64,000 bases of DNA, taken from assembly GCA_022539475.1 (NCBI GenBank), contig VCMS01000287.1:1-64000 (forward strand). Reading direction: 5' to 3'. Made by a program: the position numbers and the translations under genes. The notes beneath the pieces are model-generated. The model searched no databases. It was not told the DNA's origin and saw only the letters and a program-made list of their open reading frames with translations. Below, in pieces: positions 1 to 64,000 of this stretch (the stretch's first letter is position 1; every line of letters begins with the position of its first letter). Source of the stretch: Gracilaria domingensis (taxonomy: Eukaryota; Rhodophyta; Florideophyceae; Gracilariales; Gracilariaceae).

Positions 1-1008
1 CTGGGACGATATGGAGGCTGAACTTTGATGAACTGCTTGTTGCAGGCAAGCCCGAGGCTGGTAAAGCCCTACCGGGAAATTTTGTTACCGGGTGTCATCG
101 GAAGAAAATGATCCGAGAACGGTGTTCACACATGAGAGACCGCGTTCTGCATCACGATCCGTGGCCAGACTTAACGAGTGGAGCCACGCCTGCTCATTCG
201 AGGTCAAAGCGACATCAGTTACCTCGTAAGGACAGTCCGATCACACCCACAAGTTGTGGTACCACACTCGCTGCAGACGAGGATCATACACCTTTCGCAT
301 TACGCAAAGTTAGGTGGCCACGCAGGTAGAAGAAAGTTGTACCTCACCTTGAGGAGAGACTTCTACTGGCCGCCATGGCGGTGGATTGTTACGCTACGGT
401 AGCTTCTGTGCCGATTGTGCGAGAATTCGCGTGAAACTCCGAAAGAATTCGAAGAAAGTGATACTATTCCTGCCAGGGTGCCGCTTGAATTTGTGGAATC
501 GATATTCTCGCACCATTGTTGACCACTCGGAGAGGCAATAAGTTCCTTCTCGTTATCACGGATCGGTTCTCGAAACAGGTTCGGACAGTACCTCTAAAGA
601 CGATCACCGCGTTCACAGTGCGCAGGCGTTCGCCACGCACTGGATCTTCGTGTACGGTCCTCCTGTGCAGTTATTATCCGATAACGGAAAGCAATTCGCA
701 TCCCGGTTCTTCCAGGATGTATGTCGCATCATGGACGTGAAGAACCTCTTCACGACCACTTACCATCCCCAATGTAATGAGCAAGTTGAACGGTACAACC
801 GTACGATGCTGGCATCTCTCCGTTCTTACGTTGCTGACCTCCCAAAAACATGGGACTTATACACCGACGCGTTAACCTTTGTGTACAACACGCAGGTACA
901 CAGGACTACTGTTGTTTCCCCATTCGAACTGGTTCTGTCACGGACACCCCCGCCATTGGCGTTAGAATCACAAGCTACTTGGACAGTTTCCCATCTGTGG
1001 GTGATTAT
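1..1008 (+). pseudogene. Element A: integrase part of Ty3/gypsy pol (left fragment)
   Basis: Fragments in successive frames give an integrase. A zinc-finger remnant around 315-375 reads HAGRRKLYLTLRRDFYWP. A piece around 520-610 carries LVITDRFSK. The catalytic core at 650-970 carries LLSDNG (second Asp) and HPQCNEQVERYN (Glu). Each change of frame is equivalent to one missing base. The gene does not end here: element B is inserted at 1008/1009 and the same reading continues at 11972. The 5' LTR, gag, protease and RT of element A lie left of the window. It is a transposon-borne integrase and not a host gene; as read it is inactive. Confidence 0.85.
1004..1008. repeat. Target site duplication of element B, left copy (ATTAT)
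   Basis: The five bases ATTAT directly before the 5' LTR recur at 11967-11971 directly after the 3' LTR. Five-base duplications are normal for Ty3/gypsy integrases. The two flanks join in frame as element A integrase. Confidence 0.85.
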
Positions 1009-1554
1009 TGTAAGATACTGTGCCGTGACGGTTGCAGTGGTGGCACTGTAAGGAAACCCGCTCGTCGGATGACATTGTTGTAGTAGATATAGTAGTAGTA
1101 GTAGTCCACGTGTATGCCGGTGGCAGCTAGTGCCCCGTGATCGGTAAGTCGTACACGTGTGGCGACGCCGGACGAGGTATTTATTTTCGCCAGCTCGGCT
1201 GTAGCCACCATGACAGTAAACCAAGGTGCTTCCTACTAGGTTCTTCGTCTTGTTTCCCGTGGCACGGATCCTAAGTCGTAGTAGGAACCCAGCTTGTCTA
1301 AGACCCGCACAGGCTGTTCTGCGGCGATATCACTACCGTTGCACCGGCTCTCTGGCTAGGCGCGTGGTACCTTTCTGGACTGCGCGTGTCTCCGTACTCG
1401 GTTTCACCACAGAGTGCCGTGGACTACTCCGCACCTTCAACGACCGTCTTTTCCGACTCGGCAGCTCACACGGCCTTACACCCCGTGTGCCGCGCATCCA
1501 CACCACCGTTCCCGGACATTCTCTTGAGTAGTCGCTCGCGCGCACTATCTCACA
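1009..1554 (+). repeat. 5' LTR of element B (546 bp)
   Basis: Starts TGTAAGATACTG and ends CTATCTCACA. It matches 11419-11966 along its length; the only difference I noticed is a 2-bp GT slip (CACGTGTGG here, CACGTGTGTGG in the 3' copy). Small ORFs inside it, such as 1226-1531, recur in the other LTR and are not genes. An AGTAGT-rich stretch lies at about 1080-1105. Confidence 0.92.
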
Positions 1555-1556
1555 AC

Positions 1557-1573
1557 TGGCTCTCCCGACTTAG
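1557..1573 (+). other. Possible primer-binding site of element B
   Basis: TGGCTCTCCCGACTTAG begins two bases after the LTR end and starts with the TGG expected opposite a tRNA CCA end. I could not assign the tRNA. Support is position and the TGG only. Confidence 0.45.
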
Positions 1574-2657
1574 AACGGTTTCTCGTGGAAGAATAGATTC
1601 GTTTTTGCCGTATCGGAAGTAAGGAGTAGCCTAAAAAGCTGCACAACCCCTCAAGTCTTCAAAGTCGAAGTCCTCTCGGCTCGACGAGCTTGCTCGTCCA
1701 AAGTCTGTTTCGGCTCGTGTGACTACCGGCAGGGCCGAATCGAACCCACCTGCGCTCTCTCTGCCGCCCCCGCGTCGAACAGTAGCCGCAGTGAGCCGCA
1801 AGGACTCGTACCACAAGTGGATAACCCGGAGCGTTTGCTCCGCCGCACCGGAGAAGCACCCCAGAACACGGAAGTTGGAAGAGGAGAACCCTGGACCAGC
1901 ACCTCGTGTGCAGACCCGTGGCCCCGAATCGGCAATTCTCCGCCCATGTTAGACGCAGCGACCGTCTCGGATTTTGCCTCCCTCCTACCCCAGTTAGAGA
2001 GGTGGTTAACGGAGGAACTCTCTAATCGTTGCCTGTTCAGGTAGACAGTGTCCTTGAACAACGGGTCCGGTCCGGTATAGAAACGCAGCTCCCTGTGATC
2101 GTGGAGACTGTGTCCACCCGTCTTCGGAATGCTTCGGTTGTAACCGATGTGGTGGTTGAAACCTGGTGGAAAGTGAAGTCGCGAACCAACTCCGCAGGCA
2201 TCGCCTACTGCCTGCTGGATCATACCCTCAACCTCCACTCGCAAGGGAATGTGGTGCAGCAACTTGGTCACCCCGACAGGGCAACTCGCGCTGAACCCTC
2301 AAGGGATGAAGTATACAATGCGGGCGGCCTCCCCGTGATGGGCAGATCGCGGTGGGCACGTCGAACGTCGGTCGAAACCCGAGGTTGGAAGGGCTCCTCA
2401 ATGAAGCAGATACCATTCGAGGCACGTCGAACCCCTTACCGGCTCGGATGGAACCCGAACTCGGATGGCCTCCTCCACAATCAGAACTTGTGCGGGGCAC
2501 GTCGAACGTCGATCCAGTTCTGGTACCGGATTCGGATGGCCTCCTCCGCATAGGGAGACTGCGCGGGGCACGCCGAACGTCATCCCGAACCCGGACAAAA
2601 AGAGCGTAACAAAAGAAGAACCGTAATAGGAAGCGTCGAGGTCGCGTCATACTCGTT
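1574..2657. other. Element B leader with repeats
   Basis: No convincing domain is visible. The most notable content is four spaced copies of a GGCACGTCGAAC-type core at about 2357, 2421, 2497 and 2567 (the last is GGCACGCCGAAC), about 65-75 bp apart. In one frame these give repeated RGTSN peptides within 2352-2609, which may be the low-complexity start of gag. Short ORFs elsewhere in the leader have no recognisable product. Confidence 0.5.
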
Positions 2658-4044
2658 ATGGAAACTCCGACTCCGATACCGACTCGGAGCATTCTGACTC
2701 TGATTCGAGTCAATCCAGTGATACGGAAGACGAATCTGATGTCTCCCGTATCCGGCGAATCAAGCCGGAACAATCGGGAGTTCGCCAAGGTCCTGAGCTT
2801 CAAGACCTACCGCTTGATGAACGGTTCCGGAAAGTACAATGCTAAAGTGGCCCGGACAGTCGCGAAGTCCGCTAAACGGATGGCATTGCAGATTCCCGAG
2901 AAGTTCAGTGGGAACGATCCGATCACGGTCCTCAAGTTTCTCAGTGCGTTTAAAACCGCATGCAACCAGAACGGCATTCATGAAGGAGCTGCAGTCTGGC
3001 TCTTTCAGTTTTTCACATCCAGCTCGGCTTTAGAGCTCGTCAAGAACCGTATCTCGGGCGAGTCAGGAGCCGTGGATTCGGATGAGGACGATGAGCTTCA
3101 ACGATCCTACCGGAGGTCGTGAACCATCTCCTGGAGACGTACGCTACTGACGAAGTCATCGCGGAAGCGTATCACGATATAACAACTTATCGGCAGAGTT
3201 CCGGAATTACGGAAAGTGAATTCTCGGACCGCTTGTGGAAGAAGAATCTCCGCTGCGGTAACATATTCACTGATTCGCGTTTGAAGGCTTTATTCGTGGA
3301 AGGTTTACTACCAGCGATCCGCGCTTCGGTCCGCAATCATTCTGCAACACACCCGAAGATCGGATTCAGGCAGTTGGTACTATTTGCAGAAGGTCTAGGA
3401 GATACTCACCGTGGCGGAAAGAAGGTTCATTCCACGATCGAGAAAGCCCGTGACGCACGCAAGTCGCGTACGCGAGCTCTCCTTACCGAAACGGATACTA
3501 GTACGGAGTCCGGAGTAGTAGAAGACCAGGCTGGAGAAGGCCCTAGCAGTGTTGCCCTCGCCGAGCGTCTCCTTCCCGTCGATACCAGCGACAAGTACCG
3601 CTTCACCTTCCCCAGATGGGTCAGAGCACGATGCCTTCAACACCGTACTCGGCATACCAAACCCCTCGACAATCCTTTGACCCGAACCGGAACCCAGCAT
3701 GTCGTTTATGCTTGTCAACTACCCGCCCTTGCTGCGAGTGGATGCCTGCCGAAGTCCGGAACAAGTTGCTCCAGCAACGTGAGCAAATTACACCCATCGG
3801 GTTGATGAAGGTTATTTCCGCCGTCGGATGCCATTTACTGGAGGCCAGGGACGTCGACCCGGTAATGTCGGTAGCCAGGGAAGTCGCGCCGACAATAGCG
3901 CTCCGATCCCCGGAAGTTCTCAACCAGCCAATAGAAGTCCCCGCCGTTCGGCCTTTATCCTGGAGGAGGAAGAACCACATCATCCTGAAGAGGAGGAAAA
4001 CGCTCAGCAGGACGCGTAGAGGCGCCGCGCCCTGTCAAGGATGA
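2658..4044 (+). pseudogene. Element B gag (frameshifted)
   Basis: The part at about 2840-3090 reads as a retrotransposon gag capsid region (IPEKFSGNDPITVLKFLSAF). It continues in another frame from 3119 (NHLLETYATDEVIAEAYHDI, then SDRLWKKNLRCGNIF). The switch near 3100-3119 is equivalent to one missing base. A third piece at 3616-4044 is low-complexity with a few Cys (ACRLCL) but no clean CCHC knuckle; it ends in an acidic stretch read in the 3828-4019 frame. Gag would form the particle that packages the element RNA. As read it cannot be made in one piece. Confidence 0.7.
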
Positions 4045-4099
4045 CAGCCTCAATGGAGGTCCAGCCGTTGACGGAAAGCCGTTGCGGAGAAGGACTCCA

Positions 4100-4380
4100 T
4101 CATGAAGTGTTGAACTTGTTCTGGACACAGGAGCATCCCCAAACCTGGTACACACCCGCGCTTTACCGCCCGGATGGGAGTCTCAGTTATTACCGATCAA
4201 GGCTCCCCGTGTATCGGATTGCGTCCAACCGTTCGATGAATATTCTCGGCGTAATACCCCTGGATATCCGACTCGGTAACTTGAAGGTACGGATCCGGTT
4301 TCTTGTATCTTCCAACCTGGCAGTGGACTGTATCCTGGGCAGCAATTCTTTATAGATCGATACATCACAGCGATCTACCC
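4100..4380 (+). pseudogene. Element B aspartic protease remnant
   Basis: The retropepsin active-site signature LDTGAS is encoded at 4121-4138. A matching downstream part (VDCILGSN) is in a different frame near 4320-4350, so at least one indel lies between them. The role would be cleavage of gag-pol. Between here and RT the sequence is scrambled. Confidence 0.65.
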
Positions 4381-4835
4381 CGGGGAAGCGGAAATTTCTT
4401 CTACAACTGCACCCACGCCGTGCCCTTCTTGACGCACAAAATTGTTCTCGAGATGGGTAAGGCGCATCCCCGCTCGCATCCCAGACACACGGCAATCACA
4501 GGAAGCTTCGTGTCGCTCGCTCCATCAATGCTCCCTCCTATGTCTGGAGACGGCCTGTCTTGGTTCAACCGTATACAAGTGGAATGGTTTACTTACAGAA
4601 CGAGATTCAAACCGTTCGCTCGGAACTTGGCAACTACTGGGCAAATTGGAGTGATGGAAAAGTTCCTTCGCCGAACCGGCGCATTCCATGTATTGGGTGG
4701 CCACATGAGCGACCGACCACAACTCTATCGAAAAACACCGTAGTCGGCGCGAAGCTGCAAGACCAGGCCGCCGCTGCTCTTTTCTCCATCACCAAAACCC
4801 CACTAGCACACAAGTCGACGAGGACGTCGACAGCC

Positions 4836-4848
4836 CTAAGAAGGGGGT
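4836..4848 (+). other. Polypurine-tract-like copy upstream of RT
   Basis: CTAAGAAGGGGGT, the same motif as the 3' polypurine tract at 11404-11417 but with five G instead of six. It lies between the protease and RT regions. It may be chance or another plus-strand priming site. Confidence 0.4.
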
Positions 4849-4969
4849 ACAAAAGACGAGATTGAGTCACCGGAAGCGGACTGGACATCGACAGTGCACA
4901 TCGGTGAAGAGTACGAGCCGCCACAGCGATAACGATGCATTCAGCTGCTTTCCGAGTACGCCTGATATG

Positions 4970-5650
4970 TGGGACGCGACACTTGGGAACAATGGGCGCA
5001 AAACATCGGATTGAACTAGATCGCTGATGCCGTCCAGTGGCACCAAGCCGCTCCTACCGATCCGGTCAGAAGGCCCGAGAATGGGAGAAGGAGGCAAATC
5101 ACAAGATGTTGAGGGAAGGAGTAATTGAACCGCTGTCGTGCCAGAGGGTGGGCTCACCCCCGTCGTCATCGCCTTGAAGAAGGATTGGCTTCCTGCGGCT
5201 TTCTGCATCGATTACAGAAAGCTTCAACGCCGTCACAGTTCGCTCGACTCCCTTACCCGATACCTCCCAGTTCGCCCTTGTTTTATTTTGCTTCATAAAG
5301 ACGTATGGACTGAATGCTATTGATTCACTGCGGCGACTAGACGCTACCGAGTGTTGTTCGCCTACCCTTGACGGCCAAACCAGGGACGGACACTTGGGAA
5401 GCAATCGTGGCGCAAATACACTGCGGATTGAATCGATCTGATGCACGTCCAGTGCAACCAAGCCCCTAGCCGATCCGGTCAGAAGGCCGAGAATGGGAGG
5501 AGGAGCAAAATCACCAAAGATTGAGGGGAAGGAGTAATTGAACCTGGGCCGTCAGCATGGTGTCGTCGACTCTTACCCCCCGATATCCGACGGATGGATG
5601 AATGCATTGATTCACTGGGAGACGCAAGAGTGTTCTCTACCCTTGACGCC
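4970..5650 (+). repeat. Imperfect tandem duplication over the RT start
   Basis: A stretch around 4980-5125 recurs at about 5390-5536: for example TCCGGTCAGAAGGC at 5061 and 5474, an offset of 413. A later stretch around 5245-5375 recurs in shorter form at about 5567-5650. The first copy holds the beginning of RT (FCIDYRKL near 5200) and the second lacks it. This rearrangement removes the N-terminal RT fingers from the long ORF that follows, so element B RT is probably not functional. Confidence 0.6.
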
Positions 5651-8611
5651 AACTCGGGTATTGGCAAGTGGAAATAGACAAGCCGATAGGGACAAAACTA
5701 CTTTCACCTCCCACGTGGGTCTCTACCGCTTTATTCGGATGCCATTTGGTTTGAAGAACGCCCCTGCGACGTTTCAAAGAGCTATAGATGTCATCCTGAA
5801 TAAGGTTCGTTGGCAATTTGCTATCGTGTATCTCGACGATGTCATAATCTACTCGAGCTCCGTCACGGATCATTACCGACACCTAGCTAAGGTACTTGAT
5901 CTACTCCGAGAAGCCGGAATAACACTGAAGTTGAAGAAGTGCTTCTTCTTCCAGTCAGCAGTTGATTACCTGGGACATGTGATCCGACCCGGGAAGCTTC
6001 AAGTGGCGTCGAAGACTTGTGACGCTGTGACAAAAGCTAAACCACCACGGACACAGACCGAGCTCCGGGCGTTCCTAGGTCTCTCCAATGTCTACAGACG
6101 CTTCGTGCCGAACTTTGCAAGGATCGCCCACCCGCTGAACCGGAAGCTTGAGAAGGACCAACCTGTCGACCTCGAACCGTTTTCGGAAGAAGATATGGAG
6201 GCGTTCGAAGAACTGAAGAAGAGGCTCACCTCCTCTCCAATTCTATCTTTACCGAAACCCGGAAAGCCCTACATCTTGGAGACGGACGCCTGTGACCGTC
6301 AAGTCGGATGTACTCTGCTACAGCAGCAAGAAGATGAGAAAGACTACCGCCCAATCGGATACTGGAGCCGTTCGTTAACCGCGCTGGAAAGGAACTACAG
6401 CACCTCTGAGCGACACTGCCTGGCCATCGTATGGAGCATGCTACTTCTAAGGCCATACCTGGAAGGACAACGTTTTGTAGTTCGAACGGATCACAACGCT
6501 TTGCGCTGGCTCCTCAATATAACCGACGCTACGGGAAGACTCGCGAGGTGGCGTCTACGCCTCGCAGAGTTTGACTTTGAGGTACACTACCGACCCGGCA
6601 TAAAACATCTTCCTGCCGACGCAGTGTCACGGATGCCGACCGACGGAAATGATGAGACGCCTTTGGAGGATGAAATCCCATGCCTGTTCATAGAAGAGAT
6701 GGAGACCGACACGGACTATGTTGTGGCAGATATCCTCGTTAACGGAGAAGTCATCAAGGACGCGCTGATCAACTGGCCAACAACCACCGATGACGGTGAG
6801 CCCTTGCATGTATTCACAACCGTCCCGGAGCAACCTGACGTCACTCCGATAACGGTTGAAGAGTTCATTGCCGCCCAGGCGAGGGACCCTTTCTGCAAAG
6901 CTAAGGCCGAATCCGTCGGAGATCCTAAGTCCAGTTTGACTACAACCGTCCCGGGATACTGTGCAGAATATCACCGATCGACGGAGCAGTACAGAGAGTC
7001 GTACCGGAGTCCCTACGGGAAAGAGTTCTTGAACTCGCTCATTTCCAACGCTTGGCTGGACACCCCGGTGCAATCAAGATGTACTACACCCTACGTCGGG
7101 ATTTCTACTGGCCACTCATGTCGCAGCATGTATTTGAGACCGTCTCTCGGTGTGAACCGTGTCGAGCCGTTCGCGGAACTCATTTCAGGAACCAAAAATA
7201 CTTGAAGTTGTTCCCGGCAACGGGTCCCTTCGAGTTTGTGGCCATGGACATACTCGGACCATTGCCGAAAACCGGACGCGAGAAGAGATACATATTGGTG
7301 ATAACGGACCGCTTTACTAAGCTCACTCGAGCCATACCGCTGTCGGACACGAAGGCCGCTGATATCGCTATCGCGTTCCTCGAGAATTGGGTCTACCCTT
7401 ACGGGATTCCTACTTACCTCCTCACCGACAATGGCCCGCAGTTCGTCGCCAAGTACTTCGAGTCGCTCTCTGCTGATCTCGGTATTACGCACGCTCTCAC
7501 GACGGCATATCATCCGCAGACAAACGGGCAGGCCGAAAGGTTCAATAAGGTTTTGGTGAACCGCTTGCGGCATTACGTAGCAGAGCACCAGAAGGACTGG
7601 GATAAGTTGGTCCAGCCGTTGGTGTACGGGTACAACCTGCAGGTTCACCGCTCAACCGGATTCACTCCCTTCGACCTCTCTCTTACGCGGCACCCTCCCG
7701 GGATCGTGCTCGACGAGCCTACGTCAGCTCTCCCGCAAACGGCATCTCTCCACCCGACAACGGCTGAGACCCGTCGCGTAACACGGGCCCGAATATCGGA
7801 ACTAATCAAGCTAGCCTACACCAAATTAGGCAAAGCGCAGGAGCGCTACAAAGCGTCCTTTGATTCCCGGATACGGTACACTCCAACCTTTAAGGAAGGG
7901 GATATGGTTTACTTGGACGCTCCGCCTCGGAAGAAGAATTCAACTGAGTACGAGGATATCGTCAAGAAACTGCTGCCGGCTTCGGAAGGTCCGTATAAGG
8001 TCGTTCGTGTTACCGACACTACTGTCACACTGGATATTGACGGGTTACACGATATTGTTAGTATTGACCGAGTGACGGCGGCGCCCGCTCCTGTTTCCGA
8101 GGAGAGCGCAACCCCCGCCCCCGTCACCGATTCTAGTTCCGAATCGGCCACCCCTCCTATTTCCGAAGAGAGGGAAAATATGGCTGATAAAACCAATAAT
8201 GGAAGAGCCGCTACGGAACCGAACGCTCGCCCAGAAGCGCCGCACTCGGAGGCCACGCCTGCACAGCCGCTGGAAGAACCCGCTCCGGTTGAAGACAGTA
8301 CCTCCGATACGCCGCTCGCTGCACACGCGACTCCGCCTACATCTCAGCCGACCACGGCTTCTACTCACCCAGAGACGGAAAAAGAATGGGTCGTGGAGAA
8401 GGTCACCGGCCACGGTACAGCCGAAGACGGTGAGGAGCTCGTAGGAGTGAAGTGGTACGGTTTCAAGAAGTCTACGTGGGAACCGAGGCGCAACATTCCA
8501 CACAAGTTTGTAGAACGGTACTTCCGACGAACGGCTCGCGAGGACGCATCGCAACCTAAGAAGGGGGGTACGAAACGCCAAACACGGAAGCAAAGAATCC
8601 TGAAACGGTAG
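5538..8611 (+). pseudogene. Element B pol: RT, RNase H, integrase, chromodomain
   Basis: Two overlapping frames, 5538-7205 and 7052-8611. RT has IVYLDDVIIYSSS (catalytic DD) near 5830. RNase H follows, with ETDACDRQVGCTLL near 6275 and RTDHNALRWLL near 6485, ending at LPADAVSRM. The integrase zinc region (HPGAIKMYYTLRRDFYWP, then CEPCRAVRG) starts near 7055. Its core has DILGPLP, LLTDNGPQF and NGQAERFN, the D,D,E triad. The C-terminus has a Ser/Pro/Glu-rich linker and a chromodomain (VGVKWYGFKKSTWEPRRNI) at about 8430-8530, expected to bind modified histone and guide insertion. The frame change near 7050 equals one lost base. The N-terminal RT part is disrupted by the duplication just upstream. 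Confidence 0.88.
8556..8569 (+). promoter_or_regulatory. Internal copy of the polypurine tract (possible central PPT or recombination scar)
   Basis: CTAAGAAGGGGGGT here is identical over 14 bases to the true 3' polypurine tract at 11404-11417. It lies inside the last codons of pol. A central PPT inside pol primes a second plus-strand start in HIV and Ty1. Alternatively it marks where an ancestral 3' end was, before the antisense module was added. Confidence 0.5.
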
Positions 8612-9334
8612 TCCGCCTCCAACATTCCAGAAGCGTTTCTCCGAATCCCGGCATTGGAAATCGACAACAGCTGGCGCGGGTTACTATTGTGCTCACCATC
8701 ACATTCATGAAGCACAGAATGTAACAACAACATTGAGAAACAACCCGTATATCGGAACAGATTGAGAAAAAAGCAACCCGGACAGCTTTACAGCAATGTG
8801 CTCAACGCGAGGCACACACGGGGGCGCCCAGCATGGACGCGGCACACGCGGTGGCGCAAAGCAAGGACGCGATGCACGCGGCGGCTCCCAGCAAGGACGC
8901 GTCACGCCACGGAGAGCGACAGTACCATGCGCGCATGCTCTCTAGGCCCGTATACAGCAGGGAGCGCCTGGAAGCGCCAGAGGCTACTTGCAAGGATAAT
9001 CAAAATATTTATTGGGGAAATTACCCCTCCGCAAACGGTCAAAAACGGCGATTACTTGTTTGCCCGATATCTCGGAAACGAAGCCGTTTCAGAGGCTGAA
9101 AACACGCGATTTGCGCTCCTGGCGCGCTCAAAATACTTAGGATTTTTTGAGTGCCAGCGCGCGCGCCCTACGCGTATTACTGGCAACCGATTCGGCTACT
9201 AAGCGCACAATGGATGCATCTCAGTACGGCATTCTTCGAAAAATCAATCGTTTATTTCGTGTACATCGCTGTGCATTGCTTTGCGCAATGCAACCAAATT
9301 TGATCACGCAGTCGAGCTTGAGGTCCAGAAACAG
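8612..9334. other. Element B spacer between pol and the antisense ORF
   Basis: No coding region is recognisable. It holds three 30-bp tandem units (8811-8900). It also has an AT-rich patch near 9000-9015, which would lie just beyond the 3' end of the antisense ORF and could supply transcript-end signals for it. Confidence 0.5.
8811..8900. repeat. Three 30-bp tandem repeats
   Basis: Units 8811-8840, 8841-8870 and 8871-8900 share the pattern G[GA][CT][AG]CAC[AG]CG..GGCG/CT then AGCA[TA]GGACGC. They are GC-rich and diverged from each other by several bases. Confidence 0.8.
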
Positions 9335-11304
9335 CTACGATGGCGGAACGTCCTTCGCTTCCGGTATTGGAGACTGCGGTGGCGTGACCGTTGGGTACAA
9401 AGCAAGTTCTGGTTTGAGTGCTTCGCCCGTCCATGGCGCCAATCGAAACGTATCTGTCACATCCTCAATGAGGCTTGCTTGCGCCCCTTGGAGGATACCA
9501 TCCATCGCGTTGCACATGTCGTTGTGGACATCTATCGCACGCCTTGCAAACCGGTCACGGAACTCGCTGAACTGGCTCGCGTACTCTCGCAATCGAGATG
9601 CGCTCCCAGCCCATTCTTTGGCCCGTTGGAGAGCCTGTACCGCACTATTGGATCGCGGCAAACCGAGCCTCTCGCACTCATCATTCAGCGACTGCAGCGC
9701 AGTGGCAACAGCCGCATCGGTCTCATCTTCATCCGCTGTCTCGGGCTTGTTTGTGTGAGGAAGCTGTAGACTCGAAGGCTGCCCATTCTTGTCGGCTCCT
9801 GCTGCGACTTGCGTCCTTTGAGCTTCATTTTCTGGAGCTTCGATGTTCGGACTTGAAACTGGAACTGCAGTTTGAACGTCCTCCGTATTGCCTTCCAAAA
9901 CGGATTCTTTCGGGAAGACCTGCGCAGCCGCAGTTATGACCGGATCAGAATCAAGCAGCACTGAGCGAAGAACAGGACCGAGGTGCCCACCAGGTAGTGA
10001 CTCCTTTACGAACCCTGCCGCCCTCGGAAAGTATAGTTGAACGCTCTTCCTAGGAGCATCCATCCATTCCGCCTCGGGAAGGTACGGAGGGTTGTGCAAG
10101 TACTCTTTCCCATCATCTCGCATCGCAGGATGTCGAGGGATGTCCGGAAAACTGTCGGAGTCGTAATCATACCAAAGAAAGCCCGGTCTTGGAGTCCTGT
10201 CCCAATCGATCTGACAGACGTAGTCAAGGAGAGAATCCGCTTCGGAAGCCTTGAACTCCGTTCCTCGAACAATGTTTTGAACCCCGACGTCACGGATTAA
10301 ACGCACTAGCTCAGGTGGGAGGCGAAAGAGACGCCCTGCGGGGCAATTCAAATCACGATCGTGATCAAGTCTCCAGTCGCTAAACTTGAGCTGCATGCGC
10401 ATACCGTATCGGGCGGCAAAAAGAAAGCTCAGGAATGCCAAGACGATCCACTCCGCGTTCAGTACCTGCCACGCAAGGGTGGCAAGGCGGTTCTCGGTCA
10501 GTAACAACGCGGAAAAGTAGGAGATGATTGGTGGCGTCGGCACGCAGAGATACCGGCTCACCGCGAAGACACCCGATTCCGGAATTGTGACATAACGACC
10601 TTGGCGCAAAGGGCGAAGCAGATCATGGAATTCTTGGTTGTGCCAAGAGAAGAAGAAGCCATGGCCGTCCCGGATGCGAGCTTCGGTGCTAACGTCATCG
10701 CCCCAGTGGTCTCGATTCGAGAAGAAGTATATCTCATCGAACGGCGGTGTCCACGCTACCAAGCCGTGGATGTTATGACCAGGAGGAGGGAAGTGTCCTA
10801 CGGCAACCGAAACGGAGGGATCTCCAAACTGAGCGCGAAGCAGGAGTAGTATCGCGACCAGGCGGCTTTGGTTTTCTCGCTCCGGCAGACAACGGACCCA
10901 TGGCATATCCGTTGGAAGACCAGGATCCAGGCGGACACCGATGTCGGATGAAGAGGATTAACTCGCATGTGGGCCCACCGCGCTTTCCAGGCACCATCAC
11001 GGAGGCGTTTGTTGCTGGAGAAGTACCCCCTTTCGGGATTCGATGGTATTGCTGCAAACCGCTGAGCGTCGAAGAATTCCCCGCCAAGGGATACATAATG
11101 ATTAACCGAGTACGGTAGTGCCACTGAGCGCGCGCCAACTCGGTTGCGGTTGCCTAAGCGTCGATGCTCAAACTCCGTATCCGGACTTACCCATTGGTTA
11201 CCAATCTGAGGCATAGCTGTGAGGAACCGTTGCGGAGGAGGAGACAGGATTTGTTTAGAAAAGCAAGAGCTGGCGGCACCGGAAGTCGGAAGTTTTATGA
11301 GCAA
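9335..11304 (-). pseudogene. Element B antisense ORF: uncharacterised retrotransposon accessory protein
   Basis: Read against pol, a 523-codon frame (10906 to 9335) is preceded by 11304-10798 in another frame; the switch near 10900 equals one missing base. Joined length would be about 656 residues. No known domain is recognised. The middle holds WVRC, then SRLVAILLLL, FFFSWHNQEF and YLCVPTPPIISYF. The C-terminal half is acidic, Ser/Pro-rich, with a predicted helical stretch (ECERLGLPRSNSAVQAL and on). The ORF at 62768-64000 aligns with the N-terminal half (FIRC.., RRLVDIL, MFLFHNVEY, WLEVPTPPVLAYF), so it is conserved as protein between elements. It lies between pol and the 3' LTR, the place where some plant Tat-type elements also carry antisense ORFs. 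Function unknown. Confidence 0.72.
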
Positions 11305-11403
11305 AAAAAAACAAGGCGAACTGGGTGGGGCACTGTATGATGTAGATCCCGAAATCGGGTTTAGCGTTTTTGAGGGAATCGTTGTCCGAGGACGGACAAC
11401 AAG

Positions 11404-11418
11404 CTAAGAAGGGGGGTC
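11404..11418 (+). promoter_or_regulatory. 3' polypurine tract of element B
   Basis: CTAAGAAGGGGGGTC ends exactly where the 3' LTR begins (TG at 11419). It serves as plus-strand DNA primer in LTR elements. Confidence 0.85.
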
Positions 11419-11966
11419 TGTAAGATACTGTGCCGTGACGGTTGCAGTGGTGGCACTGTAAGGAAACCCGCTCGTCGGATGACATTGTTGTAGTAGATAT
11501 AGTAGTAGTAGTAGTCCACGTGTATGCCGGTGGCAGCTAGTGCCCCGTGATCGGTAAGTCGTACACGTGTGTGGCGACGCCGGACGAGGTATTTATTTTC
11601 GCCAGCTCGGCTGTAGCCACCATGACAGTAAACCAAGGTGCTTCCTACTAGGTTCTTCGTCTTGTTTCCCGTGGCACGGATCCTAAGTCGTAGTAGGAAC
11701 CCAGCTTGTCTAAGACCCGCACAGGCTGTTCTGCGGCGATATCACTACCGTTGCACCGGCTCTCTGGCTAGGCGCGTGGTACCTTTCTGGACTGCGCGTG
11801 TCTCCGTACTCGGTTTCACCACAGAGTGCCGTGGACTACTCCGCACCTTCAACGACCGTCTTTTCCGACTCGGCAGCTCACACGGCCTTACACCCCGTGT
11901 GCCGCGCATCCACACCACCGTTCCCGGACATTCTCTTGAGTAGTCGCTCGCGCGCACTATCTCACA
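11419..11966 (+). repeat. 3' LTR of element B (548 bp)
   Basis: Near-identical to 1009-1554. It begins TGTAAGATACTG, ends CTATCTCACA, and is followed by the ATTAT target duplication at 11967-11971. An ORF that starts inside this LTR at 11798 and runs into element A is an artefact of the nested insertion. Confidence 0.92.
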
Positions 11967-13741
11967 ATTATCGCCAACAATGGAAGGATTCGCTAACGAA
12001 GTTAGTACCGGCCGCCCGGAAATCAATGGCAAAAGCCCAAGCCGCTTACAAGCGTGATTTTGATGCTCGATTGCGAGGAAGAACCCCTGAACCACTTACT
12101 GTGGGCAATCATGTCTTCGTACGTAAGGAACACTACAACCCTGAGAAGGGCAAACGTCATAAGCTCTCGCTTGTGGCGGATGGACCTTATAAGGTAATCT
12201 CGGTCGCCCCGGAAACGGTGGTGGTCGAGATCGCTGACGCGCATAAGCGGATCTCCCGCGACCTCGTGGTATTGGCCCCTCCACCCTCGTCTGAGGTTAC
12301 CCCGTCTGGTACAGAGCCCGTGTCTACGGAGTCAAAAACGCCGGTAACACCGGAAACAAATGTGGTGACAAAACCCTCCGTCCTGCCTCACCCCCATCGA
12401 GGCCTTACAGACCTCCCGATAGAGTCGGCCCCGACGACTGCGTTGGAAAACGTTCGCCAATATTGCACCCCCGTTTCTGTTCCATCGCTGGGTTCACCTC
12501 CTCGCGATGCTGGACATTCAAGTACTCCCCACGTCGCTCCATCCAAGGAGGGGAAGGAGGTTGTCAGCCCTGCTGATAGTTCTTCGCCGACGTCGCGTCG
12601 TGAGGATAACCGTGACGCACGGACTGTACGGAACTCTCCGGATGTTCCCGCCTGTGGGCGGGCTTCGAGTCCGAAAAGCACGCTCGCTCGTCAGACACAC
12701 AGACCCGTTACCGGAAAGTCTACACCGTCGCCGGGTAAGAAGACTCACGCAGAACCGGATTCGGTTAAGTCAACAAAGCCTCGTGGCTTAACAGCCGCGG
12801 TGGGCGAAGCGAAGTCGAAGGACGCCATCGCCACCCAGCCGACGTCGGAACGAAGCTCCACTGAGGAAAGCGCAGCGACATCGCGAGCCACCGCGCATCG
12901 CGATGCAGAACAACCAGGAAGTCTGGGAAATCCTGCGGAGCAGGCGCGAGCTGAAGGAAGAGAAGCCCCGAGTGACTCAGTGGAAACCGGCAGTACAGCC
13001 GTGAGAATACCGGACACTGCGGGAAGAGTTCACGTCATGGACGGTACAGCACCAAACACTGGGCATGAAATATCGGCGCAAGTGCAGCCGCGTGCGGAGA
13101 TCGCGAGATCGGAAGCCGCCGGCGGTCCCGATAATCCCGGTAACTTGGAAGTAACCGTTCAGAACGGAAATTGGAGCAAAGAAGCTCAAAGGCTTACGGC
13201 GCAGCCGTTGGAGAACACCTGTAACAGGGAGGCGGCTCTCTCGATGGAGCTTGAAAGCCAACCGTCGCTACAATCACGTGTATTCACGGTTATAAAGCCA
13301 CCCGAGGTGGAGCCTCCCGCCGCAAGCGGTGAGCACGCAGCTCCGCCAACACCCCCGAAGCGGAAGGACCCAGGCCGCCTGGCGGTACGCAGCGACATTT
13401 CGAACGCTCCTCCACGGAGGAAACTCGCCACGCAGAGCCAGACGCGCGCTGTTACCACCGGCACGGTAACCGTTCCCCCGCAAAGGTTGTCAGCCGATGA
13501 AGTAACCATAACACGGCAAGGCCGGCAGGTGTACGTTCAAGAGTACATCTTAGACCGAATTATCGGGCACTCCTGGGACCAGAAGGGCATTTTACAATAC
13601 CACGTCCGTTGGTACGGCTTTGGCCCATCGTGGGATACTGACGAACCAATCGAGCACCTACCGCGCTCAAAAGTGGTACAGTATCACAGCAACGCGGGAA
13701 CGGCCACACCAGCGACGCTGGAAAACGCCCAAGTGGGATAA
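11967..13741 (+). pseudogene. Element A: integrase C-terminus and chromodomain (right fragment)
   Basis: Continues element A pol after the insertion. The first part (QQWKDSLTKLVPAARKSMAK, then VGNHVFVRKEHYN and VADGPYKVISV) is the C-terminal integrase DNA-binding region. A linker of roughly 400 residues follows (about 12280-13490), rich in Ser, Thr, Pro and Glu and probably disordered. The end is a chromodomain at about 13530-13690 (YILDRIIGHSWDQKG, VRWYGFGPSWDTDEPIEHLP). The linker is several times longer than the corresponding one in element B. The fragment is open but cut off from the rest of pol by element B. Confidence 0.85.
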
Positions 13742-14129
13742 GGTTGCCGTGGAAACGGATGGACATCATGTTCGTAACACACGTCGTGCGACGGGAATAG
13801 AGCCCATACCACCTTGGTGGGATGTCCGCCGCATTGACGGTTCGACCAGCTCGCGCCGCGAGAACACCGATTTTCGGAAGGAAGGCTGATGCCTGAGTGA
13901 TTTTCATGCAGCTCGCTGGTAACGGCATTACCGCCACACTATGAGCATGGTTTTTCCACTCGGAACGGTGCGTTTTTCGCAGCGCATCGCAGCAAATCGC
14001 ATCAGCCGGCTGTGTCGGTAAAGAAGAAGGACACCGTCGAAGACGTGTATGAAGCGAAGGATGTTTTATCTCAAGGTTATACTACTGTGAACAGGTAATT
14101 ACCCACGCATGGGGACGCTCGGCTCCCAA
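13742..14129. other. Element A spacer after pol
   Basis: No gene or repeat that I can support. It separates the chromodomain end from the antisense reading frames near the 3' LTR. Confidence 0.5.
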
Positions 14130-14760
14130 TCACTGGCAGTCGCCATCGCCCTCATCCTGAGGATGCATACCGCGAATGCATTGAGCCAAGGCATCCGCCA
14201 TAGCGGTGACGTCGCCAGAGGCCGAACTAGCACTCAAACCCGCGCTGCGGAGGAAGCAAGCGATGATCGCACCTTCGTTCACACCCGGTGTGAACACCAC
14301 AGTCGGGTGAAACCACGGCGCAAGCCGGAGAAGCCTCGCATGTTGCCGGTTTGCCGGGTTGAGCCCTACAAGGGAGTTGAAAGATCCAGGCCGGGCCCGG
14401 GTGGAAGCCGATGACGGGCCCCGCGAGAGCGGCATGCTGTTCGGAGGATTCAGCGGCGTTGTTCTGTTGTCCCGCGGACAGGTTGGAGCCCTGTTGAGGC
14501 AGTGGAACGGATCGGAATCCGGTGAAGCACCCTTGGGGGAATGGAGGTTGGTTCGGAGGCTGGTTCGGTGGAACGCCACTGATGGTGAGGTCTAGTTCCG
14601 GTGTCGGAGGAAATTTCACCGCAGAAGCAAGGGCGCGTTCGGTACTCTGAGGAGGTACGGCTACTGCAGGAGCAGGGAGCACGTCGTTGACTGGAGAAGG
14701 AGAAGGACATACCGGAGGACCGGGGAGCGCTGCACTTATATCCCCTTGGCTTGGCGCCAT
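14130..14760 (-). pseudogene. Element A antisense reading frames beside the 3' LTR
   Basis: On the minus strand an ATG-started Pro-rich frame (MAPSQGDISAALPGPPV) starts at 14760, 44 bp from the 3' LTR. A second minus frame covers 14130-14579 (GVNEGAIIACFLRSAGL..., ending QDEGDGDCQ). The position and orientation match the antisense ORF of element B. I could not align the two proteins. It may be a shorter or decayed counterpart, or chance ORFs in a GC-rich spacer. Confidence 0.4.
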
Positions 14761-14790
14761 CCTGCCCTCGTCGAGGTTTTATTACCGCCT

Positions 14791-14803
14791 AAGGAGGGGG
14801 AGA
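14791..14803 (+). promoter_or_regulatory. 3' polypurine tract of element A
   Basis: AAGGAGGGGGAGA lies immediately before the LTR start at 14804. Confidence 0.8.
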
Positions 14804-15541
14804 TGTAGTGCAACGCTCATCTATGAGGAATTACGCTGGAATTAGTCATAATTCCCGTTCACGGGCTTGCCTGGTACACAGCAGTATATGACTAGTAGTA
14901 ACTAGTGGTTGCCATCGAGATGGTTTGGACACGTGGGACACGGTGGAGCTGATCGGAGGTTGGCCACTACACGTGGGCGTTTGCCACAATTAGTGGGATG
15001 TTTAGTTAACATTATTTATTAAATTTAGTCAGGACACTTAATGCGACGGCGTCGCCGCCGTCGCACCAGTAAAGTGCCCCAACCAGGGTGATTCTACTTC
15101 AAGGAGCTTGGCTCTAGCCACTCTCGCCTTCGGCGGTGCACAACTTCTTATTGGAGGGATTTTCCGTTGTCACGGTGCGGCTATTCACCCTGCGTCCCCG
15201 CAGAACTCAACTTTTGGGAGTGTTTCACCTTCGTTGTTTGTGTTCGACCCTGTATAGGGAATACCCAGGCGATACGCCGTACTTTTCTTATCCCTCTCTC
15301 TCTTCCCCTCTCCTTTCCTTTCCCCACTCTGTGGTTTCGTCTCTCTTTCGAGGCTGCTACACTCACACGTGAGTCACTCTTCCCTACTCAACTCTAAACG
15401 CCCCGTCTTGACGGTCTGGGATCGGTCTTACAGCCGGCTAGTCGCGCCAGCCTAGAGAGGCTCTGTTCACTGGGCTGCCCTCAGTAGAGGAAGATGCCGA
15501 ACATCTTCGTGATGTTTTCTGCTTAGAGGCATTGCACTACA
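14804..15541 (+). repeat. 3' LTR of element A (738 bp)
   Basis: Begins TGTAGTGCAACG and ends GCATTGCACTACA, giving perfect 10-base terminal inverted repeats (TGTAGTGCAA / TTGCACTACA). It contains a GC palindrome (GCGACGGCG...CGCCGTCGC) near 15041, followed by a CCCCAAC / CTTGGCTCTA stretch that resembles 60718-60780 in the element at the right end. A pyrimidine-rich block is at about 15285-15350. The partner LTR is outside the window. Confidence 0.85.
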
Positions 15542-16246
15542 GTCTACCATTTGATGGATTGGAGAGACGGCGTACATACCCATGCTGTGAATAAGGTGAG
15601 TACGTGTTATAACATGTCTACAAGCGATCGTGAAGGTAATAGAAACTACAAAAATCAAATTCGTTCAATGTTATCCATGTGTGGCCATTGGAGGAGTGAA
15701 ATAGAGTTGCAAATGCAGACATAGAAGATAGCTGTAATCCTATTCTTGGAGTACGGCAATCTCTGCGTTGTCGCCTATAACGAGTTAGTTTGTTCTTAAA
15801 AGGATTCGTTTAGAATGATTTTTGTTTTGCAAAAGCATTAGGTGAATGACCGTGTGATTAAACATATTCTTGCTAAGAAATGTTGTTCCGTAGCATGTCG
15901 ACAAGATGATCGTCTTTAAAGCTTTCGTCGGCGCATTGATTTGGGATCAAATTTGGCCATGCTTGATCTCTGTGGACTCTACAGGTACTGCATGTTACTC
16001 TGCACTGCAGAGTAACATGCAGTATCTGTAGAGCAGAGTCTGCAGTATGAAGTAACACAGTTTGTGCGCCGAAGTTTAGGAGAGAATGGTGGGAATACAC
16101 TACGCTTTTTACAGTACTGTGCTCCAATTAGGGCCGTTCTATGAGTTTGCGAAATAGGCAACTGGAAATTTGGAAACTTTCCGAATTCCACTTTCCTGGT
16201 TGCAGGGTGTTCCAGGAGCCCAGGATGTAACTCGGACATATGTGCC
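15542..16246. other. Spacer with a long hairpin
   Basis: No gene seen. The one striking structure is the hairpin at 15977-16033, listed separately. The region lies between the element A LTR and a Harbinger transposase and may be part of the latter transposon. Confidence 0.5.
15977..16033. repeat. Near-perfect 28-bp-arm hairpin
   Basis: Left arm 15977-16004 and right arm 16006-16032 or 16033 are inverted copies around position 16005 with a single mismatch (15985/16025). The core reads ACTGCATGTTACTCTGCA on the left arm and its complement on the right. There is almost no loop. It could be a transposon fold-back, a small-RNA precursor or a recent palindromic duplication. Confidence 0.85.
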
Positions 16247-17599
16247 ATGAAAGCTGATTCGAACAGCTCATTCACACCTTCCTCTCCTCCAGAACCCACC
16301 CACAGAACTACCGTTAAACACTCCATGCTTTATCCAGAGCGAGTTGCCCACCGAAGACTTGCGCGAGTCCGTACTCCTCTGCGACAAATAACCAGGCGGC
16401 GACGCAACAATATACCACTCCCCTTGCGTGTGCTTCAAATATGTCTTGACAAATGGAACCAAAGATGTACCAGCTCTACACTACGAACAGTTATCTCACG
16501 AACACCGTTTTCCGCAACTGCACACATGAGAGGTCTACCACGTAAATACTTCACCAGGATGTACCGCGTTTCAAAGCACCAATTTGCGCTTTTGTCAACA
16601 GTCATCCACGAAAAACTTCACCGCAAACAACGCCATGAAAGCTGTATTGCCCGTGCAGTCTCTGTCGATATACTGCTATTCGTTACTCTGCGAATTTTGG
16701 CAGGAGCTAGCTACCTCGATTTGAGTTGGCCTTATGGCATAGGATTGTCAACAGTGTATGCTGTGTTTGAAAAAACGCTTTTGGAATTGAAGCGTTCGCT
16801 TCCAGAAATACGGTTTGCTCAGAGCGAAGCGGAATGCAGGAAGAGTGCTGACATGTTCTGCATATTGCGCAAGACACCACTACATGGTGTAAGTGCGGCT
16901 TTGGACGGACTAGCCGTTGAAATTGCGAAACCGAGAGCAACTGATGTTCCTGATCCTCGTAATTATTTCAACCGGAAAGGCTTTTTTGCGGTTTGTGTAC
17001 AAGCAGCGGTGCAGGCGGACTACCGTTTCTGCTTCGTGTCAGCACGTAACTCCGGAGGAACGCATGACTCCATAGCGTTTCGCTCCACACTGCTTTACGA
17101 ATTGTTGATGAGCTCAAAACTACCGGAATGGGCCGCAGTGATCGCAGATGATGCATACTCCAACGAAGCTGCGATTCTTACCCCGTATCCCGGTATAGGT
17201 TTAACTCAAAAGGAAGACGCATTCAATGCTTATCTTTCGCTTTGTCGAACAATTGTGGAGCAAGCGTTTGGCATGCTCATATGTCAGTTTGGGATTTTCT
17301 GGTCTGCGTTGCGATACCCTCTACGAAAAGTAAGTCATATCATTCTTGTCGCTTGCAAACTACACAAATTTATTATTGATAATGCCGACTCTTCACTGTT
17401 TGAAGTGATGACTCCTCATGATGAAAATCACGTTAGTGGTACGCCATTTGTACACTTTCAGGATGTGCTCCATATGGAACAAGAGAATATGCGTTCAAGA
17501 AATCGTGGTCGAGAGAAGTCCACGCTTCGGGACGGTATAGCTAATAGGTTGCAAGTTCTTGGGTTTGTTCGTCGAAGACCATGTCATGGTTCAAACTGA
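16247..17599 (+). CDS. PIF/Harbinger-type transposase (DDE_Tnp_4 family), copy 1
   Basis: A 450-residue open frame without breaks. The catalytic triad of the family is visible: D220 in SAALDG, D301 in IADDAY and E338 in RTIVEQAFGMLICQFGIFW. Upstream helices include AGASYLDLSWPYGIGLSTVY, also typical of Harbinger nucleases. The enzyme would cut and rejoin the transposon DNA at its terminal inverted repeats. A second protein with a DNA-binding domain is usually needed; the broken gene at 18846-20132 is a candidate. I could not find convincing terminal inverted repeats. The copy looks recently active because the frame is intact. Confidence 0.87.
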   Translation: MKADSNSSFTPSSPPEPTHRTTVKHSMLYPERVAHRRLARVRTPLRQITRRRRNNIPLPLRVLQICLDKWNQRCTSSTLRTVISRTPFSATAHMRGLPRKYFTRMYRVSKHQFALLSTVIHEKLHRKQRHESCIARAVSVDILLFVTLRILAGASYLDLSWPYGIGLSTVYAVFEKTLLELKRSLPEIRFAQSEAECRKSADMFCILRKTPLHGVSAALDGLAVEIAKPRATDVPDPRNYFNRKGFFAVCVQAAVQADYRFCFVSARNSGGTHDSIAFRSTLLYELLMSSKLPEWAAVIADDAYSNEAAILTPYPGIGLTQKEDAFNAYLSLCRTIVEQAFGMLICQFGIFWSALRYPLRKVSHIILVACKLHKFIIDNADSSLFEVMTPHDENHVSGTPFVHFQDVLHMEQENMRSRNRGREKSTLRDGIANRLQVLGFVRRRPCHGSN

Positions 17600-18095
17600 T
17601 AATCCTCTTGTTCACATTCAGCTTCCTCTCGTTTACGTAAGTACAAACGTACCAATATCGCTCCAAACCCCCGCCATTATGTGCTCCCCCCAGCCGAGCT
17701 CCAAGCCACACAAGCAGCGGTGCGAGCAACTGTGCTGATCTCCCCCAACGCGCCTTCAAAGCAGCCTACTCGTCGTGCCTTTAAGCTGCGTGCCCCACGC
17801 CGATGAGCTTTCTTTCTCACGCTACGCTGCGCTCAATGGTTGCCATTTCCACCGCCTTCACCCCTGCCCTTCACTTCTGCGTCGCGTCTCACCTGCCCGC
17901 CTACTGTTCCGGGTCCATGTTATGTGCGCTCTTGCGCTGTTGCGCCTACTCCTTCTTCGCAAGCTGATGGTGTCGCGCATGGCACCGCCGCTGCTGCCGA
18001 ACCGCTTACCGTGCTTGATGGTGCTCTTCCCACTCCAATTGACTCTTCGCTAGAGGCTGTACAGGTTGACGTTCACTCCGACCCCCGGAACCCGC
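17600..18095. other. Spacer, Pro/Ala-coding, no assignable gene
   Basis: Several overlapping plus-strand frames (17775-18053, 17840-18103) are Pro/Ala/Ser-rich with no recognisable domain. An intron-like GTAAGT at about 17638 is followed by a pyrimidine-rich AG near 17693. This may be the eroded 5' part of the NB-ARC-like gene that follows. Confidence 0.35.
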
Positions 18096-18641
18096 ACATA
18101 TGAGATCTTCAGGAACGCACATACAGGGAGGCTAGATGCTTCAAGAACCAAAGGTGCTTGTTCATTGTTGATGATGTATGGAATACGAAGGGAATAACGC
18201 CCTACTTTTCTCAATTCTGAGGACAGTGCTGCACGATGGAAGCCTGCTGGTATACGCAACTAGAGATGATCGCTTCATGGAAGAAGCAGAACGAAACATT
18301 TCAACAAAGCAGATATAGCGCACGAAAGGCCTCCTTAACGCTCACCGACACGGACGCGACGACGACTGGGCGGAAGATTGAACACTCACGAACTGAGTGA
18401 GGGTTCAGAGGCTGTGTCCACCATGAGCATTTTCTGGCTATGGATGCAAGATAGTCGACCGTCGTATCAACGAGAGACGCCGCTGTGCGTATTTGCTGAC
18501 GTAATTCTCCACGAGGGACTTGAAGGCTTGGCGGTCCTCAAGAATGTACTACTTGCAATGTGCGTGTATGTAATACAACAAATCCCGACGTTCGTGAAGC
18601 AGCTTGGTACGGGGTTGGGAGCTCCCGGTAGGACCTTGTAG
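18096..18641 (+). pseudogene. Degraded NB-ARC (STAND ATPase) fragment
   Basis: The frame near 18155-18184 encodes CLFIVDDVWN, the kinase-2/Walker B signature of NB-ARC ATPases (hydrophobic residues then DDVW). The next frame, at 18238-18270, encodes GSLLVYATRDD, which fits the following RNBS-B/sensor strand (usually GS..L.TTRD). A third frame at 18378-18641 continues an uncharacterised helical part (LHEGLEGLAVLKNVLLAM). Successive frame changes each equal one lost base. The P-loop is not found. NB-ARC proteins act as nucleotide-dependent switches in immune or cell-death signalling in plants, animals and bacteria. As read the gene is dead and partial. Confidence 0.6.
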
Positions 18642-18845
18642 CGCATCGGAAAACGGTCTAAGTGTGAACACGCTTCTGCTCGACTGCTGCGAAGAACAAG
18701 CTGTTCATGAGCTAAAGGTAGTACGGGACGCTTTTCAGATAAACACCAGCAACACGTAAGGATGCTCCAAACACAGTTTCTTTAACGTGGCTACCAATGC
18801 AGACATAAAAGCCAATTCATAACCAACAATGGGTATATGCATAAT

Positions 18846-20132
18846 CTAAATCCATGAAGATGGAGCTCCGCTCGAGAGACTTTCGATCGATCGCTTTAGA
18901 GCGCTTTGAATTGCCTGCTTCTCCTCTTCGCTCGTAGCATTCTCGATCATATATTTGGCCTTCTCAATCGTTCTCAAAGCCTCCGTATTCCACCGCTCCC
19001 TTGCCTGCAGGGCCTCGTAAAGCATTTTATCTCTTTCGGCCGCTTCCAGCTCTTTCGCCACCGCCTTGTCCTGTGGCTCAAGGGCTGAAACAAGACTGTC
19101 AATTCCACCCATCTTGTCCCAACTGCTAGTCCTCTGCCTCTTGTGTTGCACACTTGAAGATGTAGATCTCACAGGATGTACACTACTACCTATTCCCTCT
19201 TCTTTCTGTGCGTCAGAGCTCAAAGCCCGTGTCGCCAATGGAGTAAGCAACGGATTTTGCTTCAGAAAGCAATGCGCATACATTATATATGTCTTCACAT
19301 CCGCAAAATTTGCAAACGCCTCTGGATCTCCTTGGCCTCATGCTTCATATCTTGAGAGACACGTGCCGTACAAGCTCTTTAGCTCCCCGAACTTCCTCTT
19401 AAGAACCCCGTCATCTCGCAGGTGTGGTCGCCAAGACGGGTTTATTGAAGCAATTTCGCCAATGGTTACTCTTCCTGAAAAGGTTCGAATTTCTTCAGGC
19501 TTGAACTTTGCATCATTAAACAAGGGCGCTATTGCTTCGATCCATGGGTCTTCCATTTCCGTATCCAACTCTTCACGTGTTAAACAACGCATGAGCTTTT
19601 GTCTCGTTGTCGTCATCCTAGCATCTGCTAAGAAGTGGAGAAGCCTACAAATTTTGACTGCTTCAAAGTCAGGTCTACGAACGTCAGTAGAAGACAAATC
19701 CAGCCTTTCGTCCACTTTTGGCTTTCCAATCAGCACGTTTCCGTCTTTCATGACTGCCTTGTCTCTTTTTATATATGTAAATGATTCTCCCTCGTGGCCT
19801 AGCTTTCACACGCGCACAGTTGTTGATGCTAAGCTTTGCACCCGCAAGTTCTCTGTTGTGCTATGATCGCAACTTCCGTCGATTATGTTGCAGATCACAT
19901 TGAGTGATATTCTTCTTTGAACCATTTTGCGAGCTAAGATGTCTCGCTTTGTGGCAAGACTCGCGTTTTGGGCGCCGTGTATACGGAGAGCTTTAATTGT
20001 TTGTTTGCAGTAGATGTTATCGAAGTTGTGTCTTTTCAAGATATCTGTTGCTTGTTGAACGTTTTGCGCAATTGTGCATAGCGAATCACTTTGAATTGGA
20101 CAGTCTTTTGACAATGTTCTTGATTCAGACAT
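18846..20132 (-). pseudogene. Uncharacterised protein with two in-frame TGA stops (possible transposon accessory protein)
   Basis: One minus-strand frame runs 20132 to 18846 (428 codons), interrupted only by TGA at 19806-19808 and 19338-19340. Reading starts MSESRTLSKD and includes ATKRDILARKMVQR (helical), a central part (EEIRTFSGRVTIGEIASIN, then VLKRKFGELKSLYG) and a charged C-terminus predicted to be helical (VAKELEAAERDKMLYEALQ). Both stops could arise from CGA by a C-to-T change. I recognise no named family. The size, charge and position facing a Harbinger transposase suggest the second, DNA-binding protein of that transposon, but this is inference. Confidence 0.5.
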
Positions 20133-20692
20133 CTAAGGTTCATCATGAGCGCTGCTTGGGTTCACTTCTTGCGTTTGACTTGTTGTTGGAGCTGGTGTCT
20201 TCATTGGTTATGCCAAAAGAAAGCGAGAGTTTAAATGTGTGATTTGTGGGTTTCGGAAGTTCATTTGAACAACTTGGTTGCGGGTTTTGGAGACTGGGAA
20301 GGCAACTACTCCGCAAGCGCGAACTGACGCAGAAATGACACAGATGTAACGTGGATGGCAATTTTTGGGGTGTCTGGAGTTTCCACTTTCCGGTCAAGAA
20401 TTGTGTTACATTCCACTTCAATTACTCGAGATGGCTCTTTCTGTCCATCTCCACTTACGTACATCAACCAATTTCTGACGGTCAGAGCTTTGAAAGGAGC
20501 CTTGAACTCGGAAGATTAGAGAAATAAAAGCCGAGATACACACGAAAGCATTCAACTCGTTCTGACCGTTTGAAAAAACCGAAACGGCTCGGAAAGCCAA
20601 GAAAAACGGTCATCTTTCTTCAACGCGCGCTCGCAATGTCCCCTTCATCTTGAGGACAAAGCCTGCCGCTCAAGCAGATATTGTAATGCACA
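20133..20692. other. Spacer, nothing recognised
   Basis: Short minus-strand ORFs only (20143-20421, 20418-20600). No domain or repeat seen. It contains the putative start regions of two divergent broken genes. Confidence 0.5.
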
Positions 20693-22671
20693 TTGCGCAT
20701 GAACGCTGAGGACATTCAAGAAGAAGACTTGGCTCCAATTGAGCCAGGCAACCTTCCAAATCTGTCATCCACAACACAAAGTGGGGATCCAAGCGATGAA
20801 GGAGAACAACAGCCTCTGGAATGTCTATCTTCCCCTGACGCACCACCGCACCCTGCAGACGCCGATAATTCTGCACTAGCACGCAACAATAGAGGGCACT
20901 TGACAGCCAACTACGGTACTGCCTCTGTTCTCCAAAGTGCGCCGGTGATGAACACTTTGCTTTGGCAAAAAGCTTCGCAAGTTTGCAGGAAGATCGGCGA
21001 TCAGATCTTGTCCGAGCAATGCTGCTGGCTCTTTCCGCTCCGCGTGGAAAAGTGAATGAACTCATGAGATGGAACCCCCGAAAAGGACAAAACAGAAAAG
21101 AGAAGCGACGCAAAACAGGAGAAGCAGGAGCAAGCGCTACGACAACCTATGCAATCAAAGGATCACGAATGTGTCAGTATGGCTTTTCTGCGACCGTTCA
21201 GCTTCATCCTAGAACCGTGAACCGCTTTGCTCTTGAAGTGTGCTCTGATAGCAACTTCACGTTACCTGAACACGAGCACTGCAAAAGTCGAAAAGGAAAA
21301 CTCTCATTTCAATCGACTGTCGCCCTCGCATTTCTCAAGAGATACGGAGATGTCAATGCCTTGTGCTGCCCAACGAGACGAGGGTCTTCAGATGAACGCC
21401 CAGTGCAGTGGCTTTGCAGCGATGTTCGTCGAGAGGATGTATACAATCATTACAAAAGTTCGTGGGCAACAATCACTGACGCAGCAATGGAATGGTCGCA
21501 ATCGCAACGCCCAGATTTTCCACTCAGTCAGAATGGCTTTCTCAAGGTGTGGTCATCACATCTGCCAACTCTACGGATTCTAAAAGTTGGCAGTGACTTC
21601 TGTGATACGTGCACAACCTTGCTCAACTCCGCGACGTCCACGACTAACATTGAACTTCGAGCCTCCCTTCTGGCCGCTCGTAGGAAACACCGGGTCGAAG
21701 CTGCAGAGGAGTTCGGAGTCTACAGGGAGATTCAGACGGCCTCTCGCAATTCTCCTTCTACAGAACCTATTCACATGGTGTTTGATTTCGCCGAGAAGGT
21801 GTTACTTCCTCATTTACTACGTCAGCCAGGTCAATTACATTTCGTAACGGGGCTGAAATTTGACATCTTTGGGGTTTCCAGCGGCAGTTTAAAGGTTTGT
21901 TTTATATACGGCCTCCCAGAAGGGCACTGGCCAAATTACATAACTTGTAACGAGCTTGCCTCAATGCTGCATCATGCCTTTTTGAAGCATCGCGAGGCTG
22001 GACTGCCCACTGCGCTTCATTGACGCGTAAACTTGCATGCGGATAACTGCAGCGGGCAAAACAAGAACAGGTACATGCTTTGGTACCTTCTTTGGAGGGT
22101 ATGCATGGGGTACGAGGATAAAATTGTGCTCCGTTTTCTTGTGGCTGGGCTCACGAAGAATCGTTGCGATGCCGCCTTTGGTTTAGTGAAGCGTCGTCTT
22201 AAACAGTTTGATGTTTACTGTCCTAGTAATATGATGAAGGTTATTGGCGAAAGTGCGGAATCTAATCATGTCGTGTGTTCTACAGAGGTGTCTTGGATTG
22301 ATTAGAAAAGATTTTTGTCTCTGTTCTTTACTGTCCCAAGTGCGTTGCGTTTGTCAAAATTTCATCTCTTCCGTTTTAGTTCGAAGTTTTCGGAAGGTGT
22401 GTACACAAAGTCTTTGTCGACTAATACAATGTGGTCTAGATATAAGCTATTGAAAGCTGATGTTACTGTGTGCTTTTTAAAAGAAGAAAGTTAGAGAGTT
22501 CTGGAAGACAGTTTTACGCAGATGAAGATAAGTCCCTTGTCCGCAGTGCCCTCTGCACAGGAAAAAAACAGGAAAGCATACTTGGTAAAAAACGTTCTTG
22601 ATCGGTACTACAAGGACAATGCTGAAATGAGGGAGAAGTATTTTGATAGCGGTAGTGGCAGGAGAGGATGA
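20693..22671 (+). pseudogene. DUF7869-like transposon-type protein, broken
   Basis: A frame from 20693 switches at about 20955 (one lost base) to a long frame from 20962. It then runs to TGA at 22669-22671, interrupted by TGA 22021-22023, TAG 22303-22305 and TAG 22492-22494. The core reads LHADNCSGQNKNRYMLWYLL followed by VAGLTKNRCDAAFGLVKR. This resembles the acidic-residue core of the DUF7869-like group, common in animal and algal repeat families and resembling an RNase H-fold nuclease; I recall this family from memory. A Cys pattern CDTC at about 21600 precedes it. At least the first stop fits CGA to TGA decay (LH*RVNLHADN) and the second fits TGG to TAG. Confidence 0.6.
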
Positions 22672-23237
22672 TTTCTGAGGTAGAAGACTGCTTTTATCTT
22701 ACATATGGTACTAAAAAGTGTTTGCAAGATATCTTCGCACTACAACGTGCATTTTACAATCTGTTTTCAGCATTTTGCAGCTAAGAATAGGAGCTACAAC
22801 TTTGATTTTCAGATCGGAAACAAAGTTTAGGATGTAAATTGGCCATATCTCCGTTTGCTCCAAAAAGCCATCTCGTATAATTGAAATGGAATGGAACACA
22901 ATTTGGCAAACTCGTAGAACGCCCCTTAGTCCTTACCCAAATTGTGATTTTAAGAGTTACTCAGTAAAAGAGGGTTTGCAAGATGTTTGATTCGTGGACC
23001 CTGGGAAATAGCAAGCAAGGAAGCAGAGGCTTTGCTTATTTTTTCGCTCCCCTACTCTCGTTTTGCCTTTTGCCATCGGTCTTCGCCTAGCGCCTGCTAC
23101 GAACACGCCATGCAGCAGTCCGCTTTAGATTGTTCGAATTTTATGAACCTGTTTCGAACAACCGAGGGCTTTTTGTCATGTTCGGTAGCCCTCGTCACGC
23201 TTTTTTCGTTCTGAATTGTAGGCCGCGAAGCGGCGTA
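22672..23237. other. Spacer, nothing recognised
   Basis: No gene-like reading or repeat that I can support, apart from an imperfect palindrome at about 23216-23241 (TTGTAGGCCGC / GCGGCGTACAA) into whose right arm the copia element inserted. Confidence 0.5.
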
Positions 23238-23242
23238 CAATT

Positions 23243-23416
23243 TGAAAGAAGGAAAGATCGATGGCCGCCCTGCCGGCAGTCGCCGGCGGGCAAGCCCTTT
23301 ATTTGGGGTTGCTACGTGGCCACTCGATGGGCGTGATGACTTCGTGAGAACAGCTGTTGGCTTGGGGGCGACCGGCGCTTATCTGGCATGAGCGCATCGA
23401 TCGATGCGTGATAACA
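23243..23416 (-). repeat. Copia 3' LTR (174 bp)
   Basis: Shares AAGATCGATGGC..GCCCTGCCGGCAGT and GGGCAAGCCCTTTATTTGGG with the right copy. It holds an extra 75 bp between two GCGTGAT motifs. Confidence 0.82.
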
Positions 23417-23442
23417 CACCCCCTGATGAGCGCGGGTCGTCG

Positions 23443-26400
23443 TCAGCGCTTGTGGATATGTCGCAGCGGCCGAAGGTTGAGTAATTGCACGTTGCGCTCA
23501 AACTGCTGCGGCCGTAGGGGCTTCGTCATGATGTCAGAGCGTTGTCTAGCGGACGGTACGTGCTCCGGCTTGATGTTTCGATTTCGGATATGATGACGCA
23601 GAAAATGGTGCCTGAGATCCAAATATTTGCGTCGCTTTGTCGAGCCTTGCTGAAGTGCAGCGCCTATGGCTGACTGGTTGTCCATTTTCAATGGGGTCGG
23701 TATCGATAAGGCAAAGCCGAGGAATCCCAGAATTCTTCGGAACATGACCGCGTCGCGTGTAGCAGCGGTAGCGGCGTAGTACTCCGCTTCGCACGTAGAG
23801 AGTGCTGGAACGGATTGCTTGCGGGAGGACCAATCTATCAGATTTTCATTCAAGAAGTGGGTAGCTCCTGATGTGGAACATCGCGTTTGTGTGTCTGCGG
23901 CGAAGTCGGCGTCGGAGTACGATGTAAGGTTTGTGATGGGGACACTGCGTGGGTAGTGCAGCCCGTGGGTGGCTGTGGCTTTTAGGTATCGCCCTACTGA
24001 TTTGATATGTTTCCAATGGCGTTCAGTTGGGTTTGTTAGGGCCAGCGCCAGTTTTGAGGTGACAAATGCGATGTCGGGCCGCGTACAATCTGACAGCCAC
24101 CTGAGACAACCAACCACCTGTGCGTATAGACTTTTCGACTTCGATGAGGGTGTGTCATTGGCGTCGGGAGGGTGATATCCCACGCCGGATGTGTACGGGG
24201 TGCGTTTTCCATTAGCCTTTTCTAGGCCAAGCAGTGTTAATATTTGTTGCACCGTGTAGGGTTGCGATATGGAGATGGCGCCGTTGTGGTCTTTGGTGAT
24301 TTTCCATCCGAGATATTGGGTAGGCGTGCCCAATCGTTTGATCGCATATTTTTGCTGGAGTCGTGAGAAGAGGTTATCTATTCTGTGTTTGTTGGTGGCG
24401 GCGATGATGAAGTCGTCTATGTTTAGCACGACGATTGTGTACTGGTCTGCGTCGGTGCGATTGACAAAGAGTGCTGGATCATCGGGGGATTGATGGAAGC
24501 CGAGAGATTGTAGGTATTTCCATGCTTCTTCCAGGTAGTAATGTCCGGCTGGAGGGGTCCCATAGAGATTGAGTATCAGCTGAACTCCTGGTTCTTGATG
24601 AGTGTAGGAGCCGTCAAATTTCGGATGTTGTCTGACGTATACAGGACTCGTATGTTGGTACTTCTCGTGCGTGAAGGCTGGTGTTATATCGAAGTGTTCG
24701 AGTTCCAGTCCGTGTTGTGCAGCGAGTGCGAATATCAGCCGAACTGTGGCTTTCTGTGAGAGGTGTGCAGCGGTTTCTTCTGGATTAAAGTCCTTGTGGG
24801 GTATCATTTTGTCCCCGCGGACGGAGCATCTGACCTTGCGGCTCATGATGTCTCCTTCTGGTGTGCGTTTGTATTTGTAAGTCATGGTGAGTGGGATAAG
24901 TCTCTTTGGTAGCTGTGCTTTCGGCAGCCACTTAATGGATTTGAGCTTATCGAGCTTTGAGAGTTCTGCGTTGTGTGCTATTGCCCATTCGTTGGCGTCG
25001 GGGTACTTGTTTGCCTGCTTTCGGCTTGTTGGTGCTGGAGTGGTGTGTGTGATTGTTCCTGGCGTTGGGTGCGGGATATGGTTCTTAAAAGCGGTCGACA
25101 TTGATGCCACGGGGTCTTTGGAACGGTAATATGGGTGGAAGTCTCGTGTCGGAATTTGTATGTATCGTCCTGTGCCGAGGGCCATAACTACGACGTTTTG
25201 AGGGGTGACACCGTACATATATCTGCATGGTATTCCTCTGCTGTCCAACTTAGACTGTAGCTGGATACTGGTGGGGAGGAGGGCATACCCGAGTTGTCCG
25301 AAGGCGTGTAGTGCGTGTGGCTTGGCCGGCGAGCCGAAGATGGCTTCGTGGGGCGTTCTGCCAGTGGACGAGTGTGGGGTTAGGTTGTACTTGAAGGCAG
25401 TGTCACGGATTGCGTCTTCCCAATGTTCATCGCCAAGCCCACTATGTATGAGGTTGGCTCTCGCAACTGAGCATAGTGTTTGATTGATACGCTCAGCGAT
25501 ACCATTTTGTTGTGGTGTGTATGCTGTGGATGTAACTTGGCTTGTGCCGTGTGCGGAAAGTATTTGCTGGAGCGCTTTGCTCAAATATTCTTTGGCGTTA
25601 TCAGAGAGGAATATGGTGGGAGACGTTCCGGTGGCGTTGTTGAAGAATCGCAGGGCGAATGCGAGGACTTTGGAAAGTCCCTGTCGATTTTTGCTGAAGT
25701 GGAGGAGTAAGTATCGGCTGTAGAGTTCGAGAAACGTGACGAAGAAGCGGTTGTGGTGTGTTGAAGTGTGTGATATGGGGCCACAGATGTCAGATGTGAT
25801 TACTTTGCCGAGAGGGTACTGGTGTGTCGTTTTTCGGTGCGGTTGGCGCTTGAGGCGCCCTTGTTTGCACCCGCTACATGTGATTTTGCGATTGCCGACG
25901 TGGCGGAGTCGTGGTTCGGGGATGATGTGGAGTGTGGCTAGTCTTGCGAGTTTGGAGGGTGGGGCGTGATTATATATCAGGTGCCATTCGTGTAGTTCAG
26001 GGTCTGACAGGTGTTCTTGTGCTGATGGTGCGGTGATAAGCGCCAGGGGCCGAGGACGAAATGATCGCTTGGAGCGGTGGGTCGGGGGGTTTGTGGCACG
26101 TCTTGTTTGGCGGCTGGGCAGTGGAGCTGGGAGAGGGGCTGGTTTTTTGCTATGGAGCAGAAACCGGGTTTCGGAGCTTTCGGATCTGGTGTTTTTGGCG
26201 GTGCTTGAAGTGGGTCGAAGGTTGAGAGTGTAGGTGTTATTATTCCAGGATGCGGTGCCAAGCACTTTTATTGGTATCGTGCGACTTAGAATGTATGCAG
26301 TATGGGGGGTGAATATAACGGGGCCGATATGTCGCGTGATCGCGTGAACAGAGATGAGGTTTCCATTGACGTTTTGGTTGATCAGTGTGGGTATATTGAT

Positions 26401-26562
26401 TGAGACTCCCTCGTCACTGATCATTCGAAGAGTGCCCCTCTTCGTTGTCCGTAGGGGTGTGGATGAGGCAGTGTGGGTTAGGATGGGGGTGTCAAGGTCA
26501 GTTTTGTCTTTGGTTCCGTGGGAAACAATGCTTGGATGGGCCCCAGAGTCCAAAGCGTACAC
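23443..26562 (-). CDS. Copia pol: protease, integrase, reverse transcriptase, RNase H
   Basis: 1039 residues without a break. The protease site (LDSGAHPSIV) is at the start. Integrase has a zinc finger remnant (CSGCKQGRLKRQPH) and core motifs TSDICGPI, FLSDNAKEY and QQNGIAERINQT. RT has FDITPAFTHEK and the catalytic pair as NIDDFIIA, where copia elements usually have YVDD. RNase H shows SYSDADFAAD, STCEAEYYA and a C-terminal LDLRHHFLRHH. The frame begins by a -1 step from gag around 26560, which could be programmed frameshifting or a lost base. Gag upstream carries stops, so the copy cannot move alone. Confidence 0.88.
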   Translation of the reverse strand: MYALDSGAHPSIVSHGTKDKTDLDTPILTHTASSTPLRTTKRGTLRMISDEGVSINIPTLINQNVNGNLISVHAITRHIGPVIFTPHTAYILSRTIPIKVLGTASWNNNTYTLNLRPTSSTAKNTRSESSETRFLLHSKKPAPLPAPLPSRQTRRATNPPTHRSKRSFRPRPLALITAPSAQEHLSDPELHEWHLIYNHAPPSKLARLATLHIIPEPRLRHVGNRKITCSGCKQGRLKRQPHRKTTHQYPLGKVITSDICGPISHTSTHHNRFFVTFLELYSRYLLLHFSKNRQGLSKVLAFALRFFNNATGTSPTIFLSDNAKEYLSKALQQILSAHGTSQVTSTAYTPQQNGIAERINQTLCSVARANLIHSGLGDEHWEDAIRDTAFKYNLTPHSSTGRTPHEAIFGSPAKPHALHAFGQLGYALLPTSIQLQSKLDSRGIPCRYMYGVTPQNVVVMALGTGRYIQIPTRDFHPYYRSKDPVASMSTAFKNHIPHPTPGTITHTTPAPTSRKQANKYPDANEWAIAHNAELSKLDKLKSIKWLPKAQLPKRLIPLTMTYKYKRTPEGDIMSRKVRCSVRGDKMIPHKDFNPEETAAHLSQKATVRLIFALAAQHGLELEHFDITPAFTHEKYQHTSPVYVRQHPKFDGSYTHQEPGVQLILNLYGTPPAGHYYLEEAWKYLQSLGFHQSPDDPALFVNRTDADQYTIVVLNIDDFIIAATNKHRIDNLFSRLQQKYAIKRLGTPTQYLGWKITKDHNGAISISQPYTVQQILTLLGLEKANGKRTPYTSGVGYHPPDANDTPSSKSKSLYAQVVGCLRWLSDCTRPDIAFVTSKLALALTNPTERHWKHIKSVGRYLKATATHGLHYPRSVPITNLTSYSDADFAADTQTRCSTSGATHFLNENLIDWSSRKQSVPALSTCEAEYYAATAATRDAVMFRRILGFLGFALSIPTPLKMDNQSAIGAALQQGSTKRRKYLDLRHHFLRHHIRNRNIKPEHVPSARQRSDIMTKPLRPQQFERNVQLLNLRPLRHIHKR

Positions 26563-27460
26563 TGTGGTGTGTCTTGCGTGTCCGTGTCAGGGAGTGATTC
26601 GAGCGCTTTCATGGCCTGGACAATTTCGGCGGCTATCTCGTCATCTGCTGCAGATGCCTGTTTCGCGTTAGAGCGAGTTCGCGTGTTGCGTGGCCGTTGT
26701 GGTTTGATGTCGTCAATCTTTTTCGTGAGTTCAAGAATGGCGTTGCGGAGGCTGCGTGTGCTAGACCCGCCGTAGCGTCCACGACCCCGACCGCGTCCTT
26801 CTCTGTAAACGTGGCCGCCTGTTCGGTTCTTGGAGGATGTGGGTCGTGTGGCGGATATGTCGATTGGAACCTGTTGGGACAGTAAAGCTTCGTACTGCTC
26901 GAGGCCGTGTTGGGTCTCACGTATGGTCAGTGGTGGGTTGTCAATCATCATGGATATTGCGCGCTGGGAAACCCTTTCATCTGATACAAGACCCTGTAAA
27001 ATGAAGGTCACGGTCATCTTTTCATCCGATATACCCGGCATTTGTGCAACAATTTGTTTGCGCCGTATAGCAATATGTTGAGTGATGTACTCGGAGATTG
27101 TGCCAGTCCTTCGACGATTCGTGGCTTCGAGTGATAGGCTGTAGAAATCTTTGGTGGACTGGGAGTCTAGGGTGTTTTTGACAGTTTGTACAATTCGCGC
27201 CGATGACGCCGTGAAGATTGTAGGGTTGGCAATCATTTTGGTGACTTCCTGCGTGATACTTTTTGTAATTATGCGGCGGAGGCTGGCAATTGCTTTAAGC
27301 TGTTCTGGGGTTTAAGGCTGGAAGTTCTGGTCGATGAGATTTGTGTAGTCGTGTTTGGTGAGGATATCCTGCAAGTTTTGCCACCACTAAAAGTAATTTT
27401 CCGGTGTGAGTTCAATAAGCCCTTCTGTGAATTGCCACGCAGGGTGGGATTGTGCACCAA
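26478..27460 (-). pseudogene. Copia gag with two stop codons
   Basis: The open part (27236-26478, 252 codons) reads as a copia gag/UBN2-type domain (ISEYITQHIAIRRKQIVAQM, then MTVTFILQGL) followed by an Arg/Gly stretch (EGRGRGRGRYGG). No CCHC knuckle is seen. Upstream in the same frame the protein continues (WWQNLQDILTKHDYTNLIDQ, TPEQLKAIASLRRIITKS) but is stopped by TAG at 27387-27389 and TAA at 27312-27314. The TAG sits where a Trp codon would fit. Confidence 0.72.
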
Positions 27461-27705
27461 AAGGTTGCGGAGTGGAGGAAAATTCTATTTTCGTATTGTG
27501 AGTAGTGTAACCAATCTCTTGTTGCGCCTGTCTCCAGAGATTGAGCCAGATTTCTCGAGTTTGGCGGTAGTGAAAGCGTTTCTATCGCGTTGTGAGCGTG
27601 GAGAGTTAGGAGCAATGCTCTGGTTGCACGGGAGCATTGCTCACACCGTGGATCGAGTTGTGGCTTGTTGGGGTGTGGCGCGGTGGCGCGGAGGTGCCCA
27701 TGACC

Positions 27706-27804
27706 TGAGAGAAGGAAAGATCGATGGCTGCCCTGCCGGCAGTCACCGGCGGGCAAGCCCTTTATTTGGGGTTGCTACGTGGCCACTCGATGGGCGTGAT
27801 AACA
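27706..27804 (-). repeat. Copia 5' LTR (99 bp)
   Basis: Near-identical to parts of 23243-23416 but lacking 75 bp. Followed by the CAATT target duplication at 27805-27809. Confidence 0.8.
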
Positions 27805-27809
27805 CAATT

Positions 27810-28356
27810 CACGAAGCGAAGCGGCCTACAATTTTTTCGTTACGCCCGTTGTCTTACAAGGGTGCAGAACGGAAATTAATATACCATTCTATAGTTTTTT
27901 ATTAGACCGCACAGAAGTCAAGTTTTATTCCGATTGCTACATTCCGAGATCAAATTTTGATGTGCATCTATGATAGAAAGAAGGCTATAAGGCTACCCTT
28001 TTACAGAGTACAATCTAAGGGTATTCTTTGAATACAGTTGGTATGCTCGTGGGAACGATAATGCTCCTGCCCACACGTGGGTGCAAGTTGTATCTCGTAG
28101 AATCCCCCGTCCGGCACCGTCGCTACGTTCTGACGTGTTCTCTGGCGTTGGCAAAGGTTCTACGAACCATCTTATCTTCTGGGCTTCGAAGAGGTTAAAT
28201 ACGAATTCCTCACGCACATACATACGAAGGTATCTCATTTGCAGGAAAGAAAGGTTAACCTTCCGTCCTGAGGGCCGCGCAATTAAAGCGCAGCTGAGAG
28301 CGATTTTTTCCCCCTGTACGCCGCCTTGTAAGACAGGATAGAAAAATAACGTCACG
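27810..28356. other. Spacer, promoter side of the TL29-like gene
   Basis: Nothing coding recognised. Short ORFs at 27993-28355 and 28081-28341 overlap each other on opposite strands and lack known motifs. An in-frame TAG lies seven codons before the ATG at 28357. Confidence 0.5.
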
Positions 28357-29757
28357 ATGATAACAAGTGGTTCTTGCTTCGCGTTTGTGTCTCAATTCCC
28401 TCTGGGTACATTGCCGGGTGCGGAAGCTCGGCTACGAGGGCCGCGCAAGATATGGACGTCATGTAGTGACCAAAACCTGACAAAGCTTTCGAGACGTGTC
28501 TTCTTGTCCACGAGTTGCGTACTGTCTGCGTCTACGATGGTTTCAATGCTTCCTCAGTTGTCGGATGCATCCGTGAATATCGACACGGAAAGATTTGGGG
28601 ATAAAGGTATGTTTAACCATGAGTCGAAGAATTCTGAGTAAGAAATGTTTCTCCAAAAGATGTATTAACCTCTCGGAATGTTAATCGTTTGTCCCTGTTA
28701 CTCCAGAGTTGAAGGTTAGCGCTATCAACAGTAAGTCACTCCCCCCCGCCTCTCACATCCGGATTCCGGACCACGTGTGGTACATCCGAAGAAGAAAGCC
28801 CGCGCGACTTTGTCATACAATACAGGAAACTGAGTTCTGACCAATGACTCACACCTTCGCTTTTCTTTTTGGCGTGATTACTGTTGGGGCTAAATGTATC
28901 AACTCCGTAATGTTCTAGAGGTGAAGCAAAATGTACGCAATAGATTGACACAAAGACCAGAGCTCTTGCCATATTTTTTCCAGTTAACGCTACATGACGC
29001 ATTGACGTTTAATCCGGATACGCTTGACGGAGGACCAAATGGAAGTTTACGTTTTGAGCTTGAACGTGAAGGAAATCGAGAGCTACAAGAAGCACACGAG
29101 GCGATTGAATCCATACGTGCTCTGCAACGTCAAGATATGAGTTACGCCGACACTTGTGCCTTTGCTGGAGCGGTTGCTGTGGAGATCACAGGAGGTCCTC
29201 GCATTGTGATTCAGCTTGGGCGAGAAGACGCCAAAGATGCGGATCCGGAGGGGAAGAGCAACCTTTTCAAGCCAGGAGCTTCGGCCAGTGATCTGAGAAC
29301 GGCTTTTGAGTCTGCTGGGCTTAATGGTGCTCGAGATGTAGTCTTGCTCCACGGAGCGATTGGTTCCCTTGCTGACATCGGTCAAAGTCGAACGGAGAAA
29401 ATGAAAGAGGTGGCAGTCGACGACGAGGACGAAGAGCAACTCGAGGACCTGGACGACGTGACGTATGGAAAGGTCACGAGCACAAAACGGGGAGCGGTTC
29501 TGGTTTCCTCCAATGTCTCGCAGCTAACTCTTGGGGGAGAAAAGTTCAGCAACGCATATCTTAAAGCAATCCTGAAAGCAAAGGACCTCAATCAGCTTTC
29601 CCAACGCGATCAAGCTATTCTTGGCGACAAATCAATGTTTGCCGAGGTACAGAAGTACGCAGGAAATAACGGGAAGTTCACGAACGATGTTGCTGATCTA
29701 TTCCAGCAAATATCTCTTCTCGGAAGCTCCTACGAGTCTCTCAAACTTCAGAGTTAG
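28357..29757 (+). CDS. Class I heme-peroxidase-fold protein without heme ligands, plastid lumen (TL29-like), one intron
   Basis: Exon 1 is 28357-28606 and exon 2 is 28919-29757; intron 28607-28918 has GTATGT and TTCTAG ends and restores frame (362 residues). Residues 1-70 look like a two-step plastid signal: an early Phe-containing leader (SCFAFVSQF), then SRRVFL at 45-50, a strong twin-arginine motif, then a short hydrophobic stretch. The mature part matches ascorbate-peroxidase-type enzymes (QLTLHDALTF, GGPNGSLRF, MSYADTCAFAGAVAVEITGGP). However, the distal Arg is Q105, the distal Trp is L108, and the proximal heme-ligand His is I231; only H109 remains. Plant TL29 (APX4) is likewise a lumenal, Tat-imported relative without peroxidase function. 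An acidic insert (DEDEEQLEDLDD) follows. Role unknown; catalysis unlikely. Confidence 0.8.
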
Positions 29758-30103
29758 CTTTAGAATCAACACTGGTCGCATCTTCCCTTCTTGCTCAATT
29801 TCTACCGATTTTGAAGCCTCGCACTTAGGATAGCCCCACAGGCTACCGCGCGACTCCAACACGCGCACCTCCAACAATCTTCTCTTTACATGTTTCTCGG
29901 TTAGTATCTTTTGACAAACGGTATTGATGATGTCTTTCAGGCTGTCGAAGTCTTCAAAGCGAGATTTAGGGTGGAATACCCACCTGCTCGTCTTCTTGGA
30001 TATATTCGTTCTGTCCACATGGTTTGATTTGCGCTAGAACCTGGTTCAGCTAATGACAAGACCTAACCCTGAAGCTAAGGACGCGCCAAGTAGACGGAAG
30101 GTC
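29758..30103. other. Convergent 3' region, possible small ORF
   Basis: A minus-strand ORF of 106 codons (29698-30018; MDRTNISKKTSRWVFHPKSR at its start) overlaps the 3' end of the TL29-like gene. It has no recognised motif. I leave it unassigned; it may be UTR sequence. Confidence 0.3.
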
Positions 30104-32458
30104 TCACCAGTTACTGTTTTCCCACTCTTGCGATTCTTGTTCCAGACTGACGTCCAAGTCGGCGATAAATCCAGAGCGTAAAGGAGTGTCTTCAAAGATC
30201 GCTTTAAGAAAGTGCTCAACTTCTTCTCGACTGATTAACCCATTGTACTTGCCTGTTCGATACGATTGTACTATATCTTCCATGCGAGCACTAAGGACCT
30301 CGCGAATTATTTCAAGTTTCTGTTGAGATCGACGCAACTGAGCAACAATTTCTGGAGGATCCGCGTTCCCTCTAAGTGTTTCCATTACCTTAACGGAACT
30401 CATCAAACTATTAACATTGTCGTTGGCATCTCGCAGAATCGCGTCTATCTGCTCACATCCATCAGCACTTATTTCTGGGAGGGCGATGACTTCTTTCATT
30501 AGATTTGTTAGGTATTTCTGAAGCAATGTACTGGCAGCGATTTCAGCAAGCTCTGTCGGGACAATTTCTGAGAAAACGTGGATAACTTCTCGCATTGCAT
30601 TGAATGCTCCAGATAAGGCTGAGCTTCTCTGTATGCGAGTCAGAGTTCCGTAGGCCCCTAAAGATCCGTTTCGACATGCTGCGTTAAGATTCTCTATCAA
30701 TCTTTGCTCGGCTGTACGGCGCACGATAACCATTACCTTGTTGGCAGCTTCTTCTAATAAACGCTTCTCGTTCTCCAGACCGTTAGAACGCATGAATTTA
30801 TCCATCGATTGACGACAAGCGTGAGCAAGCATTAAGCAATCATTGTAGTGCAAAGCCTTCAGTCTCAAACTTGCGCGAATATCAGAACTATGCTGTATTG
30901 GAACGTCTTCACGATATGCCCGTAAACATTCTATAGCCGCAGCGTTGAGAGCATTTCCAATTGACGTTGAACCGCTTCGAATGGCCTTGTCAGCGTCCGC
31001 ACGTGTGGAGAAAAAGACATCATGTACAGTAAGTGCAGTGCGAGTGATGAGACACGGTGGGAAATAATCTGACGGGCGTTCACTGCGTGGGATGTACTCC
31101 GTGGCGGAAAGAGGGCATTCAACCATTTCGTTGTCATCATGTCTGGCTTCCGAGAAGGACCCGATTACGGTCCGTGCCTTCAACACAGCCTGTGCTCTGC
31201 ATTCTGCTCCAGTAGCCTCCTCTAACGTGCTTCTATCTAACGATAGTTTAAATGAAGTAGCCCCACGAGCTCTCATAGCCTCTTGGAGTACTCTTGCGCA
31301 AGCGCAAACAGCCATGATTCTTGACCGCAGCATTTCCGGAGGAACAAAACTGCTTGTAGGCGTTCGAAGGTTGTTGACAACAACAGATGGAGGTAAAACT
31401 TGTGCAGCAAACCATGGCTGCATGGCTACTGCGAGTTGTCTCGAGTACTCAGGACCCACTACGTGAACGCGAAATACATCGTAGATCCTCAACGCTCTGG
31501 CTGCTGTGTTAGAGATATCCAGATGTTGCGACATGGCGTCAATGTCATCTTCAGAGACAGTTTCCAAATCATCTACATCAAACTCTAGAAGCTCTGAAGA
31601 ATCTTCTACACCTGCTGACCATTCCAAGCTCACATTTTGATCGGTAGAGCTCTCAAAGAAAACTGTCGCCTGAGCAAGACTTCTCGCCACCTGATGGCGA
31701 GTCAGCTCCCGTATAATACCTTCGATAGCCTCTTCCAGCATTCCGGATCTAGCCAGGGCAGCTGACGAATCGTCAACGGAAACAGAGTTCATGTGCGAGC
31801 TAGCGTGAGTGCGGCCGCGAGCAATTATGGAATTCAGGCGGACTTCGAAGGTGTCCATGTACCGAGCTTTCATTAACGCAATGGCTTCATCTGCCCTTTC
31901 ATGAAGTTCGCTCGCCATGCGAGTTAATTGAGGATAGGTGGAATCCGATGCGATGTCTGCAGTATCTTGCAATTGAGAAATAGCTTGCTGAAGTTGTGGG
32001 AAAGAGGCTCCAGCAATGTGATCAGAAACTTCTAGAGCCCGAGCTACCTTCACGAAAGGGACGAGTTCTATTGATAGAAGATCCAAAACCTCCTTCTTTT
32101 TGGTGTACAAGTGGGATCGCTCGTTCATTTGCTGAGTTCTCTGTGTCACTTCGTCAAGGGAGTCACCGAGCATCTCAATCATTGTGTTTATCTCCGATGC
32201 CTTCGTGAGAAGGGTTTCATGTTTAGCTTTCGAACCTGAAATGAATTCTGGTGCGGTTTCAATTGCCTCCTTGACCCTTTCCTCTGCGCTCCGTAGAGAG
32301 GCCAGGCAGCGCTCCTCCAATAATCTTGCCGGCTCACCGCCTCGCAATGCCTCATCAAGAATGCGGGTAGCGACCATGATATCATATCTGAATGTGCTCT
32401 GCAGAAGGCGTGTGAGTGAGAGCGATGGCTGTTGAGCAAGAACAGAGCAGTGCTGCAT
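30104..32458 (-). CDS. COG6: COG6, conserved oligomeric Golgi complex subunit 6
   Basis: 784 residues in one exon. The N-terminus has the COG6 signature: coiled-coil region with KAKHETLLTKASEINTMIEM and QRTQQMNERSHLYTKKKEVLDL. The long helical CATCHR-type remainder has a typical basic, hydrophobic pattern and ends near LISREEVEHFLKAIFEDTPLRSGF. COG6 belongs to lobe B of the COG tether, which captures vesicles for retrograde traffic within the Golgi. Somewhat longer than animal COG6 (about 657). The start ATG at 32458 gives a reasonable N-terminus, though an inner Met (MVATRILDEAL, codon 28) is possible. It is divergent to the potassium channel gene, with a 585-bp gap. Confidence 0.88.
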   Translation of the reverse strand: MQHCSVLAQQPSLSLTRLLQSTFRYDIMVATRILDEALRGGEPARLLEERCLASLRSAEERVKEAIETAPEFISGSKAKHETLLTKASEINTMIEMLGDSLDEVTQRTQQMNERSHLYTKKKEVLDLLSIELVPFVKVARALEVSDHIAGASFPQLQQAISQLQDTADIASDSTYPQLTRMASELHERADEAIALMKARYMDTFEVRLNSIIARGRTHASSHMNSVSVDDSSAALARSGMLEEAIEGIIRELTRHQVARSLAQATVFFESSTDQNVSLEWSAGVEDSSELLEFDVDDLETVSEDDIDAMSQHLDISNTAARALRIYDVFRVHVVGPEYSRQLAVAMQPWFAAQVLPPSVVVNNLRTPTSSFVPPEMLRSRIMAVCACARVLQEAMRARGATSFKLSLDRSTLEEATGAECRAQAVLKARTVIGSFSEARHDDNEMVECPLSATEYIPRSERPSDYFPPCLITRTALTVHDVFFSTRADADKAIRSGSTSIGNALNAAAIECLRAYREDVPIQHSSDIRASLRLKALHYNDCLMLAHACRQSMDKFMRSNGLENEKRLLEEAANKVMVIVRRTAEQRLIENLNAACRNGSLGAYGTLTRIQRSSALSGAFNAMREVIHVFSEIVPTELAEIAASTLLQKYLTNLMKEVIALPEISADGCEQIDAILRDANDNVNSLMSSVKVMETLRGNADPPEIVAQLRRSQQKLEIIREVLSARMEDIVQSYRTGKYNGLISREEVEHFLKAIFEDTPLRSGFIADLDVSLEQESQEWENSNW

Positions 32459-33043
32459 CTACCGAAGGTATCGCTTGAAGGGCGCACGCGCAAAAAGCCA
32501 GACCGTTTTTGATGCCAGGTATTAAGGGTAGAGTCATGGGTGACGTTGGGTGCATATGAGTGGAGCGCTTTATTTCGCGAAATCCAATGTCATGAGGCCC
32601 TCAGGTGTCGCGGGATGCAAACCGCAGCCTTCTTCCACAGTGGGAGCCAGTGCCACTTGTGTCGAACGCTGTGTGGCGCTTCACTATATCTTCTCTCCCC
32701 TCCCACATACCGCGGGCTCGGTCTCGAGCGTTGACGTGACTTCCACGCCGTAGGGGCACTTCTTCAGCGAGCAATCACCCATTCGTGACTTGCCCACCGT
32801 CTCGCTCTCGCACTCCCCAAATGTATGCATTCGACAATCAGCTTTTCGTAACGCGCAAGTCTCGAGCGAAGCCTTGTCCCACCTCAGCACCTGGTTTTCT
32901 ACGTTGCCAACCTTCCCCAACGAAGCACTCCGAACGGCGAGTCTACCAAACTTTTTCTTATCGGCGCTTCATTCGCGTGTCAACCGTTTGACGTTCTTCA
33001 TCCCTTCTCCTGCTACCTTCGCAACCTCCCGCGACCCTCTCTG
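32459..33043. promoter_or_regulatory. Divergent promoter region, COG6 and channel gene
   Basis: 585 bp between two divergent starts. Pyrimidine-rich on the plus strand before 33044. Short ORFs here have no motifs. No defined box was identified. Confidence 0.4.
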
Positions 33044-36000
33044 TTGCCGTTCCTCTCACTTGTACACACGCGTAATGAAATGCAACGCCAGAGCGCTTCA
33101 AATTCTGTTGTCTCTGATTCCATTGCGAGCAAAGCCGCTGCGAGTGGATTTGTACCTCCATCATGGTCAGACCTCTCCCAAGTTATTCAGGCCGCTGTAG
33201 GGCTATGGGCGTTTATAGTCGTGCTTGCTATCGCTCGTGCAACATTCCGTCGCTTTTTGCAAACGGAATACTTTCGAAAACTGAAAGAGAGACAGAAGGA
33301 CCTTCCTAGACACTCTCAACACATACTTTATCGCGCAGCATGCTTTTTCCGCAACATACGAATTATGCTTGTTCGCAACCGATATCCTGAAACCACGTCT
33401 GCATTCTTATTCGGGTTGCCGAGATCTGTTGCAGGTCTTATTGTTTGCGTACTATACATCGTGGACACCTACGTCAAGGGGATACCAACTCAGTTCTACG
33501 TCTTTCAATTCTGCTATGGCATCGCCATTTCGGTTAACTTCATGCTTTCTTTTGCCTATGCCGAAAGACCACTGCTGTTTGCATTCAGTTTGCGCACAGT
33601 TATAGAAGCCCTCTCAATTCCAAGTCTTCTTTTCTCTTCTGGTGGTCGATGGCTCAACTTTAACTTTCTCCAAGCCTACTGCATTTTGGGCGAATGGTAT
33701 ATGCTAGAAAAACATGATATCGTCATGAGAAATACATCAACTCTGACTCGTTTGCTCATCAACCTCTTCCTTCAACTGCTTACCTTTCTTTTTGTAACCT
33801 CGTGTGGTGTTCAGTTTTTCGAACTTCTTGGAGACCCGTCCCAGGTTCTGCGCTCTGAAACGTTCCAGATTACCTGGGCCAACTCCGTGTATTTCGCAGT
33901 CGTTACCTTGATGACAGTCGGGTATGGCGATTTTGTACCGTATACCTTGTTTGGGAGGATGTGGATTGTATTTCATATAATATTTGCGGCATATCTTGTG
34001 TCGCGGGAAATCTCGCTTCTTATAGATGCACTTAAGAGCATGCGGAGAGGCGGGGGCTCATATGTCAACTCCAGTGGCACAGATCATGTAATTGTCACAG
34101 GAAAAGTGAAGTGGGAGTTTCTACAGCAGTTTGTAAAGGAGTTTCTGGCAGAAGGTTCCAATCTTGATACTCGCATAATTGTTCTAACTTCGAACCCGAC
34201 ATGGAATGATGATGAGTGGCATAAGTTTGTCTCTCATAATCCTTTGTTTGACCACCATCTTATGTATCTTGATGGATCAGCTCTCAAGATGGATGACCTT
34301 GGAAGGGCGCAAGTTGGCTCTGCGAAGGGCGTTTTCGTTCTGGCAGACCCCCACCGCCAAGATCCATACAGGGAAGATTCAGACATTTTGAAGGCAGTTC
34401 TCACTATCAGAAACTACTCTGGCCAAGTTCCAATATATGCGTTGAACACGTTAGTTGAGTCATCGTTCCAGTTTGGGATCGCTGCAAAGAAAATACAACG
34501 GGTTGGAGTTGCTGAATTATTGTATGACAATACGTTTAACGGACAGAGCATTCCTCCCTCTCCAACACCGTGGTCGTCGCCTCCTGATCGGGGCCCAGCG
34601 CCTAATCGAAGTGAAGTGTATATGAGTCAAGAAGATCTATTGACATTTGCAAATGCTGAACAGCGCCAAGGTAATGTTTTAGCATCCAATAACCACGGGA
34701 TTCATCCTTCCGAACTAAGACAGTTGCAAGGCAGTGATGAAGGAAGTATTGATGAAGGAATACTAACACCGAGAACGCGCAGGACACGAAAGCGAGAACA
34801 TCGTGTGAGCGAGAGCTTATGTATGCAAGAAATCGAGACTGTTTTGTTAGCAGAGAATATGTTTTGCAACGGGCTCAGCACACTGATAGCCAACGCCACG
34901 CTTCGCATAGCCCCCCAATCAAGCCGAAATGATAGACCTTGGCTTGTAGAATACAAGCTGGGCGCAGAATGTGGGATTCAAGAGTTCTTGGTGCGCCGGG
35001 AGATGGATGGTCTCAAGTATGGAAAGATTGCGACAATTCTGCAAGATTACGGCCTCATCCTGTTGGCTGTGAGAGAGAACTCCAAAGACGATTGGTCTGT
35101 CCTCAAAACGGACACAATGTTAAAAGGCGGAATGTCAACAATGACTATGACGTATCATGATCCTATTGTTATTGACCGAATCGCAGATTTAGCGGCAAGA
35201 TACATTGAGAAACATGTCCGTGCAAAGGTGAGATATAATTCCAGTTCCTACGGCAAAAGAAACAGAAGGAACTCAGATCGCCCAGGAAAGAAGTTTGAAA
35301 CACATACCCGTTCTGTTTCAGAGGGCGCCCCGAGCGACGGTTTGGCTTTACGTCGTGAGGCAAAAGCCGATCGAGTCAAGCGATTAAATGCAGCAACATC
35401 CTCAGAATCTGAATCGCGTATTGATTCTCCAGCTCCTGTGCGTGACCTAAGGCCAAAACTTGGTCGTAGTAGTGGCCAAAGAACTAAGAATATTGGACAG
35501 TTACCTCTGTCGCGGTCGAACTCAACCTGTACTGCTGGTATTCTCAAGAAAACTGAATCCGGAGAAGCCGGTGAAGGTCTGAACCTTCCTCACAACTCCC
35601 ATGTGCCGCTGGAGAGAAAGGACGGTGATGCAAAGAAGTCGGAAGGCACGTCAGTGGTACCAGTGCCGGTAACTCAAACTACCGTGGAGAAACCTGTATA
35701 CACCAGTGTTGACAAGCTTCCGGCTGCACTCAGAGGACATGTGATTATTTGCTTGGAAGGTGAGAGTCCGCTTCTCACTGTAGAAGCTCTTCTTCGGCGA
35801 ATATGGATATCAAGAACCGGGCAAAAGAAGAAAGCACCCGTGGTCGTCATTCATCCACGTTTCCCTAAAACCTATGTTCGAACTCTGCATAGAGAAGGAG
35901 ATCACCTGTTCCTTCTGCAAGGAAATTCGCTTTCACTTGAAACGTTGCGACAAGCCCAATTTCAGAGTGCAAGAGCCGTACTGATAATAACTTCAGAAAG

Positions 36001-37300
36001 TGATGAGGCGAAGGGCCAGGGTTCAACTGATTCAAAGGCTATCTTTACGGTGATGACTCTTGATTCGCTTCTTGCCGGTCGAGATACGTTTGTATGTTGT
36101 ATTCTAGATGCGGAGGAGTCACTGCAACTGCTAAGGGCACCGAGGCAGCCAAGAAGAGTTGGCGTTAACCTTGGGGAGCAACGTGAACCAGATGTGTTCA
36201 ATTTGTCTGCTTTCGAACGATCTGCGATATCTGGAGGGCCGAAGCGAACCACCTCATCTACAGGGTTTGTTAAGAGCAGATCGTCGACTCCTTTTACCTC
36301 AGAGTATGGCGCTTTCGCTCCGTATGGGACATTCGGACACAGTTTCGGAGTTCACGAGGATAGTCATCGAAGTTTTCCCAGCAGAAGCGGAAAAGCAATG
36401 AAACTACGTTTGAAGGGGATGTCAAGATCCAACAGTATGCGAGTTGATGGCGATTCGAGTGACGAAGAATACCAATCTGGTCTGGAATTGTATCGTTCAT
36501 CTGAGCAACACTATCATATTCACTACCATCAGCAAATGTCGAGAGAAGAATTGTACGAGCGTCAAAGATACGCATCGGGAGAAATGGTAATTTCCTCATT
36601 ATTCACTGCGCTCTTGGCTCGTGACTATACTGATCCGGGGTATATACGGTTGATACGTCAGCTGATTGGAGCGTCATCATCTTCGGGAGGAAGCTGGATC
36701 CGCCAAGTCGAGATTCCGGAGTCATGGACTCGGGCGAAGAATGAAATTGATGGAAGAACGTACAGAGACACTTCTATCCGATTACTGAAGATGGGATGCA
36801 TTGCTTTGGGGCTTTATCGTTCAGGGGACGCTCCTGTTCGAATCGAGACTCAGAGCGACCAATGGGAGCGACGAGCTGACGAAGTAGTGTATTACGAAGA
36901 GGAGGATATTTCTCGACTTCGAAGAGATGCTGAGTCAAGAAGTGTGGCATACCGAATCGTCGACCGCGACGAGTACGCCAAACGTCTACACGGTCGGGTG
37001 GCTGTTGGTCGGGGGGCCCATGAGATTCCAATCGGAAAACGATCAAATGACGATGGAGGAACTTCTTTCCATGAGAGGTTGGCCGCCGGGGGGCAAGAGG
37101 ACGATGCATTCGATCGCATGTACTACACTTGTCCAACCACCAGGCGCAAAATATACTACAAGGAAGCCATGGATGGAGCGAATGTTCTGCCCTATGTTTA
37201 TAGTTGCCCAGAGCCTTATTCGTTGGTTGCTTCTAGCGACGCTGTTTTTGTGCTATGTGATCCAAAACGAGAGCTTCCAGCTAACTGGGATGAAGATTAA
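33044..37300 (+). CDS. BK (Slo)-type potassium channel with two RCK domains
   Basis: 1418 residues, no intron. Hydrophobic segments begin near 50 (AAVGLWAFIVVLAIA, an S0-like helix) and continue through S1 (GLIVCVLYIVDTY), S2 and S3 to S5/pore. The selectivity filter TVGYGD is at residues 291-296. After the inner helix comes an RCK1 domain (DHVIVTGKVKWEFLQQFVKE), a BK-alpha segment (MFCNGLSTLIANATLRIAP; YGLILLAVRE), then RCK2 (LRGHVIICLEGESPLLTVEA; LLQGNSLSLETLRQAQ). This order is the BK/Slo plan. The S4 position lacks the repeated Arg of voltage sensors, and no Asp-rich calcium bowl is seen. A long Ser-rich linker (about 720-880) and a C-terminal extension are extra. Membrane location (plasma or inner) is unknown. 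ATG 33044 is the first; 33080 is an alternative. Confidence 0.87.
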   Translation: MPFLSLVHTRNEMQRQSASNSVVSDSIASKAAASGFVPPSWSDLSQVIQAAVGLWAFIVVLAIARATFRRFLQTEYFRKLKERQKDLPRHSQHILYRAACFFRNIRIMLVRNRYPETTSAFLFGLPRSVAGLIVCVLYIVDTYVKGIPTQFYVFQFCYGIAISVNFMLSFAYAERPLLFAFSLRTVIEALSIPSLLFSSGGRWLNFNFLQAYCILGEWYMLEKHDIVMRNTSTLTRLLINLFLQLLTFLFVTSCGVQFFELLGDPSQVLRSETFQITWANSVYFAVVTLMTVGYGDFVPYTLFGRMWIVFHIIFAAYLVSREISLLIDALKSMRRGGGSYVNSSGTDHVIVTGKVKWEFLQQFVKEFLAEGSNLDTRIIVLTSNPTWNDDEWHKFVSHNPLFDHHLMYLDGSALKMDDLGRAQVGSAKGVFVLADPHRQDPYREDSDILKAVLTIRNYSGQVPIYALNTLVESSFQFGIAAKKIQRVGVAELLYDNTFNGQSIPPSPTPWSSPPDRGPAPNRSEVYMSQEDLLTFANAEQRQGNVLASNNHGIHPSELRQLQGSDEGSIDEGILTPRTRRTRKREHRVSESLCMQEIETVLLAENMFCNGLSTLIANATLRIAPQSSRNDRPWLVEYKLGAECGIQEFLVRREMDGLKYGKIATILQDYGLILLAVRENSKDDWSVLKTDTMLKGGMSTMTMTYHDPIVIDRIADLAARYIEKHVRAKVRYNSSSYGKRNRRNSDRPGKKFETHTRSVSEGAPSDGLALRREAKADRVKRLNAATSSESESRIDSPAPVRDLRPKLGRSSGQRTKNIGQLPLSRSNSTCTAGILKKTESGEAGEGLNLPHNSHVPLERKDGDAKKSEGTSVVPVPVTQTTVEKPVYTSVDKLPAALRGHVIICLEGESPLLTVEALLRRIWISRTGQKKKAPVVVIHPRFPKTYVRTLHREGDHLFLLQGNSLSLETLRQAQFQSARAVLIITSESDEAKGQGSTDSKAIFTVMTLDSLLAGRDTFVCCILDAEESLQLLRAPRQPRRVGVNLGEQREPDVFNLSAFERSAISGGPKRTTSSTGFVKSRSSTPFTSEYGAFAPYGTFGHSFGVHEDSHRSFPSRSGKAMKLRLKGMSRSNSMRVDGDSSDEEYQSGLELYRSSEQHYHIHYHQQMSREELYERQRYASGEMVISSLFTALLARDYTDPGYIRLIRQLIGASSSSGGSWIRQVEIPESWTRAKNEIDGRTYRDTSIRLLKMGCIALGLYRSGDAPVRIETQSDQWERRADEVVYYEEEDISRLRRDAESRSVAYRIVDRDEYAKRLHGRVAVGRGAHEIPIGKRSNDDGGTSFHERLAAGGQEDDAFDRMYYTCPTTRRKIYYKEAMDGANVLPYVYSCPEPYSLVASSDAVFVLCDPKRELPANWDED

Positions 37301-37581
37301 AGAACTTTGCTAAGATAAATAACACATCTAACTTTTATCTGCGAGGCATAAGAGGGAAACCATATGAACAAATATTTCAGTGCTCTAAGCGTGCTACTGA
37401 TTGCTTCTTCTCCACTGTATCATGTAGACGATTGTGATACGCGGTGCCATGCGTTCTAAGAGTAGGGGGTTTACTTCATATCCCTGTGGAAAGAAACTCA
37501 CGGTGTTGATACGTGGTTAAGAGCACCACTGACCGCCGGTAACGCGGTGTTGCTAACATCCTTGGGCATGAAACCCTATCT
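37301..37581. other. Convergent 3' intergenic region
   Basis: Between the channel gene (plus) and the glycosyltransferase gene (minus). No structure recognised. Confidence 0.5.
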
Positions 37582-39030
37582 TCAACGTTGGTTCCCCATA
37601 TGCTCGAGCTCGCTGAAGAATCTGTCCGCATCAGGTATGGCTTTCAGCAATAAGGGACCAATTTTGAGAGGGTGCCCCATCGTCGCGAAGTTTGTTTTCA
37701 TGCAATCAACATACGCCTCAGAGTTTTCGTCACAATCCTTCGTGTGCCATCGGTGAAGCAGCCCTGGTTCAACAGCTCGAAAAGCTACAAGGTTTGAAGT
37801 GTTTCTTATGAGTTCGAATTGGTATACATCTTCTGAACCCCAACCCTGAAATCTTGTCTCGGCATCATCATATGCCCCAACCGCCTCAAAGTCTCCTTTT
37901 CGTATGCATGTCATTCCAAAGCTTGTTCTTCTCCAAAACCCGTTTCTTTCGATGATCGCTGGTTTAGAGTTCCCATAAGGATAGAGGCTGTAAAAGACTG
38001 GGTAATAAACTTGAGCTCCCAGTACACTATTGTGTCGACATCGGTCAAGGAATGAAGGAAGGACAATCATATCAACATCGCAATGCAATAGAATCGCAAT
38101 ATCGTTCGGGACTAGTCTTGCCGCCTCTCGAAGTGCCACGCCTCTTGAGAATCGGTGATTCTTGTCGCCGTTGTTTTCGTGAAGTATCACACGTCTTTCT
38201 TCTTCAGGGTGCATGGCGAATATCTCCTTTTTCAAAGAACTCACATCTAGGAAATCCTGCGTATCGCCTCTCAAAACGGACACAACGAGAACTATGTTTT
38301 GCTTATACTTCGTTCGAAGAAGCAAGAAGTTAATTAAAAACAGTCTTAACCTTGTTGTCCGTGATTTGTATGGGAGCAGTATATAAACGGTGTCTGTTGA
38401 TAGCGGAGCTGATATAGATGTTGAGCAGCCTGAATTGAAACCTTTGGACACTAGTAGCGAATAAGTTCGATTCTCAGGGTCGTGTTGGGAGCCATAGTTA
38501 GCGATATATTGGAGACCTCGCAGTCTATCCAAACGGTGGTGCACGTAGTGCAGTTTGAGCAATGATGTTGGACTGTTGTACGGAGTCGTGTGATCAGCTT
38601 TTATGTTTAGACTTGCTGCCGCGATTGCTTGCACATATGAGAGATCTAGTGCTAGTTCTCTTGCGTACTGTGGGACATTCCACTTCATATCTGACCATGC
38701 TGGATACAGAGCCTCTGAAACCAATGTGTCCCACACATCCTCTTGGAAGCGATTTTCGAAGTCGTTCTCAATCCGCCCGCGTTTCTTCTGTTCCAAGACA
38801 TATGGATCAAAGCTTACCAGAGTTGTCTGCGGATTCTTGAGGCAGACTGAAAGAGGATACTTGTCATCCTTGCTGAGCGATCTGCGAGAGAGAAAGACCA
38901 ACAGAACGCAAAAGGCGACGAACAAAATACGGAATGAGACGTAATTCTTACCAGGAACTGTCTTCCTCCACCGGCGGAGAACTCGTTTTGCTGGAACAGT
39001 GGAAACGCCAAGAGGAACGTTTACGTGCAT
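37582..39030 (-). CDS. CHGN-family glycosyltransferase (chondroitin GalNAc-transferase-like, GT7-type), Golgi type II
   Basis: 482 residues. A short cytosolic basic N-terminus is followed by one membrane helix (residues 32-48, SFRILFVAFCVLLVFLS), the type II Golgi layout. The catalytic domain begins near 215 (TVYILLPYKSR). It has a DXD-type metal site, HCDVDM at 316-321. A strongly conserved block follows: ERNGFWRRTSFGMTC, WGSEDVYQFELIRN (397-410), VEPGLLHRWHTKDC, then YVDCMK. This block is characteristic of animal chondroitin GalNAc-transferases and synthases. In red algae such enzymes have been proposed to build sulfated galactan backbones. The donor (UDP-Gal or UDP-GalNAc) and acceptor cannot be read from sequence. 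Confidence 0.85.
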   Translation of the reverse strand: MHVNVPLGVSTVPAKRVLRRWRKTVPGKNYVSFRILFVAFCVLLVFLSRRSLSKDDKYPLSVCLKNPQTTLVSFDPYVLEQKKRGRIENDFENRFQEDVWDTLVSEALYPAWSDMKWNVPQYARELALDLSYVQAIAAASLNIKADHTTPYNSPTSLLKLHYVHHRLDRLRGLQYIANYGSQHDPENRTYSLLVSKGFNSGCSTSISAPLSTDTVYILLPYKSRTTRLRLFLINFLLLRTKYKQNIVLVVSVLRGDTQDFLDVSSLKKEIFAMHPEEERRVILHENNGDKNHRFSRGVALREAARLVPNDIAILLHCDVDMIVLPSFLDRCRHNSVLGAQVYYPVFYSLYPYGNSKPAIIERNGFWRRTSFGMTCIRKGDFEAVGAYDDAETRFQGWGSEDVYQFELIRNTSNLVAFRAVEPGLLHRWHTKDCDENSEAYVDCMKTNFATMGHPLKIGPLLLKAIPDADRFFSELEHMGNQR

Positions 39031-39491
39031 CGGTGTCTACAATACGTCGCTTAAGTTGGCAGGCATGGGGAAGAGAGAAACACTACTTTTTGTGGTAATA
39101 TAAGCTCGTCACTACTTGATGACGATTTGGCTTTAGTTCGCCATTTTGTGTAATTCTTCTGACGCGGACGGGACAGCGAAACTAGAAAGTGGCCCTATAA
39201 TACCACGAGTCCCATTCGTGGCTATTTCATGGGCCATCCTCTTTGAACAAAACCTCTTTGAGCAGATAGGGATAAAAGGCTACGAAGTCTTTGTAAACAA
39301 GCTACAGCACGGCTGTTCCGAACTTGTGTTAGGTTAAACTTGGTCAAGAACTTCATTATCAAAGAAACGGATTTGCTGTCGAGTCCCCGACGGAGGCCAG
39401 CACTTTTCATCATCAAGTGTTGTCTGAGAACACGACCAACACAACCATGGCTAAAAGCGTTGATTTTCAACCTCTCTTTCTTCGTCTAGCC
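39031..39491. other. Promoter region of the glycosyltransferase gene
   Basis: Upstream of the start at 39030 and downstream of the Nup155 stop at 39492. A minus-strand ORF (39222-39470) has no motif and is not called. Confidence 0.4.
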
Positions 39492-42400
39492 TTAAATAAC
39501 GTTCATATCGCTCAAATGCCGTTCCAAAACCTCAAATCTTTCCATGATTGTTGTTGCTGCTGGATCCGATAGAGCTCGTAGCTTACTCTTACACAGAGTA
39601 ATGGTCCGTTGGACTTTGTCGCTTTCTGACATTGCCGTCGTTTGCTGAGCGATCTTCATGCTTCTTCGCTCCCGATTCCATGCAGAAATGGCTCTCTCTG
39701 TGGCTTCTAAAAGGTGGAACTGAGCTTCATTGTCTGACCATGACCATGGTGAAAGGCCGGAAAGCTGACTGCTTTCCATCATTTTGCGGTACCCTTCTAT
39801 GACGTCACATAATGGAATTCCGATGCCCTTCATGGTGGAAACTACCCAGTCATCAATATCGCCCCACGGGCCATGATTTCTGTTCTCAAAAGCCAAGAGT
39901 TCCATAACCTCCATGACAAAACTTACGGGGAAGACAAAGTCGCATGGATAGAATTCTCGTCCTAGCTTATGCACTCGATCTGCCACTGCTGAAGGAGTAC
40001 TTGAGATGTCAAACTCCCTCTGTATAATTTCTCTCCACAGACCTCTAACATAGGCATCATCCCTGTGTGAGCCACATCTGAAAGCTTCCAGACATGCCTC
40101 ATACAGATTATAGGGTCGTGCGTATCTATTGAAGAGCGTAGACAAGTTCAATATACCCGCATCTAGCTCCCTGAGCGCCTCATTGACTTTTTCGCTGGGC
40201 GGGTGATGCCGTTTCAATTCTTCCTTGACTCGCAACTGCACTTTGGCTACATCCATGAAATCTGTGATCTCCGCCAGCAGCAGATTTGCTCTATTGTCCC
40301 CTTTCGATAAAGCTGTCTTTGCGCTGTGGAGGGCACACGAAAGTTGATTCAACCGATCTACTAATCCCATATCACTGTCCGACTCACAGAGGTTTAGCAA
40401 CACTCCTGCTGCTTCAAGGTACCGTTCATGTCGCGCGCAATACTTCCATAGAACATCCCATGCTTGTTTTTCTTCCAAGAACCGCTCTAAGTTAGGTGAT
40501 AATTGTGCTGTTATCAAATCTCTCCCCGACTCTGTCTGTAACAAGAACTCGTACAAACTTTGAAGAAAGACTTCCGACTTGGCCGTCAACACTGTCTGCA
40601 TGATAGCACCTTTCAAAGCAGGTTTGCGTTCGTGCTGCATATCTACGAAGCTCTTCAATACTTCCAAAATGTATTTGTAGGCTTGCTTCGCTCGGTCCTC
40701 ATTTCCCTTAGCTTCAGCAGATTTGCCTATGGTTAAAGCGACATCGATGAATGGCAGTTCCCCTTGGACAGCTTTGAAGTCTTCGCATAAAGAAGGAATA
40801 TCAAATATTCTATCTGGAACTTGCTTAAACATTTTCGCTGCCTCTTCTGCCATCTTCAGAGCTGTGGTCCAAGTCAAAACCGGACCTGAGGCCATCGCGG
40901 TCATTCCCAAACGCGAATCATAGGCTCCATCTATTACTTCGGTCTGTGGTGCCTCAAACTGCACATTAGTAACGCTTTGTACCGCTTGTTTCAAGAGAGC
41001 GAGTGCACGGTGGAGGTCGACGTCGGCATCTCCGAAATAGCTAGGGCAGCGATCCTGTAGCATGCGTCCGACTGTCGACACGGCAGTCGCTCCGTCACGG
41101 TAACTACTAAAGATGGCTTCAATCAGAGCCGATGACAGCACCCGGCCTTCTCTAGAAACGACAAGATCACAGAATCTCATGGTCGCCAGGAGCTGTCTAG
41201 TTTCCGATGGCATTGAAACTGCGAGCCTATGGATTTGATGATCCGACAAAATCATTAACAACGCTAGGCCTTCAGTACTCCGAGAGATGAGGCTTTGAAG
41301 GGAGATGATTGACTGTGCCTCTGCTCGACGAGCTTCGCTTGTCTTTTTTAACTGATACAGACCCCTGTGAACTATATTTTGCTCTCGGCCATGGCCATCA
41401 CGATTCAAGAGGGTGGTCCCGGAGCGCCCGCTTGGAGAACTGTCAAGCATAGGATCTTCACCCTTTCCCTCGTCTCCAAGGTCTTTTTCCACATCTGGAA
41501 GCATCATGTCAGAGGGATATTTCTCGAGAAAAGCAATCAATGAAAGAAGCTTCTCACGTATACTAGTTATCACCTCGCGAGAAGCACTCAAGTATTGGTA
41601 AGCGTTCGGGTCCGGATCAGCGGTGATTCTCTGCGTCCATATAGGATGAAGTATCTTAGCAAGATACCATGTCAATCCGTCATGAGCTCCTGAAAAGCGA
41701 GGTAACGGAGTAGAATGAATTGATGGGCGTCCAATGTCAAAACCTCCCGAAGCACTTGAATCTCTCACGTATCCATTAGATGTATATTGGATTCTTTCTC
41801 GACTTTCTCCTCTTAGTGCCTCATTTCCTTTCTGAGATTTTCCGAGTTGCATTTCGCTCCCATAGGTATAGAAGACTTTGGCCGCCGTTGTAGATAACTT
41901 TGGGTTTGATATAGATATCTCTAGGCACACGGAACAAGCCTCAACAGCGCCGTGTCGAGTGAAGAAGGCGCCTATGTCAGCGTGGGATCCGCCACCTGCT
42001 GATAGAATTTCGCGCAAGCGATCGATTGGTTGTACTCTCTCATACAAATGCATAGCGCTGGAAGTCAAAACCCAGAACAGATTCGGCGCTTCGTGAGAGT
42101 CACTAACGGCGGACTGCGAATCTGGTGAGATTCCAGCTATCGCAAAAGTTCTTTTTGGAGCCTTCTGACGAGATCCAAAACCATCATATCCGCTTCCTGT
42201 AGCTACGGGAGTTTCAACGTTCTCTGAAGGGTTGTAGGACCTGCTTTCATCTGCAGAACCTAAAGAAAAATCGAAAACCACCTCTGCGGTCTTCATGGTC
42301 GTTGGGCGGGCATCAGATCCTGAAAGACCCGCCGCTGTCAAACCAGCATCCGGGAAGATGGTTATCAACCGATCCGACTCATTTTCGCGAAGGTCAGCAA

Positions 42401-43598
42401 GAACTGCAGTCCCATTTTCACACCATGCCATATGCACACAAGGTCTCGTTGTCTTGATATTCTTATCAGGGCTCGGTCGGAAAGAGACATACCGTAAAGT
42501 TTTCGGTTTGATCTTTGAGTTCCTGGCTGAACGATCAAGTCTACTCGACACTCCGCAAACAGAGTAGTATATTCGCTCTCCAAAGGAAGTTACAAGAACC
42601 AATTGTACGGAGTTGGATGCGGTGGGGGAAACTGTATGAATGGAAACAAACTCTCTGTCATTGGAAGGTACAGAGAAAATGACGCTTTTAGCTTCTTGCT
42701 TAGCGTTAACGGTTGCAACACAGTTAGCACCAGCACTGATGTCATAAACACCGATAAGTCCATTCTGAGATAAAGTGTACAAAGCGTTCCCCTCAAGAGC
42801 AAGATCCACAATACCATCAGAGCGGGCGAAAAGGGATTTGAAGGCTGATGGCAAGAACATATTGACAAGTTTTGAGGTACCATGAATGACCTTTCGAGCG
42901 CGCTTTGTTGGTCTTCCGCTTATCAAATCGATCAGATTAGAATTTGTTCTAGCGTCGTATACAAACTCGTGAAGTGCACCATCCGCGCCGGCCATGAATA
43001 TCCGTCCTTCTGGAGTGGCCACGATTTTAAGCATCATGACGTTGTCCGTAGGGATGGATAGGTGCGTAGGTAGCAGACTTACTTCACCGCTTTTTGAAAA
43101 AGTCACCCCCAATAGCGTAACTTCGACTGTGGTTGCGACAGCGACCAGATACCGAACGGACTCGACGAATACTCCTTTCCGAGGCGGTACAAGCGCAACA
43201 GAAACAATTATTTGTGATAATTCTTCGAACACGAAGAAGTCATTTGCAACGCCTTGTGAAGGGCTGGAGGCATAGGCCCAGAGAAAGAGCTTTGAGTCGA
43301 TGGTGAGCCATGCGCGATTGATCTGCGGAAAAAGACCCATGTAGCTCCTGTACTGAATGTTATTGTATTGATCTGTAAAGATTGACGGGAGTGGTCTCAT
43401 GGACTTGAGCTGCACACCCGGGTCCGCTACTTTGTGGTTGGCGTGATGAGTGCCCGCATTACGAAAGTATTCATCTGCAGTCTCCCAACCAGAAGTAGAT
43501 GTACGGTAAACAGTGAGAGCCTCATCGACAGAAGCCGAGGCTTCCGCGAGAGAGTTCATTTGTAGACTACAAAAGGGAATAGAGCGGTTGCGGATCAC
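39492..43598 (-). CDS. NUP155: Nup155/Nup170 nucleoporin
   Basis: 1368 residues, no intron. The N-terminal beta-propeller starts with the family signature GLFPQINRAWLTIDSKLFLW (around residues 80-110) and continues through LVAVATTVEVTLLGV and FMAGADGALHEFVYDAR. The C-terminal alpha-solenoid (about 560 to 1360) includes SVCLEI, a low-complexity gap, then helical repeats (KAQWD..., YLEAAGVLLNLCESDSDMG). Nup155 is a structural scaffold protein of the nuclear-pore inner ring. Length matches animal and fungal relatives (about 1390 to 1500). The gene is divergent to the Sec12-like gene, with a 673-bp gap. Confidence 0.92.
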   Translation of the reverse strand: MIRNRSIPFCSLQMNSLAEASASVDEALTVYRTSTSGWETADEYFRNAGTHHANHKVADPGVQLKSMRPLPSIFTDQYNNIQYRSYMGLFPQINRAWLTIDSKLFLWAYASSPSQGVANDFFVFEELSQIIVSVALVPPRKGVFVESVRYLVAVATTVEVTLLGVTFSKSGEVSLLPTHLSIPTDNVMMLKIVATPEGRIFMAGADGALHEFVYDARTNSNLIDLISGRPTKRARKVIHGTSKLVNMFLPSAFKSLFARSDGIVDLALEGNALYTLSQNGLIGVYDISAGANCVATVNAKQEAKSVIFSVPSNDREFVSIHTVSPTASNSVQLVLVTSFGERIYYSVCGVSSRLDRSARNSKIKPKTLRYVSFRPSPDKNIKTTRPCVHMAWCENGTAVLADLRENESDRLITIFPDAGLTAAGLSGSDARPTTMKTAEVVFDFSLGSADESRSYNPSENVETPVATGSGYDGFGSRQKAPKRTFAIAGISPDSQSAVSDSHEAPNLFWVLTSSAMHLYERVQPIDRLREILSAGGGSHADIGAFFTRHGAVEACSVCLEISISNPKLSTTAAKVFYTYGSEMQLGKSQKGNEALRGESRERIQYTSNGYVRDSSASGGFDIGRPSIHSTPLPRFSGAHDGLTWYLAKILHPIWTQRITADPDPNAYQYLSASREVITSIREKLLSLIAFLEKYPSDMMLPDVEKDLGDEGKGEDPMLDSSPSGRSGTTLLNRDGHGREQNIVHRGLYQLKKTSEARRAEAQSIISLQSLISRSTEGLALLMILSDHQIHRLAVSMPSETRQLLATMRFCDLVVSREGRVLSSALIEAIFSSYRDGATAVSTVGRMLQDRCPSYFGDADVDLHRALALLKQAVQSVTNVQFEAPQTEVIDGAYDSRLGMTAMASGPVLTWTTALKMAEEAAKMFKQVPDRIFDIPSLCEDFKAVQGELPFIDVALTIGKSAEAKGNEDRAKQAYKYILEVLKSFVDMQHERKPALKGAIMQTVLTAKSEVFLQSLYEFLLQTESGRDLITAQLSPNLERFLEEKQAWDVLWKYCARHERYLEAAGVLLNLCESDSDMGLVDRLNQLSCALHSAKTALSKGDNRANLLLAEITDFMDVAKVQLRVKEELKRHHPPSEKVNEALRELDAGILNLSTLFNRYARPYNLYEACLEAFRCGSHRDDAYVRGLWREIIQREFDISSTPSAVADRVHKLGREFYPCDFVFPVSFVMEVMELLAFENRNHGPWGDIDDWVVSTMKGIGIPLCDVIEGYRKMMESSQLSGLSPWSWSDNEAQFHLLEATERAISAWNRERRSMKIAQQTTAMSESDKVQRTITLCKSKLRALSDPAATTIMERFEVLERHLSDMNVI

Positions 43599-44271
43599 TT
43601 TCGTTCTGCGTGGAAGAGCAAAAGGGGAGTAGAATTATGTCGCAAAGAATCCAGTTGTCTGCTCTTGAGCTTCTCTTTTACCTTGGTTGCAGTTGATAAA
43701 AAAGTCCTACGAACGAAGGACTGTGGTTGATGCGGATCACATTTGGTTGCGGTGGATTTCAAAATACTTCAAAAACGACCCTCACAATTATCTATTATAT
43801 TCATTTATTTATCTAGCAAGGCCTCCCCGTTTCGGTACCGTCGGTACTTCAGGCGAACCAAAACAGAAGACCGAGGGTTGTTTGCTGATTCACAACATCG
43901 CGGAGAACAGTTAGGTTTATATTATATCGCTTCTGTTATCGGGGCTTTACCAAAGGTAAGGGTTACCTATATCATCGTGCCGAACAAAGGTTTCGATCTC
44001 TGATCTCTGGATTTTACTTGAACGGGTAAACTGCAACTTCGAGTTAGACGTTGCGAAGCCAAGTTGTACCATATTTGTCTCAAGCTTGTCACGGTGTCTT
44101 GACCAAGTGACCCACTTCTAAACTGCGTCCGCTTCGTCTCGTTGAAAAGCTTGCGCCACAACTATTTTCTTTGCGCGAGAGGAGACGAACAAGAGTTCAA
44201 TGGATGCTACGAGCATTTGCTTCCATTACACACTTTCATTCGCTACAAGATTCAATATTTAAGATCCCCAC
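43599..44271. promoter_or_regulatory. Divergent promoter region, Nup155 and Sec12-like
   Basis: No genes. Short overlapping ORFs only (43687-43914, 43743-44003). No motif identified that I would defend. Confidence 0.4.
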
Positions 44272-45870
44272 ATGGAACCGCTTACCCGCGTCGTGTTCAC
44301 TTTCCCCATCTATGCTCTGGATACTTTATCTGGAGATGACATTGTTGTCGCTGGCGGCGGCGGTCGCATGAAGAGCGGGATTCCAAATGTTTGCGTAAGT
44401 TAAATATACAGTTGCATCCAAGCCATACAGCCGAACAATCTAACGACATGCAAAGCGCAGGAAGTTTTAAGCTTCGATGAGAAAGAGACAACACTTAGGC
44501 CTACTGCTACAGTAGAGCTTCCGGATGCTGCCGTAGCTCTAGCAACACATGAAAGTATCATTCATCTTGTCATCGGACCTGGTGTTAAGGACTACAACTA
44601 TCTGCGTGGAAAATTGGTCCCAGTTTCTTCTTTCCATCACGATCTGCAGGTATCCACCAGTCAGGAGCAGACCGCCATTTCAGCCTCCGAAGACGCATCA
44701 ACTCTTGTCATAGCCTCTGATGATGGCCATGTAGTTGTGCTCCGGCTGGAACGCTTCGAACCAATTTTCAGCGGTCAGATCCATACGAATGGAATCACGG
44801 ATCTATGCGTCAACTCTGATGGTTCACTGGTTGCCACTACTGGCCGTGACAAAGCAGCTCACATATGGAGAAGTCGTGATGGAGAAATCTTGCAGACACT
44901 GAAACCAATAATGGCCTCCTCTCATCGTACACATATTCGGGCTGCACGTTTCTGTTCAACTCAATCTGACTTGCTGTTCACAGCAGAGAGTAATCCTCGA
45001 AAAGGCGGGTGGATTGCGGCCTGGCGTAAACCAAGTCCATCCGAGACCACTCTTTACTCACCCATCGCAACAGCAAAGGCGTCGTTTGACGCCCTAACTG
45101 CAATGAGTGTCAATGCAGAAGGCTCGCTCTTGGCGAGCAGCTCTGCTGAGGGGCACGTTTCCCTCTTTGGTTGGAATGGTACCACATTCTCGAAGAAGTG
45201 GAGTACGGAGACAAGAACCCATCTATTCCGGACACCGAAACCACCACATGTTCTTCCGGTCACGGGAATGAGCTTTTCGGATTCTGGAAGGCATGTATTC
45301 GCGGCCTCTGCAGACTATACTATTTCAGTTTGGCCGATAAGACTTCCGACCAGTTGGGGCAGATTAAGTCGGCTCGTTCTATGGCTTCTCAGCGCGTTGG
45401 TGTTGATCTTTGCAATTCTTATTGCTGAAGACGGGCACCTTCCCGAAGAAATAAGAAGACGGCGGTCGGCCGTCACTCCCTACATGGAACCACATCTGTC
45501 GCAAGTGCAGCGAGTTGTCAGACCACTTCTCAGAGAGAGTCATCACGTAATGCAACCGCACCTCGCCGAGTTGCGAGAAAGAACTAGTGTATACATCAAC
45601 CGCTTCTCTGAGCAAGGCCACCCAATTCTCGAGGCCGTTAGTAAGGTTTACCAAAGACTTGCTTTCGAGAATGGTGACGGCCGAAGTTCTCAGGAATCCT
45701 TAATGCCAGAGTCAGCAACCGTCGGAGACTTTGTTGATTTGTCTGCAAGTGTTCAAAACAGAAAAAGAAGCTGTAAACGTGAGCGAGAAGGAAAGAAAAT
45801 TATACTACATGCGTTGAAAACGGAAAAGTTAAGAGACTCAGGTGACGAATCTAGAAATGTACAAGCCTGA
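44272..45870 (+). CDS. Sec12/PREB-type WD40 guanine-nucleotide exchange protein, one intron
   Basis: Exon 1 44272-44394 and exon 2 44461-45870, with intron 44395-44460 (66 bp, GTAAGT...GCAG, phase 0); 510 residues. Exon 1 carries GGGGRMKSGIPN at residues 28-39, the glycine-rich K-loop of Sec12 proteins that contacts Sar1. Seven-bladed WD40 repeats follow (SDDGHVVVLRLERFEP, VATTGRDKAAHIWRS, LLASSSAEGHVSLFGW, FAASADYTISVWPI). A membrane helix is at LSRLVLWLLSALVLIFAILIA and a charged lumenal tail follows. It should sit in the ER membrane and activate Sar1 to start COPII coat assembly. The first exon was found by reading upstream; without it the K-loop would be missed. Confidence 0.87.
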
Positions 45871-46076
45871 AGTCTAGAAGAGGGAACGGAGGATTCCCGC
45901 GTTTGTTTGTGATAATGCGGGTATCTCGTTGTTCCCAAGCGCGCACTAGTTGTGGAACTGTTGAATTCTGGCACCGTCATTCTAGCTATATTTCAAAAGC
46001 TGAAATCATCATCTGCATGATGTCAATCCCCTGGTGACAGACAGCCTTCCGATCATGTATCATTAACCACAGCCTT
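45871..46076. other. Convergent 3' intergenic region
   Basis: 206 bp between the 3' ends of the Sec12-like and TM9 genes. Nothing else seen. Confidence 0.5.
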
Positions 46077-47898
46077 TTAGTCGTTCTTGATAGAGGCGTA
46101 CAAGAAGCGAATAAACTTTCTTGCCGAGAAGAATCCAACGGTTCCACACATGAGGAAAAAGGCATAACTAACGAGCCACATGTAGCCAAAAAAGAAGCTG
46201 GCTTGCATGAAGCCTTCCAATGGGGACCGTATGTAGTAGTAGTAGGCACTGTAGACGAAAATATATACACCCACGCTCCCGCCATAAGCGAGACTCGACC
46301 ACGCCCAGTTGTAGTTTTCAGCTACGAGCTGAAAGTATACCGCAGAGGCTGTTGTAATAACGGTGACCAGCATCAAAATGACAAAGACGATGGCCAGCAT
46401 TTCATAAACTTGAAAGATCTTGTGTCCCCACAAGGCACCGAACATGAAGTACAGCTCAACATATATCGAGCTAAAAGGCATTAACCCGCAAATGAGAGCC
46501 AAGAACGGCGGCCGTCTATACCAAGGGCTCTTGGGGATTTCGCGAGGAATTTTCGTCGTTCTACCAGGAGAATCGTATGGTCGACTTTGATTCTTTCCGA
46601 TTATAGCGCCTAAGATGGTTAAAGGTATAGTGACCATAGCCCATAGGGCTGCAACAGACGCAATTGTCCAAACCGGAAGAGCACGAGTAGACTTGTAAAT
46701 CAAGGCGATTGAATTGAGGTAAACCCATATACACGCAGCTGGCCCGCAGAACACACAGACGGTTACCAGGGCATTGCGAACCCATGCGTTGCCGCCCATT
46801 TGCTTATACATGTACCCACTTGCAAAACCAGCAATGCCCGCGGTTGCTGCATACAGGAGGACGGCGCTAGTGTAGATGGCTCCCGAGAGAGAGGGTGGAA
46901 AACCTCTAATGCACCAAACAGGAGCAGTAAGCAGGACAGACTCAACAGCTGAACGCCTGTTCCGAGAAATGGACACAAAACGGTCAAGGCTGGTGGGAAA
47001 CGGAACACATCTGCGTACAAGAGCTTCCAGCCATAATCGTCCGACTCGTCTTCCGATTCCAAGGCTTCATATTCTCGAAAGTCCTTGCGAACGACGCGCA
47101 TAAGAATTGATCCAAGTAGACCCATCAACAGAACGGCAATCAAAACAGCATTCCCAATACTGAACCAGTGGATTTCTCGGTCGCGCACATGGAATGGGTC
47201 TCTGTACTTGTCTGCCCGGCGATCAACAGGGAACTCAGTCTGTACACGTACGGAATTGTCAGCGGAGGCGATGTACAGGCAATGAAGGACGTGAGGATGA
47301 GACTTACCTCTTGCCATGAGACACTGTAGGAAAAGCGAATATTAGCATGCTGACCGGAAGAAAGCGCAACGGGTTTGTCCGGCGTGGCAGAAGCCTCAAT
47401 GATATGATTGCCATTGATACTGAAGATGAATTCGATATGAGTGTACAAGTGTATAGTGGCGGTTCCTTCGTCATCAGAAATCTCGCCAACGAAGAGCTTT
47501 ACCGGTAAGTTGTCAATAAGCATGTCATATACAAAACGCTTTCGGATAGCGTGAATGAAGAGATCCACCTGAGGCGGCGTCAGCGACTGTTCACAGAGCA
47601 GGTGATCATGTAATGACTCTCGAAAGGTTACGTTGTACAAGGAGCGTACAAGATGATCGCCCGCAAGCGTTTCTCCCAGCTTAAGAGAACGATGATGAAG
47701 TTGTTGCGGTTTACACCACGGTAGCTTTTCATAGAACTCGTAACTCTCCGTGGGCGAGCTGTAGGGGGCGACTTTGTTCACCCACACGTCAATAGCTTGA
47801 CCATGTTGATACGATTCACCTCGCGTAGCGCCGACCAACGCGTAAAAGAGACATGAGTGCAACAAAAGCAGCGCGAGCAAAGTGGAAACGCGAGGCAT
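46077..47898 (-). CDS. TM9SF/EMP70 nonaspanin, one intron, one apparent frameshift
   Basis: Exon 1 47898-47308 (197 codons) starts with a signal peptide (STLLALLLLHSCLFYAL). Intron 47240-47307 (68 bp, GTAAGT to TACAG) is phase 0. Exon 2 47239-46077 carries the lumenal end, the first membrane helix (IHWFSIGNAVLIAVLLMGLL), GWKLLYADVFRFPP and the remaining helices to the C-terminal KFIRFLYASIKND. Within it the frame changes at about 46882-46884 in a CCC run, where one base appears missing (exon 2 is 1163 nt; 1164 would be whole codons). All family segments are present on both sides, so I read it as a working gene with a sequence error or a fresh one-base deletion. Nonaspanins act in Golgi/endosome cargo sorting. 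The KxD-type tail (KND) may retrieve it to the early secretory pathway. Confidence 0.83.
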
Positions 47899-48438
47899 GC
47901 TTCACTCGCAACACGGGGCGCAACTGCGTTGATAAGCACGTCTCAGGTTGTGTTAGTGCACAGCAGAACAGAGTGCGAAAAGCGCAACGATGCACAGACG
48001 CGAGGAAGTGCGACACGAGCGGAGGCGGTAGAACCGTTGTCCGGGCACACAGAGCCAGGTAGCAGCTCAGAATGAGGTCTGCGCCGTCGTATCTAGGCTG
48101 TACAAGGGGGGGGGGGCGCTAGTGCTGCAGGTGCCTTTCGTGCGTGTGTGGCCTCAACGAGAACAAGCGTCAAGCACACAATTCACCCAGTTCACTGTCA
48201 ACAGCGCTAGTTCCCGTCAACCGTCGTCGGTAGCCGTAAACGTCGAGCACTGTCAAGGAAAGGATTCCACAGTTTGTCGAAATTCCGGCAAAAATATATA
48301 CGTTTCCCAGCAAAAGGGTTCACCCTTTTGGGACGAAATGCTTACAAAGGCTTTGTCTAGCTCAGTTAAGGGCAGTCTACGCGTGGTTCGAGAAATTTAC
48401 GAGGATTTACAATAGGCTAGCAAACTTAGCGAAAACTT
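47899..48438. other. Spacer before Harbinger copy 2
   Basis: A run of 11 G lies at about 48106-48116. A plus ORF (48122-48415) has no domain; its C-terminus (FWDEMLTKALSSSVKG) is not recognised. Nothing else supported. Confidence 0.4.
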
Positions 48439-48600
48439 GCAAAGCTTTCGCTATTCACTAGAATCTAGTGCAAAGCTTTCGCTATTTACTAGAATCTAGT
48501 GCTCCAGGCACTACGGCTCAAGCGTTACGCTGCACACGCGTAACGGCTGAGCCAAAAGATCTCAGATCTCGCCGAGACAGCGAGATCGTAGGCGTCACGC
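48439..48600. repeat. Tandem 31-bp repeat and hairpins at the front of Harbinger copy 2
   Basis: Two 31-bp units, 48439-48469 and 48470-48500, differ at one base (CTATTCACT / CTATTTACT) and each contains the palindrome ACTAGAATCTAGT. A hairpin follows at 48515-48553 (GGCTCA..GCGTTACG against CGTAACG..TGAGCC) and another GATCTCGC / GCGAGATC at about 48566-48588. Clustered inverted motifs ahead of a transposase are typical of subterminal transposase-binding sites. Confidence 0.7.
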
Positions 48601-48737
48601 ACAGAAAACAAATGCGGTCGAATTGAGATCTTGACGTTATACGTCAATCCGTATGCGACGGTAATCGCTTGTGGTAAATACAAACCGTCGGCGCACAGCA
48701 TTGCTCGTAAACATGTAGTAGCCTAGAAGGCTACGCT

Positions 48738-50033
48738 ATGACAAGGATTCACCAACGAACTCGCAAACTCACCAATCGCCTCCTCGCAATATGTGGAGCA
48801 CTCACAGCTCTCATGGCAACAACCAGGACCCCTCCCACACGAGTGGAACGCGAAAGGCGGTGCTTTGCACAGGTTAATCAGAGACTGAGCGATTCGGAGT
48901 TTCGGTCTTGCTACCGTCTTTGTCGCCATACATTTTTCCTGCTTTTGGCGCAATTGCGTCCGTTTCTCTCACAATATAATGAAGAAGAGTATGAATCCGA
49001 AATACAAGCGCACCTCAGTGGTTCGGCAATTGAGACCGCAACAAAACTAGGAATCTTTCTCAGATTCATGGCTGGCGCGAGCTACTGGGATCTTATGCTA
49101 ACATACGGAATCGGAAGGTCAACATGTTATTCAATCTTTCGCGAAGTTTTGACTATTTGCGACTCGTACCTAACGTTTGAAGGTCTGCCTCCAAAAGAAG
49201 ATATAGCGGCCTACAAACAAAGAGCAATAGATTTTGCCATCTCGAGACGAAACTTGAACTTACTTCCTGGCTGTGTTGGTGCCTTGGATGGCACTTTAAT
49301 TTTCTTGCAAAAGCCTTCGAAAGAGCTTAGCAACCAACAGTTCTACACGAGAAAAGGTGGTTTCGGGGTGCCTGTGCAGGCTCTGGTGGATGCTAAGTAC
49401 CGTTTTATTGCTTCTTCGGCTGTCTGTGTTGGTTCTACCGTTGATGCTGTTGCGTTCGCTCACTCTAATATTGGTAGGTTTCTTCAAGAAGAAGGTCTAC
49501 CAGCAGGTTTTTGGATTGCCGGTGATGAGGCCTATAGATGCACAATGTTCATTGTGACGCCAATTCCAAGGAGTATGGCCCATCGTTATCAAGATGGTTT
49601 TAATTTCTGTCTGTCATCGCATCGGGTGCATGTTGAGCAAGCGTTTGGACGCTTGAAAAACCGCTGGGGAATACTGTGGAGACCACTGAAGTTTGAACTG
49701 CAGACGTCTTTAATCATTGTTAATACAGCAATGAGGCTGGAAAACTTGTGCATTAACTCTGGTGATGCTGCGCAAATGAATGCTACAGCTGGTGTAGAAT
49801 TCGAACATGAAGCTCTTCAATGGCTTCATATCTGGCTGGCGTGGTGGGAGAACGGTTTTGATTACTTATTCGATCCGCCGAATGAGTTTGCGGGGTTTGA
49901 ATCAGATGAAGGTACTCTCCTTAGTTCAACAACAACTTGTTCTGTTGGTTTCGATGATAATTACTCGCTTACGCGTATACGGTTATGTATGATAACCGAG
50001 AAGTATCGGTTTAAGCGACCAATGTTCAATTAG
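48738..50033 (+). CDS. PIF/Harbinger-type transposase, copy 2
   Basis: 431 residues, no breaks. The family triad is visible as D184 (GALDG), D263 (IAGDEAYRC) and E300 (RVHVEQAFGRLKNRWGILW). The AGASYWDLMLTYGIGRSTCY segment is shared in pattern with copy 1 (AGASYLDLSWPYGIGLSTVY), but the proteins are otherwise far apart, so these are different Harbinger lineages. The start could be 48738 or an inner Met (48813). No second ORF is adjacent; the next gene is a host gene. Intact catalytic residues suggest recent mobility. Confidence 0.88.
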   Translation: MTRIHQRTRKLTNRLLAICGALTALMATTRTPPTRVERERRCFAQVNQRLSDSEFRSCYRLCRHTFFLLLAQLRPFLSQYNEEEYESEIQAHLSGSAIETATKLGIFLRFMAGASYWDLMLTYGIGRSTCYSIFREVLTICDSYLTFEGLPPKEDIAAYKQRAIDFAISRRNLNLLPGCVGALDGTLIFLQKPSKELSNQQFYTRKGGFGVPVQALVDAKYRFIASSAVCVGSTVDAVAFAHSNIGRFLQEEGLPAGFWIAGDEAYRCTMFIVTPIPRSMAHRYQDGFNFCLSSHRVHVEQAFGRLKNRWGILWRPLKFELQTSLIIVNTAMRLENLCINSGDAAQMNATAGVEFEHEALQWLHIWLAWWENGFDYLFDPPNEFAGFESDEGTLLSSTTTCSVGFDDNYSLTRIRLCMITEKYRFKRPMFN

Positions 50034-50228
50034 CAGAGGTCATGAGTACAACTCTGGTCTCAAGAGCCGCGAGACCTACGTCTGTAAACAGAGAAGTAAA
50101 ACAAATATCGCCTTCAGCATCCAATAGGAGAAAGCTACTTCTGCTCTGCAGATTTGTGGTGACTACCTTGTCGGAAAACGTTGCAGCGTTCCGGAGTCTT
50201 CCCCTCGGTATAGCGATTTTCATTCTGC
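50034..50228. other. Spacer before IST1
   Basis: Likely the 3' end of the transposon and the IST1 promoter. No terminal inverted repeat resolved. Confidence 0.35.
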
Positions 50229-51557
50229 GTGTTTGTCAACATGGGGGTTTTCCGCCGCAGAAAGTCACGCCAGGTTACCAACGAGCCTCTTCCGGAATGG
50301 GAGGACAAACGCTGGCGTTCTCATCTTCGAGCTTGCGCACTTGGTGTTGAACACCACTGCAACTTGTACGTTGAAGTGATCAACAACGAAAGAAGGGAAG
50401 CTGACACATACTTCATAGACAACGATGAGGCGCGAGCAAGAAGTCACGCGGAGTCCTCTTTTGAGAACAAACGCATTATTTCCGATCTTGGCGCATTAGC
50501 CCCGATTACGAACGCACTTCATCAAAGACCAGAGCCGCTGGCTGGTTATAGTTCTATTGCGACAATCCCGGACCCTGCTCGTTCCGACATCATAACCATC
50601 ATCTACGCTGCTAGCCGCTTGCAAATGTCATACCTTACGGACATGGTCGAGTTTCTTCGTGAACAGTTCGGATCCTACCATATTGAGCAAATTCAGCAAG
50701 GCAGTGTTGATTTATTCCTGCATGTCAATCCAACCGTTCGTGACTCGCTCTCCACCATGATGCCATCTCGTGAGGACGCAAATACTGAGATAGCCTCGGC
50801 AGTGAAGGAATATTGTGGTGTTTCCGTAATTCCAGTCCCCGTTCATCCCGTTACACAAAACTCAACCTCAGTTTCAAGCAGGGTCCCACCCCCACCATTT
50901 TCAGCTTTGGCGCAGAGCAATGTAGCCAACGTGCCACTGCCGCCGCCAATGCGAACGTCGAAAGATGCAATGCGCAAATCTCACACGACACCGTTATCTG
51001 GTCATTCTTCTGAAATTGGGCCAACGTCACCCGAGCTTCATAACCAACAGGGTGTACCGCGACATGAGCATAATCTTAAGACCCCGTCTCCCCCGCGTCC
51101 AGAACGGAATAGAATGTTCGCCGCTCGTACGGAAACGCCACAACAGAATACGGAGCATACGCTTCAGAATCAGGAACAAATGGAAAAGCCGTTTACTTCT
51201 GTTGCTGACGATATCGGTATACCGACGGGACGTTCTTGGTTCACGGACCAGGTTGAAGCACCCAAGAACGCGGAACAGCGCGCAGTGTCGATATCGCAAC
51301 CAAGGGAACTAGTTCAAATGAACAATACTCCTGCATCAGTGAAAAAGACTCAGGATGTTTCGTCGCAGAAGTCTTGTTCTTTGCGCGAAGACAATTTGAA
51401 GCCAGATCGAAGTACACCGGATCACTTGAAGAATTTTCAGGATTCAGATGAGATGCTGTTCAGGAGATATGAACAACTGAAGGAAGTTTGGGAACTTGTT
51501 GCAGTTTCACAAGCAAGTGATACACAGCCACGGCAAGTTCTGTGGACTTCAACTTGA
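50229..51557 (+). CDS. IST1-family ESCRT-III-like protein
   Basis: 442 residues. The N-terminal 170 form an IST1/ESCRT-III helical core: LRACALGVEHHCNLYVEVIN (start of the long hairpin), ARARSHAESSFENKRIISDL (matches the RIRVEHII helix region), ARSDIITIIYAASRLQ, then LREQFG and VKEYCGVSVIPVP. The rest is disordered, Pro/Ser/Gln-rich, ending RRYEQLKEVWEL, a short helix that could be a MIT-interacting motif for Vps4. IST1 regulates Vps4 and ESCRT-III filaments in multivesicular body sorting, endosomal tubulation and cell division. No intron. It lies just downstream of a Harbinger insertion. Confidence 0.78.
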   Translation: MFVNMGVFRRRKSRQVTNEPLPEWEDKRWRSHLRACALGVEHHCNLYVEVINNERREADTYFIDNDEARARSHAESSFENKRIISDLGALAPITNALHQRPEPLAGYSSIATIPDPARSDIITIIYAASRLQMSYLTDMVEFLREQFGSYHIEQIQQGSVDLFLHVNPTVRDSLSTMMPSREDANTEIASAVKEYCGVSVIPVPVHPVTQNSTSVSSRVPPPPFSALAQSNVANVPLPPPMRTSKDAMRKSHTTPLSGHSSEIGPTSPELHNQQGVPRHEHNLKTPSPPRPERNRMFAARTETPQQNTEHTLQNQEQMEKPFTSVADDIGIPTGRSWFTDQVEAPKNAEQRAVSISQPRELVQMNNTPASVKKTQDVSSQKSCSLREDNLKPDRSTPDHLKNFQDSDEMLFRRYEQLKEVWELVAVSQASDTQPRQVLWTST

Positions 51558-51965
51558 GATGGACATTTTGACGGACTTTCCAATAAATGCAATTGGTTAT
51601 CATGTATTACTGATGCTTGACTTACGGAATACGTGGTTGATATGTTGATATCACTTGCAATTGCGATAGCCAGGCACATGTACCATGCGGTAGGATAGAG
51701 TGATCAGCAGTTGACGATAGAAACGTGGAGCCTTATCGCTTGTGTGTGCCGGATAAGAATCTTTGTTCACTGCGTTCAACAGGGTGTGGTGCGACGGTAC
51801 CGGAGATGGGCTATGGCGTTGCCTGCGGCGCCACGCTCGTTCACTGACCCCGCATTCCAAGCTCGCGTAGAGGCCATCGTATGCGGCTAGAAATGATAGA
51901 CTGTATGCTGGGCAGAAGAAAGCCATTCGTTGCTTCAAACCGTATCCAAGTGACTGTCCTCGAAG
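51558..51965. other. Spacer, nothing recognised
   Basis: 408 bp between IST1 and the hydrolase. A minus ORF at 51651-51938 lacks motifs. Confidence 0.5.
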
Positions 51966-52976
51966 ATGAATACGGAAGTGCTGTGGTACTTCTTCCTTGC
52001 TGTTCTGGCAGTCTACGGAGTCCTGGCTGTGGTGCTCCTGATAATCTTACCAGCTAAAGTGGCAAAACCGCCGTGGCATCTGCAAAGCCCGGGAAAGGCG
52101 CTTCAGGACAAAACTATTCCGCCTTCGTGGTTCGGTGCAACTAATCCCAAACAGCTAAATCTTGCATTTCAAGATGTTGCGTTTCTCACTCCTGCAGGCC
52201 TCTCTCTTAGAGAATGGTTGATGCCATCAGCTCAGAGTCGTCGCAGCACTCCGTCTACAGTTGCTTTCGCGTGCGTCCATGGCGCTGGGCGCGACCGGCG
52301 CGCATTTTTGCGTCACGCCGTCTTCCTGACCGAAGCGGGATTTGATGTTTTGTTGTTTGACTGCTCTAATCATGGAGCAAGTGACAGCTTTCCCATGTGG
52401 CCAAGAGGACCTTGGCCAGGTCGGGCAGTATCTCTCGGAAAGCGTGAACATGTTGACGTCATATCAGCGGTTAGGTTCCTCAAGTCACGTGGGACCGAAC
52501 GTGTTGCAGTCCTCGGGACTTCACAAGGAGCATCGTCAGCCATTATCGCCGCAGCCAAGTGCTCTGAAATTGATGCATTGGTTTTGGAAAACCCATTTTC
52601 TTCACCGGAAGTTCTGGTTCGACATATAGTCACAACTATTCTGAAGAGAATTCCTTTGCCGTTTTTCGACGTTGCCCTAACGCCGTTGGCATTTCGACTG
52701 TCACTCCTCCGTACTGGTAATTTCCCAATTTCAGAACAGAAGAAGGCTATCGATTATGTCTTGAACGTAACTGTCCCCGTTCTGTTTATCCATGGCACTG
52801 CTGACCTAGTAGTACATCACAAAGAGTCTGAGATATTATACAACGCAGCTGCAATGGAAGACAAAGAAATATGGCTTGTTGATAATGCACCTCATACCCA
52901 ATGCTTTAACACGAAACCAGACGATTTCCGGATCAAAGTAACAGACTTCTTGCGTGCTCATCTTTCAGGTGCTTGA
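51966..52976 (+). CDS. Membrane-anchored alpha/beta hydrolase
   Basis: 336 residues. An N-terminal membrane helix (residues 5-28, LAVLAVYGVLAVVLLIIL) is followed by an alpha/beta hydrolase fold: oxyanion region VHGAGRDRRAF, nucleophile elbow GTSQGASS (S186), acid D280 (HGTADLVV) and base H310 (NAPHTQC). Similar to ABHD13/17-like and other small serine hydrolases. The substrate cannot be told. The start is the only good ATG with the anchor in frame. The last bases overlap the first bases of the radical SAM ORF, which starts on another frame. Confidence 0.82.
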   Translation: MNTEVLWYFFLAVLAVYGVLAVVLLIILPAKVAKPPWHLQSPGKALQDKTIPPSWFGATNPKQLNLAFQDVAFLTPAGLSLREWLMPSAQSRRSTPSTVAFACVHGAGRDRRAFLRHAVFLTEAGFDVLLFDCSNHGASDSFPMWPRGPWPGRAVSLGKREHVDVISAVRFLKSRGTERVAVLGTSQGASSAIIAAAKCSEIDALVLENPFSSPEVLVRHIVTTILKRIPLPFFDVALTPLAFRLSLLRTGNFPISEQKKAIDYVLNVTVPVLFIHGTADLVVHHKESEILYNAAAMEDKEIWLVDNAPHTQCFNTKPDDFRIKVTDFLRAHLSGA

Positions 52977-53776
52977 CGGCATATACTAGGAGTACGATGG
53001 CCCTGAACCGGGTAACGAACTGCCAAAGTAAGTACAAGCTTGATAACAATGCCATCACAGGGGGCCACGTGCTGAAGCTGAGATATTGTGAAGCCAAAGT
53101 CCAGAAACGAAACTCTTTGCCGCAACCATGGAGAGCAACTCAACTTGTTCCGCTGACTGATCCAGTTCATGACCGCCTCACTGTCGAAATTCGTCGCGGA
53201 TGTACTCGCGGGTGCCGCTTCTGTCTTTCGGGCATGGTGCAGCGGCCTGCTCGAGACGTAAATCCAGATGATGTGATTAGGACAGTGAAGGAAGGCGTGA
53301 AAGCCACAGGATATGACGAGTTTTCATTGCTCTCATTGAGCTGTTCAGATTGGCTGAGCTTACCCAGCGTCGAGATTCAATTGAAGAACGAGCTTCGTGA
53401 GGATGAAGAGTCGATATCACTTTCACTTGGATCGCAACGTGTTGATAGGTTTGATGAGCACATAGCCCATGTGCTTGATGGAAGCCGAAAATCTGGACTG
53501 ACATTTGCGCCAGAGGCCGGAACTCAACGAATACGAGATGTCATCAACAAAGGCTTGACCAACGAAGACTTGCTGAAAGGTGTTAAGCTCGCTTATGATT
53601 CAGGTTATCATAACGTGAAACTCTACTTCATGATCAATCTTCCATCTGAAACAGACGATGATGTTATGGGCATAGCAGACAGCAGCGACAAATGCCCACT
53701 CGTCCAGAGGGAACAATCACCTCTTCCAAAACGTGGTCTTCAGATATGCGAGCAAGAGACACACATCAAAATATGA
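52973..53776 (+). pseudogene. Radical SAM protein fragment (cobalamin-type clan, bacterial/plastid-like)
   Basis: The iron-sulfur motif RRGCTRGCRFC (CxxxCxxC) is followed by family segments GYDEFSLLSLSCSDW, GLTFAPEAGTQRIRDVINKG and KLYFMINLPSETDDDV. These fit the B12-binding radical SAM group of bacteria and plastid-bearing eukaryotes (TIGR03960 type, from memory). The N-terminal cobalamin domain and the C-terminal part are missing: after VMGIAD the sequence no longer fits, and the convergent SNARE gene begins on the other strand. A likely intron lies at about 53031-53080 (GTAAGT ... CACAG) that restores the frame with one base from each side. Probably a gene relic rather than a working enzyme. 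Confidence 0.6.
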
Positions 53777-54490
53777 AATGAATAACTGCTTCGAACAGAA
53801 GTATGATGAGAAGTACAAGTGACCATAGTACGAGACAGAAGGAGCGAATGTTGTACGGCGAAACTGAAAGTCCTTCAGTTCCACGATCTGTTCTGACGAC
53901 ATGATCAGACGCTCTTTCCATGCCATGAGAAATTTCGTCGAGCATGACATTCTGTGAATCAAATTCGTTGTACATCAGCCCAGGTATTCGTTTTACGGAC
54001 TCCACGCCTGTAGCAAGTCCTTGGAGGTCTTTTTCTTGTGTGACAAGAGCAAGCCGTTGTTGTTCCAGCACTTGCTCCGCAGAAAGCGCTGCTTCATTTA
54101 AACTGCCATAAGCGGATGCATTGGATGCAGGCTTTCGGTCACCAAGGAGTTCTTCGCGTGCTGAGAAGGACGGGGGCGCGGACCGGACGTGGACGACGCA
54201 GCGGCGGCGGACGGGCGGCTGTGCGTAGGCGAGAGAGACGGGCAGACGAATTGTAGGTGTGTATCGGAAGGGGGGGGACGAAGGCTTGAACGCGAGCCAT
54301 GACGGACAGCGGGACTGAGCGCGACTGAACACGGCGGGGTGGGCCCGTGAAGGGCAGACGGACGGGAAGACCAAACGGAAGCGCACAAGATCAAACGCTC
54401 GCTCGGCAAAAGATGCAAAAATGGAAAGGTACTGACGGTACCCAAAGGTACACTGCTGCGCGCCGCACGCGCCAAAATCAAAACGCTTCG
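53766..54490 (-). CDS. Qc-SNARE, 5' exon uncertain
   Basis: The coding part I trust runs from about 54170 to 53766 (stop). It contains a SNARE coiled coil (LVTQEKDLQGLATGVESVKR, FDSQNVMLDEIS with the zero-layer Gln) and a C-terminal membrane helix (FCLVLWSLVLLIILLFEAVI). It fits the Qc class (STX8/Bet1-like). Immediately before, the minus strand has a pyrimidine-rich TTCTCAG acceptor at about 54162, so an upstream exon is likely; 54300 (ATG, reading MARVQAFVPPPSDTHL) is one candidate start. The longer ORF that reaches 54785 overlaps the uL18 gene and is not real at its 5' end. It should pin vesicles to Golgi or endosomal membranes. Confidence 0.72.
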
Positions 54491-54568
54491 CTCTGGTACA
54501 CAGAGCGAAGCGTTTTGATTTCGGCGCGCGCAGCGCGCAGAGCGAAGCGTTTTGATTTCGGCGCGCGC
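54471..54568. repeat. Fold-back and direct repeat between SNARE and uL18
   Basis: Arms 54471-54495 and 54501-54525 are inverted copies with one mismatch and a 5-base loop. The right arm is repeated directly at 54538-54562 (period 37). Core motif AGAGCGAAGCGTTTTGATTT. It sits in the divergent promoter region and could form a strong RNA or DNA hairpin. Confidence 0.85.
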
Positions 54569-54633
54569 GGCGCGCAGCGCGGCGCGACGGCGAGGCGGCG
54601 GCGGCGCGCGCGCGAGCGAGCGAGACGTGGAGC

Positions 54634-54969
54634 ATGGCGGGCGTAAGGGTGCGGCGGCCAGACGCCGACACGCTGCGACTGCTGCTGCGGCTGACCAGCC
54701 GGCACGTGCACGCGCAGCTGGTGGACAAGCATGCCGGACGCATCGTCGTCGCCGCGCACACTACGGAGCCGGCGGTGCGCGACATGATTGACGCGGCCGC
54801 GCCGCGCGGCAGCTACGTCACTACGTCCGTGCCGGCGGCCGGCGTGGTCGGCAGGGTGTTTGCGCAGCGCGCCGTGCGCATGGGTATCTCGGACTCCGAC
54901 GTGTACTGGCAGCGGTCTGGCCGATATCACGGCAAGATCAAGGCGACCAAGCTAAGGCAGATCTCATAA
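54634..54969 (+). CDS. Organellar uL18 (bL18-type) ribosomal protein
   Basis: 111 residues. Segments match bacterial-type L18: RLTSRHVHAQLVDKHAGR, then VGRVFAQRAVRMGISDSDVYW and the C-terminal SGRYHGKIKATKLRQ (YHGKIKA is diagnostic). uL18 binds 5S rRNA in the large subunit. A mitochondrial ribosome is more likely than the plastid because there is no clear transit leader and plastid L18 is normally encoded in the plastid genome. The gene is far richer in GC than its neighbours (GC-rich codons, AT-poor upstream region), which could mean an isolated high-GC patch or a different history. Confidence 0.78.
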   Translation: MAGVRVRRPDADTLRLLLRLTSRHVHAQLVDKHAGRIVVAAHTTEPAVRDMIDAAAPRGSYVTTSVPAAGVVGRVFAQRAVRMGISDSDVYWQRSGRYHGKIKATKLRQIS

Positions 54970-55207
54970 AGCTTTGTGCAGTCGGGTCGGTGCTTCTGAT
55001 AGCGTTTGGAAAGTTCGCAGTCATCGGAGGTGGCGACATCGGAAACATGTTCTACAGGTAAAGTTTCCGAGATTATTGCGTATTGGGGGTAGCAGGACGG
55101 GGTTATCTCAATTTCTAACTGTCCTGTGATAGAAAACTGAGTATTATGAGCTCCGTTCTTACGCGTGCTTCCGTTATGGAGGTATGGTTTTCTGTGAAGT
55201 AAGATTG
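54970..55207. other. Convergent spacer
   Basis: 3' ends of the uL18 gene and the VTT gene face each other. Nothing recognised. Confidence 0.5.
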
Positions 55208-56202
55208 TCAGTTTGTTAAAGTTTCATTTCCGTCTAGTCGAAGCCCGGCGTCTTCCAGCTCAACATCCTTAAAAGCCCTTCTTGTTAAACGAGTGATGAA
55301 GAACATCGCAGCGGCCATGGATACAACACACAAACCCTTCAATATTAACGGAAGTATGGAGGCGCCGCCAGTTATCACTCCAGCTCCGACGTCACTCGCA
55401 GCAGCTCCAACCAGGACAAGATTGAAAACGCTTGGTGCGATTCCTATCATCGTAGCAAAGACATACTCGACAAACGACACTCCCGTCACACTTAACAGGT
55501 AGTTGAGCATAAACCCAGGAAAAGGGCTTAGCCGCATGAGCAAAACAAACTTCCATCCCCCTTCGTGACCACTTTCCAACAGAATACGTCGTAATCGTGG
55601 TTTAGACTCCAAGAAGCTTACCGCACGAGCCTTCAACCAAGTACGCCGAGGGCAAACGCAGCTGCCGGTGCAATTGTCTTCGAGATGAATAGGGCCAAAA
55701 AGGCATGTAAGGACGGTAGCACCGCTCCTGCTGCAAGCATTAGTCGCATGTTCGCCGGGAAACAACACAGAACAGTGAAGACATTCACACAAGCAAGCAG
55801 GACTGCTGCCTTGGTTGCGCCCAGACTTGCGGCATGTGTTGCAATAGTTGCCATTAGCTGCTGTTGACGAGCCAGTCGTGCGAACGCATACGCACCGAAT
55901 GCCAGAGCGATAAGCGTTATTATTCGGCTTCGGAAACGTGACGGCGGTGTTCTTCTGTCTTTCGATAGGGAAGAAGGGATTGGCTCGAATGCTGTTGAAG
56001 TCACGGGCGGATGTGGCTGTGATGTTGTCTCGTGCGATTCCGACACATTGTGAGTTGCTGTAGCCGTGCAGCACAGCAACGGCAGATTGCGTGGGCGCTT
56101 GCGTTTAACGGACCGAAACGCATGGGGTGCGGCAGTGGGAGAAAGCTGTACCTTTACCGCGGAGAGAGGCACAGATATCCGGAGGGAAACAATAAAGGCC
56201 AT
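55208..56202 (-). CDS. VTT/DedA-domain (TVP38/TMEM64-type) membrane protein, plastid-type leader, one frameshift
   Basis: Reading from 56202: the first 60 residues look like a plastid transit peptide (Phe at position 3, Ser/Arg-rich, few acidic). Then come membrane helices (IITLIALAFGAYAFA; LGATKAAVLLACVNVFTVLC) and CCFPANMRLMLAAGAVLP. The frame then shifts near 55640-55650 (one lost base). The other frame carries WLKARAVSFLESKPRLRRIL, GWKFVLLMRLSPFPGFMLNYL (the family hallmark) and two more helices. VTT proteins are scramblases or transporters of the DedA/VMP1/TMEM41 type. The C-terminus DGNETLTN is short. Total 995 nt is one base short of whole codons, so I treat the break as probably a sequence error. 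Confidence 0.75.
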
Positions 56203-56559
56203 GGAGGAACGCGATGTTGAGTGTGGGAAGTCAATAAAGCGGATGGTGGTAGAAGCGACCGGACGGATCGTGAACTATGAATTTAATTCAGGGGATGAGG
56301 CGGCGTGCGCATTTGTACAGCCGAAGGAGATTGTACGCCACGAACGGCGACCGAGACCACCCGTTACTCTGCTCGAAATATGTGGGTCTATCAGAGTCCC
56401 GATGTTACCCTTAAGGGCCAAGTCAAGAAAAGACGCCAAGCACGAACCACTATCTATTCGCCGTTCAAGACGTTCTGACAAGCTCTCCTTCGCCCGACCC
56501 CCATTCGTTTGGCAGACCAAGCGAAAAAGAAGCTCGTCGCTTTTCACCTGCTCAGACCA
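56203..56559. other. Gap between VTT gene and Harbinger-associated gene
   Basis: A plus-strand ORF (56066-56782) spans this gap and both neighbouring genes. It starts MEERDVECGKSIKR if begun at 56201. Nothing in it is recognised, and it overlaps real genes on the other strand, so I do not call it. Confidence 0.35.
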
Positions 56560-57993
56560 TCAAGCACAATCCTTCAGCGCCTGTTTGATCAGAACTACCT
56601 GCTGCTCCCACTCTTCTTTCTCGACTCCTTCTTCAACTTTTGCCTTCGCTACAGCTAGCTCGTCCAGCAATTTTCTTCTGTTTCCAATTCGAGTCAACTT
56701 CGAAGACGCTCTCGCATTCTTCACGTTCTGTTCCTCAATCTCGTTGTCCTTTCCCCTTTCTTTTTCCTCTGCCACGAAGTAGCTGCTTGCCGACTCAAAG
56801 AACTTCATCCCAGCCTCCTGAAAATCCCCTGAAGAGCGCTTTTTCGACGTGGACTTCGTACCAGATATTCCTCCTTGCGACCCCATATCAAACCTCCCAG
56901 CTCCGCCTTCGTGCCCAAAACTTCCAGAGTAGTCAATAGTTCTCGCCGCGGCATTCAAAATCTGCACATCTTCGTTACTAGTCCCCAAACCGAAAACAAC
57001 CGCACCCACAATGACTCTTTTCCTGTCGCGCTCGCTGAGAGTGTAACATCTCTTGCTCTTGTCCGTCTCCATAAACTCTTTAAAGTTTGGATTGTTCTGA
57101 CCACTTCGTCGGAAATTTGCAAAGGGTAGTGACGAAAGTGTTCGAAAACCGTTACTGACGGAACGCAAGTACGCGCCAGGTCGAAAGTGACTAGGCGGGT
57201 CTTCGGGAGTGTTTGGCTCATCAAAGAGATACTCTAACGCCTGACGTGGACGCAAAAGTGGGTCGTTATACCTTTTCTCAATTACATTCACCCATTCATC
57301 TACCGGCTTCTTCTTCCTATCAAGATCAGAACGCTTCGATATTGTCTGGGATGACCTGAGATAGGCTGGACGACATTCCGGATCATCCCTAATTAGAAGC
57401 ATCAACCGCGTAAATTCAGAAAGAGAGAAAGGTTTCTGCTTCGCAGGTTTCCGTTTCGCGGTCACAATATCTCCCTCTGTCAAATCTATAGCCGTAGATT
57501 TAGATATGCGGCTCTTTTTTGCAGGAGTGGTTCTGGTTTTCGCAGGGCTTTCTGCTTTTCGTTTTGAACGAGCTGAAGAGCTTTTTCCACGCGCTACAAG
57601 TTCAGGAAACCGCCTGACTTTCTCAACAACTTCAGACGGTGTACAACTTGTGAGATCGCGTAAGGCTGGAATAACGGGCAAGGGTGGATTCTGATAAACG
57701 AGTACCCACTTTTTTTCGAAAGTCGGATAGTCCCAATCTTTTCCTTGGAATACATCGCGGACAGTTGAGAGCGCTTTTACGACGCAATTATCATATATAA
57801 AGATCATTATTTGAGCAACGAGAACTGCTTTCGAAGAAGCCTGATGCTTGAAATGCTGCGATACATCCCAGAACTTGTAAATTTCTCGCAAAATCTCGAC
57901 GGATTGACTGCACAAAAACACGTAAGCTTTGTGAACGTCTGTGTCTCTGGCCACGGCTGCAATGTTTGTTTTGCTACCCTCGGAGGACGCCAT
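56560..57993 (-). CDS. Uncharacterised protein, likely partner of a Harbinger-like transposase
   Basis: The open frame reaches 58233, but the first 80 codons are Pro/Ser-rich without features. The Met at about 57993 (MASSEGSKTNIAAVARD) is a better start, giving 477 residues. No named domain is recognised. A basic linker (SKRKAESPAKTRTTPAKKSR) looks nuclear. It is followed by a helical block (FSLSEFTRLMLLIRDD, VDEWVNVIEKRYNDPLLRP) and a C-terminal coiled coil (LLDELAVAKAKVEEGVEKEEW). It is divergent to the broken transposase at 58570, with repeats between. Harbinger transposons code a second DNA-binding protein that helps the nuclease, so I infer this role. It is not similar to the broken gene at 18846. 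Confidence 0.5.
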   Translation of the reverse strand: MASSEGSKTNIAAVARDTDVHKAYVFLCSQSVEILREIYKFWDVSQHFKHQASSKAVLVAQIMIFIYDNCVVKALSTVRDVFQGKDWDYPTFEKKWVLVYQNPPLPVIPALRDLTSCTPSEVVEKVRRFPELVARGKSSSARSKRKAESPAKTRTTPAKKSRISKSTAIDLTEGDIVTAKRKPAKQKPFSLSEFTRLMLLIRDDPECRPAYLRSSQTISKRSDLDRKKKPVDEWVNVIEKRYNDPLLRPRQALEYLFDEPNTPEDPPSHFRPGAYLRSVSNGFRTLSSLPFANFRRSGQNNPNFKEFMETDKSKRCYTLSERDRKRVIVGAVVFGLGTSNEDVQILNAAARTIDYSGSFGHEGGAGRFDMGSQGGISGTKSTSKKRSSGDFQEAGMKFFESASSYFVAEEKERGKDNEIEEQNVKNARASSKLTRIGNRRKLLDELAVAKAKVEEGVEKEEWEQQVVLIKQALKDCA

Positions 57994-58305
57994 GGTTTTG
58001 CAGGTGTGCTTGGAGACAGAATGCAGCAAAAAATTCTTACCCAGGCAGCCTAATGTGGTTGAACGGAAAGTTAAAGAATGTGGAAGGCTTCGTTTCGACG
58101 GTGTTGGTGGATAGAGCCGCGGCGACAGCGGTGGAGAGTTGGGAGGGGGTGCGCACGGCAACAACGAGCGTTGGGCTTTAAAACTGCATTCTGGTGAGCT
58201 GGACACCAATTTGCTGGAGTCAGGAGATGTCACTGGTGGCTCGTTCTGCGTGACACACTTGGATCCGAATGCTATGGGATTGAATCAAGAACAGAAGCTC
58301 CTATC

Positions 58306-58395
58306 GTGAATAGATTGTGCTTTTCACAAAAACGTTTCTATTCACGAAATTGCTTGTGAATAGCTCCAGCTTTTGACAAAAAAGTTTGTATTCAC
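58306..58395. repeat. Paired 40-bp repeats with inverted ends
   Basis: Units 58306-58345 and 58356-58395 each begin GTGAATA and end TATTCAC, its inverse complement, with a shared core CTTTT.ACAAAAA.GTTT. The period is 50 bp. They lie between the two divergent genes and look like binding sites for the transposase or its partner. Confidence 0.82.
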
Positions 58396-58569
58396 GCCAT
58401 AGCGACGAATGTGCGAAGCCCCTTTTTGCATCGTGGAAAAGGCCATGGGAGGAGTCTCGAGACTGTGCGAGACTGCCCTTTAGAATAGACCTTTTTAAGT
58501 AAGGATTCTGTCTTTATGAAATAAACCCGTGTTTCCAGAGCACTCTTGAATTTGAAATAAGGTGAATTC

Positions 58570-59931
58570 TTGAGCAGCATTCTTGTGCTCGCTCACGAAA
58601 ACGTCACCGAAGATATTTTTTGCTGTCGCAGAATTGCGCAAAGCAACATGAGCACTCCGTCCATACCGCTGCCGTTTTTTATGTTACCACAGTTATGGCA
58701 AACGACCGCGCACACTGCCATGCTCATAGCTCAAGAGCTGTCTTTGAGCGCTGAACAAAGCAGATGTGTCCAAGCTTTGTGCATGGAAGACGAATCTGAT
58801 GATAACGAAGCTGGTCTTAGAACCAAAAATCCGTTCAACGGATACAAATCAATGTATGCACGACGCGTACCACCTCACGTTTACAAATGCATACGATTAG
58901 ACGATCCCGACGTACAACTGTTCTGCAAAACTGTTTGTGTGAATACTCATAAATTAGATGCACTCTATTCTTTGTGTGAATCAAAAATAAAAGAGCCCTT
59001 TAATGTAAGAAGCAAAAATGTAATTTCGGACAAAGTTCCTCGCAAGAAACAATTGTCTTCTGATGAAATCCTATTTCTCCTGCTCGACATTCTCGGTGGT
59101 TCCAACGAAGATGGAATTGGCGTCCAATGCTATGTTCAAATATACGGTAATTTTCTAGGTAGAGTGTCAAACTACTTTCAACACGGACTGTGTGGACTAT
59201 ACAGAACCTTAAAAGACGTAATGCCTTCGCTCGAATCTTGGCCGAATAACGAAGAACGAAGCAATATTGAGAGATTAATTCTAGGGTTCTCGAAGTGCGT
59301 CTTTTTCGTAGACTGGAATCAAAACAAGAGATGGAAACCAAAACATCCACACAAACAAGAACAAGCATATGATAAATACAAAAAAACCCATGTTTGGTCA
59401 ATTTTAGTTTAGTGTGATTTCAGAGAAAGGTTTATTAGGCTCGAGATCAGCGGCAAAGACGCAGAAAACAATTGTAATCTATACACGAACTCAAATGTTT
59501 ACTGTCGTCCCACGGAGTTTCTAGAAAACGGGCAACACGGAATGGCGGACATGGGCTTCGGAAGCGGTAGAAGGCTTGTTGTACCTTTTAAACAAAACGA
59601 GATTACATCATGGATGTACGGAACTTCATACAAAAGGTACATCAAAAGGCAGCGGATAATAAATGAATGGGACATAGGATATATCAACAGCAGATACCGC
59701 ATATTGTTAGGACGCTATCCATTTGAGAAGGCTTTGTTTCCAATAGCTTACAAGAAAGCGGCGATGCTGTGCAATATATGTTCAGAAGACGGGGCTACGC
59801 TTCAATCAAAAGAGAAATGTGTCGTGCCATCTTACTCGTGGGCAAGCAAGAACCGCGTCGCGAAAAGCGCACCGACAGGGTGTTTGAAACCTGCCCTCTA
59901 TAGAGGTAGATGCAGCAGTAGAATCCTCTGA
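58570..59931 (+). pseudogene. Harbinger-like DDE transposase with one amber stop
   Basis: A single frame of 453 codons is broken only by TAG at 59410-59412. Motifs before it: LSSDEILFLLLDILGGSNEDGIGVQ and CVFFVDWNQNKRWKP (first catalytic Asp). After it: YCRPTEFLENGQHGMADMGFG (second Asp) and RQRIINEWDIGYINSRYRIL (Glu). The order fits PIF/Harbinger-type nucleases, a different lineage from copies 1 and 2. As read it would give a 280-residue truncated product. The stop could be a natural inactivation. The gene shares a repeat-bearing promoter with the divergent gene at 56560-57993. Confidence 0.75.
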
Positions 59932-60590
59932 TAGGGCCAGCACGATGCCGGGTGTAATTCGCGGTGGCTCTGATGTCAGCGTGCAGTCAGAAGTGAATGT
60001 GAAGAATTGGCGTAGGTATCCGGTTGTTTTGGTGAGTCACAGCTAGTGTAGATATCAAGCCTAACGATAAAGGGCAACAGGGGATCAGCAAATGAGGCGC
60101 ACTGCGGAGCACTGACTGGTGATAAACGAGAATAAGTCTCGAGACTAGTGGGCAAAAAACCTGTATAACAGGGCACAAAAACGAGAGCTGTATGACCGAA
60201 AAAGTAACAAAGAAACAACAAGAGATGCCGTAACAACGGTCTAGAACTTCTCAGTGGTTAACATCGGATGCCAAGCCCGGACTTGTGGCATGTTGCTTAA
60301 TTAGGGACGAAAACCGTTCAAAAGCCGCATAAAAAGTCAGAGCCAGAAGCGTCTTTGAGGTTTACTTCCCGTACAGTGGCGGCAAGTGCCGCCATCTATA
60401 TAGGGCACTTGAAAATATCAGCTAAAAGTTTCTAACTGTAGAGCAAAACCTCTTTTTCGGAGAAAGCCTCTAAAAGCGCTTCATAACTACTAGATCCGTT
60501 CCGACGGTAACAACCTCGGTTATCAGTATCGGTAGGGAGGATTGGCCCATTTTGGGAGCCTACCGGAGAAGGGTATAGTTTCTAGACACG
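59932..60590. other. Spacer before the right-hand LTR
   Basis: No gene recognised. Minus ORFs at 59976-60236 and 59987-60178 overlap and have no motif. Probably the transposon's right flank. Confidence 0.4.
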
Positions 60591-62109
60591 TGTAGTGTGG
60601 CCGCCCCTGGCGGACGCCCCGTGAGTCAAGGGGGTACAGTGAGGCACACGTGGCCAATACGGGCCACGGTGCCAGCAGTGACTAGTAGTCTAGGGTAGCT
60701 TAGTGCCAATATTTAGGCGACGGCGACCGCCGTCGCCCCCACTAAGTAAACCCCAACAAGGGGAATCTTGGCTCTAACTTTTTCCGCTGGTGAACGGTTC
60801 TCCTCCATTGTGGAGAGTATCGACACTACTTCGGTGTAGTTATCCCCCCTTGCCCGCCAAGGAACCACTGTCCGTACGCTACGGTATTACTTGCTGTTTT
60901 AATTGTCTGTTCGTTTGTTGTTACTCTTACGTTGTTTACCCACGGCTGTGGTGTGTTCCGCCCTGTGTATACAGATATCTCCAGCGCTGTTTTCGCCATC
61001 CACCCCTGTTTCCTGGGTTTGTGTACCGCGTACATGGCCCAACTTCCCCGTTCCTTTCCCCTCTTTATCCCCGCTAATTCCGATCTTCCCACTCTGGTGG
61101 TGTGCCCCCGCCTCATCGGGCCCACCACATTCGTGGATCCTCCTGACTCACCTCCGTCTGCAAGTCAGAAAGAGGCCGCCCGGAGTTACGCCCGGCACGT
61201 GTCGGCCTCAACGGAGGGCTCTTCCGCTGCGCCACCCTTCATAGGGGGCAAGGCTGAACACCTTGAGAGTACCGCGCACGCGGGTGGTTTTTGTCTCCTT
61301 CCGTGGAGTGGTTTTGCTCTACACTAACTATCCGGCGCTGCCGGCCAACATCCTACACGTGTGAAACTATGGCAGGCTTGCCACGGCGCACCCGGCATCG
61401 GGCGAACTCAGCACACGTGTGCGGAAACACTACCCTTCCTAGGCATACCTCAAGATAGGGCCAAGACTACAGTAGCCTCTCATAACATGAGGTGTCGAAG
61501 CCGGTAACGGATCAACAATGTATGAAAACACCTCGGTGTGTGGTATAACCGATCGGTGCGAGCTGCTAGTGGGGAGCCCGGCGTGGGCTCGACCCTGCGG
61601 AGGAGTGAAACGCGTGACACCTAATAGGTCGGCAGCACCCGCCGTTGCCTATAGTGCACGGTGACCAAGTGGTAAATACGCCTGCACTGGTGTGCGGCAG
61701 GCACGTATAACCCTCGAGGTCAGCAAAACTATTAGAGGACTACTAGACTTACCAATTGGTGACTGTAGAACCGAACTGGTGTCAAATAAGCCTAGTTGGT
61801 GCTTGCCTTTACCATTTGGTGTGGGAGGTTGGCGTCTCGGGGGTTTGGTACACCCGAGCGTCCCTCCGGCTCTCACGGACCTAGTGCCACGTGGGCCACC
61901 GGGAGGTGCATTTGTGGTGCACCACCCCGGCCACATATCTACACTACCTAGTAAATACTAATTCTAAATTGATGAAAATAAACTAATTAGTCCTTGCCAT
62001 GCCTTTGCTTGAGCGTCCCACGTGGTACAGTAGACACTCCTACCCAGATGCCCGAAACCTCACCACTGGGTCTTGTAGAGCCCCCGTTGATCCCGCGAAC
62101 TATACTACA
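60591..62109. repeat. LTR of a third Ty3/gypsy-type element (element C), about 1.5 kb
   Basis: Left end TGTAGTGTGG and right end ACTATACTACA share the terminal inverted bases TGTAGT/ACTACA. Immediately right of it is GACCCCCCTCCTACC (62110-62124). On the minus strand this is a polypurine tract followed by TG, the same layout as in element B, suggesting a minus-strand element whose 3' LTR this is. Against that, a GC palindrome and the CCCCAAC / CTTGGCTCTA stretch near 60718-60780 resemble the element A LTR in plus orientation. Orientation is therefore not settled. No target duplication can be tested because the element leaves the window. ORFs inside (for example 60932-61327) are not called. 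Confidence 0.5.
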
Positions 62110-62767
62110 GACCCCCCTCCTACCGACAGGCATGCCCCGTGGCTGCGAAGTTCCCATGGCGCTTGCCGCCTTTTCACCAAACGGTGGTCGGCCCGCATCG
62201 CCTGGTGCACGGCGCGTCTCGCGAGGGCGTGAAGACGGCGCGGTGCACGGCGCGGTTCGCCGCCTGCACTGCAGTGCTATTACCCGCGCCGCAGTACCCC
62301 CTGCGGTATGTGCGATCGTATCTTGCATCCCTCGTGGTATTGGGGCGCGACACCGCGAAACGCGACCATTCCGGTTGATCTTGTCGCGCGCCTGGCACCA
62401 CGTGGTGGTCTTCGTCTCTTCCGTCCTCCTTAGAGGAGTCCGCCACTCCATCTTCACCCACTCATCCTTCCCCTGGGCGGGTTAGTCCCGGCTTACCAGT
62501 TGGTCTCAAGCCTCCCGTCGGTGGGGTTCGCAGTTGTCGACCGATCGGCACACCGCCCCTTCGTGGTGGTTGTGACCTCTCGTGTTCACGGAACCCGTCC
62601 AGCCGGCGCACCAATCTGGTCATTTTCACGGTGTGTCAGCTCGCTCGAGCGTGCTAGTTCTCCGTGACCCCTCAGGTCTCATCTAGTCATCCAAGTGGTG
62701 GTGTTCCCCTTCTCAATTGGTATCCTCTGTGGCGCGCTCTCGCTCCACCCCGCTCCTTTCATACCCC
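62110..62767. other. Spacer between LTR and ORF of element C
   Basis: GC-rich. The ORF at 61994-62485 and others overlap on both strands and have no domain. It would be the leader of the following ORF. Confidence 0.4.
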
Positions 62768-64000
62768 ATGGGTGAACAACCAGCTTCCCCAACGGGGTGG
62801 TCAATGACGTTCGAACGCCGTGAAGACGGAGCTGAAGAGACTACCGCTCCCTCTCCTTCCAATATGGTAGACCACGGGGACGAGGCAGCGCCTTTTCAGT
62901 CGAGTTACCACGCGGTTGAGCCTTCGCAGCTCTGTCTGCCGTGCCAGGCCGGTACACCCGTGTCCATTCCATCGGGCGCTGAGGCCCCCGTGGTGGCCAA
63001 CCAATTGGTACTGGAGGAGCCGCACTACGACCCTATAAAGGGATATTCTGCTTCTGAAGTTTCTCCCTCACCGGAGGCCACCCGCTCGGTCCGCGAAACT
63101 GCTGTCGCCCGGTCGAGGATGTCCGGCAAGACCCCTGGGGTAGCGCGCGGCCGTGGCGGGGGCATCTTCAAACCCAACACGCGGTCGAGTACACGCGCTC
63201 GTCAAGATCCGTACGGTCGCGGTGGGTATGATCCTTATGCGGCCGCCGCCGGTCCGAGCAACGTCAACCCTCTTGCGGTCGCCGGTACGGTGGAAGCTCA
63301 ACAGCTGAATCCTCATGACCTTAACAGGACGCACGGGCAGCCGCATGCCCACTATGGTGCACGATTTGCCGATGTCTCTACCGAATTGGTCGCTCTGGGG
63401 AACTGGCCTTTCCACATCAGTTCCTCCTTCTGTCCCTTGCGGTTTCGCCACATGGGTCTACCGCAGTATACTACGATTGCCCGTTGGGATTGTCGCCGCT
63501 TGGAGGCGGTGCCTATGGCGCCTCCCCCACCACGCAAGGGCGAGAAGCAGAGCTGGTTCGGTCGACAACAGTGTTTCCACGCGCGGCAGCGGCACACGAA
63601 GTTCCTGTACTATATCCCCGTGGCCATACAGTCGGATCTCTCCTTCATCCGCTGCGATGGGGAGGTCCACTACTTTCGCCGTTTGGTCGATATCCTTCAC
63701 CGCTTGGACGAACCTGCTACCCATATCGAGGTCGATCTGGATTACGTCGCGTTTGAGCGCCCTTTAGATACGAACTATTGGACTGACCGTGGGAGGTGGG
63801 CGACCGACGCGATGGCCGAGAGCCGTGTTCGTCACCGTAACAACCGTACGCGGACAATGTTCCTGTTCCACAACGTCGAGTATTGGTCACAAAGCGACCA
63901 GAACCGCCGGGCATGGTATGTCAATCGACCTTCTTGGTGGGACCACTTTGAAGTATGTCAGTGGCTGGAAGTGCCGACCCCGCCGGTACTTGCGTACTTT
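62768..64000 (+). CDS. Element C ORF: homologue of the element B antisense protein (runs off the window)
   Basis: Starts at ATG 62768 and stays open to the last base (411 codons, no stop reached). The first 160 residues are low-complexity, Ala/Pro/Gly-rich, with a GRGGGIF patch. From about residue 180 it aligns with the antisense protein of element B: FIRCDGEVHYFRRLVDILHR against WVRC...SRLVAILLLL, MFLFHNVEYWS against FFFSWHNQEF, then WLEVPTPPVLAYF against YLCVPTPPIISYF. No gag zinc finger, protease or other known domain is visible. If element C is on the minus strand this ORF is antisense to its pol, as in element B; if on the plus strand it would occupy the gag position. Function unknown. 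Confidence 0.68.
   Translation, partial: MGEQPASPTGWSMTFERREDGAEETTAPSPSNMVDHGDEAAPFQSSYHAVEPSQLCLPCQAGTPVSIPSGAEAPVVANQLVLEEPHYDPIKGYSASEVSPSPEATRSVRETAVARSRMSGKTPGVARGRGGGIFKPNTRSSTRARQDPYGRGGYDPYAAAAGPSNVNPLAVAGTVEAQQLNPHDLNRTHGQPHAHYGARFADVSTELVALGNWPFHISSSFCPLRFRHMGLPQYTTIARWDCRRLEAVPMAPPPPRKGEKQSWFGRQQCFHARQRHTKFLYYIPVAIQSDLSFIRCDGEVHYFRRLVDILHRLDEPATHIEVDLDYVAFERPLDTNYWTDRGRWATDAMAESRVRHRNNRTRTMFLFHNVEYWSQSDQNRRAWYVNRPSWWDHFEVCQWLEVPTPPVLAYF

Follow-up and report, generated by a model that had tools for sequence, protein, structure and literature searches.

An antisense accessory gene between pol and the 3' LTR in Ty3-type elements of the red alga Gracilaria domingensis

Antisense open reading frames located between pol and the 3' LTR (aORF-3R) have been described in the plant elements Retand, Grande (gene23), RIRE2 and PvRetro13 and in the fungal element Boty (PMC7264820), whose antisense frame occurs in Botrytis and Sclerotinia (PMC7264820, PMC11963269). 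These accounts give the job of the plant and fungal frames as unknown, report those of plants from most copies of their families and mention a proposed nuclear regulatory role (PMC7264820, PMC11963269). Retand is assigned to a non-chromovirus lineage, and its antisense protein carries TRP28 (PF04195; PMC11963269). In HTLV, HBZ and APH-2 stem from an antisense gene; the protein is described as nuclear (PMC11963269) and the antisense promoter as lying within the 3' LTR (PMC7264820).

Here we analyze a 64,000-nucleotide stretch of contig VCMS01000287.1 of G. domingensis (the window), together with related copies elsewhere in the genome. The antisense frame (aORF) found in it proves to be a genuine accessory gene that belongs to a family of Ty3-type LTR elements, at least some of them of the chromodomain type. 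The aORF-3R class is defined by position and does not constitute one protein family. The red algal gene shares its properties: it lies between pol and the 3' LTR in reverse orientation to gag-pol, occurs in most copies (82 of 120 scored integrase hits, absences existing) and is conserved under selection. The preliminary description of this DNA had proposed an undescribed system, a view that is not supported, the position class having been described in plants and fungi (PMC7264820, PMC11963269). Novelty lies instead in the protein family and in the exchange of the block that encodes it. Among the papers listed by searches of the open-licence PMC literature, no title or abstract opening describes an antisense gene of this sort in a red alga.

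Elements and antisense frames of the window

The window contains a complete, young Ty3-type LTR element (element B, 1009-11966; Table 1), whose two LTRs differ solely by one 2-bp indel and have copies across the genome. The element displays RT, RNase H and integrase in the order of chromodomain Ty3 elements, together with a chromodomain, LTRs and a target duplication. This class assignment holds for part of the elements, the pol frames of the second element in the window having no recognised chromodomain, and LTR pairs were verified in two subfamilies. The Chromo model (PF00385) scored 22.3 bits in the window copy, below the cut-off of 25.1, and 38.6 bits, above it, in a relative (L034). Element B was inserted into another Ty3 element (A), the chromodomain end of which lies within frame 11714-13741. 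The gag region is putative: no Pfam gag model matched the gag of these elements, and the name derives from position and from reading of the sequence, which in relatives also reveals a capsid-like stretch. The gag proteins of relatives L032, L033 and L034, from three subfamilies, carry CX2CX6C(X)C where a CCHC zinc knuckle would be expected.

Table 1. Positions of element features along the window
Feature	Position	Strand	Remarks
Integrase portion of a different Ty3 element (A)	250-970	+	Host site of the element B insertion
Left target-site duplication, ATTAT	1004-1008	.	Directly before the 5' LTR
5' LTR, element B	1009-1554	+	546 bp, TG...CA
Putative primer-binding site, TGGCTCTCCCGAC...	1557-1576	+	2 nt past the 5' LTR; read from the sequence; TGG primer-like
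gag region (putative), element B	2655-4019	+	Broken into frames (2658-3122, 3119-3805, onward)
pol, element B	5538-8611	+	RT, RNase H, integrase (H2C2 and core); chromodomain, below cut-off in this copy, towards the end
Antisense accessory frame, main part	9338-10957	-	540 codons; bulk of the conserved core plus helical region and C-terminus
Antisense accessory frame, N-terminal part	10801-11403	-	Different reading frame
Polypurine tract, GAAGGGGGGTC	11404-11418	+	Adjoins the 3' LTR; within the leader of the antisense gene
3' LTR, element B	11419-11966	+	548 bp
Right target-site duplication, ATTAT	11967-11971		5 bp; directly after the 3' LTR
3' LTR, second element	61539-62109	-	91% to the LTR that occurs as a pair in copy C4; right end set by reading the sequence
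Antisense accessory frame, second element	62687-64000	+	Start codon 62768; within a 941-codon ORF; continues past the window

The structure of element B bears out that an antisense frame lies between its pol and 3' LTR. The interval 9335-11304 is not, as first thought, a single ORF but part of two overlapping antisense frames. Jointly these match one 688-codon open frame in a copy on contig C204; the window copy has thus been broken once, near 10.95 kb, and this despite its near-identical LTRs. The conserved start codon is at 11212-11214, in a context (MPQ.G..W) common to two aORF types, and the distance from start codon to 3' LTR is 0.2 and 0.66 kb in the two window elements. The non-coding stretch 8801-9205, where pol and the antisense gene converge, is conserved at 92% from one aORF type to the other, the flanking 100-base bins being 41-58% identical; in C223 it is 86% identical. 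It may represent a shared 3' end of pol and the antisense gene.

The second antisense frame adjoins an LTR, as the preliminary description had it: the LTR matches at 91% the LTR of this subfamily that occurs as a pair in copy C4 (576 bp, 99.8% identical). RT and integrase of the second element are encoded on the opposite (minus) strand, past the window end. That the two window frames are real and related was also correct. Their proteins (P0001 and P0002, the latter truncated by the window end) are 29% identical over 140 aa (E 6e-10), and intermediates confirm the relationship. The roughly 220 residues originally aligned exceed the BLASTP alignment but are a fair figure, the core shared through intermediates extending over about 280-330 residues. 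An 821-bp repeat at 60503-61323, beside the LTR of the second element, was rejected as that LTR, which begins at 61539; the repeat is distinct from it, has sharp ends and recurs on many contigs at 71-95% identity.

The remainder of the window holds a Ty1/copia-type element (RVT_2 and integrase, minus strand; 23224-27803) between 117-base direct repeats at 89%, and a host gene island (30107-51554) with ZW10-like, BK-type potassium channel, chondroitin GalNAc-transferase-like, Nup133/155-like, WD40 and Ist1 genes, inside which a DDE_Tnp_4 transposase is located (48738-50030).

Conservation and coding status of the antisense gene

Genome searches with four aORF members returned at least 87, 99, 73 and 60 matches, with 80 of 585, 96 of 691, 57 of 380 and 59 of 336 candidates scored. 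Many copies are open over 600-940 codons (674-688 in copies of the window type and up to about 940 in relatives). Starting from integrase, with 120 hits scored among 2456 candidates and aORFs sought within 7 kb, the 82 hits with an aORF had it 764-2972 bases downstream on the opposite strand; in none of the 120 was a same-strand aORF the sole one downstream. The upstream flank, which served as control, had an opposite-strand aORF once in 120 and a same-strand aORF never. Gene order was identical in all four elements read closely beyond that of the window (L031, which includes the window end, L032, L033 and L034). Matches to phycobilisome linkers on eight contigs besides C680, two of which (C104 and C142) also carry the elements, support a red algal host.

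An aORF match was missing in 38 of the 120 integrase hits, some of which may be misses given that part of the aORF candidates was scored. In all three of these loci that were inspected, one of them shortened by a contig end, a profile of 12 proteins found no aORF within the 3.0-4.5 kb of sequence that follows downstream. Two of the three (L054 and L055) have 3.4 kb in common at 83%; about 2.7 kb of this is past pol, and neither has a frame of 250 codons or more in it. The inspected loci indicate that the gene was lost from, or never present in, some lineages; consequently, it is not required in cis by every lineage.

The aORF protein has about 600-940 residues and begins with a variable N-terminal part, to which are joined a conserved core (about 300 residues), a helical stretch and, in some subfamilies, an arginine-glycine tail. 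DxxR, HxxE, VxxP, EW and GxxxxxxGT are invariant across the 12 proteins compared. A KR-rich basic motif occurs in nine of them, inside the core in seven, the exceptions being the three proteins of the second subfamily. Six have an RG tail (7-10 RG within the last 60 residues), and the other six, including the window type, do not. The pI of the whole protein is 5.5-6.6 in nine of the 12.

As the preliminary description had supposed, no known family matches the core. Pfam gave no credible match to the 12 proteins (six families, one member each, E 0.071-0.29), and PhoR, at a Pfam E of 0.033 and then 0.22, was rejected as an identity because its matches fell below the cut-off or concerned a single member. 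PHROG yielded no match under E 0.11, those at E 0.11-0.48 (one member each) being rejected, and matches in PDB were weak (best E 0.019) and confined to the helical C-terminal part. No DNA- or RNA-binding domain was recognised in Pfam, PDB or PHROG. Scans of IMG/VR and of 84,980 prokaryote genomes, which begin from short peptide patterns that distant relatives can escape, produced 71 and 150 pattern matches and no relative by tblastn. AlphaFold2 models of the two window proteins (pLDDT 34, pTM 0.22) were not usable.

The location between pol and the 3' LTR would suit a structural or cell-to-cell protein, envelope-like or a second particle protein, and one hydrophobic segment, the strongest of the protein (19-residue average 1.49-1.81), is conserved in 11 of the 12 proteins. 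However, this borderline internal segment surrounds the invariant Glu-Trp, none of the 12 proteins has an N-terminal signal-like stretch (best 15-residue average at most 1.05), the gene is antisense, and a gag read from the sequence is present in sense orientation. We consequently regard a structural role as very unlikely.

Selection was measured by Nei-Gojobori counts on intact frames, dN/dS being taken from a sample of pairs. Between lineages, dN/dS of the aORF was 0.15-0.32 (dS 0.12-0.22); it was 0.43 in two pairs with dS near 0.09 and 0.6-1.3 in very recent pairs, where high values are expected after insertion and lend purifying selection no support. Pooled pN/pS, from pairs with dS 0.08-0.25 in two subfamilies, was 0.279 in one (37 pairs, 12 copies) and 0.242 in the other (15 pairs, 7 copies). 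Partitioned accordingly, it was 0.113 and 0.110 in the core, 0.373 and 0.334 before it, and 0.347 and 0.267 after it. The five other frames of the same DNA contain 11-36 stops per copy (11-33 on the sense strand over the aORF), and in four of them pN/pS exceeds 1.1. The remaining one, a sense-strand frame ('rev1'), has pN/pS of 0.349 and 0.333 and was rejected as coding; it contains 23-33 stops per copy, and its low values are taken to reflect overlapping third positions. The aORF is coding, and its core is under purifying selection.

These values, far below 1 and not neutral, and the many further homologues found in LTR elements agree with the initial view that the frames are coding. They also bear on the proposal that an antisense RNA regulates gag-pol, the frame being incidental. 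The convergent gene order does permit antisense overlap, but frames open over 600-940 codons, a core pN/pS of 0.11 in two subfamilies and residues that stay invariant despite 22-50% core identity between groups all oppose it. Codon-level selection refutes a non-coding role as the whole explanation, which we hold to be practically negligible; the RNA may still have an added role.

A tree of 24 integrases resolved five well supported groups, each of which includes elements bearing the aORF. The preliminary reading as an accessory protein is thereby supported, and the protein is common to several element lineages. The aORF tree of 11 matched elements, in which three broken copies are represented by their longest piece, recovered the integrase groups (Mantel r 0.87, with 1 in 10000 permutations as high). 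Identity between groups was 22-50% for the aORF core and 53-63% for integrase. The occurrence in all five groups and the matching trees suggest that the gene probably predates the split of the groups, if a very early exchange from one group to another is left aside. A host gene captured and carried along by chance is another conceivable origin, but the presence in five groups with a matching tree and the selection among element copies make it highly improbable.

Exchange of the antisense block

Among the matches listed, 19 integrase hits, window included, were at least 98% identical to that of the window. The window aORF type (92% identity or more) accompanied eight of these backbones, and another type, 59-60% identical to that of the window, accompanied five (C37, C48, C152, C198 and C514). 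Of the remaining six, four had frames with several stops and two had no aORF hit, one of these lying at a contig end. Both types are open and amplified. The five elements with the other type match the window at 99% over RT stretches and at 95% in their LTRs, except for one LTR of C152 at 99%; over gag stretches, identity is 99% in C37, C48 and C198, 94% in C514 and 92% in C152. Between the two types, the first 180 bases of the LTR are 92-94% identical and its middle 99-100%.

The boundaries of the block were visible when the window was compared with C514 in bins of 100 bases. Identity was 98-100% at 6345-7700, 90-95% up to 8100, mixed (41-94%) up to 9200, 39-73% over the aORF (9201-11400), and again 92-100% up to 11900 in the LTR, the last bin, past the LTR end, being at 81%. 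C204, used as control, remained at 97-100% to the window from 6345 until the alignment of its piece ended near 11800. Synonymous differences tell the same history: C204 and C514 are 98% identical in integrase (pS 0.055) and 54% identical in aORF (pS 0.745), and C132 and C21 have pS of 0.301 and 0.727, respectively. No such gap separates C4 from the second element of the window, with pS of 0.213 in integrase and 0.149 in aORF. Furthermore, the aORF of C514 is closer to that of C135 (64%) than to that of C204 (54%), the order being reversed in integrase (92% and 98%). Over the exchanged stretch C37 and C48 are 99.4-99.9% identical to C514, and the same arrangement on three contigs makes an assembly chimera unlikely. 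The synonymous differences of integrase versus aORF settle the matter of block exchange: judged by sequence comparison, recombination has swapped the aORF block between elements. The route was perhaps template switching between co-packaged RNAs.

We claim two aORF types. Apparent further types (44-45% and 66-68%) on 98-99% integrase backbones (C18:349193, C131, C124 and C253) were read as broken copies; their frames contain several stops, and the DNA of C18:349193, the one of the four covered by DNA comparison, is 96% identical to the window type. In C152, the LTRs around one element (121882-122436 and 131846-132396) are of two types, 95% and 99% identical to that of the window. Plain retrotransposition would not give such a mixed pair, which points to recombination between DNA copies or to assembly error.

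A separate mosaic is present in the window copy itself. Its segment 4117-5264 is about 91% identical to most copies among the matches listed (96% to C420), flanks being at 98-99%, and the adjoining 300 or so bases (5265-5562) are absent from all other matches; by these identities the two are a second mosaic and an insertion. This second mosaic makes it possible that recombination in these elements may be common anyway.

Possible roles of the antisense protein and comparison with known systems

The preliminary description offered silencing escape, packaging or target choice as conceivable jobs. The likeliest job for the aORF protein, with a probability of about 0.4, would be that of a nucleic-acid-associated regulator of its own element. 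A promoter in the 3' LTR or leader would drive the antisense gene separately from gag-pol. Its protein would act in the nucleus on the nucleic acid of the element and regulate or protect transcription or genomic RNA, a role also suggested for the antisense proteins of plant elements and HTLV. The KR-rich motifs and RG tails favour this reading; against it stand their absence from part of the proteins, the pI of 5.5-6.6 in nine of the 12, the failure to recognise a binding domain and the integrase hits with no aORF. Exchange of the block would then let an element switch its type of regulator while the engine stays. Divergence is greater in the aORF protein and at the beginning of the LTR than in the engine, and the types are swapped; both fit a specificity directed to the element itself or to the host.

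Such specificity can be pictured in several ways. VANC proteins of VANDAL DNA elements reportedly remove host silencing, and an aORF protein could similarly bind repeats or LTRs belonging to its family and lift silencing. The protein's much greater divergence than that of integrase and the more diverged first 180 LTR bases that accompany type exchange (92-94% versus 99-100%) speak for this possibility, and the likeness to VANC extends to an accessory protein of a mobile element that diverges fast and possibly targets itself. VANDALs, however, are DNA transposons, and the core of the aORF protein is under strong purifying selection. We consider anti-silencing unlikely.

Alternatively, the protein could limit or license copies of the same type, exchanged types escaping cross-control, in the manner in which Ty1 is said to control its copy number. 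Two deeply different types on otherwise near-identical elements (8 and 5 of the 19 backbones) would be consistent with this, but exchange alone could be a by-product of recombination, the window having another mosaic in gag-pol (4117-5264), and we rate such control as quite unlikely. Of similarly low probability is the more specific conjecture that the antisense gene would be a type-specificity cassette, whose protein would recognise its own LTR, leader or genomic RNA and control or license those copies, cassettes being swapped so that relatives or the host lose their hold on the element, in the way that plasmids switch incompatibility type. Elements that are almost identical except for the aORF block constitute a natural experiment with two types on one backbone, through which the job of the gene could be approached from what each type does.

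Among known systems, the closest counterparts include those of plants. The red algal aORF occupies the same place in the same orientation as the antisense frames described for Retand, Grande and RIRE2. It is unlike Retand in that some of its elements have a chromodomain, the pol of Retand being described as non-chromoviral. Furthermore, PF04195, the TRP28 family of Retand, matched none of the 12 red algal proteins at E up to 10; that it gave no match across the whole genome carries no weight, the control genomes being equally silent. Grande, RIRE2 and Boty are likened here by position and orientation, from published descriptions rather than from sequences. HBZ and APH-2 resemble the red algal aORF as antisense genes, a likeness of arrangement in which the red algal promoter would have its equivalent in that reported for HTLV. 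Overall, the finding at this position of a protein that shows no recognisable kinship with TRP28 suggests that such an arrangement had more than one origin and benefits the elements that carry it.
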